From: Watersipora subatra | Taxonomy: Eukaryota > Bryozoa > Gymnolaemata > Cheilostomatida > Watersiporidae | Length of the DNA stretch: 64,000 bases | Direction of reading: 5' to 3' | Assembly: GCF_963576615.1 (NCBI RefSeq) | Contig: NC_088708.1 | Coordinates: forward strand, 558,001 to 622,000 | In this document: piece after piece, positions 1 through 64,000 of the stretch | Numbering within the stretch: the stretch's first letter is position 1 | How the letters are laid out: every line of letters begins with the position of its first letter | The notes under the pieces: generated by a model | What the model was told of the DNA's origin: nothing | Database searches by the model: none | The model's input: the letters and a program-made list of their open reading frames with translations, nothing else | Translations under genes and position numbers: made by a program

Positions 1-1460
1 TTGTGATCCAATAAAGCTAAAAATGCTGGCTATAGTTTTGCAATGACCAGATTTGATCAGTTCATATTAGGATAACTAGACAGGAGAGTGCAGATGGACT
101 GTCAACCTTTGAAGGCTATTTTCAAACATTCTATCCATAAGACAACCAGGCAGATTCAAACTTTTCTGCTCACTTTGCAAAGGTACACTGAAATCAAGGT
201 GCTTTGGAGACCTCGAAAAGAGCAGCTAACCGCAGACATGCTGTGTCGAGACTCTCACATGCAGCATCCAATGGCAAAGATAGCCTGTTCAAATGTGTTT
301 TTGGTGGCAGAGGTTCCTGAGGACTTCCCTCCTGTAACTCTAGAGTACCATCACCTATGGAACGCTATAAGAATATCAATCAGCTGCAAGAGCTGATCTC
401 ATAGATCTTAGGAGGCACTGAAACCCTTTCACAGTCATTGAGAGCATATCACTTTTTAAAGATCAAAATACAGTTGAACAGGGATTTGTTCCCAAAGAGA
501 ACAGAGTTGTGTATTCAAGCATGCTGGCAAAAATGCTTCAAAAGTTGCACATGGCTTACCTAGGGTTCACTGCAACTCTAAGAAGAGCTCGTCTGGCAAT
601 GTACTGGCCATCTTTCACTGACAATGCACGTAAAATGCTGCGGTGCTGTCAAACATACACCAAAGATTTTTTCAAGCAAGTTAAAGAAGATCTACAAAAT
701 CATGATGTACCCATGAAGCTATGGCAAAAATCGGGGCGAACTTTTCTGAGCAAACCAATCACCACTATGTGAAGGTAGTTGACTACACTTATGATTTCAT
801 AGAGTTGAAGGAACTTGAGCATCAAGGGACAGGAGAGGTAGTCACAGTCCTAAAGAAGTATTTTGCTCGATAGAGAGTTTCTGTGATTGAAAACAGTGAT
901 AGCGGCCTCCAGTTCACGTCACACCTGTTTTCTAACTTTGCCGAGTTGTGGAGATTTGAACATACATCAAGCAGCCCCATTATCCCAATCAAATAGAAAT
1001 GTGGAAGCAGCCATCAAAACGATTAAGAGACTACTTCGAATATGTAATGATCCATATATGGCACTGCTTGAGTACTGTTATACTATAACAGAAGGGATGT
1101 CTATCAGTTCTACTCAAAGGTTACTCTGTAGGTCCACAGTTCCACAAAAGGTGGAAAATTCAACTACAGAGGAGAGAAGCCATGCAGGAAAACAGCACAA
1201 AAGTTTGAAGCAACAGGAGCAGTGTGATAAAGGCGCTAAAAATCTGAGATGACTACAGAAAGAAGAGCCGGTATTTGTGGAAGATTAATAACGGCACAAG
1301 GAATGGGAAGAAGCTAAAGTCCTCAAGCAGCTAAGTGGATAGTCATACAGTGTTTAGGTAGATGAGGACCTTATGCAACGGAATTGGAGAGATTTAAGGC
1401 TGAGAAATACAGTGAAAATCGAGTCGAGACATACTGGGAAGCCGCAGGATTAATCTAGAA
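1..1460 (+). mobile_element. Degenerate Ty3/gypsy retrotransposon pol fragment (RNase H to integrase)
   Basis: Decayed pol region of a Ty3/gypsy LTR retrotransposon, cut by the left edge of the window. Reading frames at 88-396, 509-772 and 887-1252 carry, in order, the end of an RNase H domain (the aspartate-x-x-PL-x-AIF type motif near 100-130 and a KEQLTAD stretch near 220), the linker and integrase N-terminal zinc region (LHMAYLGF and MYWPSFTD near 550-620), and the integrase core ending in an IKTIKRLL stretch near 1015. Stops and frameshifts separate the pieces, so it is dead. No LTR, primer-binding site or polypurine tract was identified; the right boundary near 1460 is where similarity to the integrase C-terminus fades. 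It lies 2 kb upstream of NPC1 on the same strand. Confidence 0.85.
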
Positions 1461-3466
1461 AAGTTCAACGAAAGACAGGGGTCTCAGATCTCCATAGACT
1501 TGGGCCTTAGCGGAATGCACCCGCCTGTCGATAAGAACGACGAAAGAACAAACCACAGTGACTATCCGATTATGTTGTATAAGCAGAGTAACTATTTGAC
1601 AATAAATCTGTTCGCCTGTTGAAGTTATACTTATATTATATACTCAGTGCATGATTTATTTTAGTATTGTTGAGTTTTTCATTGGTCAGTTTTTAGGCTC
1701 GTTACTGCCATGTTTTTCGTATGTTACCCTTATAGGCTTCAGAATATCACCAGACGCGTAGGCAGCTTAGAGACATGCATAACTTATTTCAGTTGCTTTT
1801 GTGCAACTAGAAGGAGAGGGAATGTTGCGAACCGCAATTTATTACAGTATTATAATTTCAGCACATTACTGTTTCGTATAGTGAGTTGCTTTACTAGTAA
1901 TACAGTAGCGGGCATGCACACAGGCTTTTTTGGATTGGCCATGTCCAACAAAGACACGCAAATCATTACCAAAGAGTAATGTTCGCATCTATCCTGAGTG
2001 TGGAGGCCAAAAACATGGCATGTTCAGTTCTAATGACTTTTTCTGGACATGACAGAAAGAGTAAATCATATCTACACAGCTAATGTCTTATGAAAAGCAC
2101 CAAATCCTTCACAATTGAAGCTTAGATTTTTGCCAAAATAGACGAAGGATTTCTTAAAATCCTTAGAACAAACAGTCCTAAGCAGAGCAAGATTATTGAC
2201 GCTATTTCACTCCGTGAATCTCTTCACGCATCCTTATTAAAATTATCAAGTCCATAAGCTTTTGTAGGTTGATGATGACACCATGAGGCAGAATTGTAGT
2301 TCTTCAAAGTCTTTTGCTATGCTGGTCATTGCAAAAACCTTCATTGCATGTTGGTCATTGCAATCTCATTCTTCATACCTAATTACAAAACGGCCAAAGC
2401 ACCATTATGGTTTTAAAGCTGAGCTCATAAAAGCAGGAAAGTTTGAACATCTATAAAAAGGAAAAGCTAGCAGGGCTGCAGGAGGCACATATATTCTGAA
2501 GAATTAGTCTGATCGTCTGTAGATTTTACTCAGTCTAGATGATAAGCTCAAATTTATGATAATGTGCTAACCGGCATTCGCACTTGCAAGTGTCATAATA
2601 TAAGTGCCACGTATCAATGTTATTTCTTTTGTTAATTAGTTCGAACAATCTTTTCCCAGTGCTTATTTCACAAAATTACTTCTTTGATACATCTTGGCAG
2701 TTTAGCTTGAGCCAAACATTGCACATTCATGTACGTATAATCATTACATAGGCTAACCCCCATTTTCATTATTGTTGCGTTACCGGACAACTATGGTATG
2801 TTGTGCGTACATGTATGTAGCCTCAAACCACGGAAGTTTTTATAAATACACTGGTATGCGGATATATTTGTGAAAATATTTTATCACTAATTTGTTAACA
2901 AATAATTTTTTTTTTATGTTCATATTCATAAAGTAGACTAATAGCAGCTTTGGAAAATTTATCATTTCTTATATCATTAAATTTATTAAAAAATACTATT
3001 GCTTCACACTGCTAAAATAATAAATTTGATTTTAATGTAGCTGTATAAAATAAACGAAGGCTTCAGATCGACTGACTACACTTTTGGCTACTTTTGACAA
3101 GAGGTCTCATGAAGACCTCCAGAGACTGTTTGGTCAACTGATTAAGACTGATCAGACCTACATAGACTGATTAAGTTTAACCATAGAGTTATCTTTTCCC
3201 CATGAGATAACTCAGGGGAGATAATTTTATGAATTCAACCACGTAATATCTCTATCGTTTCTAAGCCAACACACGACAATTATCCAGTTCGTACAGAAGC
3301 AGGGTATTTCGAACCTCATAGCGGTAGTAATCGCAACATTATCGACTCACGTGCGTCGACAAGTAAACAGGCGGGTCAAAAGATCTATGCGTGATTCAAA
3401 GGTCATCCTTCCGTAACTGTATTTGCGCTGTCAGGGTCAACATTGTATAAGCGTACTGCAAACAAA
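1461..3466. other. 5' flank of NPC1, no gene seen
   Basis: Two kilobases of AT-rich sequence between the retroelement fragment and the NPC1 start codon. Only short chance frames occur. 3181-3230 starts with CATAGAGTTATC and is self-complementary, resembling the ends of the hAT-like element at 21749-24442, so it may be a small remnant of that family. The last 150 bases hold an E-box (3347-3353) and three hexamers of the AGGTCA/GGGTCA nuclear-receptor half-site type near 3373, 3403 and 3435. The NPC1 promoter is presumably here, but no clear TATA box or initiator was identified. Confidence 0.5.
3347..3353. promoter_or_regulatory. TCACGTG E-box/M-box upstream of NPC1
   Basis: TCACGTG lies 114 bases upstream of the NPC1 start codon. 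CACGTG with a flanking T is the core bound by MITF/TFE-family bHLH-zip factors, which drive lysosomal genes in animals (CLEAR network). The motif is seen directly; that it regulates this gene is inference from the gene's lysosomal role and the position. Confidence 0.4.
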
Positions 3467-6400
3467 ATGCTCCAACGTCTGTGTTTAGTGACTGGAGTTT
3501 TGGTAAGTGTTAAGTTGTTGGTTTTTTTATAAAATCATTTGAAGGCTGTCTAAAAATCGACGAGTTAAATATTGTGACTGCTGAAATGGTAAACTGGCTG
3601 GATGAGTATCTACCTAACACTTACCTCATCAATTGATTGTACGTCGCCTCAGAGCGACTCCGTGTTAGACTGTTAGGTTGCTCAGGTGCTGCGACAACTA
3701 CTGCAATACAAAAATCCAAGATGAGCTCAAAAATACACAAATGCCGGAAACAAACCCCTTTTTGTAATGTCCTGAAGCAACAACAGCTAACTAAAATTTG
3801 TTAGTTTTGCAACCAATTATACTAAGTTAAGCTTTGGTTAACGCAAAACCTTGAGCTGACACGTGAAAGCGAGAAGACATAGCTTAGCAACATCAATCAG
3901 TACGCTCACCCTCTACTTGAAAAACAGAACTGTGACCACTCAAAACATAGAAACGGAGAAAGAATACTGAACACACAGGCTAGCCTATTGACTGTAAGCT
4001 GTACGACTTTTTAAGTATAACAAAGCTCATAGAACACAAGAGCAACCAGTATGTACATAGCGATGTACAGATGGCCACGGAACAGGCGTATTTTCATTGT
4101 TTAATAGAATAGTTAGCCAATAAATTTATCTCTCCGATCATGTTTGCATCATTCGACAGTGTGTCTTGAAACATTTTTCACGTTAATCAATTATATCGTA
4201 AATGTAAGTACAGTGATGGTGGGTATTACTAAAGGTCCTATTGAGCCATTTTCAGGTAAAATGATATATTTACATACTATGCTGCATCGATTTAAGTCAT
4301 AGTATGACTATGACTTAAATCACTCAATTTCAAGTCATTTTGACTATTAATTTGTAATTTATGTGTATGTTTGCTCACAAATCGAACATCTACGATCTTG
4401 ACCAGTCATTTGATGGCATTTGTGTGGTACTGTGTGCCCTTTATGGCCGTCGGTAGACCTATGAATTAGCAGTTTCCTAGTCAAGAATGGAACGATTGCA
4501 TAAAACCAGTTGTTAAGTTTCACAGTTATAATTTTAAATAATTTAAAATAATTGATAATTTTTAATGATATCACACTTGTAATAAGTTTGTACACCTTTT
4601 AAAAGTATGATATTCTGGTGTCTGGTGGTATATAGGCGGGATTATCAATCAAATTTAAGTCTCACGCTTGTTCTACATAATTATGTGCTCTTGTTGCTCT
4701 TAAATTATCATGGCTTTGCTAGCGAAGCAATTATCATTCAGATTTATACAAACTAAGTTTGTTATTTTGTTATCATTTGCTATTAATGGTACACAAAGTG
4801 ATACAAATGTCAAAAGTAGTTGGTTGAAACTTAATGTCTCGGCATTCATTGGTCAAAATGCATGTACATTTTAACCAGTTATATAGGACTATGCTTAACA
4901 TTGCCTGAGATTTCATAATAAGACGGCTCTACTAGTAATGGCAGTGTTAACAGATTGTTTCCCCTGAACATGGCTCAATAGGATACTCAAGGCTAGATAG
5001 CGATAACAAATGATAACAATTAGATATACTGATATGATCTGTTGGTTACCAAATATTTTTGTAACTACATCACCTCACATCAGCTCGATGCCTTTTTTGA
5101 TGGCTTGTACACTTGCTGGCTGTCATCACATTTCAAACCACTTGAAATATCATTAGAATTAGATTAAACTGCTAAATTACTATTCATATCTTCATAAAAT
5201 ACTCTTCAAATCATACCATGCTTTGAATGTGTTGGTGAAGTTGTAAGTTATATTGGATAGTTTTGAGAAAAAGACATACAAAATGAACTTGTGATCGTTG
5301 TAACCAAGCAAAACACTTCAGTAGTCAACTTCAATTGTGCATACATTGTATAAAAAATTAAGTGCAGTAGATGCTCATATAACGTAAACCCTGTATGACA
5401 TAAATTCTGTGTAACGTAAAGAACTTATGTAAAGATTTGGCTTCCGACTAGGTAAACAATTCCATATAAAGTAAAAATCGGGTCTGTGCAAGTTCTCAAA
5501 TTTGATTTGTATAACAAGAATCTCTTAGTTAGCCTTGACAATATTGTTTTCTCTCTTGCCACATTTAGGAGAGAGAGAATGGCATACAGGATTACGTATC
5601 ACTATTATATATACTAGTACTCTGACCGCCTATTGCGCTGTGAGAGATCGTCAGGTGTGCCGATAAAGTATGGAGAATAAGTAGCTGCACAAGTATTCGG
5701 GAATACTTCAGGCGGTCGATTGGTACAAGTGTCTGGGTGTTGGTATACCAAGCTGAATGTCACGAGTTGCAGTCTCATCGAAAGCAAGCTTTTATCCTAC
5801 CCTCTAACCCTGGCCGACAGATAGATAGATAGACCGATGCCGCACGTATTAAATTAAAAAAAGTTTATTTTAGCCATATAAAATATTTTCATTATCTTAA
5901 TATATTTTTTTTATGGCATAGACCTTGTTATCTAAAAAAAGTGAAAAATTTGATGGGAATTGACATTGAAGGTGTGCCTTCCACTTATCTTATTGTAAAA
6001 TTTCTAAAAATCATGGACCCTAAACCGAGTGAAAATGATAAGAGAAAGGTTGTCAATAAATACCAATAATATCACATTTAGTGTACAGTAATTAAATTAA
6101 AAAGTAAAGTCTAGTATTTTCCCTTTTTTAAAAACCAAAGCGGTGAGATCACGAAGATCTTAGAATGGATTAGGCAAATACATGAATGGTACTGCTTGTA
6201 TAAAATAAAATTCCTATGACATAAACCTTCCAATAATAGATTGTTTATGTTGTAGGAGCATCTACTGTATTAAATTATTTCAGAGTTTTGTTCCAAGTTT
6301 AAATACTCCTATCATGCAGGTGTGTTTGAACAGGCAATAAAATTCAGTTTGGATTGTCAGAGGAGCATACAAAAACACCTACCAATAAACAACGTACCAA

Positions 6401-9400
6401 TAAACACTTACCAATACACACCTTACCAATGAACAACTTACCCGTAAACAACTCACCAATAAACAACTTACTCATAAACATCTTTGTATTTCTGCGGGTT
6501 GCTCTCATATTTATTAGCATTAATATAAAACAAAAGTAGACTGCCAAGCATTATGTGAAAAGAGATAAAATTGTTGAATGTCAGGGTGGGTAATACCTTT
6601 GAAAAAAACCTGCGATTGGCTTGTAAGTACATATTTCCTTATTTTGAAAGATCTTCACCAAATTCTTATGTATGGTGCTGATAGGATCTCCCAAACAGGT
6701 ATCATAAGCTGCTTAGTGATTTTGAATAGCTACGTACAGACATGGCTGATTGGTTATTGATACCTCTAATGGTAAGTCTATAAACCTTGGGCATGGCTAC
6801 TAAGTGTTCACTATAACTTGCACCATATCAGCCGTACATGGTGATACGTATAAAGCTATTGTCTGTGCTGCAATAGTTTACCATCATGTAACTCCCATTT
6901 TAGTTGTGCTGGACGATCATTGTTTGCAATGCAGACTGCATTTGGTATGATGAATGTCCCAATGGAGGACAAACGACAAACTGTTTATATGAAGGACCTC
7001 CAAGGTTGATGACCAATAATGACGCCAGCGAGCTGCTAAAGAACTACTGCCCATCGTTATTTGTTGGAAGTGAGTCTTGGTTTACATCTCAATATATTTT
7101 CTCTAATTATCATTATGCTAAAGTTGCATAGGCGATTAAAGTACATATCAATAATCTATTGTCAAGCAACGGTGTTTACTGCATGTGGTATAACTATGAT
7201 GCACTCTGTGTAGTGGTATGTTTTAATTTGCTGTACTGCATCACTAGTTGCGTTCGATATTATTAAACATGACACATCAGTTGCCTAATTATCATGCCTC
7301 TGTCATCTTTGATCACGCCCATGTCATCTGTGATCATGCCTATGTCATCTGTGATCATGCCTATGTCATCTGTGATCACGCCTATGTCATCTGTGATCAC
7401 ACCTATGCCATCTGTGATCACACCTATGTCATCTGTGATCACGCCTATGTCATCTGTGATCATGCCTATGTCATCTGTGATCATGCCTATGTCATATTTG
7501 ATCATGCCTATGTCATCTGTGATCATGCCTATGTCATCTGTGATCATGCCTATGTCATCTGTGATCATGCCTATGTCATCTGTGATCATGTCTATGTCAT
7601 CTGTGATTATGCCTATGTCATCTGTGATTATGCTTATGTCATTTGTGATTATGCCTATGTCATTTGTGATCATGCCTATGTCATCTGTGATCATGCCTAT
7701 GTCATCTGTGATCATGCCTATGTCATCTGTGATCATGCCTATGTCATCTGTGATCATGCCTATGTCGTATTTGATCATGTCTATGTCATCTGTGATCATG
7801 CTTATGTCATCTGTGATCATGCTTCTGTCATCTGTGATCATGCTTATGTCATCTGTGATGTTTTAAATTTTGAAAGTCATGAATTAGCTCCCTAACTTCT
7901 TCCTTTATCACCTCTCCATGAATGTCTCTAACTAATAAATTTCTTTTTACTCACTGCAGATGAAAAGAATCCAACAACGTGCTGCAGCGATCACCAGGTC
8001 TATACATTTGCTCACAATATGGGACCTCCGCAACAGTTTTTTTCGCGCTGCCCCTCCTGTTACCAGAACTTTGTTAATCTTTTCTGTTACACAACCTGTC
8101 ATGTAAACAGCTCAACATTCATGTCGGTAAGTGAAATACTAGTTCACCTTTTTAACCCTAAAGCAAAGGGCAGAGATCGTGAGTGATCATAGTTGTTTAC
8201 ACAATTGCTTTTAATATCGTTTTACCATTATCCCACTAGAACTGACCACAGTCCTAGTGGGCTGTTCTAGTGGTCAGTGCATGTCCATGTATGAGATACT
8301 CACAGGAGTGTCTGCTAATTCAACTATTTGTTTGTCACATGCATGTATTTGATTTATTATGTATGCACAGTTTATTAGTGTGCCGCAGCTCTTATAACTT
8401 CCTTACTACTGGCTAGAATATTGACCTGGTAGCTGGTACTGTCCCGAGCATGCCCTGTATCAACACTGATTGTAACAATTGCAACATATACAACATATCG
8501 TATGCAGTCTCATTACACACATACATGTATATACAGTCTCATTATACACATATATACAGTCTCATTATACACATATATACAGTCTCATTATACACATATA
8601 TACAGTCTCATTATACACATATATACAGTCTCATTATACACATGTATACAGTCTCATTATATACATGTATACAGTCTCATTATACACATGTATACAGTCT
8701 CATTATACACATGTATACAGTCTCATTATACACATATATACAGTCTCATTATACACATATATACAGTCATTATACACATATATACAGTCTCATTATACAC
8801 ATATATACAGTCTCATTATACACATATATACAGTGTCATTATACACATGTATACAGTCTCATTATATACATATATACAGTCTCATTATACACATATATAC
8901 TGTCTCATTAATAACAGCTCACCCTAATCTATGTTTTAGAGAATTTTAAAGCAGTGTGTTTTTATTTTGGTGGTTTGATGTAGACATGTTTATGTATTTG
9001 CCCTTCATCACCATTCAGGTGTTCAACTTTGTTGAATGTTCTCCCTTGTGTTCTACAGCCTACAATATCTTTACCATACACTGGGCCAGCGTCAGAGACC
9101 AACGCCACTTCCTCTGTAATGGAATGTGATGTTGCCGTTTCTAGCTATTTTGCGGATGGCATGTTCAACTCCTGCAAGGATGTTCAGTTCCCAAGCAACA
9201 ACCAAAAGGTAGCTCTTTTTTCAGTTCATTCTGTAAAGATTAATAAAGCAAGCGCTTGATTGGTGTTTTCCACCCAATCGATAAAAGCCACACCAGTTCA
9301 GCTGAGGATATACAAACCATTCTAATCTTTCACCCACTTGTTAATTTTAGCCATTATAACGATTACATTTGTCTCATTTGCATTTGTTTATGACTACTAT

Positions 9401-12400
9401 TTATCTCTATGTCTGTATACATTTGTCTATGACTACTACTCATCTCTATGTCTGTATACATTTGTCTATGACTACTACTTATCTCTCTGTCTGTATACAT
9501 ATGTCTATGACTACTACTTATCCGTATGTCTGTATACATTTGTCTATGACTACTACTCATCTCTATGTCTGTATACATTTGTCTATGACTACTACTTATC
9601 TCTCTGTCTGTATACATTTGTCTATGACTACTACTTATCTCTATGTCTGTATACATATGTCTATGACTACTACTTATCCGTATGTCTGTATACATATGTC
9701 TATGACTACTACTTATCCATATGTCTGTATACATTTGTCTATGACTACTACTTATCCATATGTCTGTATACATTTGTCTATTACTACTACTTATCTCTAT
9801 GTCTGTATACATTTGTCTATGACTACTACTTATCTCTATGTCTGTATACATATGTCTATGACTACTACTTATCCATATGTCTGTATAATATTTGTCTATG
9901 ACTACTACTTATGTCTTTATACATTTGTCTACGACTACTACTTATTTCTATGTCTGTATACATATGTCTATGACTACTATTTATCTCTGTGTCTAGTGAC
10001 TAGTTTAGCGAATCTTCTCTATCTCTGCACATGCAGGTCAAGGCCGAAGCAGATTGCTGAAACACTCCTCAAAAGTTCTATCGTGTTTATAAACCTGCAT
10101 TAATTTTCAAGTGGTGGCTATAGAATTTCACTAGTCGGTTGGTGTGTTTCATCTTGTCAGGTTGCGCTGGGTCTATATGCCTCCTTTGGGCAAACTGGGC
10201 ACTTTAAAAACGTGAAATCATTCAGATGGTTTCATGAATAAATATTTTGAACAGACAATCTTTTCAAACAGGCAACAGATAATCTATCTCTAAAAGTGCG
10301 ATTCTAGTATGACTTTGTAATTCCTTTTTTATGTTTCCACTTGATATTTAGCAAATATTATGAATATTTCGGTCCAATTTTTGTCTTAAAATGTTCACAA
10401 ACTTAGTATTTTGTTAAAATTAAACAAAATATTATTGAAGGCCCTATTGGTAACATCATGCGCTACTAATAATACATTAACTTTGTGAGCTGTAAGTTAA
10501 GTATTAAAGGTTGACTTGCAACAAAATTCACATTACAGTTATTTGGGATCAAAAGATTCACCATGTCTTACTCTGTTGTGTTGTAAGTGCCAAATATGTG
10601 GAAATGTGATTACAAGCTCTTAAAAGCTCAAAAACGAAAAGCTGCCGTAGATTGGAATCTCTTTCGATGACGTAGCCACGAAATTTGGTTATCGTCTTGT
10701 CACGTATGTTCTCATGTGAATTGAAAGGCCAATACAAACCTCAATATAAAACTTATCGTTGTACTAGTTTATGACAAACACTTCGAGTTTTACCGAAGAC
10801 CCCGTATCAAATATAGATGCTCGCTACTTTACAGTTTTGTTTCGGCCTGGTCTAATTGGCAAGTCGTAATCTGATAAAGTGACCCAATACTTCGCAAATA
10901 ATTTTTGCAGCACTTTTCGATTATCACAGGTGACCAACAGGCTCGTCATGATTATCAGACAATGATATGTACTCCTTCGAGGTAAGGTTAAAAAGTTAAA
11001 TGAATTTTTACGGTAAGTTATAAGATATCAGTGCTAAAAGTGACAGCATTACAATGACGATAAAACAGACGCGTAAGAACAATAGACATGGTTTTATTGA
11101 ATGCGTGAAGTATATTTGTGAAAATATTTCGACGAATAAGGTTGCATGAAGGTGTAAACAGAAACCATCTCTCACAAATGCGTCATATTTGAGCCGTTTT
11201 GGAAAGAGAATCCAAACTACGGCGGTCTCGCGTGGCTGCGCTTAACTGTTCGTTTTTGAGCTTTTAAGAGCTTGTAATCACATTTCCACATATTTAGCAC
11301 CTCCAACACAACAGAGTAAGACATGGTGAATCTTATGATACCAAATAACTGTAATGTGAGTTTTGTTGCAAGTCAACTTTTAACCATTCATGGTAATTTG
11401 AGGTCGAACTCCTCTGGTATGTGGCTTTATGCAATAGACATAGAATGTAGATGATTGATAGGACCAGCAGCAGCGGTAGTGTTGGAGTTCCTAACGAAGG
11501 CATCTGGCACTTTACACCAGTCTTATCATAGACATACGCAGGAATCCTATTTTGTAGGCTATTGGTATATTGTGTGGCACGACTGGCGACACCTGCAGCC
11601 CTAAGATTTGGCTTGACTTTTTGGGTGACAACTCTGCCACTCCATTCACCATACATTTCACCATAACTGACACCCCAATCAAATCAACTAACTACAATGG
11701 GAGTGAGGTCATGCTGACCCCCCTCAATGAAACAAGCTTCTCGTGTACTGACAGACCAAGTGCTGATGAATCAACTTGCAGCTGTCAGGTATAGTACTTT
11801 AGCTGTTAGGTGCTTTATTGAAAACAAATAGTGGATTGTTGTCTAAAAATGATAGTGATTCCAAATTCACTTGGAGTGTGAGTTGCAAGTTAACATAGAT
11901 CCCATTTGTTGTATATATCTGGCTATATCTATATATATATATTTGTTTTGTATATATATATAATACAGTTTTATCAAATTTTACACTGCTCTTTTATTAT
12001 CTATTTTATATTTATCTTGATCTGGCCCCAAAGTTATACATTGACAAATACAGTCAAACATGGATAACTCGAACTTCACGAGACCGAGCGAAAGTGTTCA
12101 AATTATCAGAGCGTTCAAGTTATCAGAGCACTGTTACAAGTCCATGTATTTACTTATTTATTAGTAGATACATGTACATATACAAACTATAATATAAATC
12201 AAAAGCACAAATGGCTTATTTCAAATTAAATGCTTCTAATGTAAAGTTTAAAACGTTTTTTATCAAGGAGTATAGAGATTTTTCTATCACTTGAGATTAG
12301 TTTGTTGTTTGAGGTGATGTTATGCCAAGACGTTTTTTAGATTGACATTGGCAAAACTTGATCGTTGTTGAAATGCTCAAAAGAAAAGACATCTTTTTCT

Positions 12401-15400
12401 TTTGAGCGTTTTACCCACGATCAATTTTGCCGATTTTTCTTGAAGTTTATGCAAAGATTACCTCACTTTTAACTATGAGGTCAACAGAACACTATTTTCT
12501 CATGAAAACCTCAATAAATAATATTCACAAACAAACTTTACCTTGCTTCCGAAGGGCGATCGCTAAAGGATGTTTGGTATAAATCAAATTTCACCAAACC
12601 TTTAGAAAAGTCGTTGACAAAAATATTTTGCCGATGTTGGTAATAACGACGCTTATGAATTACGAAAAGTTGAGGTGTACCTCTATGGCTTGGAATAAAG
12701 TGATTTTCTAAAGCGATAACAACCGTTTCGGTAGCCGTTGGGAAAAAAGCAGTTTGAATTAACAGTGTTAAGTTCGAGTTATCTATAGCAATTTATCATT
12801 ACACGGGAACGGACCAAAGAAACCGTTCGAATTAACCATGTGTTCGAGCTATCCGAGGGCTAGTTATCCATGTTTGACTGTACTTGGTAACTGACCCTAA
12901 AGGCATTTAAACAGAAGTGGCGTTCAAATTGAGGTTATGCAGTATATTCTATAATTCTACGCTTGACCCTCAATATTTGAATGACTACGTCAATTTTAAA
13001 TGAATGACTGAGTGTGAATCAAAAAATTAATTTCAATATTTACATTCCTTGAAACCAAAAAGCTATTAGTATTATCGCTATTAGTATTATTGCTATTAGT
13101 ATTATTGCTATTAGTATTATCGCTATTAGTATTATCGCTATTAGTATTATCGCTATTAGTATTATCGCTATTGCTTTGTTACTTTTCAATCTTGTTAATA
13201 GCCGCAAATCTGGCTTCATGTCAGGAGATAATTTAGTAATTATTTGTGCTTGTGTAGGATTGTGAGGCAGCTTGTCCTGCCCACAAAAATGTGGTGCCAG
13301 TGAAGGAGCCTTGGCAGATACTGTCTATCGAGGGAATGGTCTTCATAGCGACTCTAATCTTTGCTGTCTTTGCCGTTTTCTTTGGAACCTGTCAGATCTG
13401 GTTCCATGTCTACAAGAATGATGCACTTGGTCTCCGTCACACCATTGTAAGGGTTTGATTATCTTTTTTATTATCTAGGTGAATTCTAATGTTGTGATAG
13501 GCAGTACTAATAATATTGTTATATGCAGTACTAATAATGTTGGTATATGTAGTACTAGTAATATCGTTATATGTAGTACTAGTAATATCGTTATATGTAG
13601 TACTAGTAATATCGTTATATGTAGTACTAGTAATATCGTTATATGTAGTACTAGTAATATCGTTATATGTAGTACTAGTAATATCGTTATATGTAGTACT
13701 AGTAATATCGTTATATGTAGTACTAGTAATATCGTTATATGTAGTACTAGTAATATCGTTATATGTAGTACTAGTAATATCGTTATATGTAGTACTAGTA
13801 ATATCGTTATATGTAGTACTAGTAATATCGTTATATGTAGTACTAGTAATATCGTTATATGTAGTACTAGTAATATCGTTATATGTAGTACTAGTAATAT
13901 CGTTATATGTAGTACTAGTAATATCGTTATATGTAGTACTAGTAATATCGTTATATGTAGTACTAGTAATATCGTTATATGTAGTACTAGTAATATCGTT
14001 ATATGTAGTACTAGTAATATCGTTATATGTAGTACTAGTAATATCGTTATATGTAGTACTAATAATATCGTTATATGTAGTACTATCAGTATTGTGTTCT
14101 CATCATCGTTTTTAGTCTGATAAAGAAGCCAATACTAATTCACGAGACAATGAAGGTTCAGGCAATGCGTTAGAGCGCGCTGGCCTTTGGTGGGAACATC
14201 TGCTCCAATCCGCTTTCTCAAGGTTAGTAAAACCTTTATAAAGTAATAACTTAGTCCAGTGCGCCCTTAGTCCTGGCAAACCCTTTCTAGCTTATTGATT
14301 TAAACAGTTTTAATCCTATATACACATTTTGGAACAGTTAGTGGACTCATTGGGGCACAGTTAGTGGACTCATTGTGAAACAGGTAGTGGACTCATTGTG
14401 GAACAGTTTGTGGACTCATTGGGGCACAGTTAGTTGACTGATTGTGGAACAGTTAGTAGACTCATTGTGGAACAGTTCATGGGTTCATTGTGGAACAGTT
14501 CATGGGCTCATTGTGGAACAGTTCGTGGGCTCATTGTGGAACAGTTCGTGGGCTCATTGTGGAACAGTTCGTGGGCTCATTGTGAAACAGTGGACTCATT
14601 ATGGAACAGTTTGTGGAATCATTGGGGCACAGTTTGTGGAATCATTGGGGCACAGTTAGTGGACTCATTGTGGAACAGTTCGTGGGCTTATTGTGGAACA
14701 GTTAGTGGACTCATTGTGGAACAGTTAGTGGACTCATTGTGGAACAGTTCGTGGGTTCATTGTGGAACAGTTAGTGGACTCATTGTGGAACAGTTTTGAG
14801 GACTCATTATGGAACTGTTCGACCCATTGTGGAGCAGTGGGTGGTATAAATTGCTGGCTGGTAGATTCAGTTGTAATTTAACTAACGATATATTTTAATA
14901 GCTGACATTGATTAATGCTTTTCCTCGTGTTTTTGTTACAATGGTGTATTATCGGCAGGGAGGAACTTATTTTTGATTGCATGCAGATGTGACTAGCGTA
15001 AATCATTTTACAGATGGGGCCGTATTGCTGCTAAATATCCATACATCATAATAGGAGTATCTCTTGTGATATGTTTCGCTTTCTCCTTTGGTATCTACTT
15101 TGCTACCGTGACAACTGACCCAGTCGAGCTCTGGTCCTCTCCAACCAGTCAAACTCGCCAGAACAAGAACTATTTTGACAAGACTTTTTCGTAAGTATCG
15201 CTACATAGTCAAGTTTGGGAGGTACTGATACAATATCTGCAAAGGAAAACGAGTTACATAGTCAAGTTTGGGAGGTACTGATACAATATCTGCAAAGGGA
15301 ACGATTAAGTCTAGCTTAATAGCGTTTGAAAAGTGGCCCCCTTTAGTATCTATTGCGTGATAACTCCGCATCAACCCTAGTAAGTCATTATTGCTTCTGC

Positions 15401-18400
15401 AGCTTTTAATGGCTGGCAGATGATTAGCGAAGAGACCTTTTGTAAAATTATTATAAATGTTGGCTGTAGCCAGTGCTGTTCATGCTTTAATGTGCCTTGC
15501 ACAGCATTCCAACTTGTTTATAAACAGCCCAGCAACATAATTCACCTTTCAGGGACCACATCATAAAATAATAGTTTTTGAGCCAAATTTGTTGTTGTCA
15601 AAGGATTTTTGCAAAGCATAGCCAATTACAAAATGCTAATGCGTCTAATACAACCATATGTTCATCTAATACAACCATATGTTCATCTAATACAATTGTA
15701 CGTTCATCTAATACAACTGTATGTTCCTCTAATACAACTGTATGTTCATCTAATACAACTGTATGTTCATCTAATGCAACTGTATGTTCATCTAATACAA
15801 TTGTATGTTCATCTAATACAATTGTATGTTCATCTAATACAACTGTATGTTCATCTAATACAATCGTATGTTCATCTATTACAACTGTATGTTCATCTAA
15901 TACAACTGTATGTTCATCTAATACAATTGTTCTGCGTCATGTCACTTTACCATATATTTGCAAATGTTTGACCCAGAAAAAATTAATTCTGCTGCATCTT
16001 TTATATGCCAGACACAAATTTGTAAAAGCACTCTTTTCAAAGTCAAACTTTAAACTATGATATTATCATGTTAACAAACCAAAGAATGTAATCTAGCAGT
16101 ATCAAATTACTGGTGTAATCTAGCGTGTAATCTAGCAGTATCAAATTACTGGTGTAATCTAGCATGTAATCTAGCAGTATCAAATTACTGGTGTAATCTA
16201 GCATGTAATCTAGCAGTATCAAATTACTGGTGTAATCTAGCATGTAATCTAGCATGTAATCTAGCATGTAATCTAGCAATATCAAATTACTGGTGTAATC
16301 TAGCGGTATCAATTTACTGGAGAATTCGGACTGTTCGACACTCACCGAGGTGGCTTTTCAAGGGAATCGTTTTAAGGGAAAGAATCATGACCTGCAGGTT
16401 AATTTTTAACAAATCTGATCATAAACTTGTTCTTTTATTTGATAATATCATGTCTCCCTCGTTAATCATAGTTCATCTTTTTTGTTTTAGACCCTTCTAT
16501 CGAACTGAGCAACTTATTATAACCTTTGATAAGAAAATGTGGAAGGATTTCTCTCACCAGGACCCATACCCTGCAACTACTTTCTCGAACATCAGTGGTG
16601 CATTTAACAAAAAACTACTTGCTGAGGTCTCTATTCACTTTCGGTCATTCAGTATGTTGTTGATGAAAATCTATGTTCAAGTGAGTCTGATGTTGTTATG
16701 TGTTTATCACTATTTCTCTCTCTTGCAGCTCGTCAGCCTCCAGAATGACATCTCTGAGTTAGTTGCTCCTTACAAGGATAATGAAACAGTCAGTCTCTCG
16801 GATATCTGCTTTATGCCTCTCTACCCGGACAACACATACTGCACAATCAACAGTGCTGTCCAGTACTTTCAGGTACGGCCTCGCTATTTTCATCAGTTGC
16901 GCTGTTGCCATACTAAGCTGTGCATATCCCAACATGCACATATCCCAACATGCACATATCCCAACATGCACATATCCCAACATGCACATATCCCAACATG
17001 CACATATCCCAACATGCACATATCCCAACATACACATATCCTAGCATGCACATATCTCAACAAGCAAATATCTCAACAAGCACATATCTCAACAAGCGCA
17101 TATCCCAACAAGCGCATATCCCAACCAGCGCATATCCCAACAAGCGCATATCCCAACAAGCGCATATCCCAACATGAACATATCCTAACATGCACATATC
17201 CCAACATGCATATATCCCAACATGCACATATCTCAACAAGCACATATCCCAACAAGCACATATCCTAACATGCACATATCCCAACATGAACCTATCCCTA
17301 CATGCACATATCCCAACATGAACATATCCCAACATGAACATATCCCAACATGAACATATCCCAACATGAACATATCCCAACAGGACCTTTCATGGTCGTA
17401 AGCCTACACAAGGTAATGTCATGCACTGCAGAGTACATATACATGCTTAATGATAATATACCCACAGGCAGGGTTGGCGCACCCTATGTAAACATCTTGT
17501 CTAACTCAGGGCTAACTCCCAGGTTCCTCTCTCATCTGTCACTCCCAGGTCCCTCTCTCATCTGTCACTCTCAGGTCTCTCTCTCATCTGTCACTATCAG
17601 GTCTCTCTCCTCATCTGTCACTCTCAGGTCTCTCTCTCTCATCTGTCACTATCAGGTCTCTCTCCCTCATCTGTCACTCTCAGGTCTCTCTCTCTCTCAT
17701 CTGTCACTCTCAGGTCTCTCCCTCATCTGTCACTCTCAGGTCTCTCTCCCTCGTCTGTCACTCTCAGGTCTTTCTCTCTCGTCTGTCACTCTCAGGTCTC
17801 TCTCCCTCATCTGTCACTCTCAGGTCTCTCTCTCATCTGTCACTATCAGGTCTCTCTCCCTCATCTGTCACTCTCAGGTCTCTCTCTCTCATCTGTCACT
17901 CTCAGGTCTCTCACTCATCTGTCACTCTCAGGTCTCTCTCTCTCATCTGTCACTCCCAGGTCCCTCTCTCATCTGTCACTATCAGGTCTCTCTCCTCATC
18001 TGTCACTCTCAGGTCTCTCTCTCTCATCTGTCACTATCAGGTCTCTCTCCCTCATCTGTCACTCTCAGGTCTCTCTCTCTCATCTGTCACACTCAGGTCT
18101 TTCTCTCTCATCTGTCACTCTCAGGTCTCTCTCTCATCTGTCACTCTCAGGTCCCTCTCTCATCTGTCACTCTCAGGTCTCTCTCCCTCATCTGTCACTC
18201 TCAGGTCTCTCTCCCTCGTCTGTCACTCTCAGGTCTCTCTCTCATCTGTCACTCTCAGGTCTCTCTCTCATCTGTCACTCTCAGGTCTCTCTCTCATCTG
18301 TTACTCTCAGGTCTCTCTCCCTCATCTGTCACTCTCAGGTCTCTCTCCCTCGTCTGTCACTCTCAGGTCTTTCTCTCTCGTCTGTCACTCTCATGTCTCT

Positions 18401-21400
18401 CTCCCTCATCTGTCACTCTCAGGTCTCTCTCTCATCTGTCACTATCAGGTCTCTCTCCCTCATCTGTCACTCTCAGGTCTCTCTCTCTCATCTGTCACTC
18501 TCAGGTCTCTCACTCATCTGTCACTCTCAGGTCTCTCTCTCATCTGTCACTCTCAGGTCCCTCTCTCATCTGTCACTCTCAGGTCTCTCTCCCTCATCTG
18601 TCACTCTCAGGTCTCTCTCCCTCGTCTGTCACTCTCAGGTCTCTCTCTCATCTGTCACTCTCAGGTCTCTCTCTCATCTGTCACTCTCAGGTCTCTCTCT
18701 CATCTGTTACTCTCAGGTCTCTCTCCCTCATCTGTCACTCTCAGGTCTCTCTCCCTCGTCTGTCACTCTCAGGTCTTTCTCTCTCGTCTGTCACTCTCAT
18801 GTCTCTCTCCCTCATCTGTCACTCTCAGGTCTCTCTCTCATCTGTCACTATCAGGTCTCTCTCCCTCATCTGTCACTCTCAGGTCTCTCTCTCTCTCATC
18901 TGTCACTCTCAGGTCTCTCACTCATCTGTCACTCTCAGGTCTCTCTCTCATCTGTCACTCTCAGGTCCCTCTCTCATCTGTCACTCTCAGGTCTCTCTCC
19001 CTCATCTGTCACTCTCAGGTCTTTCTCCCTCGTCTGTCACTCTCAGGTCTCTCTCTCATCTGTCACTCTCAGGTCTCTCTCTCATCTGTCACTCTCAGGT
19101 CTCTCTCTCATCTGTTACTCTCAGGTCTCTCTCCCTCATCTGTCACTCTCAGGTCTCTCTCCCTCGTCTGTCACTCTCAGGTCTTTCTCTCTCGTCTGTC
19201 ACTCTCAGGTCTCTCTCCCTCATCTGTCACTCTCAGGTCTCTCTCTCATCTGTCACTCTCAGGTCTCACATATCCTCCTTCACAACATTCATAAACCTTA
19301 TCTTGGGTCTTCTCCACCTCTTTACTCCTGGCAATGTCCCACGCCCATTTTCCTACATACTCATAATCCCTTGTCAACATGTGTCCATACCACCTTCCAT
19401 ACCACCCTCGCCTCCACTCTCTCAATATCTTCCCAATCCTTTTAAGACCTGCACTTACCCTGATGTACTCATGTCTGATCTCATCCATTCTAGTCACTCC
19501 TTGTTTTTTATGTAAGCTTATGGATATTATGTTGGATATTATATCTATTGTCACTGTGTTTTATTATTATATCGATTGTCACTGTGTTTTATTATGTGTA
19601 TTGTTACCATGTTTTAATTGCAGAATAACGCATCTGCTTTGGATGACATCGCTTATGACCCAACAGGCTTCGAAGTGGCTGCAGATTACATTGACCATAT
19701 GAAATCCTGTACAGGGTGCGTTGTCTGTCTGTCTATGTCTTTGTATAAGTATGGCAGCAGTGAGCTATTAACAGGGGTCAGTAAAGGTTCAGTGCTATTT
19801 CTTTTTGTGTTCAAATTGTAACCAATGTACGGTTATTGGTATGTTTGAGGGTCAGGGCGCCGTGTAAGGCTTATTCCTTCTTGGTTAAATTTAGAGTTAC
19901 CTTTACAGAGACCCAAGTCAGACGGTAGATGCAACAGCTTTGAAAAAGAACTGTCTCGCTCAGTATGGTGCTCCCGTCTCTCCTTGGGTCGTCCTCGGCG
20001 ACTATCCAGGTTTGTAAAGTTTCTCCCTCACTCGGCTAGTGTCTCATAGTTTAATCTTAGCTTAGAGCACAGTTCAGCACGGTACGTACGTTCAACAAAT
20101 ATTTGTCATATCTGTCATACCTGTCATACCTGGCAGGTGACGACTACATGCTGGCCAATGCGCATGTCATCACCTTCACAGTCAACAACTACCATGACGC
20201 GGATGACCCAAAGCTTGCCAAGGCTAAGGCTTGGGAAAAGACATACTTGGAGTTCGTAGAGAACTACGTAAAGACAAAAGCCCCTGCGAAGGGAATGAAA
20301 ATAGCATACAGCGCAGAGGTTGGTTATACATACGAGTCCGTTTAGACCAGTGCATTCAGTTTGTATTTGTTGAGGAAATCTTATGACCGGCCATTAAAAT
20401 ATACTGTTCTTTGTGAGAGCATGAGACGAGCAGAAATTAAAGCACTTGCTCATCTGTTCTTCATGCGCTTTCAGCGATCCATTGAAGATGAGCTGGCGAG
20501 AGCCAGCCAATCAGATATTGCCACAATTGCCATCAGCTACCTGCTCATGTTCGCTTATATCGCCCTTGCCCTTGGTGATTGGGTGCCTTTTGACTGCCCA
20601 CAAGTGATGGTGAGTTGCCACTCTACTCATGCAAAAGGACACAATAATAACACTAATAATAACACCAATAATAATACTAATAATAACACCAATAATAATA
20701 CTAATAGTTGCCTGAGTCATCGAGGTAAAATCAGCCACACATTTCCATAGCCACTACTGGAGCACACGCGCCGCAGCCGTCAGATATATACTTTACAAAT
20801 TCACGCTTTTCCAAATGACGTATCTGATAAGTGTAAAGACTAGACAGTCTCCTTACACTTGTTATCATATAAAGTTTGATAAATCTATTCATTGACAGTT
20901 CTGGCAGTTCAAGAAATGTTGCATTATTATTTAATATATGAAGAAAAATGAATTGCATAAATAATTCAAGAAAATCCTAAGCTGTTGAATGTATAACTAC
21001 TACAAGTATAACATGAGAGTGTTTTTTTATTTATTTGTCTAACTGGTACGAGATTTTTATGAACTTAACCACACATGTTTTACTATATTTATATACATAT
21101 ATTTACATCTATATTTATAGATTTACTATATTTATATACATGTATTTACATCTATATTTATAGATTTACTATATTTATAGATTTACTATATTTATATATG
21201 TTACTATATTTACATCTATTTACATCTATTTATATATTTACATTTATTAAAATGCAAAACCTAGCCTTGCTTCACCTCTTCTTCACCCCTATCTTCAATT
21301 ATAAAATTAAACTAGATTAAGTTATTTATTTGCTTTCTCCGATTTCTGAGATAGCCATATGGCGCTATCGAATAGCAATACGAGGCAGTGTTACTTAGGA

Positions 21401-24400
21401 GCTACCCGGGAAGGTTCTAGAATTGCATGTACTTATAAAGATATCGCACGCTATATTTAGTTGTCCTGCATTCTTAATTGACGGTAACAGATGTTAATTG
21501 TGATGCTAATTTATAGACCCGCATACTGTTTATAGTAATAGGTTTTTGTCTAGTTAGCTTTTGGTCCTTGCGCTTACTGCATAGCAATTGTATTTTCTAC
21601 TTGGAAGGGTCAGAAGTGTGTACTAAGAGTTAGCTAGTGATAGTGAGAATATATAATAGAGAAGATATAAATTTGGTAAGAAATTTATTAAAATTTGGCT
21701 AAGCATAAAAATGACTAAAAGTTTCATATTACACAAAAGGAGTGTAACCATAGAGTTATCTCCCCCTAGAGTGATAACTACACGAGCGTTTCCGGTGCCA
21801 ACAAGGAGCGTTTAGGCCACGCCTCTTTTTTGTGCTAGGCAGTCGTAGTGATTGACTAGATCAATAACATCAGCCATGAGAAGGGTTAAACAAGGATCAT
21901 GAATTCCAGTTGAGATAGTAATTAATGCTCATATTAAAGAAATGATGATTATAGTTTATTACTCTAATATATGCTTATTATTTAAAGCAATTCAATACCT
22001 ACCAGGGATCGCTAAACATATTATGGAAATGTTTACTTTTTCTTTTCCATAAACATAAATATTTCCATAATTTTAGGGAAATGGATATGGAAATTTTATT
22101 TTACAAGTATGGAAATGGTATGAAAATGGAAATAATATGGAAATGAATTATGGAAATGCTATGGAAATGGAAATAATATGGAAATGAATTATGGAAATGG
22201 AATTAATATGGAAATGAATTATGGAAATGGAAATAATATGGAAATGGAAATAATATGGAAATGAAGTAGTGAAATGGAATTAATATGGAAATGAATTATG
22301 GAAATGGAAATAATATGGAAATGGAAATAATATGGAAATGAATTATGGAAATTGAATTAATATGGAAATGAATTATGGAAATGGAAATAATATGGAAATG
22401 GAAATAATATGGAAATGAATTATGGAAATGGAATTAATATGGAAACAAATTATGGAAATGAAAATAACATGGAAATGGAAATAATATGGAAATGAATTAT
22501 GGAAATGGAATTAATATGGAAATGAATTATGGAACTTTTATGAAAATGGAAATAATATGGAAATGAATTATGGAAATGGAAATAATATAGAAATGGAAAT
22601 AATATGAAAATGAATTATGGAAATGGAATTAATATGGAAATGAATTATGGAAATGGAAATAATATGGAAATGGAAATAATATGGAAATGAGTTATGAAAA
22701 TGGAATTAATATGGAAATGAATTATGGAAATGGAAATAATATGGAAATGGAAATAATATGAAAATGGAAATAATATGGAAATGGAAATAATATGAAAATG
22801 AATTATGAAAATGGAAATTGTGACATACACGTAATCCCTGATACCTGCATGACTTGCCAAGGCACTGAATAGATAGTGAGTGAAAGTGAAGGTAATGCAA
22901 GCAGTTACTCATAGATAACATACATAGTCATACTGGGGTTGTATTACATTGGTGTGATGGGAAGCTAATCAACTGCCATCAACTATGAGCTGTACTACCC
23001 GGTGTTGCCCGAGTAATAAAAAAGTATTTGGACAGAAAATTTAATTTTATATAACATTTACTATTCTAACTTTTAAACTTCATATCATAAGAAAATATTT
23101 TTAAGCAATTTAAATGAATTAAGAGAAAAAAGAAAACAACTCTAAAGGTTTGCAAGCTTTTTCAAACAACTACAACTTTTAAATTTCATATCATGAAAGA
23201 AGTGTTTTGTTGAAATAAATTAGGAAAAAAATTAAAACTAAATGTGTTTAAATGTAAAATAATTAGCAAGTAATGGCTAAATATAATCTGTTTAGCTATG
23301 ATTACAATGAAAAATTATTTAATAAATAAGGTAATAAAAAAGTATATTTTATTTTTATATAATTATAGTTAGTAGAATTAAGTATAATTTATTTTTATTT
23401 AATATATAACAACATTTGCCACTTTAACTTTCAAACAACATATTATGAAAAGTGTTTTGTGTAATTGAAATAAATGAAGAGAAGAGAGAAAATAAAAACA
23501 ACTGTAAATGTTTTCAAGCTTATTCAAACAACTACCACTTTTAAATTTAATATCATGAAAGAAGTTTTTTGTTGAAATGAATTAGGAAGAAAAATGAAAC
23601 TGCAAATGTGTTTAAATGTAAATTAATTAGCAAGTAATGCTAATTATAATCTGTTTAGCTATGATTACAATAAAAAATTATTGTAATCATAGCTAATTTT
23701 TATTACTTTATTTAATAAATAAAGTAATAAAAAGTCTATTTTATTTTTAAATAATTATAATTTAGTATAATTAAGTATAATTTATTTTTATCTAACATAT
23801 AACAACATTTGCCACTCTAACTTTCAAACTTTTTGCTTGCTTACATCAAGCAAAGATGTCCACTAACTAGTGGACATCTTTGCTTCAAGCTAGTCTATGT
23901 ATTTGATTGATATGTATTGAAATCTAAGATTACATGCAAGGGCTGTTTGTGAACTGAGGTGACAATGAATCACTCTATCACCATACAATGTCAATACTTT
24001 CAGTTGATGGCAGTCGATTAGCTTCCCATCACACCAATGTAATACAACCCCAGTATGACTATCTATCTTATCTATGAATAACCAATGATATACAGCCCCT
24101 CATGTTTGGGGGCTGTATATCATTGGAGTAACTGATTGCATTAACTCACTTACTTAACACCATCTATTCAGTGCCTTTTCGATGCATGTAGGTATTGAAT
24201 TGCTTTAAATAATAAGCATATATTAGAGTAATAAACTATAATCATCATTTCTTTAATATGAGCAATAATTACTCTTTTAACTGGAAATTCATGATCATTC
24301 TCATGGCTGACGTTATTGTTCTGTCGGTCACTACGATTGACTAGCACAAAAAAGGGGCGGGGCCTAAACGCTCCTTGTTGGCACCGGAAACGCTCGTGTT

Positions 24401-27400
24401 GTTAAATGCACAGTTATCACTCTAGGGGGAGATAACTCTATGAGTGTAACACTCAGATAAAATGCGTAGTTGAGGACTATACGTGAAATTCTGCATTAGC
24501 TGGTAAACTGAAATAGAAGCTCAGGTATTAAAAGCTAGATAGATGGGGTCTATTATGTAATGCTATTTCGTACAAGATGTTTCTTAGAATGTCTACAAGT
24601 AGATATGAGTTCACTTTGTTTGTTTAGAGTTGTCTTCTCGGGTCTGTAAATGATGAAATATTTTTCCAAAGTACATGATTTGCAATTTCCGCTGTTTTTG
24701 GAGTAAGGCTTGGCGTGTGATAAAATTTGCAAGGTGATGTGGTAGTCGGTGCTGCTTTCTCGGAGGTCCCATATGTAGCTGCTTAGCTCGGCAGAGTGGT
24801 GTTTGGATATGTCCTTGAATGTAGACTTGTGATGGTTATATTTTGTTTTGAAGCTGTTTTCGGTGAGCCCTACATATGTGGCTACAGGTTTGTTGTCACT
24901 ATCTTTTAGTGACAGTCACTTTTACTTTGAAAGATAGTGACTTTTAATCACTATCTTTTAGGTTTTATATCACTGATTTTGCTAGGCAATTGTCTGGTAA
25001 TGAGCAGGTGTTTTTATTTCCGCAATTGCAGCCAGGATTAGTTGTTTCTTGATGGTTCAGTGATAGTAGCTTCTGATTGTGAGAGTTGATAGCCTGTTTC
25101 ACATTGTTCATGCAGCTATAGCTTAATTTTATAATATTTCTGTTAAAGATTTTGTGTAGCTTGTGGTTGGTGGAAAATTCTTCATCGATTAATTTGAAGA
25201 AAGTTTTCCCGATGTTAGTGTGTGCGGTGTTGCTGTAAGGGAGGCTGTACCAGATTGTGTTTCTCTTTTTTGTTTATTTCTTGCCTTTCGTTGTTGAGCT
25301 CTAAGTGAGGAAAATTCTAGCTTGTGTTGGTATTCACTCTTTGCTAATGCCTCCTGATAAATAGGGGCAGCTTTGCGGAAGGCATTTTCATTTGATGAAA
25401 TTTCTGGGAGTCTTTTGTTAATTGCCAGTGGTATATTTTTGATGATGTTAGATGGGTAATGAGAATCTTTGTGAACATAGGTAATGGTGGTGTTTGGCTT
25501 TATGTATTATGTACTTTGGAAAAATATTTCATCATTTACAGACCCGAGAAGACAACTCTAAACAAACGAAGTGAACCAATATCTACTTGTAGACATTCTA
25601 AGAAACATCTTCTACGAAATAGCATTACATAATAGACCCCATCCATCTAGCTTTTAATACCTGAGCTTCTATTTCAGTTTACCAGCTAATGCAGAATTTC
25701 ACGTATCGTCCTCACTAAGCATTTAATCTGAGTGTTACACTCCTTTTGTGTAATATGAAACTTTTAGTAATTTTTATGCTTAGCCAAATTTTAATAAATT
25801 TCTCACCAAATTTATAGTAAGGTCTACTTCAGTATCGAGCACTTTATGCCGACTTTCAACCTATACTTTATTGTAATAGAGAACATAATTTATTAACAAA
25901 ATTAAATAATTGTAGTGAAGCCATTTTTCATCAAGCAGCCTGGAGATGGGCAACTGGTGCACTGGAGGCTAAGAGTTGATTGTCTAATGGAATTTTTAAA
26001 AAGTTTCTCACCAACTTTTGGTATTTGCTCGCATGTATTAGCAAATCTTTTCAGCAATGCCATACGTTTCCTGAAAGGCCTTTAGCCAATAATAAAAAGC
26101 TTTTGTAGCCATGGTATTCTGCATTACATTCTAAAACGTTTAGTACTTGCAGCAAAATGACTTGCTGATGTCCAGTCAACTAAGCCTTTAGTATCCTGCA
26201 TCGAGTGCTGAAATGAGTTTGTTATCATAATAAGTCTAAATACAGTTGTAGTATTCCGATTCTCGTCCAACTTAGAATTTATACGGTAGTTGTCATATAA
26301 TAGTTTTATTCAGTCTCAATATTGATATATTTGCATTAATTCAAGTTTTTGATTTGAATTCAACACTCTATAATCGTTACAATGTTCCCAACTAAATGGA
26401 TATCAGGCTGATAACACGATATCCAATTCACCAGCTTGAAAGCGTCCCATTTCTGAGCATGTTAATAGAGTATCATTTTTCAAGAACTTTTTAAGTTCAC
26501 ACTTTCAAGTCATGTTTAAACATCGCTAGTTGCTTTCAGAGGCAGAGTCACTAACTCGCTGTTTAAATTCATTGATCTTGACCCGCTTCCACCTATTTGT
26601 AGATACAACAGAAGTTCTCTCTTGGTTTGAGTGGAGTTCTTATCGTTCTCCTTTCTGTGTCGAGCTCTATCGGTCTTAACAGCTATTTCGGCTTCAGTCT
26701 GACACTCATCATCCTCGAAGTTGTTCCTTTCCTTGTACTAGCTGTCGGTACAGACAACATTTTCATCCTTGTCAATGCACTTGGGGTAAGTTTCATATAT
26801 GAAGTCTTCTTCGTTAGTTTGTTATACTTGCAGACATTTCAAAGCGGACATTTTAAGCTCACTAAACATTTTGTTGACAGCGAGACAGAAGGCTCGTTGG
26901 GGAAAGTAGAGAAGAACAAATTGGAAGGGTGCTCGGTAAAATCGGACCAAGTATGATGCTGACGAGTTTCACCGAGGTCTGCGCCTTCTTTCTTGGTGAG
27001 TTTCTCTGTTTCACTGAGCCCTCTAGTGTTTCACTGAGCCCTCCAGTGTTTCACTGAGCCCTCCAGTGTTTCATTGAGCCCTCCAGTGTTTCACTGAGCC
27101 CCCCAGTCTTTCATTGAGCCCTCCAGTGTTTCACTGAGCCCCCAGTGTTTCATTGAGCCCTCCAGTGTTTCACTGAGCCCTCCAGTGTTTCACTGAGCCC
27201 CCCAGTGTTTCACTGAGCCCTCCAGTGTTTCACTGAGCTCCCAGTGTTTCACTCAGCTTCTCGGTGTTTCACTCAGCCTTCCGGTGTTTTCATTGGCCTA
27301 CCACACATCAAAGACATTTCACCTGGTGTTCTTACTGCACTTGATAACACACCCCTTGTGAGATGGTCTCATCTGCTGTTCTTTGCTGCAGGTGCCCTCA

Positions 27401-30400
27401 CAGACATGCCTGCGGTCAAAACATTTGCCATGTACTCAGCTTTTGCTGTACTAATAGACTTCTTGCTGCAGATTACCTGCTTTGTCAGCCTCATCAGTCT
27501 TGACATGCGACGCAATGAGGTAGAGTATCCTCTAACTTCCTCCACTCGATGCAAGTCTGAACGTATCTTGTCATGTCAACTATTCCTATAAATTTATTGG
27601 GTTTTCTACTTTTGCTTTTGTGGTTATTAGACCTGGTCTCGAAGTTGTACTGAACCCTCTGAGGATTAGTCACACAAAAATGGCTATCTCTGTAAGCAGC
27701 TGTTATTATTTTCAAACTAACTAAAAATATGTGCGCTATTTGAATATATTACAATAAGAAGTTATTCTTTGATGGTCCCATTCGATAGAAATGATAGAGA
27801 ATGGTCTGTAGTGTTTATCTTTAAAAACATATTTTTGTAGAGATATAAAACTGTTTTCAAACAAGCATCTGAAGGAAATACTTATCTGTAGCATTCCTTG
27901 GGGAATACAGCTTTGTTCACAGGATTCTGTTCTATCAACCATTATATTTGTAGTTTATGGTTTGATTCAGTTTTCACAGGTGCATCTGCAGAGAACAAGG
28001 TTAACAGTAAGGATGGCTTAAAATGCCTATCTACTTGTTGTTTGCAGAAAAACAGATTTGATGTGGCGTGTTGTGTGAAAGCCGATATCGGCGAAAGATA
28101 TGAGCCCAAATCGATACTTTATATTATATTTAAGCAGCTCTATGCGCCTGCAATTCTCACAGATTGGGCCAGAAGTGTGGTGGTGAGTCTGTCCAACTGC
28201 GCTCATTACTCTTCCATTATAATGTGATTATGTGTGATAGCTTTATGTCACTTTGGTAAAACATGTTATTACACTGATGGCATACTTCATGATTTCCCTA
28301 TCATATGATGTAATTGTCTTTAGCTTTCCATCGTGAGAAGAGCTGCTGTGTTGTAGATCGTTGCATTTGGAATATGGGCCTGTTTCTGTCTGGCTGTCTG
28401 TAACAAACTGGATATCGGATTGGACCAAACTTTGTCTATGCCGGAAGGTTCATATGTCATCAATTACCTCACAGAAATCAACACTTACCTATCTACAGGT
28501 AAATGGGATACCTGCGCATACATGTACATCTTTCCTGTGAACCTACTCACCTTATACAATACTAAACACTGTTTGACATGGAGAGGGGGTCTGGTGCTCT
28601 TTGTGCAGCTTTTTAGATATGATGCTAGCGGATACGGCAGCAAATTCCTTCACATGGAGATATATGTGTGTACACCACATGTAAATCTCTTTTAAAATAC
28701 TTATGGTTTAACAAGCAGAAAATATGATCTTAGACATTCTTCTTCTGTAGTCATTCTTCCATCGTCATTCAGCCATCAAATGTCTTAATAAAGACATTAA
28801 TAATGCATCTTCTAACAAGCTGACCTCCCCTAACACTTACAGTACTGAACCCTAGCTCAGTCTAAGACAGCTCAATGTCTGCAATGTTCCCTGTCACAAT
28901 GGCTAGGGGATGCCTCACCTACGCCTCACATTGTAAAATAAATGATTTTGGAATTACTGTAGTTGGGCGCTTCAAAATGCGTTTTGTAGAATTAAAGCAA
29001 CATTTGGATAAGAAGTTGTTACAAGGTGCACTTTCTTTAGTGCAAATAAATTTTGCTAAGAAGTGGCCATGTACTGGTAGAACTAGGGCTAATTGAAATA
29101 ATGATATATAAGGAGATGGTCATCGGAGCTCTAGCAATTTGCAGTATCATTCAATAAGCATCTTCACATCATGACTGCGGTCTTTATACCATATTTGTGG
29201 TCTTTACATCATAGTTGTCGTCTTTACATCATACTCGTAGTCTTTGACATCATGGCTGTGCTAATATGCTAGTTGAGGTTGTTTAAAGCTTGAGTGGAAC
29301 TTGAAGTTGACCGTGTGAATGTGATTTGAGGTTGATCACGTGGGGGTGATTTGAAGTTGATCACGTGGGTGGGACTTAGAGTTGACCTGTGTGTGACCCA
29401 GAGTTGACCCTGCAGGTGTGACTCGGAGTTGACCATATGGATGTGGCTTGAAGTTGACCATATGGATGGGGCTTGAAGTTGACCATATGGATGTGGCTTG
29501 AAGTTGACCACGTGGTTGTGTCTTGAAGTTGACCACGTGGGTGTGTCTTGAAGTTGACCACGTGGGTATGTCTTGAAGTTGACCATATGGATGTGGCTTG
29601 AAGTTGCCTGTGCGGGTGTGCCTTTGGGGCCTGTCATGAGGTTGTTGCTTAAAATTTCATTCAGAATTGGAAAGTTAATTTCCTTGCTGTAATAAAACAA
29701 CAATGGTAATATCTATTAGATAGGATCTACCTCCTTAATGCACCTAATCCTTCTCCAAATAGTACAGCTCATGTCTCGAGTCTTCCCTGCCCATGGCTGC
29801 CTCCTTAATGCACCTAAACCTTCTCCAAATATTACAGTTCATGTCTTGAGTTTTCCCTACTCATGGCTGCAACTGTTTATAACCTGTCATCATTAAAATT
29901 ACTACTTGTATTTCATTATTAGTTATGACTACTAACAGAGCTGTCTATTTTATGTGCAGGAAGTCAGCTAAGCACCCTAAAGATAAAGCCTATAGCTTAG
30001 GTTAGATATTGATGGTACATGGAATTTTATCATGACTTTCAACAACTGTCTAGAATTATAATCATCCTCTACTAAATTAGGCATATTTCATTTAACTGGT
30101 GGTAGTGTGAGGCTGCCTATATCATGTATACGCTTCGTATCTACATGGACTTTATGAGTTTGTCAAAGAAGTACTCGGGTATATCCAGTAAATGTATATT
30201 ACAGGTGCTCCTCTGTATGTACCCAGTAGATGTATATTACAGGTGCTTCCCTGTATGTATCCAGTAGATGTATATTACTGGTGCTCCTCTGTATGTATCC
30301 AGTAGATGTATATTACTGGTGCTCCTATGTATGTATCCAGTAAATGTATATTACAGGTGCTCCCCTCTATGTATTGAGTAGATGTATATTACAGGTGCTC

Positions 30401-33400
30401 CTCTGTATGTACCCAGTAGATGTATATTACAGGTGCTTCCCTGTATGTATCCAGTAGATGTATATTACCGGTGCTCCTCTGTTTGTATCCAGTAAATGTA
30501 TATTACAGGTGCTCCCCTGTATGTATTGAGTAGATGTATATTACAGGTGCTCCTCTGTATGTACCCAGTAGATGTATATTACAGGTGCTTCCCTGTATGT
30601 ATCCAGTAGATGTATATTACCGGTGCTCCCCTGTATGTATTGAGTAGATGTATATTACAGGTGCTCCTCTGTATGTATCCAGTAGATGTATATTACAGGT
30701 GCTCCCATGTATGTATCCAGTAGATGTATATCACAGGTGTTCTCCTGTATGTATCCAGTATATGTATATTACAGGTGCTCCTCTGTATGTATCAAGTAGA
30801 TGTATATTACAGGTGCTCCTCTGTATGTATCCAGTAGATGTATATTACAGGCGCTCCTCTGTATGTATCAAGTAGATGTATATTACAGGTGCTCCTCTGT
30901 ATGTATCCAGTAGATGTATATTACAAGTGCTCCTCTGTATGTATCAAGTAGATGTATATTACAGGTGCTCCTCTGTATGTATCCAGTAGATGTATATTAC
31001 AGGTGCTCCTCTGTATGTATCAAGTAGATGTATATTACAGGTGCTCCTCTGTATGTATCCAGTAGATGTATATTACAGGTGCTCCCCTTTATTTTGTTGT
31101 GAAGCCAGGGCTTAACTACAGTCTTCCACCAGAACAGAATATTGTATGTGGCTCAGCTGGTTGTCCCTTTGACTCCCTCGCCGGTCAGATATATCAGGCA
31201 TCTCTCCAAGCCAACGGGTGGGTCTATTCGCTCATTCTTTCTTTTCTCTGGTTAGCTAGCCGTTGTTTCTCGTAGGCTAGCTGGTGCGTCACTGCAATAC
31301 AAACACCAAAGCCATCTATGCACATTTTGCAGGACATACATTGCGCATCCAGCGTCAGCTTGGATAGATGATTATTTTTCTTGGCTTCAACCACCTAAAT
31401 CAGGTATTGCCTGTTGCCGCTACCGGACGCAGCCAAATGGCACGAAAGTATTTTGCCCGTCTTCTGGTGAGTGATTTTCTGCCAAAGTTTTTCTTAGATA
31501 AAACACTGTTCCGCTATTAAATAAAACAGTCCGATTACACTAGCGTAAATAATTGTTGTGGTCACTTATGCATCTTTTGTTAAGAACTCTTTCAAACTGT
31601 ACTGTCTAGTATTATATCATTCTCAAGTACTTATCATCTTTTTTAGACCAAGATATAAGGTGCAAGACATGTGAGGTTGAGTTCAGCCAGGGAAGGCCAG
31701 ACTCGGCTGCATTCGAAGAATATATATCTTTCTTTCTTATTGATAACCCAAATCCTACTTGTTCCAAGGGGTGAGTCATGTCTCTTTATGTCTAATTCTG
31801 TCTTCCGTATCAAGGGGTGAGTCATGTCTCTTTAAGTTTCATTCTGTCCTCGGTATCAAGGGGTGAGTGATGTCTCTTTATGTCTCATTTTGTCCTCCGT
31901 ATCAAGGGGTGAGTCATGTCTCTTTATGTCTCATTCTGTCCTCCGTATCAAGGGGTGAGTCATGTCTCTTTATGTCTCATTCTGTCCTCCGTATTAAGGG
32001 GTGAGTCATGTCTCTTTATGTCTCTTTACGTCTCATTCTGTCCTCGGTATGTTTCCTCAATCAAGTTACTCCAAGTCAAACCCTATGCTCTTTTCTTTTT
32101 TCCATCAGCTGTCTGTCGGTTGTCATCAAGCGCAGTTCACACTGCTGTGGGAGGTCAATAGTATAATAACTATACTTGTTATATTGGGTTGTGGTATATA
32201 CACTCAATATAATACAGTACAGTATATCCTTTGTATATACACTCAGTATAATACAGTACAGTATATCCTTTGTATATACACTCAGTATAATACAGTACAG
32301 TATATCATTTGTATATACACTCAGTATAATACAGTACAGTATATCCTTTGTATATACACTCAGTATAATACAGTACAGTATATCCTTTGTATATGCACTC
32401 AGTATAATACAGTACAGTATATCCTTTGTGTTCAGTTGAGTTTCACAATTTTTTATTGCATGTTTTTTTCTATTTGTTGATGACTGTCTGAATCGTAGGT
32501 TGATTAGGTAGGTGTAATAATTTTTATAATTTCATTATAAATTTACTAATAGACCAGAAGCTAAATATTTGTGGCTAGAGAAAAGCAAGTATGAATAAGT
32601 TAGCACTTATCACCATTGCGGGGTCACAATCATCTTAGTCAAAGGCTAGTAGATTAATTTATTCGTTGGATAATATGGTCTGTTGCCATTGGCTAATATG
32701 GTCTGTTGCCATTGGCTAATATGGTCTGATGCCATTGGCTAATATGGTCTGCTGCCATTGGCTAATATGGTCTGCTCCCATTGGCTAAAATAGTCTGCTA
32801 CCATTGGCTAATATGGTTAGTTCCCATTGGCTAATATGATTTGCTGCCATTGGCTAATATGGTCTGTTGCCATTGGCTAAATGGTCTGTTCCTTGCTACT
32901 AAGCATTCTTGTTTTTCCTCAGTGCCTACCAGAGGACTGTGGAGCTCTTCTGAGACCGGTTATTATCTCCTACCTTTAGCCATTCAATAAACTGCATGTT
33001 TAATGTAGTCTAAAGCACTAATTGGTCTGTTAACTTTCAGAGGACACGCTGCATACGGTGCTGGAGTGAAGTATAACGGCACATACATGCATAACCAAGT
33101 ACAGGACACGTACTATATGACATACCACTCTGTGCTCACTAAAGATCAGCAATATATTGATGCCCTTAACTTCTCCCTCAATCTCGCCTCTGATATTCAG
33201 GTTACCATGCGGAATAGCTGTGCTAGCTGTACGAATATTGAGGTCTTCCCATACAGGTGCGTTTTATTATATTCGATCAAAGTAAATCAGTTAGCTATGT
33301 TGTGTGTTAGAGCAGAAACCTGGTGTTTGGTACCCAATGCTATTGCTAGGCTATTACTGCAATCTTATTGCAGTGTCTGGCATGTCTACTATGAGCAGTA

Positions 33401-34835
33401 TCTCTACGTACAGAAACAGACCTGGCAGAATCTCGGTATATGTTTAGCCGCTGTGTTTGTCGTCACATTTCTTCTTCTTGGCCTTGACCTTTGGTCAGCG
33501 TGTATCGCTGTCGTCACTATAGCGCTGATAGTGAACAGTATGTTTGGCCTCATGTACCTGTGGAACATTAGTCTCAACGCTGTCTCACTCGTCAACCTCG
33601 TCATGGTACGTACATCAGCCTCTATTTTTATCAGTGATACCTGCAATGATACTTACCTGTATGCGCTTATATTTACATATATTTACTTATATATGTCTAT
33701 GAGTAGTAGGAATTGATTATCTGCAGTTTCACTAGGAATCATACTGTCTCTAGACTAATTCTGTGTAGTTGTCTCACAGAGGAACTATGGGACCTTATCA
33801 AATATGTTGTTGTTAAATACAGCTAATATATATAGCTATATATATACTAATATATCTAGTGGAAATCTTCTGACTAAAAAGTGCTCAATGCCATAAAGGC
33901 AGTGCATATAGAATAATTTAAAAGAAGATAAAAATTTTGACTATTATATTTACACTACTAATAGTTTCGTGTTAAAAACACTCATCAGGTGTGTTTTTAA
34001 CACGAAACTATTAGTAGTGTAAATATAATAGTCAAAATTGTTATCTTCTTTTAAATTATTCTAGCTATATATATATATAGCTATATATATATGTATATAG
34101 CTTATATATGAAAAAAAACATCCTAAGCATGTTTGGCATTAGGATATTCTTCCCATTTGCAGACCATTGGCATTTCTGTGGAATTTTGCTCCCATATAAT
34201 CAGATCCTTTGCGTTGAGTTCAGAGAGGACAAGACTAGAGAGAGCGGAGGACGCTCTCGCTAACATGGGTAGCTCGGTGCGTACTTTCACATTAACATGT
34301 TATCCTTATCGTATGTCCAGTAATGGCTGAGAATTGCCTGCATACAACAACTGAATTGCTGCAACAGTCCAACATTATTTTGCACTTTAAAGGTCCTGAG
34401 TGGAATCACCTTCACAAAAATCGTGGGTGTGGCTGTGCTGGCCTTCGCGGATTCACAGATATTCGTCGTTTTCTATTTCCGGATGTATGTGGGAATTGTC
34501 ACCTTTGGTCTTCTGCATGGTTTGGTGTTTCTGCCAGTTCTACTGAGTTTTATTGGTAAGTTGGTTATCACTGATTGTTTGCATGTCTTTCACACAATGG
34601 AAGGGTGGCTTTCTGTTTGAACTTGCAAATCATTCACCACCACTCATCATTTATTGGAATTCCACTGTAATAGAATACATTCCTTTTTACTGGAGTATCA
34701 TGTCATAATCTAGCTTTACCCGTTAACTCAGGTCCACCTGTAAACAAGGCGAGGCTGGCATATAAAACAAAGGTGGCACGAGAGCGTGTAGACAGACAGT
34801 ATCTTATATCTGATTCTTCAAGGGTCAGCAGTTAG
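3467..34835 (+). CDS. NPC1: NPC intracellular cholesterol transporter 1 (27 coding exons)
   Basis: Multispanning late-endosome/lysosome membrane protein that takes sterol from NPC2 in the lumen and passes it to the limiting membrane. Joining 27 exons with GT-AG introns gives an uninterrupted frame of 1313 residues (human NPC1 is 1278), and every exon phase agrees. Seen in order: signal peptide; cysteine-rich N-terminal sterol-binding domain; first membrane helix; middle luminal domain; sterol-sensing domain; cysteine-rich C-terminal luminal domain; final membrane bundle. The tail carries DRQYLI (about residues 1300-1305), which fits the acidic dileucine lysosomal sorting motif [DE]xxxL[LI] and replaces the terminal ERLLNF-type signal of vertebrates. 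The start codon sits in AACAAAATG and opens the signal peptide. The 31-kb length comes from introns swollen with minisatellites and transposons. Exon coordinates are in the five segment entries. Confidence 0.96.
3860..3866. promoter_or_regulatory. CACGTGA E-box in NPC1 intron 1
   Basis: Second E-box of the same type, in reverse orientation, about 360 bases into intron 1. Together with the upstream copy it brackets exon 1, as is common for TFEB-type target genes. A functional role is inferred only. Confidence 0.3.
4289..4321. repeat. Perfect 15-bp-arm hairpin
   Basis: GATTTAAGTCATAGT is followed by ATG and then its exact reverse complement. This small palindrome in NPC1 intron 1 could be a cruciform or a relic of a foldback element. 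Confidence 0.6.
5365..6267. mobile_element. Non-autonomous pogo/Tigger-like DNA transposon
   Basis: The left end reads CAGTAGATGCTCATATAACG and the right end, reversed, CAGTAGATGCTCCTACAACA, so the terminal inverted repeats begin with CAG as in pogo/Tigger elements and share about 25 positions. The right flank has TA as expected; the left flank has TG, so the duplication is imperfect. The 900-bp interior has no transposase frame. Confidence 0.55.
7283..7860. repeat. 21-bp minisatellite, about 27 copies (NPC1 intron 2)
   Basis: Tandem unit around GATCATGCCTATGTCATCTG plus T. Because 21 is a multiple of 3 and the unit has no stop in several frames on both strands, it creates long artificial reading frames. 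It ends 100 bases before exon 3 and does not include a splice site. Confidence 0.95.
8505..8912. repeat. 23-bp minisatellite, about 17 copies (NPC1 intron 3)
   Basis: Tandem unit containing ACAGTCTCATTATACACATA followed by TAT, with one shortened unit near 8765. It is purely intronic, between exons 3 and 4. No coding meaning. Confidence 0.95.
9385..10000. repeat. 39-bp minisatellite, about 16 copies (NPC1 intron 4)
   Basis: Tandem unit containing GTCTATGACTACTACTTATC then TCTATGTCTGTATACATTT, giving an artificial 13-residue periodic frame on both strands. It starts about 180 bases after exon 4. Confidence 0.95.
10161..10211 (+). pseudogene. Possible relic or alternative NPC1 exon 5 start
   Basis: After a good TTGTCAG acceptor, the frame reads [17 protein letters not shown] and then a GTGAAA. 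The first residues resemble the start of exon 5 (AIGILCG at 11558) and the vertebrate ALGLLCG, and the phase would join exon 4. The true exon 5 at 11558 continues into the expected cysteine domain while this one reaches a stop at 10237. It could be a decayed duplicate of exon 5, a poison exon, or chance. Confidence 0.3.
10508..11379. mobile_element. Non-autonomous piggyBac-type element, copy 1 (TTAA target)
   Basis: 872 bp flanked by TTAA at 10504-10507 and 11380-11383. The ends are inverted repeats starting AGGTTGACTTGCAACAAAA on the left and AAGTTGACTTGCAACAAAA (reversed) on the right, extending about 140 bases. The TTAA duplication is typical of piggyBac. No transposase frame is inside, so it moved, if at all, by a transposase in trans. 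A second, closely similar copy sits at 51355-52230. It lies in NPC1 intron 4. Confidence 0.85.
12051..12880. mobile_element. Non-autonomous pogo/Tigger-like element with TA flanks
   Basis: Left end CAGTCAAACATGGATAACTC and right end, reversed, CAGTCAAACATGGATAACTA form inverted repeats, flanked on both sides by TA (12049-12050 and 12881-12882). TA duplication and CAG ends fit the pogo/Tigger branch of Tc1/mariner. The interior is AT-rich, has a short hairpin near 12374-12415 (CTCAAAAGAAAA and its complement), and no transposase frame. It lies in NPC1 intron 5. Confidence 0.75.
13064..13175. repeat. 15-bp repeat, about 7 copies (NPC1 intron 5)
   Basis: Tandem ATTAGTATTATCGCT units with single-base variants, ending about 85 bases before exon 6. 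Confidence 0.9.
13487..14092. repeat. 24-bp minisatellite, about 25 near-identical copies (NPC1 intron 6)
   Basis: Unit GTTATATGTAGTACTAGTAA plus TATC, almost perfectly homogeneous in the middle and diverged at both ends. It makes up nearly all of the 669-bp intron 6. The homogeneity suggests recent expansion or conversion. GTAGTACTAGTA-type cores are partly palindromic. Confidence 0.95.
14333..14832. repeat. 23-bp minisatellite, about 21 copies (NPC1 intron 7)
   Basis: Unit around GTGGACTCATTGTGGAACAG plus TTA, with TTCGTGGGCTC and GGGGCAC variants interspersed. Purely intronic. Confidence 0.93.
15202..15299. repeat. 51-bp tandem duplication (NPC1 intron 8)
   Basis: Two direct copies of a block containing TACATAGTCAAGTTTGGGAG, starting about 10 bases after the exon 8 donor but not including it. 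It looks like a nascent tandem array. Confidence 0.85.
15640..15935. repeat. 21-bp minisatellite, about 14 copies (NPC1 intron 8)
   Basis: Unit CATCTAATACAACTGTATGT plus T. A multiple-of-3 unit that gives artificial frames. Confidence 0.93.
16075..16315. repeat. 39-bp minisatellite with inner 12-bp units, about 5 copies (NPC1 intron 8)
   Basis: Units of CTAGCAGTATCAAATTACTG plus GTGTAATCTAGCATGTAAT. Near 16240-16275 only the 12-base CTAGCATGTAAT part is repeated, showing a two-level repeat. Confidence 0.9.
16915..17390. repeat. 16-bp minisatellite, about 29 copies (NPC1 intron 10)
   Basis: Unit CACATATCCCAACATG with AACAAG and GAACAT variants, starting about 40 bases after the exon 10 donor. 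Artificial open frames on both strands. Confidence 0.93.
17520..19268. repeat. 26-30-bp pyrimidine-rich minisatellite, about 66 copies (NPC1 intron 10)
   Basis: Unit CTGTCACTCTCAGGTCTCTC plus TCTCAT, with CC insertions that vary the length. Each unit is a polypyrimidine stretch ending in CAG, so it resembles a 3' splice site. A higher-order repeat is visible: landmark variants such as CTCTCACTCATC (18508 and 18917) and CTCTCATGTCTC (about 18388 and 18797) recur about 409 bases apart. The array is stop-free in one frame and so produces a spurious frame of more than 700 codons (17350-19515). Confidence 0.95.
20641..20705. repeat. AATAAYACY trinucleotide-type microsatellite
   Basis: Runs of AATAATAACACTAATAATAA type just downstream of the exon 14 donor. 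Confidence 0.85.
22008..22840. repeat. Array-bearing insertion in the left arm: 30-bp ATGGAAAT minisatellite, about 25 copies
   Basis: Units of ATGGAAATGAATTATGGAAA plus TGGAAATAAT (22075-22820). The block interrupts the left hAT arm, which is continuous on the right side, so it was added as a unit. Its ends look inverted (TACCAGGGAT at 22008-22015 and ATCCCTGATA at 22833-22842), suggesting a small repeat-carrying element. Confidence 0.75.
23040..23770. repeat. Two diverged direct copies of an AT-rich block
   Basis: The interior of the hAT-like element carries two related blocks (about 23040-23350 and 23400-23760), each with TTCAAACAACTAC, AAATTTCATATCATGAAAGA-type and AATTAGCAAGTAATG stretches. 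The second copy also has a local hairpin (ATTACAATAAAAAATTATTGTAAT near 23665). Confidence 0.7.
23848..23884. repeat. 17-bp-arm hairpin
   Basis: GCAAAGATGTCCACTA and its reverse complement are separated by three bases, inside the hAT-like element. Confidence 0.7.
24082..24127. repeat. 18-bp-arm hairpin
   Basis: CCAATGATATACAGCCCC is followed by an eight-base loop and then GGGGGCTGTATATCATTGG. It is present only in the right arm of the hAT-like element. Confidence 0.7.
24553..25505 (-). pseudogene. Penelope-like retroelement C-terminal part with GIY-YIG endonuclease (broken)
   Basis: Translation of the minus strand gives the end of a Penelope-like polyprotein: a linker with [17 protein letters not shown] and a cysteine pattern (CNCGNKNTC), then the GIY-YIG domain with [26 protein letters not shown], the [11 protein letters not shown] pair of cysteines and a terminal CRHSKKHL before TAA at 24553-24555. 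There is a frameshift near an A-rich run at about 25265 and an insertion with stops at about 24893-24965, where CACTATCTTTTAG is repeated in both orientations. The reverse transcriptase proper is missing, so the copy is inactive. Family assignment rests on recalled motif order. Confidence 0.8.
27004..27290. repeat. 20-bp minisatellite, about 14 copies (NPC1 intron 16)
   Basis: Unit TGTTTCACTGAGCCCTCCAG, starting only about 10 bases after the exon 16 donor and ending about 100 bases before exon 17. Units end in CCAG, a weak acceptor-like feature, but the real exon boundary is not copied. Confidence 0.93.
27520..28047. other. NPC1 intron 17, nothing recognised
   Basis: 528-bp AT-rich intron without arrays or element ends that I could identify. 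Confidence 0.6.
28499..29149. other. First part of NPC1 intron 19, nothing recognised
   Basis: A 73-codon frame at 28875-29096 has no recognisable motif. 28783-28805 has TCTTAATAAAGA, which is palindromic. Confidence 0.5.
29160..29255. repeat. 21-bp degenerate repeat, about 4-5 copies (NPC1 intron 19)
   Basis: Degenerate GTCTTTACATCATANTYGT units. Confidence 0.8.
29275..29620. repeat. 25-bp minisatellite, about 13 copies (NPC1 intron 19)
   Basis: Unit GTTGACCATATGGATGTGGC plus TTGAA, with CACGTG variants (GACCACGTGG). The CACGTG E-boxes here are part of the repeat and probably not regulatory. Confidence 0.93.
29731..29872. repeat. Tandem duplication of about 72 bp (NPC1 intron 19)
   Basis: Two direct copies of a block beginning CTACCTCCTTAATGCACCTA and ending in CCATGGCTG/TCATGGCTG. 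Confidence 0.85.
30190..31095. repeat. 38-bp minisatellite copying the NPC1 exon 20 3' splice site, about 23 copies plus the real one
   Basis: Each unit contains ATGTATATTACAG followed by GTGCTCCTCTGTATGTATCC. The real exon 20 starts at 31079 with the same ATGTATATTACAG and then GTGCTCCCCTTTAT, so every unit copies the acceptor and the first five codons (G-A-P-L-Y). About 18 upstream units keep the AG; at least four have ATTACTG or ATTACCG instead (near 30279, 30316, 30468 and 30620) and one has ACAAG (near 30925). The exon-proximal units look the most intact. Confidence 0.95.
31766..32048. repeat. 46-bp minisatellite copying the NPC1 exon 22 5' splice site, 6 copies
   Basis: The real boundary is TCCAAGGG followed by GTGAGTCATGTCTCTTTATG. 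The same CAAGGGGTGAGTCATG block returns every 46 bases near 31811, 31857, 31903, 31949 and 31995, so five extra donor sites follow the real one. Only one of them has changed sequence near the donor (GTGAGTGATG). Confidence 0.94.
32195..32432. repeat. 39-bp minisatellite, 6 copies (NPC1 intron 22)
   Basis: Unit ATACACTCAGTATAATACAG plus TACAGTATATCCTTTGTAT. Confidence 0.93.
32675..32897. repeat. 23-bp minisatellite, about 9-10 copies (NPC1 intron 22)
   Basis: Unit ATTGGCTAATATGGTCTGTT plus GCC. ATTGG is an inverted CCAAT box, but here it is simply part of the repeat. Confidence 0.93.
33374..34835 (+). other. NPC1: NPC1 exons 24-27: C-terminal membrane bundle and tail
   Basis: Exons: 33374-33605, 34163-34276, 34393-34555, 34732-34835 with TAG at 34833-34835 (residues 1110-1313). 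Exon 24 has VYYEQYL and [14 protein letters not shown]; exon 25 has [10 protein letters not shown] and [13 protein letters not shown]; exon 26 has [10 protein letters not shown] and [13 protein letters not shown]. These are signature stretches of the RND-type C-terminal bundle. The final exon is basic, then ends with the sorting-motif candidate DRQYLI and a serine-rich end. Confidence 0.95.
33909..34063. repeat. 155-bp near-perfect palindrome (NPC1 intron 24)
   Basis: Two arms of about 73 bases, from TAGAATAATTTAAAAGAAGA to its reverse complement, surround a short TCATCAG loop. Both sides are TATA-rich, so it may be a palindromic miniature transposon at a TA target. It lies in NPC1 intron 24 and would fold into a long RNA hairpin in the pre-mRNA. 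Confidence 0.85.
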
Positions 34836-34945
34836 CACCAAAGACTGGGTAGGAGTTGTCCTTCCTTATTCTTGTACTGTTTCAACTGTAGACTCGGTCT
34901 AAAGCTGAAACTCATTATACTTATGCAATCAATTGGTTATTCTTT

Positions 34946-34951
34946 AATAAA
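34946..34951 (+). promoter_or_regulatory. Candidate NPC1 polyadenylation signal
   Basis: AATAAA 111 bases after the NPC1 stop codon. A second AATAAA lies near 35218. Confidence 0.55.
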
Positions 34952-35432
34952 CAGAATGTAACTGATAAAGATGGTCTTTCAACTGCCCTTTCATTTTATA
35001 TCACGTGGCCAGAGCTGCTACCATGTGCTCTCATTTCATGCTTCTTATCAGGGTGTAATTATATATCTGAGTTCTTGGCCATAATCTTTCTCAGACCACC
35101 TTTTGTCATTGTCTTTGTTGTATTTGTCTTTGCAGGCCAATGGTGTTTGTAAGGTGAATGTTGTTATAACTGCCTTTTTGTTGGATTCTACCTCCTTTTC
35201 TATGGATGATTTTATGTAAATAAAACCTCATATCAAACTAAAACATGTATGCATAGCTTGTTTTTCCATACAAAGTTTCAAACACCTTGACTCTACTATT
35301 TGTCTCTGTTTTCAGAGAGCTTTTGTTAAAACTTCAGCAGGTAAAACATGCCACATGCATGACTAAGGTGCTGTATACTGATGCTGTAAAGTCCACCTAC
35401 ATGTAGCACTTCTTGATTGAAAAACTTGGGAA

Positions 35433-35785
35433 CATGAGAGGATAAGTTGGTATGTGTGTGAACAGACAGATGAGTATAGTGAACATGAGAGGATAAGTTG
35501 GTATGCGTGTGAACAGACAGATAAGTATAGTGAACATGAGAGGATAAGTTGGTATGCGTGTGAACAGACAGATGAGTATAGTGAACATGAGAGGATAAGT
35601 TGGTATGTGTATGAACAGACAGATAAGTATAGTGAACATGAGAGGATAAGTTGGTATGTGTGTGAACAGACAGATAAGTATAGTGAACATGAGAAGATAA
35701 GTTGGTATGTGTGTGAACAGACAGATAAGTATAGTGAACATGAGAGGATAAGTTGGTATGTGTATGAACAGACAGATAAGTATAA
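35433..35785. repeat. 51-bp minisatellite, 7 copies
   Basis: Unit starting GAACATGAGAGGATAAGTTG and ending GACAGATAAGTATAGT, just beyond the NPC1 3' end. A multiple of 3, hence artificial frames on both strands. Confidence 0.94.
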
Positions 35786-35974
35786 GTTAAATGGCTATGC
35801 ACCAACTTGTATATAACAAATGGAGTATTCCTATAGTAAGCAGTTTTCTAATCACAAACTGAGTCCCTCTATAGCAAACTGAACACTTCTAAACAAACTG
35901 AGTAACTTTATATCAAACTCAGTTCCTCTATAACAAACTGAGCACCTATAGTACCGCATTTCACAGTTTGGTAC

Positions 35975-36150
35975 CTGCTATTACAAACTGGTACTCTCTA
36001 TTATAAACTGGTATCTTCTATTACAAACTGGTACCTTCTATTATAAACCGGTACCTTCTATTATAAACTGGTATCTTCTATTACAAACTGGTACCTTCTA
36101 TTATAAACTGGTACCTTCTATTATAAACTGGTACCTTCTATTATAAACTG
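35975..36150. repeat. 21-bp minisatellite, about 8 copies, in a larger ACAAACTG-rich field
   Basis: Unit TTCTATTATAAACTGGTACC plus T. Degenerate related sequence (ACAAACTGAG, ACAAACAGG) extends from about 35855 to 36310, which looks like an older, decayed part of the same array. Confidence 0.9.
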
Positions 36151-37848
36151 AAATATATTGCTTACAGAGCACATCTACTACAAACAGGATACATCTATTA
36201 CAACAGCATACATTTATTGCAAACAAATTACCTATTTTACAAGCAGGGTACATCTATTAAAAACGGGGTACACTCATTGCAAACAGGGTGAATCTATTGT
36301 AAACAGAGTATGAACAATAATAGTCTATTAGGCTTGCAGCATGCATTTTGAACATTGCAGCGCTATTGCCATTTAAGTACCGCAGCCATGAGCTCACCAT
36401 TTCGGTTGTAAGAGTTTTTTTTCTAAAGAATTGTTTCAGTGTTACACATTTTGCTTGCAGACTTGTACAGTGGACCTGCATGGTGAACTGGCATGTTAAC
36501 GCATAGCCTTCTCTCTAATCCTTAGCAATTCATTCTGTTAGAATCAATAAAGCCTTTGTGTATAGGAAAAGGCTATTATGATTACTAGCCCATAAGGCCT
36601 GCAAGCACAGGCTCACTAGCATATATGACCTGCAAGCACTTGCTATCACACTTTTACCTACGAGCATAGCAGTGGATTATTCTCTATGGAAGGGTGAGCA
36701 TCTCCACTGATATCTTCATCTTAATTTCGGATAATTTCTGTGCATCTCATTGCTTGTTTCTGGAAGAAGTCATGTATTTCTTTGCATTGTATGGGTGCGA
36801 GTAGGTGAGCTGTTGAGGGTTGGGAGAGCTGAGGCTAGCAAGGAGAGCGAGTTGAAGTGGAGAAAAGCAGGTCTGTAGCGGAGGTGACAGAGACGAGTAA
36901 AGAGTAGGAAATTGAAACTAGGACTACGGTTGTGAACAAGGAAGACGACAGATAGTTCAAGTGAACAGGTGAGCTTTCAAGAAGATGGGGAGAACAGAGG
37001 CTAACAGGGAGAGCGAGTAAAAGCTAGGGGGAGTAGTTGTTAGCGGAAAAAGCATTGGGAAATAGGTAGGAGTAGGGAATATCAGATAAAATGAAAAGAA
37101 AGTATGAGAAAGCAGGAAGGGCAGGATAGAGCAGGTAGAGCGGAAGACCCGCGACAGTAGGAGAGGGCAGGGCTGCTGGACACTGAACAGGCATTTCTTT
37201 GCCTGTAACTCTTAATAATGTGAGGCAATAAACAAGACTTTCACCCTATACATACATTGATGGGCTCCTTCCTTCTAGCGACTGTCTTATTTAATACTGC
37301 AAAGTTTTAGTGATAAAATTTGAGAAACAGTTTATTCTTTATTATTATTATTCTTTATTAGTGAGAAAAATAGTCAAGCAGTTCTTATGGGCTGCAGCTA
37401 TCCCAGCATGCCATGCAGTAGCAGGCTTATGTCAGCGGACAATAAAGTTGAGGTATGTTTACATACAAAGTTCAACTACTGCTGTTTGCAATGCCTGGGC
37501 GCAGCATATTCTCACCGCCATAACATTGAATACATTTGGTACCTTCCAATACCTCTCCTTAGCTTCTCCGCACTTCTTAGTATGTCAGAATTTTAGTTTC
37601 AATTTATATTTTTTAAGTTGTTTTCTCAGCCAAAGAAGTTGGACTTTATATAATAGTATTCTATGTAACAGGCAAGTTAAACAGTTTTGACTTTTTACAT
37701 TTTTGGTGGACAGTTTGATTAAACAAGTGCTTATCCAGATGCAGATATATTTGCTCTTCATATCAACATTCTCAAACATTTGCTTGCAATAAACTGCCAG
37801 GCATCAGTTGGGACATTCGCCTTATCCTGAGCAGTCGAACCAGCTACC

Positions 37849-40800
37849 ATGGCAGGTGAGCCTCTTTCTATAGACCTTCTCATTGGAAAGGCGCAAGCGA
37901 CTATTAAACAATGTGAGGTGATAGAGAAGTCTAGAGTGAGGGTTTCCTGGAGTGACAGCAGTGGAGACAGTATTTATCCAATGATGCTTCTGCGGGACTG
38001 TTGCCCTTGCGAGAAGTGCTTTAGCCCAAGTGTTAACTCACGGCTGACTTTGTTTGAACAACTGCTCGCCGCTGCCTCTAGTGTTGCAAACATTTCATCT
38101 CAGGTATGTTGATGTATGTGCAGCAGAAACTCTTACATGCGTAATATTACAGATTCCTTTTCTTCAGTCCTTTTTAGAAGAGAATTTTATTCGTTGTCAA
38201 AATGGGACGGTTCTGGTAACCAGCAGCATTGAATATATTTAAAAAAGAACATAATAGCACATTAAGTAAGAAAACAAAATATTAATGACAAAAATAGCCT
38301 TTGCGTTATTTGTTAGCCTGAGAGTCTATGCATTGATTGGGAGGATGGGCATAAAAGTGTGTATGAAGCTGAGTGGCTCTACAGACGCAGGCTTGAGCGA
38401 GCTGCAACAGAAGATCGACTATTGAAGATGTACTGTGAGGTGCAGGAGACCCCTTGGACGATTACGAAACCAGAAGAGATAAAAACTGGTCGATATGATG
38501 ATGTAAGTTTTCAGAGAGTCCTAAGTCTAACGTACGCATCCAATTCTGTAGTTGGATAAACATGTTTATCTAAAGAGAGAGCAAAGTGTTTAGACTTCTA
38601 TTTATTAATGCTGCCGTGATGCCATTTTGCTGACGCTCTTTCGCAGCTCAATATTTACTCTTTCTGTTTTTGCGCGAGCGTTTTGATCTGCTATACCGAC
38701 AGCGTGTAGAGCAGATCTAAAGATTGCTTTTGAATAGAGCCTGACACAAAGTCAACTCGCGATTACTTTGTGTTCAACTCAACCATCAACTATATATTTA
38801 TAGCAGCATATTAATGGACATAATACAACTATAAACAAGTAAGAAAGTCAACTAGCATTTGATCATTCATCATCACAACTTAGTCTTTGTATTTAGATTT
38901 TGCGAGATCCAGCAAAAATTGTTGAGTTCACGGAAACACTCATTCGAGATGGAGCATACGTTATCAAAGATGCGCCTCCCCGACACTGCCTTGTTGAGTT
39001 TTTAAGAGAAATAAAAGCCAAACATCAGAGCACACACTACTCGGATGGCGAGTGGGTTATTAAGAATATACCAACAAGTAAAGATTTACCCAACTCAAGC
39101 AAAAAACTAGAGCTGCACATAGACATGCCCTACCTGGTCAAGCCTCAACAGGTTAGGAGTTGTCTGTCCCCTGTACTTAGCATCGCTATTGTTTAGAACT
39201 TCTCAGCAGGTATGAGTAGTGGATATTGTTACATAAATGATTATGCGCCTGCCTGTACAATGGTGTGACTGGTGGATATGCCTGTACCCTAATATGTCAT
39301 ACACTGGTATGATTGGTAAATAGAATTGTCACCTGCAGAGACTGTTATTTCCAGTATGGAAGATAAGAAATATGGATGGATTACACAACATTTAAATATT
39401 GTACAAATCTAATATGTATCGTGTGTTGCAACCAAAAAAAGGTTTGTGAACTTGTAATGGCTAGTTACTTTAGCTGAGCATCATCACTAACTACCACAAA
39501 TTTGTATCATTGAAAAGTATTTTTGATATGAGCTGTTGCTATGTGCTGTTGCTATGTACTGTTGCTATGTACTGTTGCTATGTACTGTTGCTATGTACTG
39601 TTGCTATGTACTGTTGCTATGTACTGGTGCTATGTACTGTTGCTATGTACTGTTGCTATGTACTGTTGCTATGTACTGTTGCTATGTACTGGTGCTATGT
39701 ACTGTTGCTATGTATCACTCTCAAGCGCCATTTTGCAATCACATGTATCTAAAGACATCGCAACAATTCCTTACCGTCTGCAATAAGACAGATAGGAATT
39801 GTGCGATTGAATGTACATCATATTTGTTTGTATCATTCTTCCCGTAACTGTGTTATGTTTGGCCGTTGGGTGTGTAAGATATATTGAAATGCATTTTTAG
39901 AACAGATTTTTTTAGAAAACTTTAATCAGACTTAACTTGTAGCTGCAGCTTCTACATTGTCTCGTGCAATCTGCAGATGGAGGAGAAAACAAGCTTTCTG
40001 ATGCTCTCAAAGCTGCTTTACTACTGAAGAAGGAAAACCCAGAATATTACAGAGTCCTGAGTAGTGTAGAAGTGGACTTTCAATTCATAAAGCGATACAG
40101 AGGCTCCCATGACTGGTTCATCTGTAACAGAGCTCCAATAATTCAGTTAGTAGAAAGTTTTTGATCAGTATGGCTTCGCTTCCTATCAGTACGTAGCAGC
40201 TTTACAATTGGTTAAGGAACTGAGGCTAAGATATGAAGTGTTTGTTCTTATCCTCAGAATAGAGGCTAAGATGAAGTTATATTCACTAGTTTAAGAAATA
40301 GAGGCTTAGGGATTTTGTGAGAATACTCTACTCTAAGGAATTGAGGGTAAAGGAAAGATACTTCACTCTAGATTGGAATAAAATGGATGCTACAACAGGG
40401 GTGTAAGCAGACTAGGTGCTACAGGAAGGGGTGTAAGCAGACTAGATGCTACAAGAGGGGGTGTAAGCAGAATAGATGCTACAAGAGGGGGTGTAAGCAG
40501 ACTAGATGCTACAAGAGGGCGTGTAAGCAGAATAGATGCTACAAGAGGCGTGTAAGCAGAATAGATGCTACAACAGGGGTGTAAACAGAATGGATGCTAC
40601 AAGAGGGGGTGTAAGCAGACTAGATGGTACAGGAGGGGGTGTAAGCAGAATAGATGCTACAAGAGGGGGTGTAAGCAGACTAGATGCTACAAGAGGTGTG
40701 TAAGCAGAATAGATGTTACAACAGGGTTGTAAACAGAATAGATGCTACAAGAGGCGTGTAAGCAGAATAGATGCTACAAGAAGGGGTGTAAGCAGAATAG

Positions 40801-41859
40801 ATGCTACAAGAGGCGTGTAAGCAGAATAGATGCTACAAGAGGGGATGTAAACAGAATAGATGCTACAAGAGGGGGTGTAAGCAGAATAGATGCTACAACA
40901 GGGGTGTAAACAGAATAGAGGCTACAAAAGGGGGTGTAAACAGAATAGATGCTACAAGAGGCGTGTAAGCAGAATAGATGCTACAAGAAGGGGTGTATGC
41001 TCTCCTTTAAGGAACAGAAGGAAAAAATGCCTACGATATCTTAATCAGACCAGAAAAACTTAAATATGATGATCACCCCGACGTGCTCATAGCAACAGTG
41101 TGACATATCTTCATCAATACTACCTCATAGCAGTCAACTTACTGCCTTAATACAATGTATTCAGAGTTTAGAACCTCCTGAATTTGTACAGCTTTATGTG
41201 GTTACAGTAAGCATATACAACTACAGTAATAACTTTAATTCAGTATATTACGCATTCTTGTGAGCTATTATGGTATATTATTTATGTTTTGATATTTTAG
41301 AGAAGATCCAAGAACTGGTCTTCCATCTCTCTGTCGTTTCGCCGCCGAAGTGCGTTGCTCTTCCTTTAACCAGCCCGTGGAAGTCATAGAGTCGTGGTAC
41401 GAGGCCTTCAGGCATTATTGGAGTATCCTTGAGCAGCACTCTATACTAATTAAGTCCTCCCCAGGTTAGTTGTGAACCGAGAAAAGATTGACCAAAGATT
41501 TCTTTTGTTAAGACATAAAAATCATAAAAAGCGTTCAGCTACAAGATTGATCAAGATCGTTGAGAGACTTGTGTTGATTATTATACTCGCAGTGCATGTA
41601 AATAAGTGGGTCACATGTAAATAAGTGGGTCACATTAAATAAGTGGGTCACATGTAAATAAGTGGGTCACATTAAATACTCTTGTCACGTCTGATATTTT
41701 CTAGGAGACATTTTAGCATTCAACAATGGGAGGGTGATGCATGCTCGAGAAGCCTTTAATCAGCAGCAGGAGAGACAACTTGAGGGTATTTATGCAGACT
41801 GGGACTATCTGATGTCTGCTTGGCGAGTCGCTAAATGTGAACTGAATCGAAGAGTATAA
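37849..41859 (+). CDS. Gamma-butyrobetaine dioxygenase-like 2-oxoglutarate/Fe(II) enzyme (6 exons)
   Basis: Member of the BBOX1/TMLHE family, whose enzymes use Fe(II), 2-oxoglutarate and O2 to hydroxylate gamma-butyrobetaine or trimethyllysine in carnitine synthesis. Exons: 37849-38103, 38317-38502, 38897-39151, 39943-40145, 41301-41464, 41705-41859; total 405 residues (human BBOX1 is 387). The N-terminal zinc module is present: RDCCPCEKC gives C52, C54 and C57, and H97 in EDGHKS fits the fourth ligand. The iron triad is H221-x-D223 (LHIDMP) and H367 (VMHARE). The end EGIYADWDYLMSAWRV resembles the BBOX1 C-terminus, which favours BBOX over TMLHE. The part around residues 185-215 is quite diverged, so substrate is uncertain. 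ACCATGG is a good start context. Confidence 0.85.
39529..39716. repeat. 13-bp repeat, about 14 copies (BBOX-like gene intron 3)
   Basis: Unit CTGTTGCTATGTA with a few CTGGTGC variants. Confidence 0.93.
40380..40998. repeat. 28-30-bp minisatellite, about 21 copies (BBOX-like gene intron 4)
   Basis: Unit AAGCAGAATAGATGCTACAA plus GAGGGGGTGT, with length variation in the G run. Confidence 0.93.
41597..41675. repeat. 17-19-bp repeat, 4 copies (BBOX-like gene intron 5)
   Basis: Unit AAATAAGTGGGTCACATGT, alternating with a form that lacks GT. Confidence 0.85.
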
Positions 41860-42548
41860 ACTGAAGACAGCCTTTATGTTAGGAGAACTCTCTTCGCCAT
41901 GAAAAATCCAAAAAACCCTTTGATGGTCGAAAAGCTCTGAAAATCACAATTGATCACAAAAGAACTCGAAAAGTGCGACTCTCAGGAGTTTTTCTCTCTT
42001 ATTCTGGTTGATGCTATTATATTAGCTCACAGGCTTCTGCAAGTTTTTTGATTTTTTGCATACTTTGTCAATGATCCATGCTTTACGCAGCTAATATATC
42101 AGATATCTTACATTTTCTGTAGTCCCAGTGAGTGTATTAAACACCTAACAGCGACATTGGGAGGGTCTTGCACCTTGCAACAGCATGAGACAGCATCAGC
42201 ATTTACTGTGACATACTGTAAGGAGTTTCAAAGGAAATAGACTTCTAACACTAATTATGGCAGCGTGTTCACATAAGTTCATTCACAAACAGAAAACTTC
42301 TAGTCTTTGACTCTATAAGCGACAACAAAGACCAGTCCACCCAATGAAATTGTTAAGGTTTAATATGCCAGAAGTGTTACAACTGTATCAAGTGTCCGTC
42401 TATAACTAATACTTACATTCATTACGGGCGACAGTCCAAACATGAGTATATCAATTTATTGACCTCAGCCCAGTCACTCTAAAGACTGCAATCCTGATAA
42501 ATTTTCTGTAAATTTAGGCTCCGCGTTTAGTCAGCAGTTATAACGTTT

Positions 42549-42554
42549 AATAAA
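42549..42554 (+). promoter_or_regulatory. Candidate polyadenylation signal of the BBOX-like gene
   Basis: AATAAA about 690 bases after the stop codon. It is the first clear one on this strand, but a shorter 3' UTR is possible. Confidence 0.3.
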
Positions 42555-44061
42555 TCTTTGGTTTGTAGGATTGACCCAAATTACATCACATCAGGTAATG
42601 CTAATCATTGGAACCGTTGTATATTCAGAGTAACTTACATAAAATCACTGGAGAAGCCTGAATCTGCTTCTTTACGCTTAGACGTAAAGAACAAATGTCA
42701 GCTAGACAAGTGAGTCGCGAACTATGCCAATCCGTTAGCCGAAAACTTTATTTTAGTTTCTCACACTATTTAGCGTCTTTTAAAAATGCCATCTTCACAT
42801 TGCAGCCTGCTAATTCCTTCTATCTATGGTTAACTAGAGTTATCTTCTTCTCTAACTGAAGTTATCTTCTTCTCTTGGATAAAACAAATTTTGTTACTTT
42901 GAAGGTTTATAGAAGAGAGAACAAGTAAATTTGCGACCTTTTTATGTCAAAGATTTTGTGTGTAGTCAGTTCCATTTTGAGCAGTTATTTTGAACATCTT
43001 GAAGTTCCCATAAAATTATCTCGACTTTACTGTGGCAGCAAAGACTCTGTCATTAGTATATTCACAGCTCTTCCAGCTCTCTGACCTCTAAAGACTTTGT
43101 TTTGAACTTGAGTATTGCTTTAAACATTTAACACAGCACTCTATTGAGTTTATCAATCAGTCTTCAAGGGAAGAAACTTCCTGCCTTTTTCACATTCAAT
43201 TAATTAGACTCTTAATTGGACTCGGAAGATACAAGTTACCTAGTTTTCTGTTTAAAAACTTCCATGGTTGTTTGCTAAATTAAAACATCTATGTGTTAGG
43301 AAAGCTCCGAGTTCAATTGAGACTATTATGGTTGCCTCTGGCACTGGCCAATAACCACTGGCACTCTGCCAGTGTTTATTAAAGCCTGGCTGGCAAACAA
43401 GCCGGCAATTCAGTTAAGCATTCCTTGTCAACAATTATAAACTAGCTGAAATATTTGGCAATACCGTGTGAACTTTGTCTTAAACTTGTTCTCCTATATC
43501 TTGCTCCCTTCCATAAGTGTCTAGCTTATATGATGTGTATATCTACAGTATTTGACATGCACTCAGTCAAATGTGGTGCAAGAATTATGGGATCAATAAT
43601 TCGTAGCTTTTTAGATGTATAAATATAATCACACAGAGTTCATGAATAATTGTGGCTAAAACTGTGGAAAAACTGAGAAAAACAAATATCGTTGTAAGAT
43701 GTCCCAATACCATAATATATTTAATGAGTTTCACAGAAATAAAAAGTGGAGAAAAGGATTGATAACCAGTATCAACAGTAAACCATTAATAAAGGTTCAT
43801 AGCAGCAAATTTGTTAATAACCAACTTAAGTACAGAAAGTTGTGAGTCACAAAGTAGCTTGTCAGGTCTAGCATATACATGTAGTTGGTAAGAAGAAATT
43901 ATTGTACGTTGACTTTTAATTTTTAGTATCAGCTAATTATATAGTGAAAGTGCAATAGATATGAGTAAATAGTTTCCTGCTATGGAAAAAAAGTTAATTT
44001 TTTGACAAAAACTGAATGTGACAATTACCTTACGTCAAAGAGAGTACAAAAAGTAAAAACA

Positions 44062-44335
44062 ATTTAGTACAGGTTGGCGGACCCATTTAGCACTGTATGT
44101 CTAGTACAGATTGGTAGATACATTGCATATTGTAGGTTTAGTACAGGTCAGTAGATAAATTTAGTACTGTATGTTTAGTACAGGTTAGTAGATACATTTG
44201 GTACGGTATGTTTAGTACAGGTTAATGGATACATTTGGTACTGTATATTTCGTACAGGTTAGTGGATACATTTGGTACTGTATATTTCGTACAGGTTAGT
44301 GGATACATTTGGTACTGTATGTTTCATACAAACCA
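44062..44335. repeat. About 37-bp degenerate repeat, about 7 copies
   Basis: Units of GTACAGGTTAGTGGATACAT plus TTGGTACTGTATGTTTA, diverging at the left end. Confidence 0.88.
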
Positions 44336-44836
44336 TCAAAGGTTCGCTACAAGGTTTAGTTCTTAGCTCATTTTTTAAACTTAATAGTTCAGGATGTACA
44401 TGTATGTATGTATGTATGAAGAAACTCTATGTGTGAAGAGGAGGTGACGACTCCTCAAACAAAAGGGACTAAAAAGTAGTCTCATAGAATGTTTTTTGTT
44501 TACTTGCAGTAACATCGCTCGATAGTTGTAAATCTTTACACAATTCATAGAGAGTTAACAAATAGAAGGGAACAATAGCCACGCCTTGACTAAGACATTT
44601 CAATTGATTGTCAATTAAACTCAATAACAAGCATATGTTTCTCCTCACCCTCTGCACGCACAGGTCTGTAGCCTCACTCTCTGCACGCGGGTTTTCAGCT
44701 AATTTGAATGAATAGCAGTCATATCTAGAGCTACAAGCACACCAAGAAGTTCTAGTCTCACTGTCTTTACTGGTCCTCTAACTGTCGAAGGCATTAGGAC
44801 CCCTCAGGTATGTATGGGTAATATTTTTGTAAGATG

Positions 44837-45090
44837 GCGTGGTGTGTGTGTGTGTGGGATGTCGGTACATCGAATGAGTATGTGACATGGGTAAAAAAGA
44901 CGTGTGTAGGTGTGTGTGTATGCATGCGTTTGCACGTGTGTATGCGCTTGTGTACTCGTGTGTGTGCGTGCATGCATGTGTGTGAGATGTTGGGCGTTTG
45001 GGTGTGAGATGTTGGGCGTTTGGGTGTGAGATGTGGGTATGTGTGTGGGATGTGGGTATGTGTGTGGGATGTGGGTATGTGTGTGGGATG
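44837..45090. repeat. GT-rich simple and 21-22-bp repeats
   Basis: (TG)n tract, then TTGGGCGTTTGGGTGTGAGA and TGTGTGTGGGATGTGGGTA units. Alternating purine-pyrimidine sequence of this kind can form Z-DNA. Confidence 0.85.
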
Positions 45091-46882
45091 TAAGCAAAAA
45101 TTACAATCAGCACAAACATATTTAGGATACGAACTTGAAATTTTAACAAGAAATGCTTTCTTAATGGTTATTATCATAAAATGTGAAGCGGACAAAAAGG
45201 ACAAGAGTACCTACATGTATATGCATTACTTTTCAAAATATTTTCTAGATAATCTTATTTTAGTCACTTGTTAAAGTTATGATAAACCAACATAAAGGCC
45301 TATTTCAAGTATAATTTTGCTAGGAATATTATTCCCTCGCTACCATATCTATTCGAATCAATCTATTTTCCGGTCTTCATGTTGTTATCATGCCATGTTG
45401 TCATATCACACTGATTCCAGGCTTTATCAAAGGAAATGTGAAAACTGAATATTACATGTATAAAAGTTTTAGGAAATGCTGATAAATTTGCTGAAAATGT
45501 TTTAAAAATACAAATAGTTTGTCTACCGAAAATCGCCATGGTAAAACAAATACATAAATATTCGGCAACCTTATTTGCCGTTCAATAATTAGTTTATTAT
45601 GTATATACGTACTAAAACACGTTTAACTTTTAACATTGTGTTAGAATTAAAGCTTTCAGTTACTTATGCTACTCATCAGCCCCCTACTTCAACAGCATGA
45701 CTATTCAACGATATTTTAATTTTTGCTGAAAAACTCTTAATAATAAAGATCTTTACTCGTATCATTGTCATCTTCATGTCACCGTATAATAAACCAAAAT
45801 ATTTAAAGAAAAATTTGTTATTATTTTTACATCTGCTGTTTGTCTAACCGTGCCAGGATTTCACATAGATTTTATGAGTGGCTTGCCGCTTCCCTTCACG
45901 CAGGTTTCATACAAACATTTTTATTTATTGAAGAAAGCGCTCTTCTCTGTTTATCAGCTTCCAATAAAATGGTACGATTTGCAGCATCAAGATAGAGCAG
46001 CTGTTCATTCTACACACTTTGCATGTTTTCACTTTGCTTTTGACTGCACTAGCGGGCAAGGTTCCTAACATACCTCTGGCTGCTTAACTGGTGACCAGAA
46101 AAAGAGGAACTTTTATTTCACTTGTTAATACTGCGATAGGCAGTCTATCAGAAAAACAAGTAGTTTTCTTCTCTTGATGAAAATGTAGCTTAAACTTACA
46201 AAACCAACCTAAGCAGGTTGTTGTGTCTAGCATGGGTTGTGATTAGATTACAAATCTACAAATGTATCTGTGACCGATTTGCTAATGTAAATGTGTTTAT
46301 AAACTTGGATTTGACGGTAAAACTTTAATTATTCGTCAACTCCATACAGACGATCAAGAAAGTAGAGTACGTGTCTACAGTGTAACATAACAGCATAAAA
46401 AGCGAGTGATCTTTCATTGAGGTGAAACTTTCGACTAAAAGCAAAACTGTGATGTGGGCTTTATTGTGTTATGGCACATACAAGATTAATACTTTTGGCG
46501 TAAGTGAAAACAAAAGGCAGGTGAAGACAAAAGGCAGGTGAAGACAAAAGGCGTGGGTCAGATAGTAAGGGACTAGACATTTAAACTATGGAAGGAGGCT
46601 TGCGTGCGGGAGACATATGCGACTGATTAGAGCAATTAAAATGCTACCACTGACACCCCGGTTACGCGGAGGGTTTTGGCCTTATGGGAGTGTTTTTACT
46701 CTCAGCTGCGAACAGCGGGAAGAGTTCCATACTCAACTGAAAGTTACACAAAGTTACACAAAGCGCAAGCTGCGTGTGTTGGATCAATTTAAGCAACATA
46801 GAACAGAGAATTAGGGTGTGGGTGACACGATGGGTATCTTTCTTAAAAAGTTCTCGCAACTCAGACGAGCCACAAAGAAATT

Positions 46883-47203
46883 AGCTCAGTTTTGCTTATC
46901 TACCTGCAGCAGTGAATATCCCTGTATTAGCCTCTTATCTACCTGCAGCAGTAAGTATCCCTGTAATTTAGCCTCTTATCTACCTGCAGCAGTGAATATC
47001 CCTGTATTAACCTCTTATCTACCTGCAGCAGTGAATATCCCTGTATTAACCTCTTATCTACCTGCAGCAACGAATATCCCTGTATTAACCTCTTATCTAC
47101 CTGCAGCAGTAAATATCCCTGTATTAACCTCTTATCTACCTGCAGCAGTGAATATCCCTGTATTAACCTCTTATCTACCTGCAGCAGTGAATATTCCAAT
47201 TTG
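46883..47203. repeat. 37-bp minisatellite with acceptor-like CTGCAG, about 9 copies
   Basis: Unit CTTATCTACCTGCAGCAGTG plus AATATCCCTGTATTAAC, 200 bases before the gamma-lyase start codon. Each unit contains CTACCTGCAG followed by CAGTG, which resembles a 3' splice site, but no real exon boundary could be identified here. Confidence 0.93.
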
Positions 47204-47404
47204 CTTTCGCTTCTGTACAAGAGTTTGAACGATACCAAGAGACATTGTCTCATGTTCCTTGTAAGGAAAGCTCTGGAAAAATAGCTTGCATTGTGTATGA
47301 ACTGGTTTGAGACCATTTCTGGATGCACAAAGTTAAAACGTCTCTTAGAGCGCAAAGCTGATCACAACCTGTTTTTTACAGTTTAAATCAAAGAACTAGC
47401 AGAT

Positions 47405-50400
47405 ATGAACAAACCTGCAGAGCCTCAGGCATTTTATAATGGTAAGGATGTCGCGGAGATGGGCATTGGCACAAAACTCGTTGCTCTTACTGTGAAGAAT
47501 GAGCGGACCAACAACCGGCCAATGGTTACCCCCATCTACCATACAACCATGTACAAGGCAGAGTCTAGCGCTGGATTTGTAGATCAGATGTCGAAAGGGT
47601 TTGGGTACTTGCGTGTGAGGAACCCTAACATGGATGAAGCGGAGATGACTATCGCTCAAGCTGAGGGGGCCAAAGGTAGTCTCGTTTTTCCCAGCGGAAT
47701 GGCAGCCATCACTAGCACGCTCATGTGTTTCCTCAGGCCAGGTGATCATGTAGTCGCACAGTCACCACTTTACAGTTGCACTTCCTATGTGCTTGACAAC
47801 ATGCTCTCTGAGTTTAACATAGAAGTGAGTTACGCTGACGCTGGTGGGGATGAAAGTCAATATCGAAAACTGGTGAAAAAAAACACAGCGCTGTTGTATG
47901 GAGAGACTCTATGCAATCCCATGATGCACTTTCTCGATGTGAAAAAGTTTGCGGCTATTGGCAAAGAGTTGAAGATCATGACTGTCATTGACTCAACATT
48001 CACACCTCCCACAATTCTTGTAGGTTATAAACTAATTGTTCATCAACAGGTTCAACTTTATTTGTATGAAACTGTTATATCTGTTAGTAAATGGGCGTTA
48101 CTTTGACTTGTCATGTAATTGTTATATCTGTTTGTAAATGGGTGTTACTTTGACTCGTCATGTAATTACAGCGCTCACTAGACTACGGGGTAGATGTGGT
48201 AATGCACAGCGCCAGCAAGTACCTTTGTGGGCACAGTGATATGCTCGCAGGCTGTGTCAGTTTCAACGACCTTGACCGTTATGAGAAATTGAGGACCTGG
48301 CGAGTTTTCATAGGCAGCTCTCAGTCACCCTTTGACAGCTCACAGTTGGTGAGAAGCTTACGAACACTACACGTTCGGTAAGTCGCTTATCAATAACTCT
48401 GCTAACACTTGCCAGTGCCAAGATCTGAAACCCCAGCCATCGAAAGCCAACATATGTACAATAGATGTAAATAGTATAGCTTCCGTAATCAGGTGAAAAG
48501 CACAGAAATGCGGCTGAACTTTGTATACAACCTGTGTCATAGTTAATCACAAAACACGGTGATGCTAAACAAGTAAACTGAATGTTGTCTTGAACATGAG
48601 TATGACAGCATGCCACAACACCCTTCTGGTGACATGTGTATGACAGCATGCCACAACACCCTTCTGGTGACATGTGTATGACAGCATGCCACAACACTCT
48701 TCTGGTGACATGTGTACGACAGCATGCCACAACACTCTTCTGGTGACATGTGTATGACAGCGTACCACAATATTCTTCTGGTGACATGTGTATGACAGCA
48801 GGACACAACACTCTTCTGGTGACATGTGTATGACAGCATGCCACAACACGCTTCTGGTGACGTGCTTGACAGCGTGCCACAACACTCTTCTGATGACATG
48901 AGTATGACAGCATGCCACAACACCCTTCTGGTGATATGTGTATGACAGCATGCCACAACACTCTTCTGGTGACATGTGTATAACAGCGTACCACAATATT
49001 CTTCTGGTGACATGTGTATGACAGCGGGCCACAACACTCTTCTGGTGACATGTGTACGACAGCGGGCCACAACACTCTTCTGGTGACATATGTATGACAG
49101 AGGGCCACAACACTCTTCGGGTGACATGTGTATGACAGCATGACACAACACTCTTCTGGTGACATGTGTATGACAGCATGCCACAATACTCTTCTGATGA
49201 CATGCAATGACAACATGCCACATGATTCCTTAGGTGGTATGTGTATGACAGCATGTCACTAGAAGAATCTGGGTGAAAATGAGGCAGTGTGTTGTAATAC
49301 TTGTAGAACTGAGAGGCACAGTGAGAATGCATTGGCTGTTGCAAAGTTCCTTGAACAGTACCCACTCGTGACAAAAGTTCACTACATCGGGCTGGAAAGT
49401 CATCCTCAGCATGCCATCGCTGCCAGTTTAATGAAAGTATGACAGGCTATCCTCTAATATGATGTTGCCCAACTACAATGATGTTGTTTTTAGTAAATAA
49501 GTTAGCATATTTAGTAGATATCTTCGCAACAGGTTTAAAAATAAAAACCTTTGTTTTTCTGCATGCAGTTCTTACCTGTGGAATATTGACAGAGCAGCCC
49601 TATTACCTTCTATTCACTATTATGCAGGGGTTTGGAGGTATGCTCGCCCTCGAGCTAAAGACCAAGGAACAAGGAGTGAGGTTTGCAGAAAGTACAAAGT
49701 TGTTCAGACTTTCTGTATCACTAGGAGGAGTTGAGAGCCTGATAGAGCACCCAAACACAATGACGCACAACAAAACCGTAGTTACATCTGATGAGGTACG
49801 CTTATGCCAATCTAAACTATATATCTTCTGTTGGAATACCTGCCCGATGAGCCTAGCATCAAATCCTTACTCTATGTCACCGAGTCTGTGATATACAGTG
49901 CTCTATTTTCCTAGGTATTATCATATAACTGATCTAATTTGACTGCTAAAAAATTCAAACATTGAAATGGAAAAATCGACGTAATTTTTAGGATTTTTAC
50001 AGGCAGCTCCTAATGGAGCTACAAAAAAACAAATTCAACAGCTAATAAAATATGTAACTTCTCCCTGCGTATTATAAAATCAAGAAGACCTTATTTAAAC
50101 AACAGTCGACTTGCACCACACTTTGTTATTTCCGTCTGATGAATGACGCAAAATTAGGAGAGCACGGAGGTACTACTACTCATTTAGACAAAAATTTCAA
50201 ATTGAAGTTTTTTTAATTATGTTGGAACTGTAGCCCAATATGTTCAACTTAATAATAATGCCATTCGCAATGCATCGCTTGTTCAGTGTTTAATTCTCTT
50301 TAAAACTATTAAAATTATTAAATATAGGATGAACCAAGGTGACTACTGTTCACAGACTCCCCTTCCGGTCATTTAGTTGGCTGTGGGTAGCCTGCGGATG

Positions 50401-50804
50401 CTCTGCACGATATTAGATACGCATTATTTCTTTAAAACTTAAAAACTGTTAGTCAGATTACTTAAACCGTAGCCACAGGCTTTCTATCCCAAGACTTACG
50501 AATCTCTCTGCACAAAGTCCACCGTGTATTGACAGCAATAGCTAGGTTAGCTCAACAAGCACCAGTTATAAATGGTTCCTGATGCCAGCCTGTGTGTATT
50601 CTCCCCAGCAATATGTTCATAAACAGAGCAGCTCTTACACCCACTTTACTGCTGAACATTAAAATTGTTTGTAATACTTATCAGCGAGGAGATGGCATCC
50701 CTGACACATTGATCAGGCTGAGTGTCGGCATCGAGAACGTCGAAGATCAGATCGCTGACTTGAAGCAAGCTTTAGAGAAATGTCAGCTAGATGGGCAAAC
50801 TTAG
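47405..50804 (+). CDS. PLP-dependent Cys/Met metabolism gamma-lyase (5 exons)
   Basis: Fold-type I PLP enzyme of the cystathionine/methionine gamma-lyase family, cytosolic, acting in transsulfuration or methionine/cysteine breakdown. Exons: 47405-48019, 48172-48377, 49307-49436, 49628-49795, 50685-50804; 412 residues. Motifs in order: YLRVRNP (phosphate-binding tyrosine and arginine of the partner subunit, usually YSRxxNP), GAKGSLVFPSGMAAI, SPLYSCTSY with the ring-stacking tyrosine, VIDSTFTPP with the pyridine-binding aspartate, HSASKYLCGHSD with the Schiff-base K221, GSSQSPFDSSQLVRSLRTL, HSENALAVAKFLE, GLESHPQH and a C-terminal IRLSVGIENVEDQIADL. Cystathionine gamma-lyase and methionine gamma-lyase cannot be separated by eye. 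The ATG is preceded by AACTAGCAGAT, so a 5' UTR intron acceptor just before it is possible. Confidence 0.9.
48590..49258. repeat. 38-bp minisatellite, about 17 copies (gamma-lyase intron 2)
   Basis: Unit TGTGTATGACAGCATGCCAC plus AACACTCTTCTGGTGACA. It is open in all three minus-strand frames for 200-300 codons, which is an artefact of the repeat. It ends about 50 bases before exon 3. Confidence 0.94.
49916..50684. other. Gamma-lyase intron 4, nothing recognised
   Basis: AT-rich, no arrays; the donor is at 49796 and the acceptor at 50683-50684. Confidence 0.6.
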
Positions 50805-51059
50805 ATGTGAGTGAAAAGATTAACTTATCAAGGGTGGTATTACCACAACCTTTAGCATCTCTTATGTCAATACTCGGAATATGCTAGCACTCACCAGAAC
50901 AATATGGTAACCTTATTGACAACAAATGTCAAACTTATGGTTTGTTAGCGTTCTTTCTGTCTACCATATTTGATAGCGCAATATCTACTCCTAATCATCA
51001 GAATATCCACATTTGAGCACCCTATTCTATGTACACTAACTGTAACCCAAGTGTACCCT

Positions 51060-51232
51060 CACAAGCTCGTTATCTCATCTGTACGATTAATATCCGAACC
51101 TCATCTGTACAATTACTATCTGTTCCTCATCTGTATCATTACTTTCTGTACCTCATCTGTACGATTAATATCCGAACCTCATCTGTACAATTACTATCTG
51201 TACCTGATCCATACGATTGCTATCTGTTACTC
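51060..51232. repeat. 25-27-bp repeat, about 6 copies
   Basis: Units built on CTCATCTGTACGATTAATAT plus CCGAAC and CTCATCTGTACAATTACTAT plus CTGTTC, alternating. It lies downstream of the gamma-lyase gene. Confidence 0.88.
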
Positions 51233-51354
51233 TGCCAGCTGCCGTATAGGTATTTAGAAGTACAGGCAGTCCCACATTATACCTAATCAGTTCAATCTCA
51301 CTGCTCATAAACTTTTCCAAGTTTGTCTGCATGGAAAATGGTGCACATCTTTAA

Positions 51355-52230
51355 AGGTTGACTTGCAATAAAATTCACATTACAGTTATTTGGTATCAAA
51401 AGATTCACCATGTCTTACTCTGTTGTGTTGTAAGTGCAAAATATGTGGAAATGTGATTACAAGCTCTTAAAAGCTCAAAAACAAAACCCACCGTAGGTTG
51501 GAAGCTCTTTATTTCGATGACGAAGCCATGAAATTTGGTTATTGTCTTGTCACGTGACGTTCTCACGTGAATTCAAAGGACAATAAAAAGCTCAATATAA
51601 AACTTATCGTAGTACTAGTTTAGGACAAACACTTCGGGTTTTACCGAAGACCCCGTATCTAATATAGATGCTCGCTACTTTACAGTTTTGTTTCGGTTTG
51701 GTCTAATCGGCAAGTCGTAATCTGAACATGTGACCCAGTACTTCGCAAATAATTTCTGCAGCACTTTTCGATTATCACAAGTGACCAACAGGCTCGTCAT
51801 GATTATCAGACAATGATAGGTACTCCTTCAAACTAAGGCTAACAAATTAAATGAATTTTTACGGTAAGTTATAAGATATCACTGCTAAAAGAGACAGCAT
51901 TACGATGACGTTAAAATAGACGCGTAAGAACAATAGACATGGTTTTATTGAATGCGTGAAGTATATTTGTGAAAATATTTCGATGAATAAGGTTGCAGGA
52001 AAGTGTAAACAGAAACCATCTCTCACAACTACATCACATTTGAGCCGTTTTGGAAAGAGAATCCAAACTACAGCGGTCTCGTGTGGCTGCGATTTTCTGT
52101 TCATTTTTGAGTTTTTAAGAGATTGTAATCACATTTCCACTTATTTTGCACCTACAATACAACAGAGTAAGACATGGTGAATCTTTTCTTATCAAATAAC
52201 TGTAATGTGAATTTTGTTGCAAGTCAACCT
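51355..52230. mobile_element. Non-autonomous piggyBac-type element, copy 2 (TTAA target)
   Basis: 876 bp flanked by TTAA at 51351-51354 and 52231-52234, with ends AGGTTGACTTGCAATAAAA and, reversed, AGGTTGACTTGCAACAAAA. It is similar to the copy at 10508-11379 over its whole length and in the same orientation. Long inverted repeats, no transposase. Confidence 0.87.
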
Positions 52231-52291
52231 TTAAGGATTATAAATATGATGGGAAATGTAGCTGTGTTATTGCTGCAGCTATGCTATAGGC

Positions 52292-52600
52292 GGAATACTT
52301 GCTATCTCTTTCAATGTACTTGCTATCTCTTTCAATGTACTTGCTATCTCTTTCGATGTACTTGCTATCTCTTTCGATGTACTTGCTATCTCTTTCAATG
52401 TACTTGCTATCTCTTTCAATGTACTTGCTATCTCTTTCGATGTACTTGCTATCTCTTTCGATGTACTTGCTATCTCTTTCAATGTACTTGCTATCTCTTT
52501 CAATGTACTTGCTATCTCTTTCAATTTTCTTGCTATCTCTTTCAATGTACTTGCTATCTCTTTCGATGTACTTGCTATCTCTTTCAATGTACTTTTAGGC
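52292..52600. repeat. 21-bp minisatellite, about 15 copies
   Basis: Unit TGCTATCTCTTTCAATGTAC plus T, with CGATG variants, 60 bases after the TTAA element. Multiple of 3, so frames run through on both strands (the minus strand reads as repeated STLKEIA). Confidence 0.94.
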
Positions 52601-53532
52601 AATAAGGCGCAAGCGAACCCGGAGGACCAACAAGAAACATCGTGTTATCTCACAGCTTTTAACAATGTTTTATTTTATAGCATTTTAAGTTCATACTTTT
52701 ACCTATTTGAGTGAAGAAACACGGAGCGCTGCACTTGCAGAGATCGCACACCGATATCAACAGAGCTACTATGTCCAAGTAGCTAACCGTACAAGCTTAG
52801 TACAAGCTGAATAGAAGTTCAGTACAAAAGCGCAGCCATCTAAATACAGATAGATAGTCTGTTAAGCTTTTGTAAGTACTGGCTTATATACATGGTAATA
52901 GTTGAAGGACAATAAAATAAATGCATAGAGCAAACCAGACTTGTTTTATTCTATGGCAGGTATTGTTTTTTGATAAAGTACTTATCAATTTGTTTATAAT
53001 TTACAGCTGTGGTAGGACTGCTGCAGAGTTAACCCCCAGTTGTGTTCATGCTATTTGAATGAGAAACAAGTGATAATTTGGAAAACAGCAGGAATTTGAA
53101 TTCAGTCAGTATGTAGTCAGCTCAGCCTAACCACAAAAAACAAGCGTGGAGGGATTGGGTTGCACTGAAGCTTGTTAAATCATTTGTGAGTTAGGATGGT
53201 GTAGAACTGCTATGCCTATCGCTATGGTTATAGATAGCTATGCTATAATAGATAGTTATTTAGCAACGGAGCCAGTATTGATAATTATTTTAATATATTT
53301 TAAGCTGATAAAACATAAAGCCTTTCCACCTGTTAAGCAATCAATAAATAACAACAAAGCAATCAAGAAGACTAACAGGGGCAGAAGCACTTCCCTGCAT
53401 TGACTTGACGGAGATGTTAATGATAGAGATAACACAAAATATTAGAAATCACTGCACAAATTGGTAAAATTTAAATAAAGTTTAGGACTGGTCGAGAGCG
53501 GCACAACGCATAGATGCAAATAAGTTGAACAG
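52601..53532. other. 3' flank of FADS6
   Basis: No gene seen. On the minus strand AATAAA (complement of 52945-52950) is a candidate polyadenylation signal for FADS6, about 580 bases after its stop. Confidence 0.5.
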
Positions 53533-56484
53533 TTACTGAAGGCCGACGTAGTGAGTGAATGCGGGGGCCTTCACCATGAGCTCTTCGTACTTGTCAACAA
53601 AATAGTTGAGTCGTTCCATGTATGGCTTCTCGTGGTATGGCAACCCATTAGACAACATGAATTGTTTGACAATAGGCCGAATCTTAAGAACCATGCAGTC
53701 AGACAGATTAGGGAAAAGGTGGTGCTCGATATGGCAGTAGACCAAAGTGTGGCCCATTATCCAATCCAGGTACACATTTCTGTTGATGTTGAGCACACCG
53801 GTTGACATCTGGTAGAGTTTTGCTGGGCGGTCCTTGAGAGTGTACATGGGGAGGCCGATGTGCTGGAAGATGTTGATGTGCACATAGTGAAGCGCGGTGA
53901 CAGCGCGGAAAGCAAAGAGGAAGAGGGCAGCATTGAGAGGTGTTTGATAGCCAGATATTCGCATGACTAGTGCAACATTGGCGACGAAGCCAACAGTCAT
54001 CCAAAACAGGAAGCTAGCAGTTTCCTTAACTTGCCCCTTAAGCTCCTTGAGTGCTGTGGAAAATTAAACATACCTGTAGTACTCTATAAATATGGAATAT
54101 AATACTCTAAAAAGATGGAATATAGTACTCTATAAATATATAGAGTACATAGAGCACGAATAGAGGTAATGCTTTTACTTACAGACAAGGGGTGCTGATA
54201 CAAAACTAATGTACTGTACTTACAGACAAGGGGTGTTGATACAAAACTAATGTACTGTACTTACAGACAAGGGTGCTGATACAAAACAAATGTACTGTAC
54301 TTACAGACAAAGGGTGCTGACACAAAACTAATGTACTGTATTTACAGACAGGGGGTGCTGACACAAAACTAATGTACTGCACTTACAGACAAGGGGTGCT
54401 GATACAAAACTAATTTACTGTACTTACAGACCAGGGTGCTGATACAAAACTAATGTACTGTACTTACAGACAAGGGTGCTGATACAAAACTAATGTACTG
54501 TACTTACAGACAAGGGGTGCTGATACAAAACTAATGTACTGTACTTACAGACAAGGGGTGCTGATACAAAACTAATGTACTGTACTTACAGACAAGGGGT
54601 GTTGATACAAAACTAATGTACTGTACTTACAGACAAGGGTGCTGATACAAAACAAATGTACTGTACTTACAGACAAGGGGTGCTGACACAAAACTAATGT
54701 ACTGTATTTACAGACAGGGGGTGCTGACACAAAACTAATGTACTGCACTTACAGACAAGGGGTGCTGATACAAAACTAATGTACTGTACTTACAGACCAG
54801 GGTGCTGATACAAAACTAATGTACTGTACTTACAGACAAGGGTGCTGATACAAAACTAATGTACTGTACTTACAGACAAGGGTGCTGATACAAAACTAAT
54901 GTACTGTACTTACAGACAAGGGGTGTTGATACAGGCAAGGGGTGTTGATACAAAACTAATGTACTGTACTTACAGACAAGGGTGCTGATACAAAACTAAT
55001 ATACTGTATTTACAGACAGGGGGTGCTGACACAAAACTAATGTACTGTACTTACAGACAAGGGTGCTGATACAAAACTAATGTACTGTACTTACAGACAA
55101 GGGGTGCTGATACAAAACTGATGTACTGTACTTACAGACAAGGGGTGTTGACACAAAACTAATGTACTGTACTTACAGACAAGGGGTGCTGACACGAAAC
55201 TAATGTACTGTACTTACAGACAAGGGGTGCTGACACAAAACTAATGTACTGTACTTACAGACAAGGGGTTCTGACACAAAACTATATACTGTACTTACAG
55301 ACAAGGGGTGCAAGCACTGGTAAAAGGATTGGAGCAAAGAACATGTAGATGTATCTGGGTATGAGGGGGGCCTTCCAAGTAGCTGAATCTCCAAGACCTA
55401 GCAATATACATGTACAAAATTTATGTACAATATGACAACAATGTGCAACAGTTCTGAAAAGTTTAGATTAGAAACTTCGTTAAAAGGTTCGACACCCACA
55501 ACGTTAAATATCTAGCCATGAACTGTGTAGCAGCCATAAAAACATTTATTTTCAAAACCGAAGACTTCTACTGGGCCTACAACCCCATAAAACAGTGAGA
55601 ATTCTACTGTCTGCAACCCCATAAAACAGCGAGAATTCTAATGGGGCTACAACCCTATAGAACAGCGAGAATTCTGCTGGGGCTCCAGCCCTATAAAACA
55701 GTGAGATTTCTACTGGGGCTCCAGCCCTATAAAACAGTGAGAATTCTACTGGGGCTCCAGCCCTATAAAACAGTGAGAATTCTACCCAACAAACAATACC
55801 TATGATGTTGGTATACGGGTGATGGTCTCCGATGTGTATCTGAACAGCTGCTCGGTCAGAAAACCAACCAATGACTTCTACCACAAACCATCGAGCAATC
55901 TCATTGGCTCGTCTAGACTCAAAGAGTGCATTATGGGCAGCAAGGTGACCGGCCCTACTAGTTATCACGCAGTGGCAGCTGCCGAGGATGAAGAAACCGA
56001 CCAAAAATGGGAGCATGGATTCAAAACTGCAAAGGTAGAGGCCAACCTAGAAAAGAAAGAATGGGCCGAATAGTTTGTGTTCTTTAGTTGTGAGTGAAGA
56101 GCGTGAATTGGCACTAAGCGAGGCAGTACTGCAGCAAATATGACATCTAGAGAGAATTCATTGATGGTAACCCACTCATTTATTTGAAAACTAGTGACTG
56201 CCTTTTCACACTATGAAAGAGTAAGTTTACTGACAATGAGATCTAAGCGCAGCTACAGGCCTACTCACGAAGTGAAGAGGAATGGCGCATCCCATTTCCA
56301 TAAGTCCATAACCAAACCTTTCCCAGTAAGTAGACTCCGCAACTATCCTCTTGACCTGTGAACTCAGTTCCTGGTACTTGGGCAGCCCTTCTACATAGTG
56401 ATATATATCTTTGTCATGAGCCTCCACACTCACCTTTACCTTTCTCACCGGCTTACTAGGCACTGCTGGAGCAGATGACTCCAT
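53533..56484 (-). CDS. FADS6: Fatty acid desaturase 6-type membrane desaturase (4 exons)
   Basis: Membrane di-iron fatty acid desaturase. Exons on the minus strand: 56484-56269, 56046-55800, 55397-55299, 54053-53533; 360 residues (human FADS6 is close to this). The three histidine boxes are H106-LAA-H110, H143-IGD-HH148 and H295-IE-HH299. FADS6-type stretches include YTNIIG-LGDSATW across exons 2-3, HINIFQHIGLPM, GVLNINRNVYLDW, HHLFPNLSD and the terminal YVGLQ. There is no N-terminal cytochrome b5 domain, unlike FADS1/2. The regiospecificity of FADS6 is not established, so no substrate is proposed. A pyrimidine-rich CATGCAG just before the ATG could be a 5' UTR acceptor. Intron 3 is a splice-donor minisatellite. 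Confidence 0.92.
54172..55303. repeat. 41-bp minisatellite copying the FADS6 exon 3 5' splice site, 27 copies plus the real one
   Basis: On the minus strand the real exon 3 ends GCACCCCTTGTCT followed by GTAAGTACAGTATA. The CACCCCTTGTCT-GTAAGTAC block then returns every 40-42 bases 27 times through intron 3. Each unit also has TTTTGTATCAG (or GTGTCAG) directly before CACCCC, so a unit looks like acceptor, 12-nt exon tail (11 nt in units with one G fewer) and donor. A longer period of about nine units is visible (54280-54440 resembles 54650-54800). Confidence 0.95.
55567..55793. repeat. 36-bp minisatellite, about 6 copies (FADS6 intron 2)
   Basis: Unit GGCTCCAGCCCTATAAAACA plus GTGAGAATTCTACTGG, starting within 10 bases of the exon 2 donor. 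On the minus strand it is open in the frame of exon 2, so intron retention would add about 80 residues of 12-residue repeats before a stop. Confidence 0.92.
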
Positions 56485-57224
56485 AGTTGCTGCATGAAAG
56501 GACAGCAGACACCATTCATGTAACTTTCAGCGAAATGTGACCGATATGAGGAACACTCTATCAATGACCCACAACACACATTTTAGCATACGCTGAAGGC
56601 ATTTGCTATCAGGCAAGCATTCGTAACTTAGAAACATTCAACTATTATAACTATTGTAATTATTGTAATTGTGCATCAATGCAATGCGTTCATGCACAGT
56701 TAGGACTCTACCAGACTTTTTTATCATGTAACATTGTGTCCCGCGAGCAAGGTGAAACCTATTGTAATTCTCCTACAATTGTAAGGGAATTACAGTAAGA
56801 ACTTGAATACCCCGCATGTGCCATACGCATGGGGAATCATGAAACATCCATTTGTATTGCTCGCCCAAAACAATTCTTGTGATCAACCTTTCCCATGTAC
56901 TCTCTGAGAAACAACAACTTAGTCCAGCAATTTTTAAACTCCCAAATCTAATTGTAATCTGAGATTTCTGCAGGCTAATAGCATGTATTTTGTTCGAATC
57001 TATGTTGAACATGCACTTTCTCTGTGCACTGGTTAGGAAGGAAATAGCAATGAATCAATGTGTACACAAAGCCGAGAGCATATGCAGAAATGCTGCAGCA
57101 TATACACAAAAGATGCAGTATATAAACAAATATTGTAACGTGTTTTGATTTGGTTAAAACAGCAAAACTGTTGAAGTTATATTCCAATGCATCCCTGAAA
57201 TATTATTGAACAGTAAAGTTACTT
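56485..57224. other. FADS6 upstream region
   Basis: AT-rich, with ACTATTATAACTATTGTAATTATTGTAATT-like short repeats near 56640. No motif strong enough to call a promoter. Confidence 0.4.
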
Positions 57225-57452
57225 TTATGATACACAAATAGCGCAATAAGCATTCAGGTGCTAACTTACTTTGTTGCCTTTTATGATATACAAATAGCGC
57301 AATAAGCATTCGGGTGGTAACTTACTTTGTTGCCTTTTATGATATACAAATAGCGCAATAAGCATTCAGGTGCTAACTTACTTTGTTGCCTTTTATGATA
57401 TACAAATAGCGCAATAAGCATTCGGGTGGTAACTTACTTTGTTGCCTTTTAA
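57225..57452. repeat. 56-bp minisatellite, 4 copies, upstream of FADS6
   Basis: Unit containing ATAGCGCAATAAGCATTCAG and GTAACTTACTTTGTTGCC, alternating CAGGTGC/CGGGTGG forms. On the FADS6 strand each unit has GGCAACAAAGTAAGTTA, a donor-like site. Confidence 0.92.
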
Positions 57453-57656
57453 TGTAAAACTCACAAATGACTAAAACACAAATCCGTACTCGTGATAACA
57501 ACTCCTGATAACTAGCAAACCTGAAAATGTAGTATACACCATTTATTCCAAACACAATTGTACTGTCTATTGCAGATATTCAAACAAAGTTTTATGTCAA
57601 TAAAAACTAGAAATACTGCTATGAAATTACATTTGTATATAAAAGTATATGAATCA

Positions 57657-59160
57657 GTCAGTGTGACGCAGTCAGTAAATAATTTGAGTGAGACTCACTA
57701 GGATATACCCTTGACACGCATACATTGAACAGACGCAAGTCAGTAAATGATTTGAGTGAGACTCACTAGGATATACCCTTGACACGCATACATTGAACAG
57801 ACGCAAGTCAGTAAATGATTTGAGTGAGACTCACTAGGATATACCCTTGACACGCATACATTGAACAGACGCAAGTCAGTAAATGATTTGAGTGAGACTC
57901 ACTAGAATATACCCTTGACACGCATACATTGAACAGACGCAAGTCAGTAAATGATTTGAGTGAGACTCACTAGGATATACCCTTGACACACATACATTGA
58001 ACAGACGCAAGTCAGTAAATGATTTGAGTGAGACTCACTAGGATATACCCTTGACACACATACATTGAACAGACGCAAGTCAGTAAATGATTTGAGTGAG
58101 ACTCACTAGGATATACCCTTGACACGCATACATTGAACAGACGCAAGTCAGTAAATGATTTGAGTGAGACTCACTAGGATATACCCTTGACACGCATACA
58201 TTGAACAGACGCAAGTCAGTAAATGATTTGAGTGAGACTCACTAGAATATACCCTTGACACACATACATTGAACAGACGCAAGTCAGTAAATGATTTGAG
58301 TGAGACTCACTAGGATATACCCTTGACACGCATACATTGAACAGACGCAAGTCAGTAAATGATTTGAGTGAGACTCACTAGAATATACCCTTGACACGCA
58401 TACATTGAACAGACGCAAGTCAGTAAATGATTTGAGTGAGACTCACTAGGATATACCCTTGACACGCATACATTGAACAGACGCAAGTCAGTAAATGATT
58501 TGAGTGAGACTCACTAGAATATACCCTTGACACGCATACATTGAACAGACGCAAGTCAGTAAATGATTTGAGTGAGACTCACTAGAATATACCCTTGACA
58601 CGCATACATTGAACAGACGCAAGTCAGTAAATGATTTGAGTGAGACTCACTAGGATATACCCTTGACACGCATACATTGAACAGACGCAAGTCAGTAAAT
58701 GATTTGAGTGAGACTCACTAGGATATACCCTTGACACACATACATTGAACAGACGCAAGTCAGTAAATGATTTGAGTGAGACTCACTAGGATATACCCTT
58801 GACACGCATACATTGAACAGACGCAAGTCAGTAAATGATTTGAGTGAGACTCACTAGGATATACCCTTGACACGCATACATTGAACAGACGCAAGTCAGT
58901 AAATGATTTGAGTGAGACTCACTAGGATATACCCTTGACACGCATACATTGAACAGACGCAAGTCAGTAAATGATTTGAGTGAGACTCGCTAGGATATAC
59001 CCTTGACACGCATACATTGAACAGACGCAAGTCAGTAAATGATTTGAGTGAGACTCACTAGAATATACCCTTGACACGCATACATTGAACAGACGCAAGT
59101 CAGTAAATGATTTGAGTGAGACTCACTAGGATATACCCTTGACACACATACACCGAACAG
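57657..59160. repeat. 68-bp satellite, about 22 near-identical copies
   Basis: Unit including TGACACGCATACATTGAACA and GACGCAAGTCAGTAAATGAT. Differences are almost confined to two sites (CTAGGATAT/CTAGAATAT and CACGCAT/CACACAT), whose patterns could define longer periods. The outer units diverge. Such uniformity points to recent amplification or efficient homogenisation. Confidence 0.96.
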
Positions 59161-59827
59161 TGTCTTGTTTCTAAGAAACCGTGCTGAATCATGAATGAAG
59201 AACCACATTAATTCTGCATATTTTCAAGAAACTTTTGAACAGTTTGCATTCTAGAATATGTCTGATATCATTAAATACTCTCAATTCTTGGTGGAATAGT
59301 ATAACTCTACATCGGAATTTATTGAGAATCAACTGAAATATTTTCAAGGTCGTATCTCTACTGGCAATCCAATTAACATAAAAAGACCAAATAACACCAG
59401 AAATGTTTGGAGCTGATGTAAGTGAATATAATTCTATACATATGATAGATATAGATGAAGTGACTAAGAAATACAAAATTTAATTAGCTGAAAGTTTACA
59501 AAATTTATGTTTTGAAGATAGCACAACCGATTCCTTTCAAGCATCAATGAATATACTCATAAGATGCCCAGTGGGTTGATAAAAGGTAATCCAGCATGAG
59601 CTATAAAATTATGTCCTCGCATAGCACAAATAGAGAATATTACTGCTAACTTATAATGTCTATTCATATGTTAATACAACGAAAAGGAAGGTGTAACATT
59701 TTAGTCAATATCCAGTATAAAATAAAACTATAGAGATATTATAATAAACTCCAGCTCAAAAAATTTGGGTCAACAGAGTTAGAAATAATGTATGAAAAAG
59801 TAAGACGAAGTCTACTAGCCCAAGACA
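59161..59827. other. Spacer between the 68-bp and 53-bp satellites
   Basis: Unique AT-rich sequence with one 95-codon minus-strand frame (59189-59476) that has no recognisable motif. Confidence 0.5.
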
Positions 59828-62800
59828 TGTTCAAGTGAGCTGAGTGCCAAGGTAAGATGAGTTCTATAGAGCTCAAGCAGTGATCAAGTGAGCTGAGTGT
59901 TAAGGTAAGATGAGTTCTATAGAGCCCAAGATGTGTTCAAGTGAGCTGAGTGTCAAGGTAAGATGAGTTCTATAGAGCCCAAGATGTGTTCAAGTGAGCT
60001 GAGTGTCAAGGTAAGATGAGTTCTATAGAGCCCAAGATGTGTTCAAGTGAGCTGAGTGTCAAGGTAAGATGAGTTCTATAGAGCCCAAGATATGTTCAAG
60101 TGAGCTGAGTGCCAAGGTAAGATGAGTTCTATAGAGCTCAAGATATGTTCAAGTGAGCTGAGTGGCAAGGTAAGATGAGTTCTATAGAGCCCAAGATATG
60201 TTCAAGTGAGCTGAGTGCCAAGGTAAGATGAGTTCTATAGAGCCCAAGATATGTTCAAGTGAGCTGAGTATCAAGGTAAGATGAGTTCTATAGAGCTCAA
60301 GATATGTTCAAGTGAGCTGAGTGCCAAGGTAAGATGAGTTCTATAGAGCTCAAGATGTGTTCAAGTGAGCTGAGTATCAAGGTAAGATGAGTTCTATAGA
60401 GCCCAAGATATGTTCAAGTGAGCTGAGTGTTAAGGTAAGATGAGTTCTATAGAGCTCAAGATGTGTTCAAGTGAGCTGAGTATCAAGGTAAGATGAGTTC
60501 TATAGAGCCCAAGATGTGTTCAAGTGAGCTGAGTATCAAGGTAAGATGAGTTCTATAGAGCCCAAGATGTGTTTAAGTGAGCTGAGTGTCAAGGTAAGAT
60601 GAGTTCTATAGAGCCCAAGATATGTTCAAGTGAGCTGAGTGTCAAGGTAAGATGAGTTTTATAGAGCCCAAGATGTGTTTAAGTGAGCTGAGTATCAAGG
60701 TAAGATGAGTTCTATAGAGCCCAAGATGTGTTCAAGTGAGCTGAGTGTCAAGGTAAGATGAGTTCTATAGAGCCCAAGATGTGTTCAAGTGAGCTGAGTA
60801 TCAAGGTAAGATGAGTTCTATAGAGCCCAAGATGTGTTCAAGTGAGCTGAGTATCAAGGTAAGATGAGTTCTATAGAGCCCAAGATGTGTTTAAGTGAGC
60901 TGAGTGTCAAGGTAAGATGAGTTCTATAGAGCCCAAGATATGTTCAAGTGAGCTGAGTGCCAAGGTAAGATGAGTTTTATAGAGCCCAAGATGTGTTCAA
61001 GTGAGCTGAGTATCAAGGTAAGATGAGTTCTATAGAGCCCAAGATGTGTTCAAGTGAGCTGAGTGCCAAGGTAAGATGAGTTCTATAGAGCCCAAGATAT
61101 GTTCAAGTGAGCTGAGTGTCAAGGTAAGATGAGTTCTATAGAGCCCAAGATATGTTCAAGTGAGCTGAGTGCCAAGGTAAGATGAGTTCTATAGAGCCCA
61201 AGATGTGTTCAAGTGAGCTGAGTGTCAAGGTAAGATGAGTTTTATAGAGCCCAAGATGTGTTTAAGTGAGCTGAGTATCAAGGTAAGATGAGTTCTATAG
61301 AGCCCAAGATGTGTTCAAGTGAGCTGAGTGTCAAGGTAAGATGAGTTCTATAGAGCCCAAGATATGTTCAAGTGAGCTGAGTGTCAAGGTAAGATGAGTT
61401 CTATAGAGCTCAAGATATGTTCAAGTGAGCTGAGTGTCAAGGTAAGATGAGTTCTATAGAGCCCAAGATATGTTCAAGTGAGCTGAGTATCAAGGTAAGA
61501 TGAGTTCTATAGAGCCCAAGCAGTGATCAAGTGAGCTGAGTATCAAGGTAAGATGAGTTCTATAGAGCCCAAGATATGTTCAAGTGAGCTGAGTGTCAAG
61601 GTATGATGAGTTCTATAGAGCCCAAGATGTGTTCAAGTGAGCTGAGTGTCAAGGTAAGATGAGTTTTATAGAGCCCAAGATGTGTTTAAGTGAGCTGAGT
61701 ATCAAGGTAAGATGAGTTCTATAGAGCCCAAGATATGTTCAAGTGAGCTGAGTATCAAGGTAAGATGAGTTCTATAGAGCCCAAGATATGTTCAAGTGAG
61801 CTGAGTGTCAAGGTAAGATGAGTTCTATAGAGCCCAAGATATGTTTAAGTGAGCTGAGTGTCAAGGTAAGATGAGTTCTATAGAGCCCAAGATGTGTTCA
61901 AGTGAGCTGAGTGCCAAGGTAAGATGAGTTTTATAGAGCCCAAGATGTGTTCAAGTGAGCTGAGTATCAAGGTAAGATGAGTTCTATAGAGCCCAAGATG
62001 TGTTCAAGTGAGCTGAGTATCAAGGTAAGATGAGTTCTATAGAGCCCAAGATGTGTTTAAGTGAGCTGAGTGTCAAGGTAAGATGAGTTCTATAGAGCCC
62101 AAGATATGTTCAAGTGAGCTGAGTATCAAGGTAAGATGAGTTTTATAGAGCTCAAGATATGTTCAAGTGAGCTGAGTGCCAAGGTAAGATGAGTTCTATA
62201 GAGCTCAAGATGTGTTCAAGTGAGCTGAGTATCAAGGTAAGATGAGTTCTATAGAGCCCAAGATATGTTCAAGTGAGCTGAGTGTTAAGGTAAGATGAGT
62301 TCTATAGAGCTCAAGATGTGTTCAAGTGAGCTGAGTATCAAGGTAAGATGAGTTCTATAGAGCCCAAGATGTGTTCAAGTGAGCTGAGTGCCAAGGTAAG
62401 ATGAGTTCTATAGAGCCCAAGATGTGTTCAAGTGAGCTGAGTGTCAAGGTAAGATGAGTTTTATAGAGCCCAAGATGTGTTCAAGTGAGCTGAGTGTCAA
62501 GGTAAGATGAGTTCTATAGAGCCCAAGATGTGTTCAAGTGAGCTGAGTATCAAGGTAAGATGAGTTCTATAGAGCCCAAGATGTGTTCAAGTGAGCTGAG
62601 TGTCAAGGTAAGATGAGTTTTATAGAGCCCAAGATGTGTTCAAGTGAGCTGAGTGTCAAGGTAAGATGAGTTCTATAGAGCCCAAGATGTGTTCAAGTGA
62701 GCTGAGTATCAAGGTAAGATGAGTTCTATAGAGCCCAAGATATGTTCAAGTGAGCTGAGTGTCAAGGTAAGATGAGTTCTATAGAGCTCAAGATATGTTC

Positions 62801-64000
62801 AAGTGAGCTGAGTGTCAAGGTAAGATGAGTTCTATAGAGCCCAAGATATGTTCAAGTGAGCTGAGTGCCAAGGTAAGATGAGTTCTATAGAGCTCAAGAT
62901 GTGTTCAAGTGAGCTGAGTATCAAGGTAAGATGAGTTCCATAGAGCCCAAGATATGTTCAAGTGAGCTGAGTATCAAGGTAAGATGAGTTCTACTAGCCC
63001 AAGATGTGTTCAAGTGAGCTGAGTGCCAAGGTAAGATGAGTTCTATAGAGCCCAAGATGTGTTCAAGTGAGCTGAGTATCAAGGTAAGATGAGTTCCATA
63101 GAGCCCAAGATATGTTCAAGTGAGCTGAGTATCAAGGTAAGATGAGTTCTACTAGCCCAAGATGTGTTCAAGTGAGCTGAGTGCCAAGGTAAGATGAGTT
63201 CTATAGAGCTCAAGATGTGTTCAAGTGAGCTGAGTATCAAGGTAAGATGAGTTCCATAGAGCCCAAGATATGTTCAAGTGAGCTGAGTATCAAGGTAAGA
63301 TGAGTTCTACTAGCCCAAGATGTGTTCAAGTGAGCTGAGTGCCAAGGTAAGATGAGTTCTATAGAGCTCAAGATGTGTTCAAGTGAGCTGAGTATCAAGG
63401 TAAGATGAGTTCCATAGAGCCCAAGATATGTTCAAGTGAGCTGAGTATCAAGGTAAGATGAGTTCTACTAGCCCAAGATGTGTTCAAGTGAGCTGAGTGC
63501 CAAGGTAAGATGAGTTCTATAGAGCCCAAGATATGTTCAAGTGAGCTGAGTGCCAAGGTAAGATGAGTTCTATAGAGCTCAAGATGTGTTCAAGTGAGCT
63601 GAGTATCAAGGTAAGATGAGTTCTATAGAGCCCAAGATATGTTCAAGTGAGCTGAGTGTCAAGGTAAGATGAGTTCTATAGAGCCCAAGATATGTTCAAG
63701 TGAGCCGAGTGTCAAGGTAAGATGAGTTCTATAGAGCCCAAGATGTGTTCAAGTGAGCTGAGTGTCAAGGTAAGATGAGTTCTATAGAGCCCAAGATGTG
63801 TTCAAGTGAGCTGAGTATCAAGGTAAGATGAGTTCTATAGAGCCCAAGATGTGTTCAAGTGAGCTGAGTGCCAAGGTAAGATGAGTTCTATAGAGCCCAA
63901 GATATGTTCAAGTGAGCTGAGTGTCAAGGTAAGATGAGTTCTATAGAGCTCAAGATGTGTTCAAGTGAGCTGAGTATCAAGGTAAGATGAGTTCTATAGA
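59828..64000. repeat. 53-bp satellite, about 79 copies, continuing past the window end
   Basis: Unit GTTCAAGTGAGCTGAGTGTC plus AAGGTAAGATGAGTTCTATA plus GAGCCCAAGATGT. Variant positions include GTGTC/GTGCC/GTATC, GAGCCC/GAGCTC, ATGTG/ATATG and TTCTATAGAG/TTCTACTAG. From about 62950 to 63480 blocks with GTTCCATAGAG and GTTCTACTAGC recur about every 159 bases (three units), a higher-order repeat. Each unit contains AAGGTAAGATGAG, close to the 5' splice-site consensus. Confidence 0.97.

Follow-up and report, generated by a model that had tools for sequence, protein, structure and literature searches.

In the window analysed, a stretch of 64,000 nucleotides of Watersipora subatra DNA, an intron of the NPC1 gene ends in a 38-bp minisatellite (30182-31092, plus strand) whose units repeat the intron end together with the start of the following exon. 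We consider it likely that this array is a mirage-type minisatellite, which would have arisen by a chance tandem duplication over the splice junction, expanded and been tolerated. Judged by its sequence, the array would most likely be an accident of copying that is tolerated, rather than a switch. Repeats of this kind are already known as the boundary-spanning "mirages" of lancelets, and two more arrays of the same build are present in the window.

The 38-bp array and the exon edge of NPC1

In the Protein Data Bank, the exon at 31079 (2.2e-06), the exon before it (7e-08) and the joined region (4.2e-55) all matched entries named Niemann-Pick C1 protein. The NPC1 model comprises 24 exons, is open across 1,226 codons and leaves out the first and last exons of the gene; its weak point is the donor at 16627 (GAG|GTCTCT), which was preferred over a stronger nearby donor because it fits the protein alignment. 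The exon after the array (31079-31217, plus strand) has 139 bases, starts with G-A-P-L-Y and is the 18th of the 24 modelled exons. As numbers were counted within the model and the first exon or exons lie outside it, the label "exon 20" of the initial annotation is not fixed, and its placing of the exon start at 31079 is agreed. The preceding exon (28357-28498, plus strand) ends in ..YLST-G with one base of the glycine codon, and the host intron (28499-31078, plus strand) harbours more arrays at 29161-29253, 29300-29606 and 29730-29870.

Tandem Repeats Finder described the array with a period of 38, 24.0 copies, 91% matches, 0% indels and a score of 1521, and a direct scan counted 24 units spaced exactly 38 bases apart, of which 23 lie upstream, as had been estimated before, and one is the real unit. 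Each unit consists of TATATTACAG followed by about 14 bases of the following exon and thus spans about 24 intron bases, with the intron 3' end TATCCAGTAGATGTATATTACAG, and about 14 exon bases, GTGCTCCTCTGTAT. In line with the earlier remark that some units have lost the AG and most keep it, CAG is found in register in 19 of the 24 units, the real unit among them, and the remaining units carry CTG (two), CCG (two) or CAA (one, with the AG displaced by one base).

The AG of the last unit (31077-31078, plus strand) is the functional 3' splice site, as the initial annotation had it: among the 67 AGs in 30151-31100, each taken as sole acceptor, it is the only one that leaves the reading frame open (0 of the 66 others), and the protein alignment over the junction is gapless. 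The same annotation had proposed that an acceptor three units upstream would preserve the frame. Such offsets do regain the frame and then meet an in-frame TAG, and the three-unit (114-base) isoform was rejected, its stop lying 98 bases past the junction.

When the first 14 bases of the NPC1 exon were compared with the same place in the 23 upstream units, 11-13 of 14 were identical, and shuffling gave p=0.007 for the match of its first 20 bases to the 38-bp unit. The exonic part of the real unit thereby differs from all 23 others (11-13 of 14 identical), as would a unit at the cluster edge that escapes homogenisation, but coding constraint alone could account for the difference. At the junction, G-A-P-L-Y aligns without gaps to G-P-P-V-Y of the listed NPC1 and NPC1L1 chains in the Protein Data Bank, which is the kind of similar exon start that the initial annotation had expected of orthologs and which indicates that the exon start is older than the array. 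The comparison of sequences therefore supports the view, also taken in that annotation, that the array includes the edge of the exon and derives from it.

Within the array, lag-1 similarity is 0.939 for units 14-24 versus 0.884 for units 1-13, and similarity stands out at lag 4 among the upstream units (0.927) and at lag 2 among the downstream ones (0.959), a pattern that expansion in blocks of 4 and 2 units would produce.

Donor-side arrays and random seeding

A second boundary array in NPC1 (31765-32024, plus strand; 46-bp x 5.7) adjoins the exon 31647-31770 (plus strand), which is contained in the 24-exon model and in the protein alignment, and its unit opens with CAAGGG, the 6 bases that end the exon, followed by GTGAGT. 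The first copy (31771) is the NPC1 donor and five more follow; GTGAGT and the same 11 bases in register are present in 6 of 6 units, and all five extra donors bring an immediate stop. The third boundary array (54176-55311, minus strand; about 41-bp x 28) belongs to a desaturase gene and combines the last 13 exon bases GCACCCCTTGTCT with GTAAGT. Its real donor is the exon-adjacent copy at 55298, and 25 exact CT|GTAAGT copies were counted among the 29 units found. The exon from which it stems (55299-55397, minus strand) codes for LGDSATWKAPLIPRYIYMFFAPILLPVLAPLV; the ORF around this exon alone had no Pfam match, and the joined desaturase protein has no stops and matches FA_desaturase with 1.2e-16 at profile positions 5-252 of 253. 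Both arrays present, on the donor side, the mirrored build of the acceptor array.

Six further array flanks that end near splice sites were aligned to their units, with shuffle p values from 0.034 to 0.888, and no boundary array was added. In this test the positive control at 31765, with only 6 exon bases, was itself not significant (p=0.181); that array is supported by the 11 bases shared in register by 6 of 6 units. The array at 19537 had the lowest value (0.034) and was rejected as a boundary array because its alignment is intronic and stops short of exon bases.

The number of boundary-spanning arrays is not clearly above that given by random seeding. Counting was limited to the 25 introns with known limits, which hold 32 of the 54 non-redundant arrays; three of these 32 span a boundary versus 2.49 expected (P(>=3)=0.459). 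With a 10-base margin 1.54 of 32 are expected (P=0.195), for periods of 20 or more 2.22 of 25 (P=0.386), and for such arrays longer than 200 bp 1.38 of 16 (P=0.153). For the strictest subset (16 arrays, 10-base margin) the expectation is 0.90, and P(>=3)=0.056 indicates that a mild excess of boundary arrays is possible. Expectations that had been obtained from higher-order periods for three arrays (3.22 and 2.13) are superseded by these values. Special nucleation at exon edges is thus not supported, and the earlier statement that the array grew "not from random intron DNA" holds for the 38-bp array.

Choice among near-identical splice sites

We infer that a tandem duplication copied a 38-base segment over the NPC1 intron-exon junction and that the extra copy landed on the intron side, so that the coding sequence would have been kept whole. 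The array would then have grown on the intron side in multi-unit steps to 24 copies. Presumably the exon-adjacent copy is used in splicing, probably through a pairing of sites across the short exon, and due to this use the array would be tolerated and neutral, the remaining copies being putative decoys that, as sole acceptor, would lead to unproductive mRNA. In human, among near-equal competing sites that are exon-defined, those closest across the exon are favoured, and the hybrid class LS resembles exon definition in the case of 3' sites, according to passages of PMC9225289. The exon at 31079-31217, set beside these human data, is preceded by a long intron (2,580 bases) and followed by a short one (115 bases). 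However, passages of the same paper also report that upstream 3' sites are preferred overall and that, before a strength filter, downstream 5' sites are preferred in all four classes, preferences that would favour decoys and speak against a tolerated accident.

With respect to acceptor scores, the real site reaches 4.6 and the 18 upstream CAG copies range from 1.3 to 5.3. Copies and real site are thus alike in score, and the choice between them is not accounted for by motif strength; this closeness was counted against a tolerated accident. The same scores would suit a splicing valve, in which upstream units would be used measurably, perhaps in a copy-number-dependent way, and premature stops would lower NPC1 dosage via nonsense-mediated decay. 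As sole acceptor, each of the 19 upstream unit AGs reaches a stop 56-212 bases past the junction, as a valve would require, and human IFI6 reportedly uses two downstream repeat units as donor sites (cited in passages of PMC4526556). A valve is nevertheless unlikely: lancelet mirages are reported, in passages of PMC3087553 and PMC3902484, not to disturb regular splicing, and of the 22 distinct base changes in the array 3 lie in the two AG columns (P=0.107), which gives no clear sign of selection for or against decoy AGs. Slightly more doubtful is a masking by hairpins, in which most decoy AGs would be hidden in a predicted stem (UACAGG with UCUGUA) that the true site would lack, since the exon has CTT in place of the CTG found in most units. 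In 16 of the 23 upstream units, isolated 24-base segments were predicted to fold with -4.3 to -6.9 kcal/mol, versus -1.1 for the real site, and the probability that the AG is unpaired in its local context is 0.053 at the real site versus a decoy median of 0.009; among non-array intronic AGs (n=788), 3.0% reach a value as low as 0.009 and for 8.2% the hairpin energy is -4.4 or below. Yet in three settings the accessibility of the real site places it no higher than 4th or 5th among the 24 units, and a decoy at 30356 that has kept its AG forms a hairpin just as weak (-1.1) and equals or exceeds the real site in openness (0.07 versus 0.05). In addition, a hairpin that arose once and was then copied counts as a single event. 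As a general rule masking fails in both donor arrays: of the 28 desaturase copies none is less accessible than the real donor (0.009), and in the NPC1 donor array the real donor ranks fifth of 6. We give still less credence to a copy-number-tuned device, in which hairpins absent from the true acceptor would hide most upstream acceptors, length and folding would set the unproductive share of NPC1 mRNA, a rarer in-frame form would include a 48-base, 16-residue extra exon of array sequence, and the balance would shift with haplotype or even somatic length.

In an intron gain or extra exon, as in the tandem-duplication model, one of the upstream copies would serve as a true acceptor, and the stretch from there to the following GTATGT would become a new in-frame exon of 48 bases and 16 residues. 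Combining 19 upstream AGs with 21 GTATGT sites, with a remaining intron of at least 60 bases before splicing to 31078, gave 180 combinations, 17 of which leave NPC1 open, 15 of them with 48 bases; these in-frame exons, possible on paper, were counted against a tolerated accident. An intron gained by duplication over an intron-exon boundary is described for potato RdRp in passages of PMC4974935, and a route of this kind is suggested for mirages in the lancelet globin study (passages of PMC3087553). An extra exon is nonetheless highly improbable, since no upstream AG as sole acceptor leaves NPC1 open, the listed NPC1 and NPC1L1 chains have no insert at the junction, and donors within the units are weak: in its two main contexts GTATGT scores 2.3 or 3.7, versus 3.9 for the weakest of the 23 modelled donors, CAG|GTGCTC (14 of 24 units, including the real one) has a matrix score of -1.2 against that minimum of 3.9, and CAG|GTGCTT scores 5.1 but occurs in only 3 of 24 units. 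The latter two are acceptors that directly abut a candidate donor (AG|GT, of the recursive-splicing type) and were judged by matrix score alone. An assembly artefact, with inflated copy number or misplaced units, has an equally slight chance of being correct. Tandem arrays are prone to assembly error and a draft genome contained one misassembled lancelet mirage, as mentioned in passages of PMC3087553, but here units differ in an orderly way, with 2- and 4-unit periodicity, and the surrounding NPC1 gene is intact.

Relation to known boundary repeats

The reading of the array as a tolerated, mirage-type minisatellite agrees with passages on lancelet mirages (PMC3087553, PMC3902484), which describe minisatellite-like copies over the 5' or 3' intron-exon boundary, many of which keep AG or GT, in Adh3, globins BflGb6 and BflGb9, troponin C and PGBD5; their authors suggest from Adh3 data and globin RT-PCR that regular splicing is not interfered with. 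In the NPC1 array, too, the unit spans the boundary, the authentic boundary is the exon-adjacent copy and, over the three arrays, many copies keep AG or GT, a likeness of anatomy as read from one haplotype's sequence. Unit lengths of 38, 46 and 41 bp fall inside the 10-72 bp cited in those passages for lancelet Adh3, and the two long arrays have 24 and about 28 units, compared with 6 and 3 (150-160 bp) given there for two BflGb6 haplotypes. In the human IFI6 (6-16) minisatellite, tandem splice-site units likewise adjoin the authentic site (passages of PMC4526556, citing Turri 1995, whose title refers to a minisatellite with multiple splice donor sites); two downstream units are reportedly used as donors there, and in the NPC1 array every alternative single acceptor tested breaks the frame. 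Potato RdRp resembles the array in a duplication over the acceptor boundary that carried splicing signals along, but has two copies and a new intron with RNA-read support (passages of PMC4974935), whereas the NPC1 array has 24 copies and in-frame extra exons on paper only. Internal tandem repeats of recent human paralogs are similarly minisatellites at exon-intron boundaries that are able to alter splicing; they vary between recent paralogs, and the passages of PMC2812944 do not state that every unit contains an exon edge. No relatives were found with one NPC1 exon in a viral contig collection (viral_contigs) or with 311 residues in a genome contig collection (genome_contigs). A 17-base core had two single matches in viral_contigs, L001 and L002, which are presumably due to chance.

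The three boundary arrays in 64 kb, of which one repeats an acceptor region 24 times and another has about 28 donors, constitute a natural experiment of unusual clarity on how the spliceosome chooses among near-identical sites. Protein homology further suggests a rule for annotation, namely to choose the exon-adjacent copy. Finally, these results suggest that no special seeding at exon edges is required for mirages, as random tandem duplication together with tolerance gives about the observed number.

NPC1 gene model and anatomy of the acceptor array

Seeding by tblastn, with a human NPC1 sequence as the query, led to a gene model of 24 exons and 23 GT-AG introns whose joined frame is open across 1,226 codons; one donor (16627) was picked for protein fit despite a stronger neighbouring donor. 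The joined stretch matched NPC1 (4.2e-55). The exon at 31079-31217, which is the 18th of the modelled exons and had been numbered 20 in the initial annotation, has its match (2.2e-06) at residues 885-928 of a human PDB chain that bears the name Niemann-Pick C1 protein. Residues 846-886 of this chain are matched by the exon that stops at 28498 (7e-08). The peptide across their junction pairs gaplessly with YLHAG-PPVYFVL of NPC1 and YLEVG-PPVYFVT of NPC1L1 (chain 6v3f), placing the acceptor at 31078 and showing that the exon start predates the array. G-A-P-L-Y stands directly opposite G-PPVY in both.

Ahead of this exon, Tandem Repeats Finder detected a 38-base unit in 24.0 copies with 91% matches and no indels (30182-31092, + strand), and in a pattern scan 24 units followed one another at intervals of exactly 38 bases between 30195 and 31069. 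An in-register CAG is present in 19 of the 24 units, the remainder carrying CTG (2), CCG (2) or CAA (1, with its AG shifted one base later). The exon at 31079 directly continues from the last unit, and the 14 exon bases after the AG (GTGCTCCCCTTTAT) recur in the 23 upstream units with deviations at 1-3 positions. The original observation of in-register units, the last one entering the exon, is sound. Derivation of the array from the exon edge is supported by these near-copies and by the exon encoding residues common to other NPC1 proteins, which shows that copying went from the exon edge into the intron. Units 14-24 are more similar to each other than units 1-13, and similarity is maximal at lag 2 within the former and at lag 4 within the latter, peaks that would be as expected for a block-wise expansion.

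Coding consequences and two further boundary arrays

When each AG between 30151 and 31100 (n = 67) was used as the sole acceptor, the model was open with 31078 only. The initial annotation had proposed that an upstream unit shifts the frame unless the offset is three units (114 bases), and that acceptor choice might be a regulated or noisy switch between functional and non-functional NPC1 mRNA. A 114-base offset keeps the frame, yet a stop follows 98 bases past the junction, so that the rule is wrong as stated; among the 67 AGs, acceptor offset gives no choice between functional mRNAs. The switch is unsupported. In a two-intron route, with a second intron from an array GTATGT to 31078, 17 of 180 combinations were open, 15 of them through a 48-base extra exon that begins behind the AG of one unit and runs up to the GTATGT of the unit after it. 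In the two main contexts of GTATGT, such a donor reaches scores of 2.3 and 3.7, lower than the minimum of 3.9 among the 23 modelled donors.

A 46-base array (31765-32024, + strand) contains six copies of AAGGG/GTGAGT (exon/intron), the first being donor 31771 of a later NPC1 exon, and each of the 5 further donors would add an immediate stop. On the minus strand, an array of about 41 bases per unit (54176-55311) repeats the exon end GCACCCCTTGTCT/GTAAGT of a fatty-acid desaturase gene (approximate limits 53536-56526), the real donor being 55298. Here 29 units, one truncated, were found, with 25 exact CT/GTAAGT copies, and the alternative donors tested led to a stop in 27 of 27 cases. The joined desaturase model is without stops and matched FA_desaturase at profile positions 5-252 (1.2e-16); taken by itself, the ORF that surrounds the middle exon had no Pfam match. 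Two very long, uniform arrays lie beyond this gene, one of 68 bases x 22 with 98% matches (57665-59160) and one of 53 bases x 79 with 94% matches up to the window end (59817-64000).

A CT-rich 26/28-base array of 64.5 copies (17515-19267) lies inside the 2,751-base NPC1 intron 16873-19623; its consensus unit holds an acceptor-like CTCTCAG/GTCTCT, and the true acceptor still has the top score among the 86 AGs there. Arrays in NPC1 (20104-20132) and in a gene for a Cys/Met-metabolism PLP enzyme (48055-48167; gene approximately 47387-49888, + strand) end 4 bases ahead of an acceptor, without exon bases, and a 37-base array distant from identified exons (44063-44324) has the consensus TACAG/GTTAGT, with an AG/GT pair like both splice sites. 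The window also encodes a TauD-type dioxygenase (approximately 37831-41856, + strand), resembling gamma-butyrobetaine dioxygenase, and a retroelement-like fragment (422-769, + strand) with an Integrase_H2C2 domain (1.5e-06). Two minus-strand ORFs (24556-25273) bear a resemblance to a Penelope-type or GIY-YIG element and gave no match in a Pfam search.

How the real acceptor might be selected

With a weight matrix built from the window's own introns, acceptor 31078 excluded, the real site received a score of 4.6, compared with a range of 1.3 to 5.3 among the 18 upstream copies that keep CAG. The real site ranked 11th among the 152 AGs of its intron (28499-31078); the true acceptor was top-ranked in 19 of 23 introns, where the other 22 acceptors belong to the training set and are hence favoured. 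The real copy does not stand out by the strength of its motif.

Excerpts of PMC9225289 on human data indicate that, among near-equal competing sites in an exon-defined setting, those closest across the exon are favoured, and that the LS class mimics exon definition for 3' sites. Going by how these excerpts, in which no length cut-off appears, are phrased, we understand LS to mean that the intron ahead of the exon is long and the one behind it short; the NPC1 exon at 31079-31217 has 2,580 intron bases before it and 115 after. The same excerpts report a preference for upstream 3' sites overall and for downstream 5' sites before a strength filter, which counts against a closest-across-exon reading. 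There is also a hint that RNA folding over decoy acceptors, the other array copies, helps selection of the real site, as 16 of the 23 upstream units fold with -4.3 to -6.9 kcal/mol across the acceptor position and the real one with -1.1. However, the real AG is 4th or 5th among 24 in local accessibility, the decoy at 30356, with its AG intact, is at least as open, and the donor arrays lack a comparable folding contrast between real and decoy sites.

Chance expectation and known mirages

The window contains 54 non-redundant arrays totalling 20,173 bases, and 32 arrays inside the 25 introns with known limits fill 10,501 of 25,587 intron bases. If each array starts as a one-unit duplication placed randomly in those introns, edges included, 2.49 of 32 arrays are expected to span a splice site and 3 were observed (P = 0.46), a count that presumes tolerance of spanning duplications; stricter definitions lower the expectation to as little as 0.90 of 16 arrays (P = 0.056). 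As the observed number is near the random expectation, an exon-edge preference in array seeding is not needed, and a mild one is compatible with the counts.

Mirages, minisatellite-like tandem copies spanning an intron-exon boundary, are described for lancelet globins BflGb6 and BflGb9 in PMC3087553, which cites units of 10-72 bp for Adh3 and gives 6 and 3 units for two BflGb6 haplotypes; globin RT-PCR and Adh3 data suggest there that mirages leave regular splicing undisturbed. Mirages of PGBD5 and troponin C were added in PMC3902484. Repeat units reportedly serve as donors in human IFI6 (PMC4526556) and a potato gene gained an intron through duplication across an acceptor (PMC4974935). The NPC1 acceptor array, known here from the DNA of one haplotype, has the anatomy of a mirage. 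In summary, three mirage-type minisatellites are found in the window, and the NPC1 acceptor array among them is most likely neutral and tolerated.
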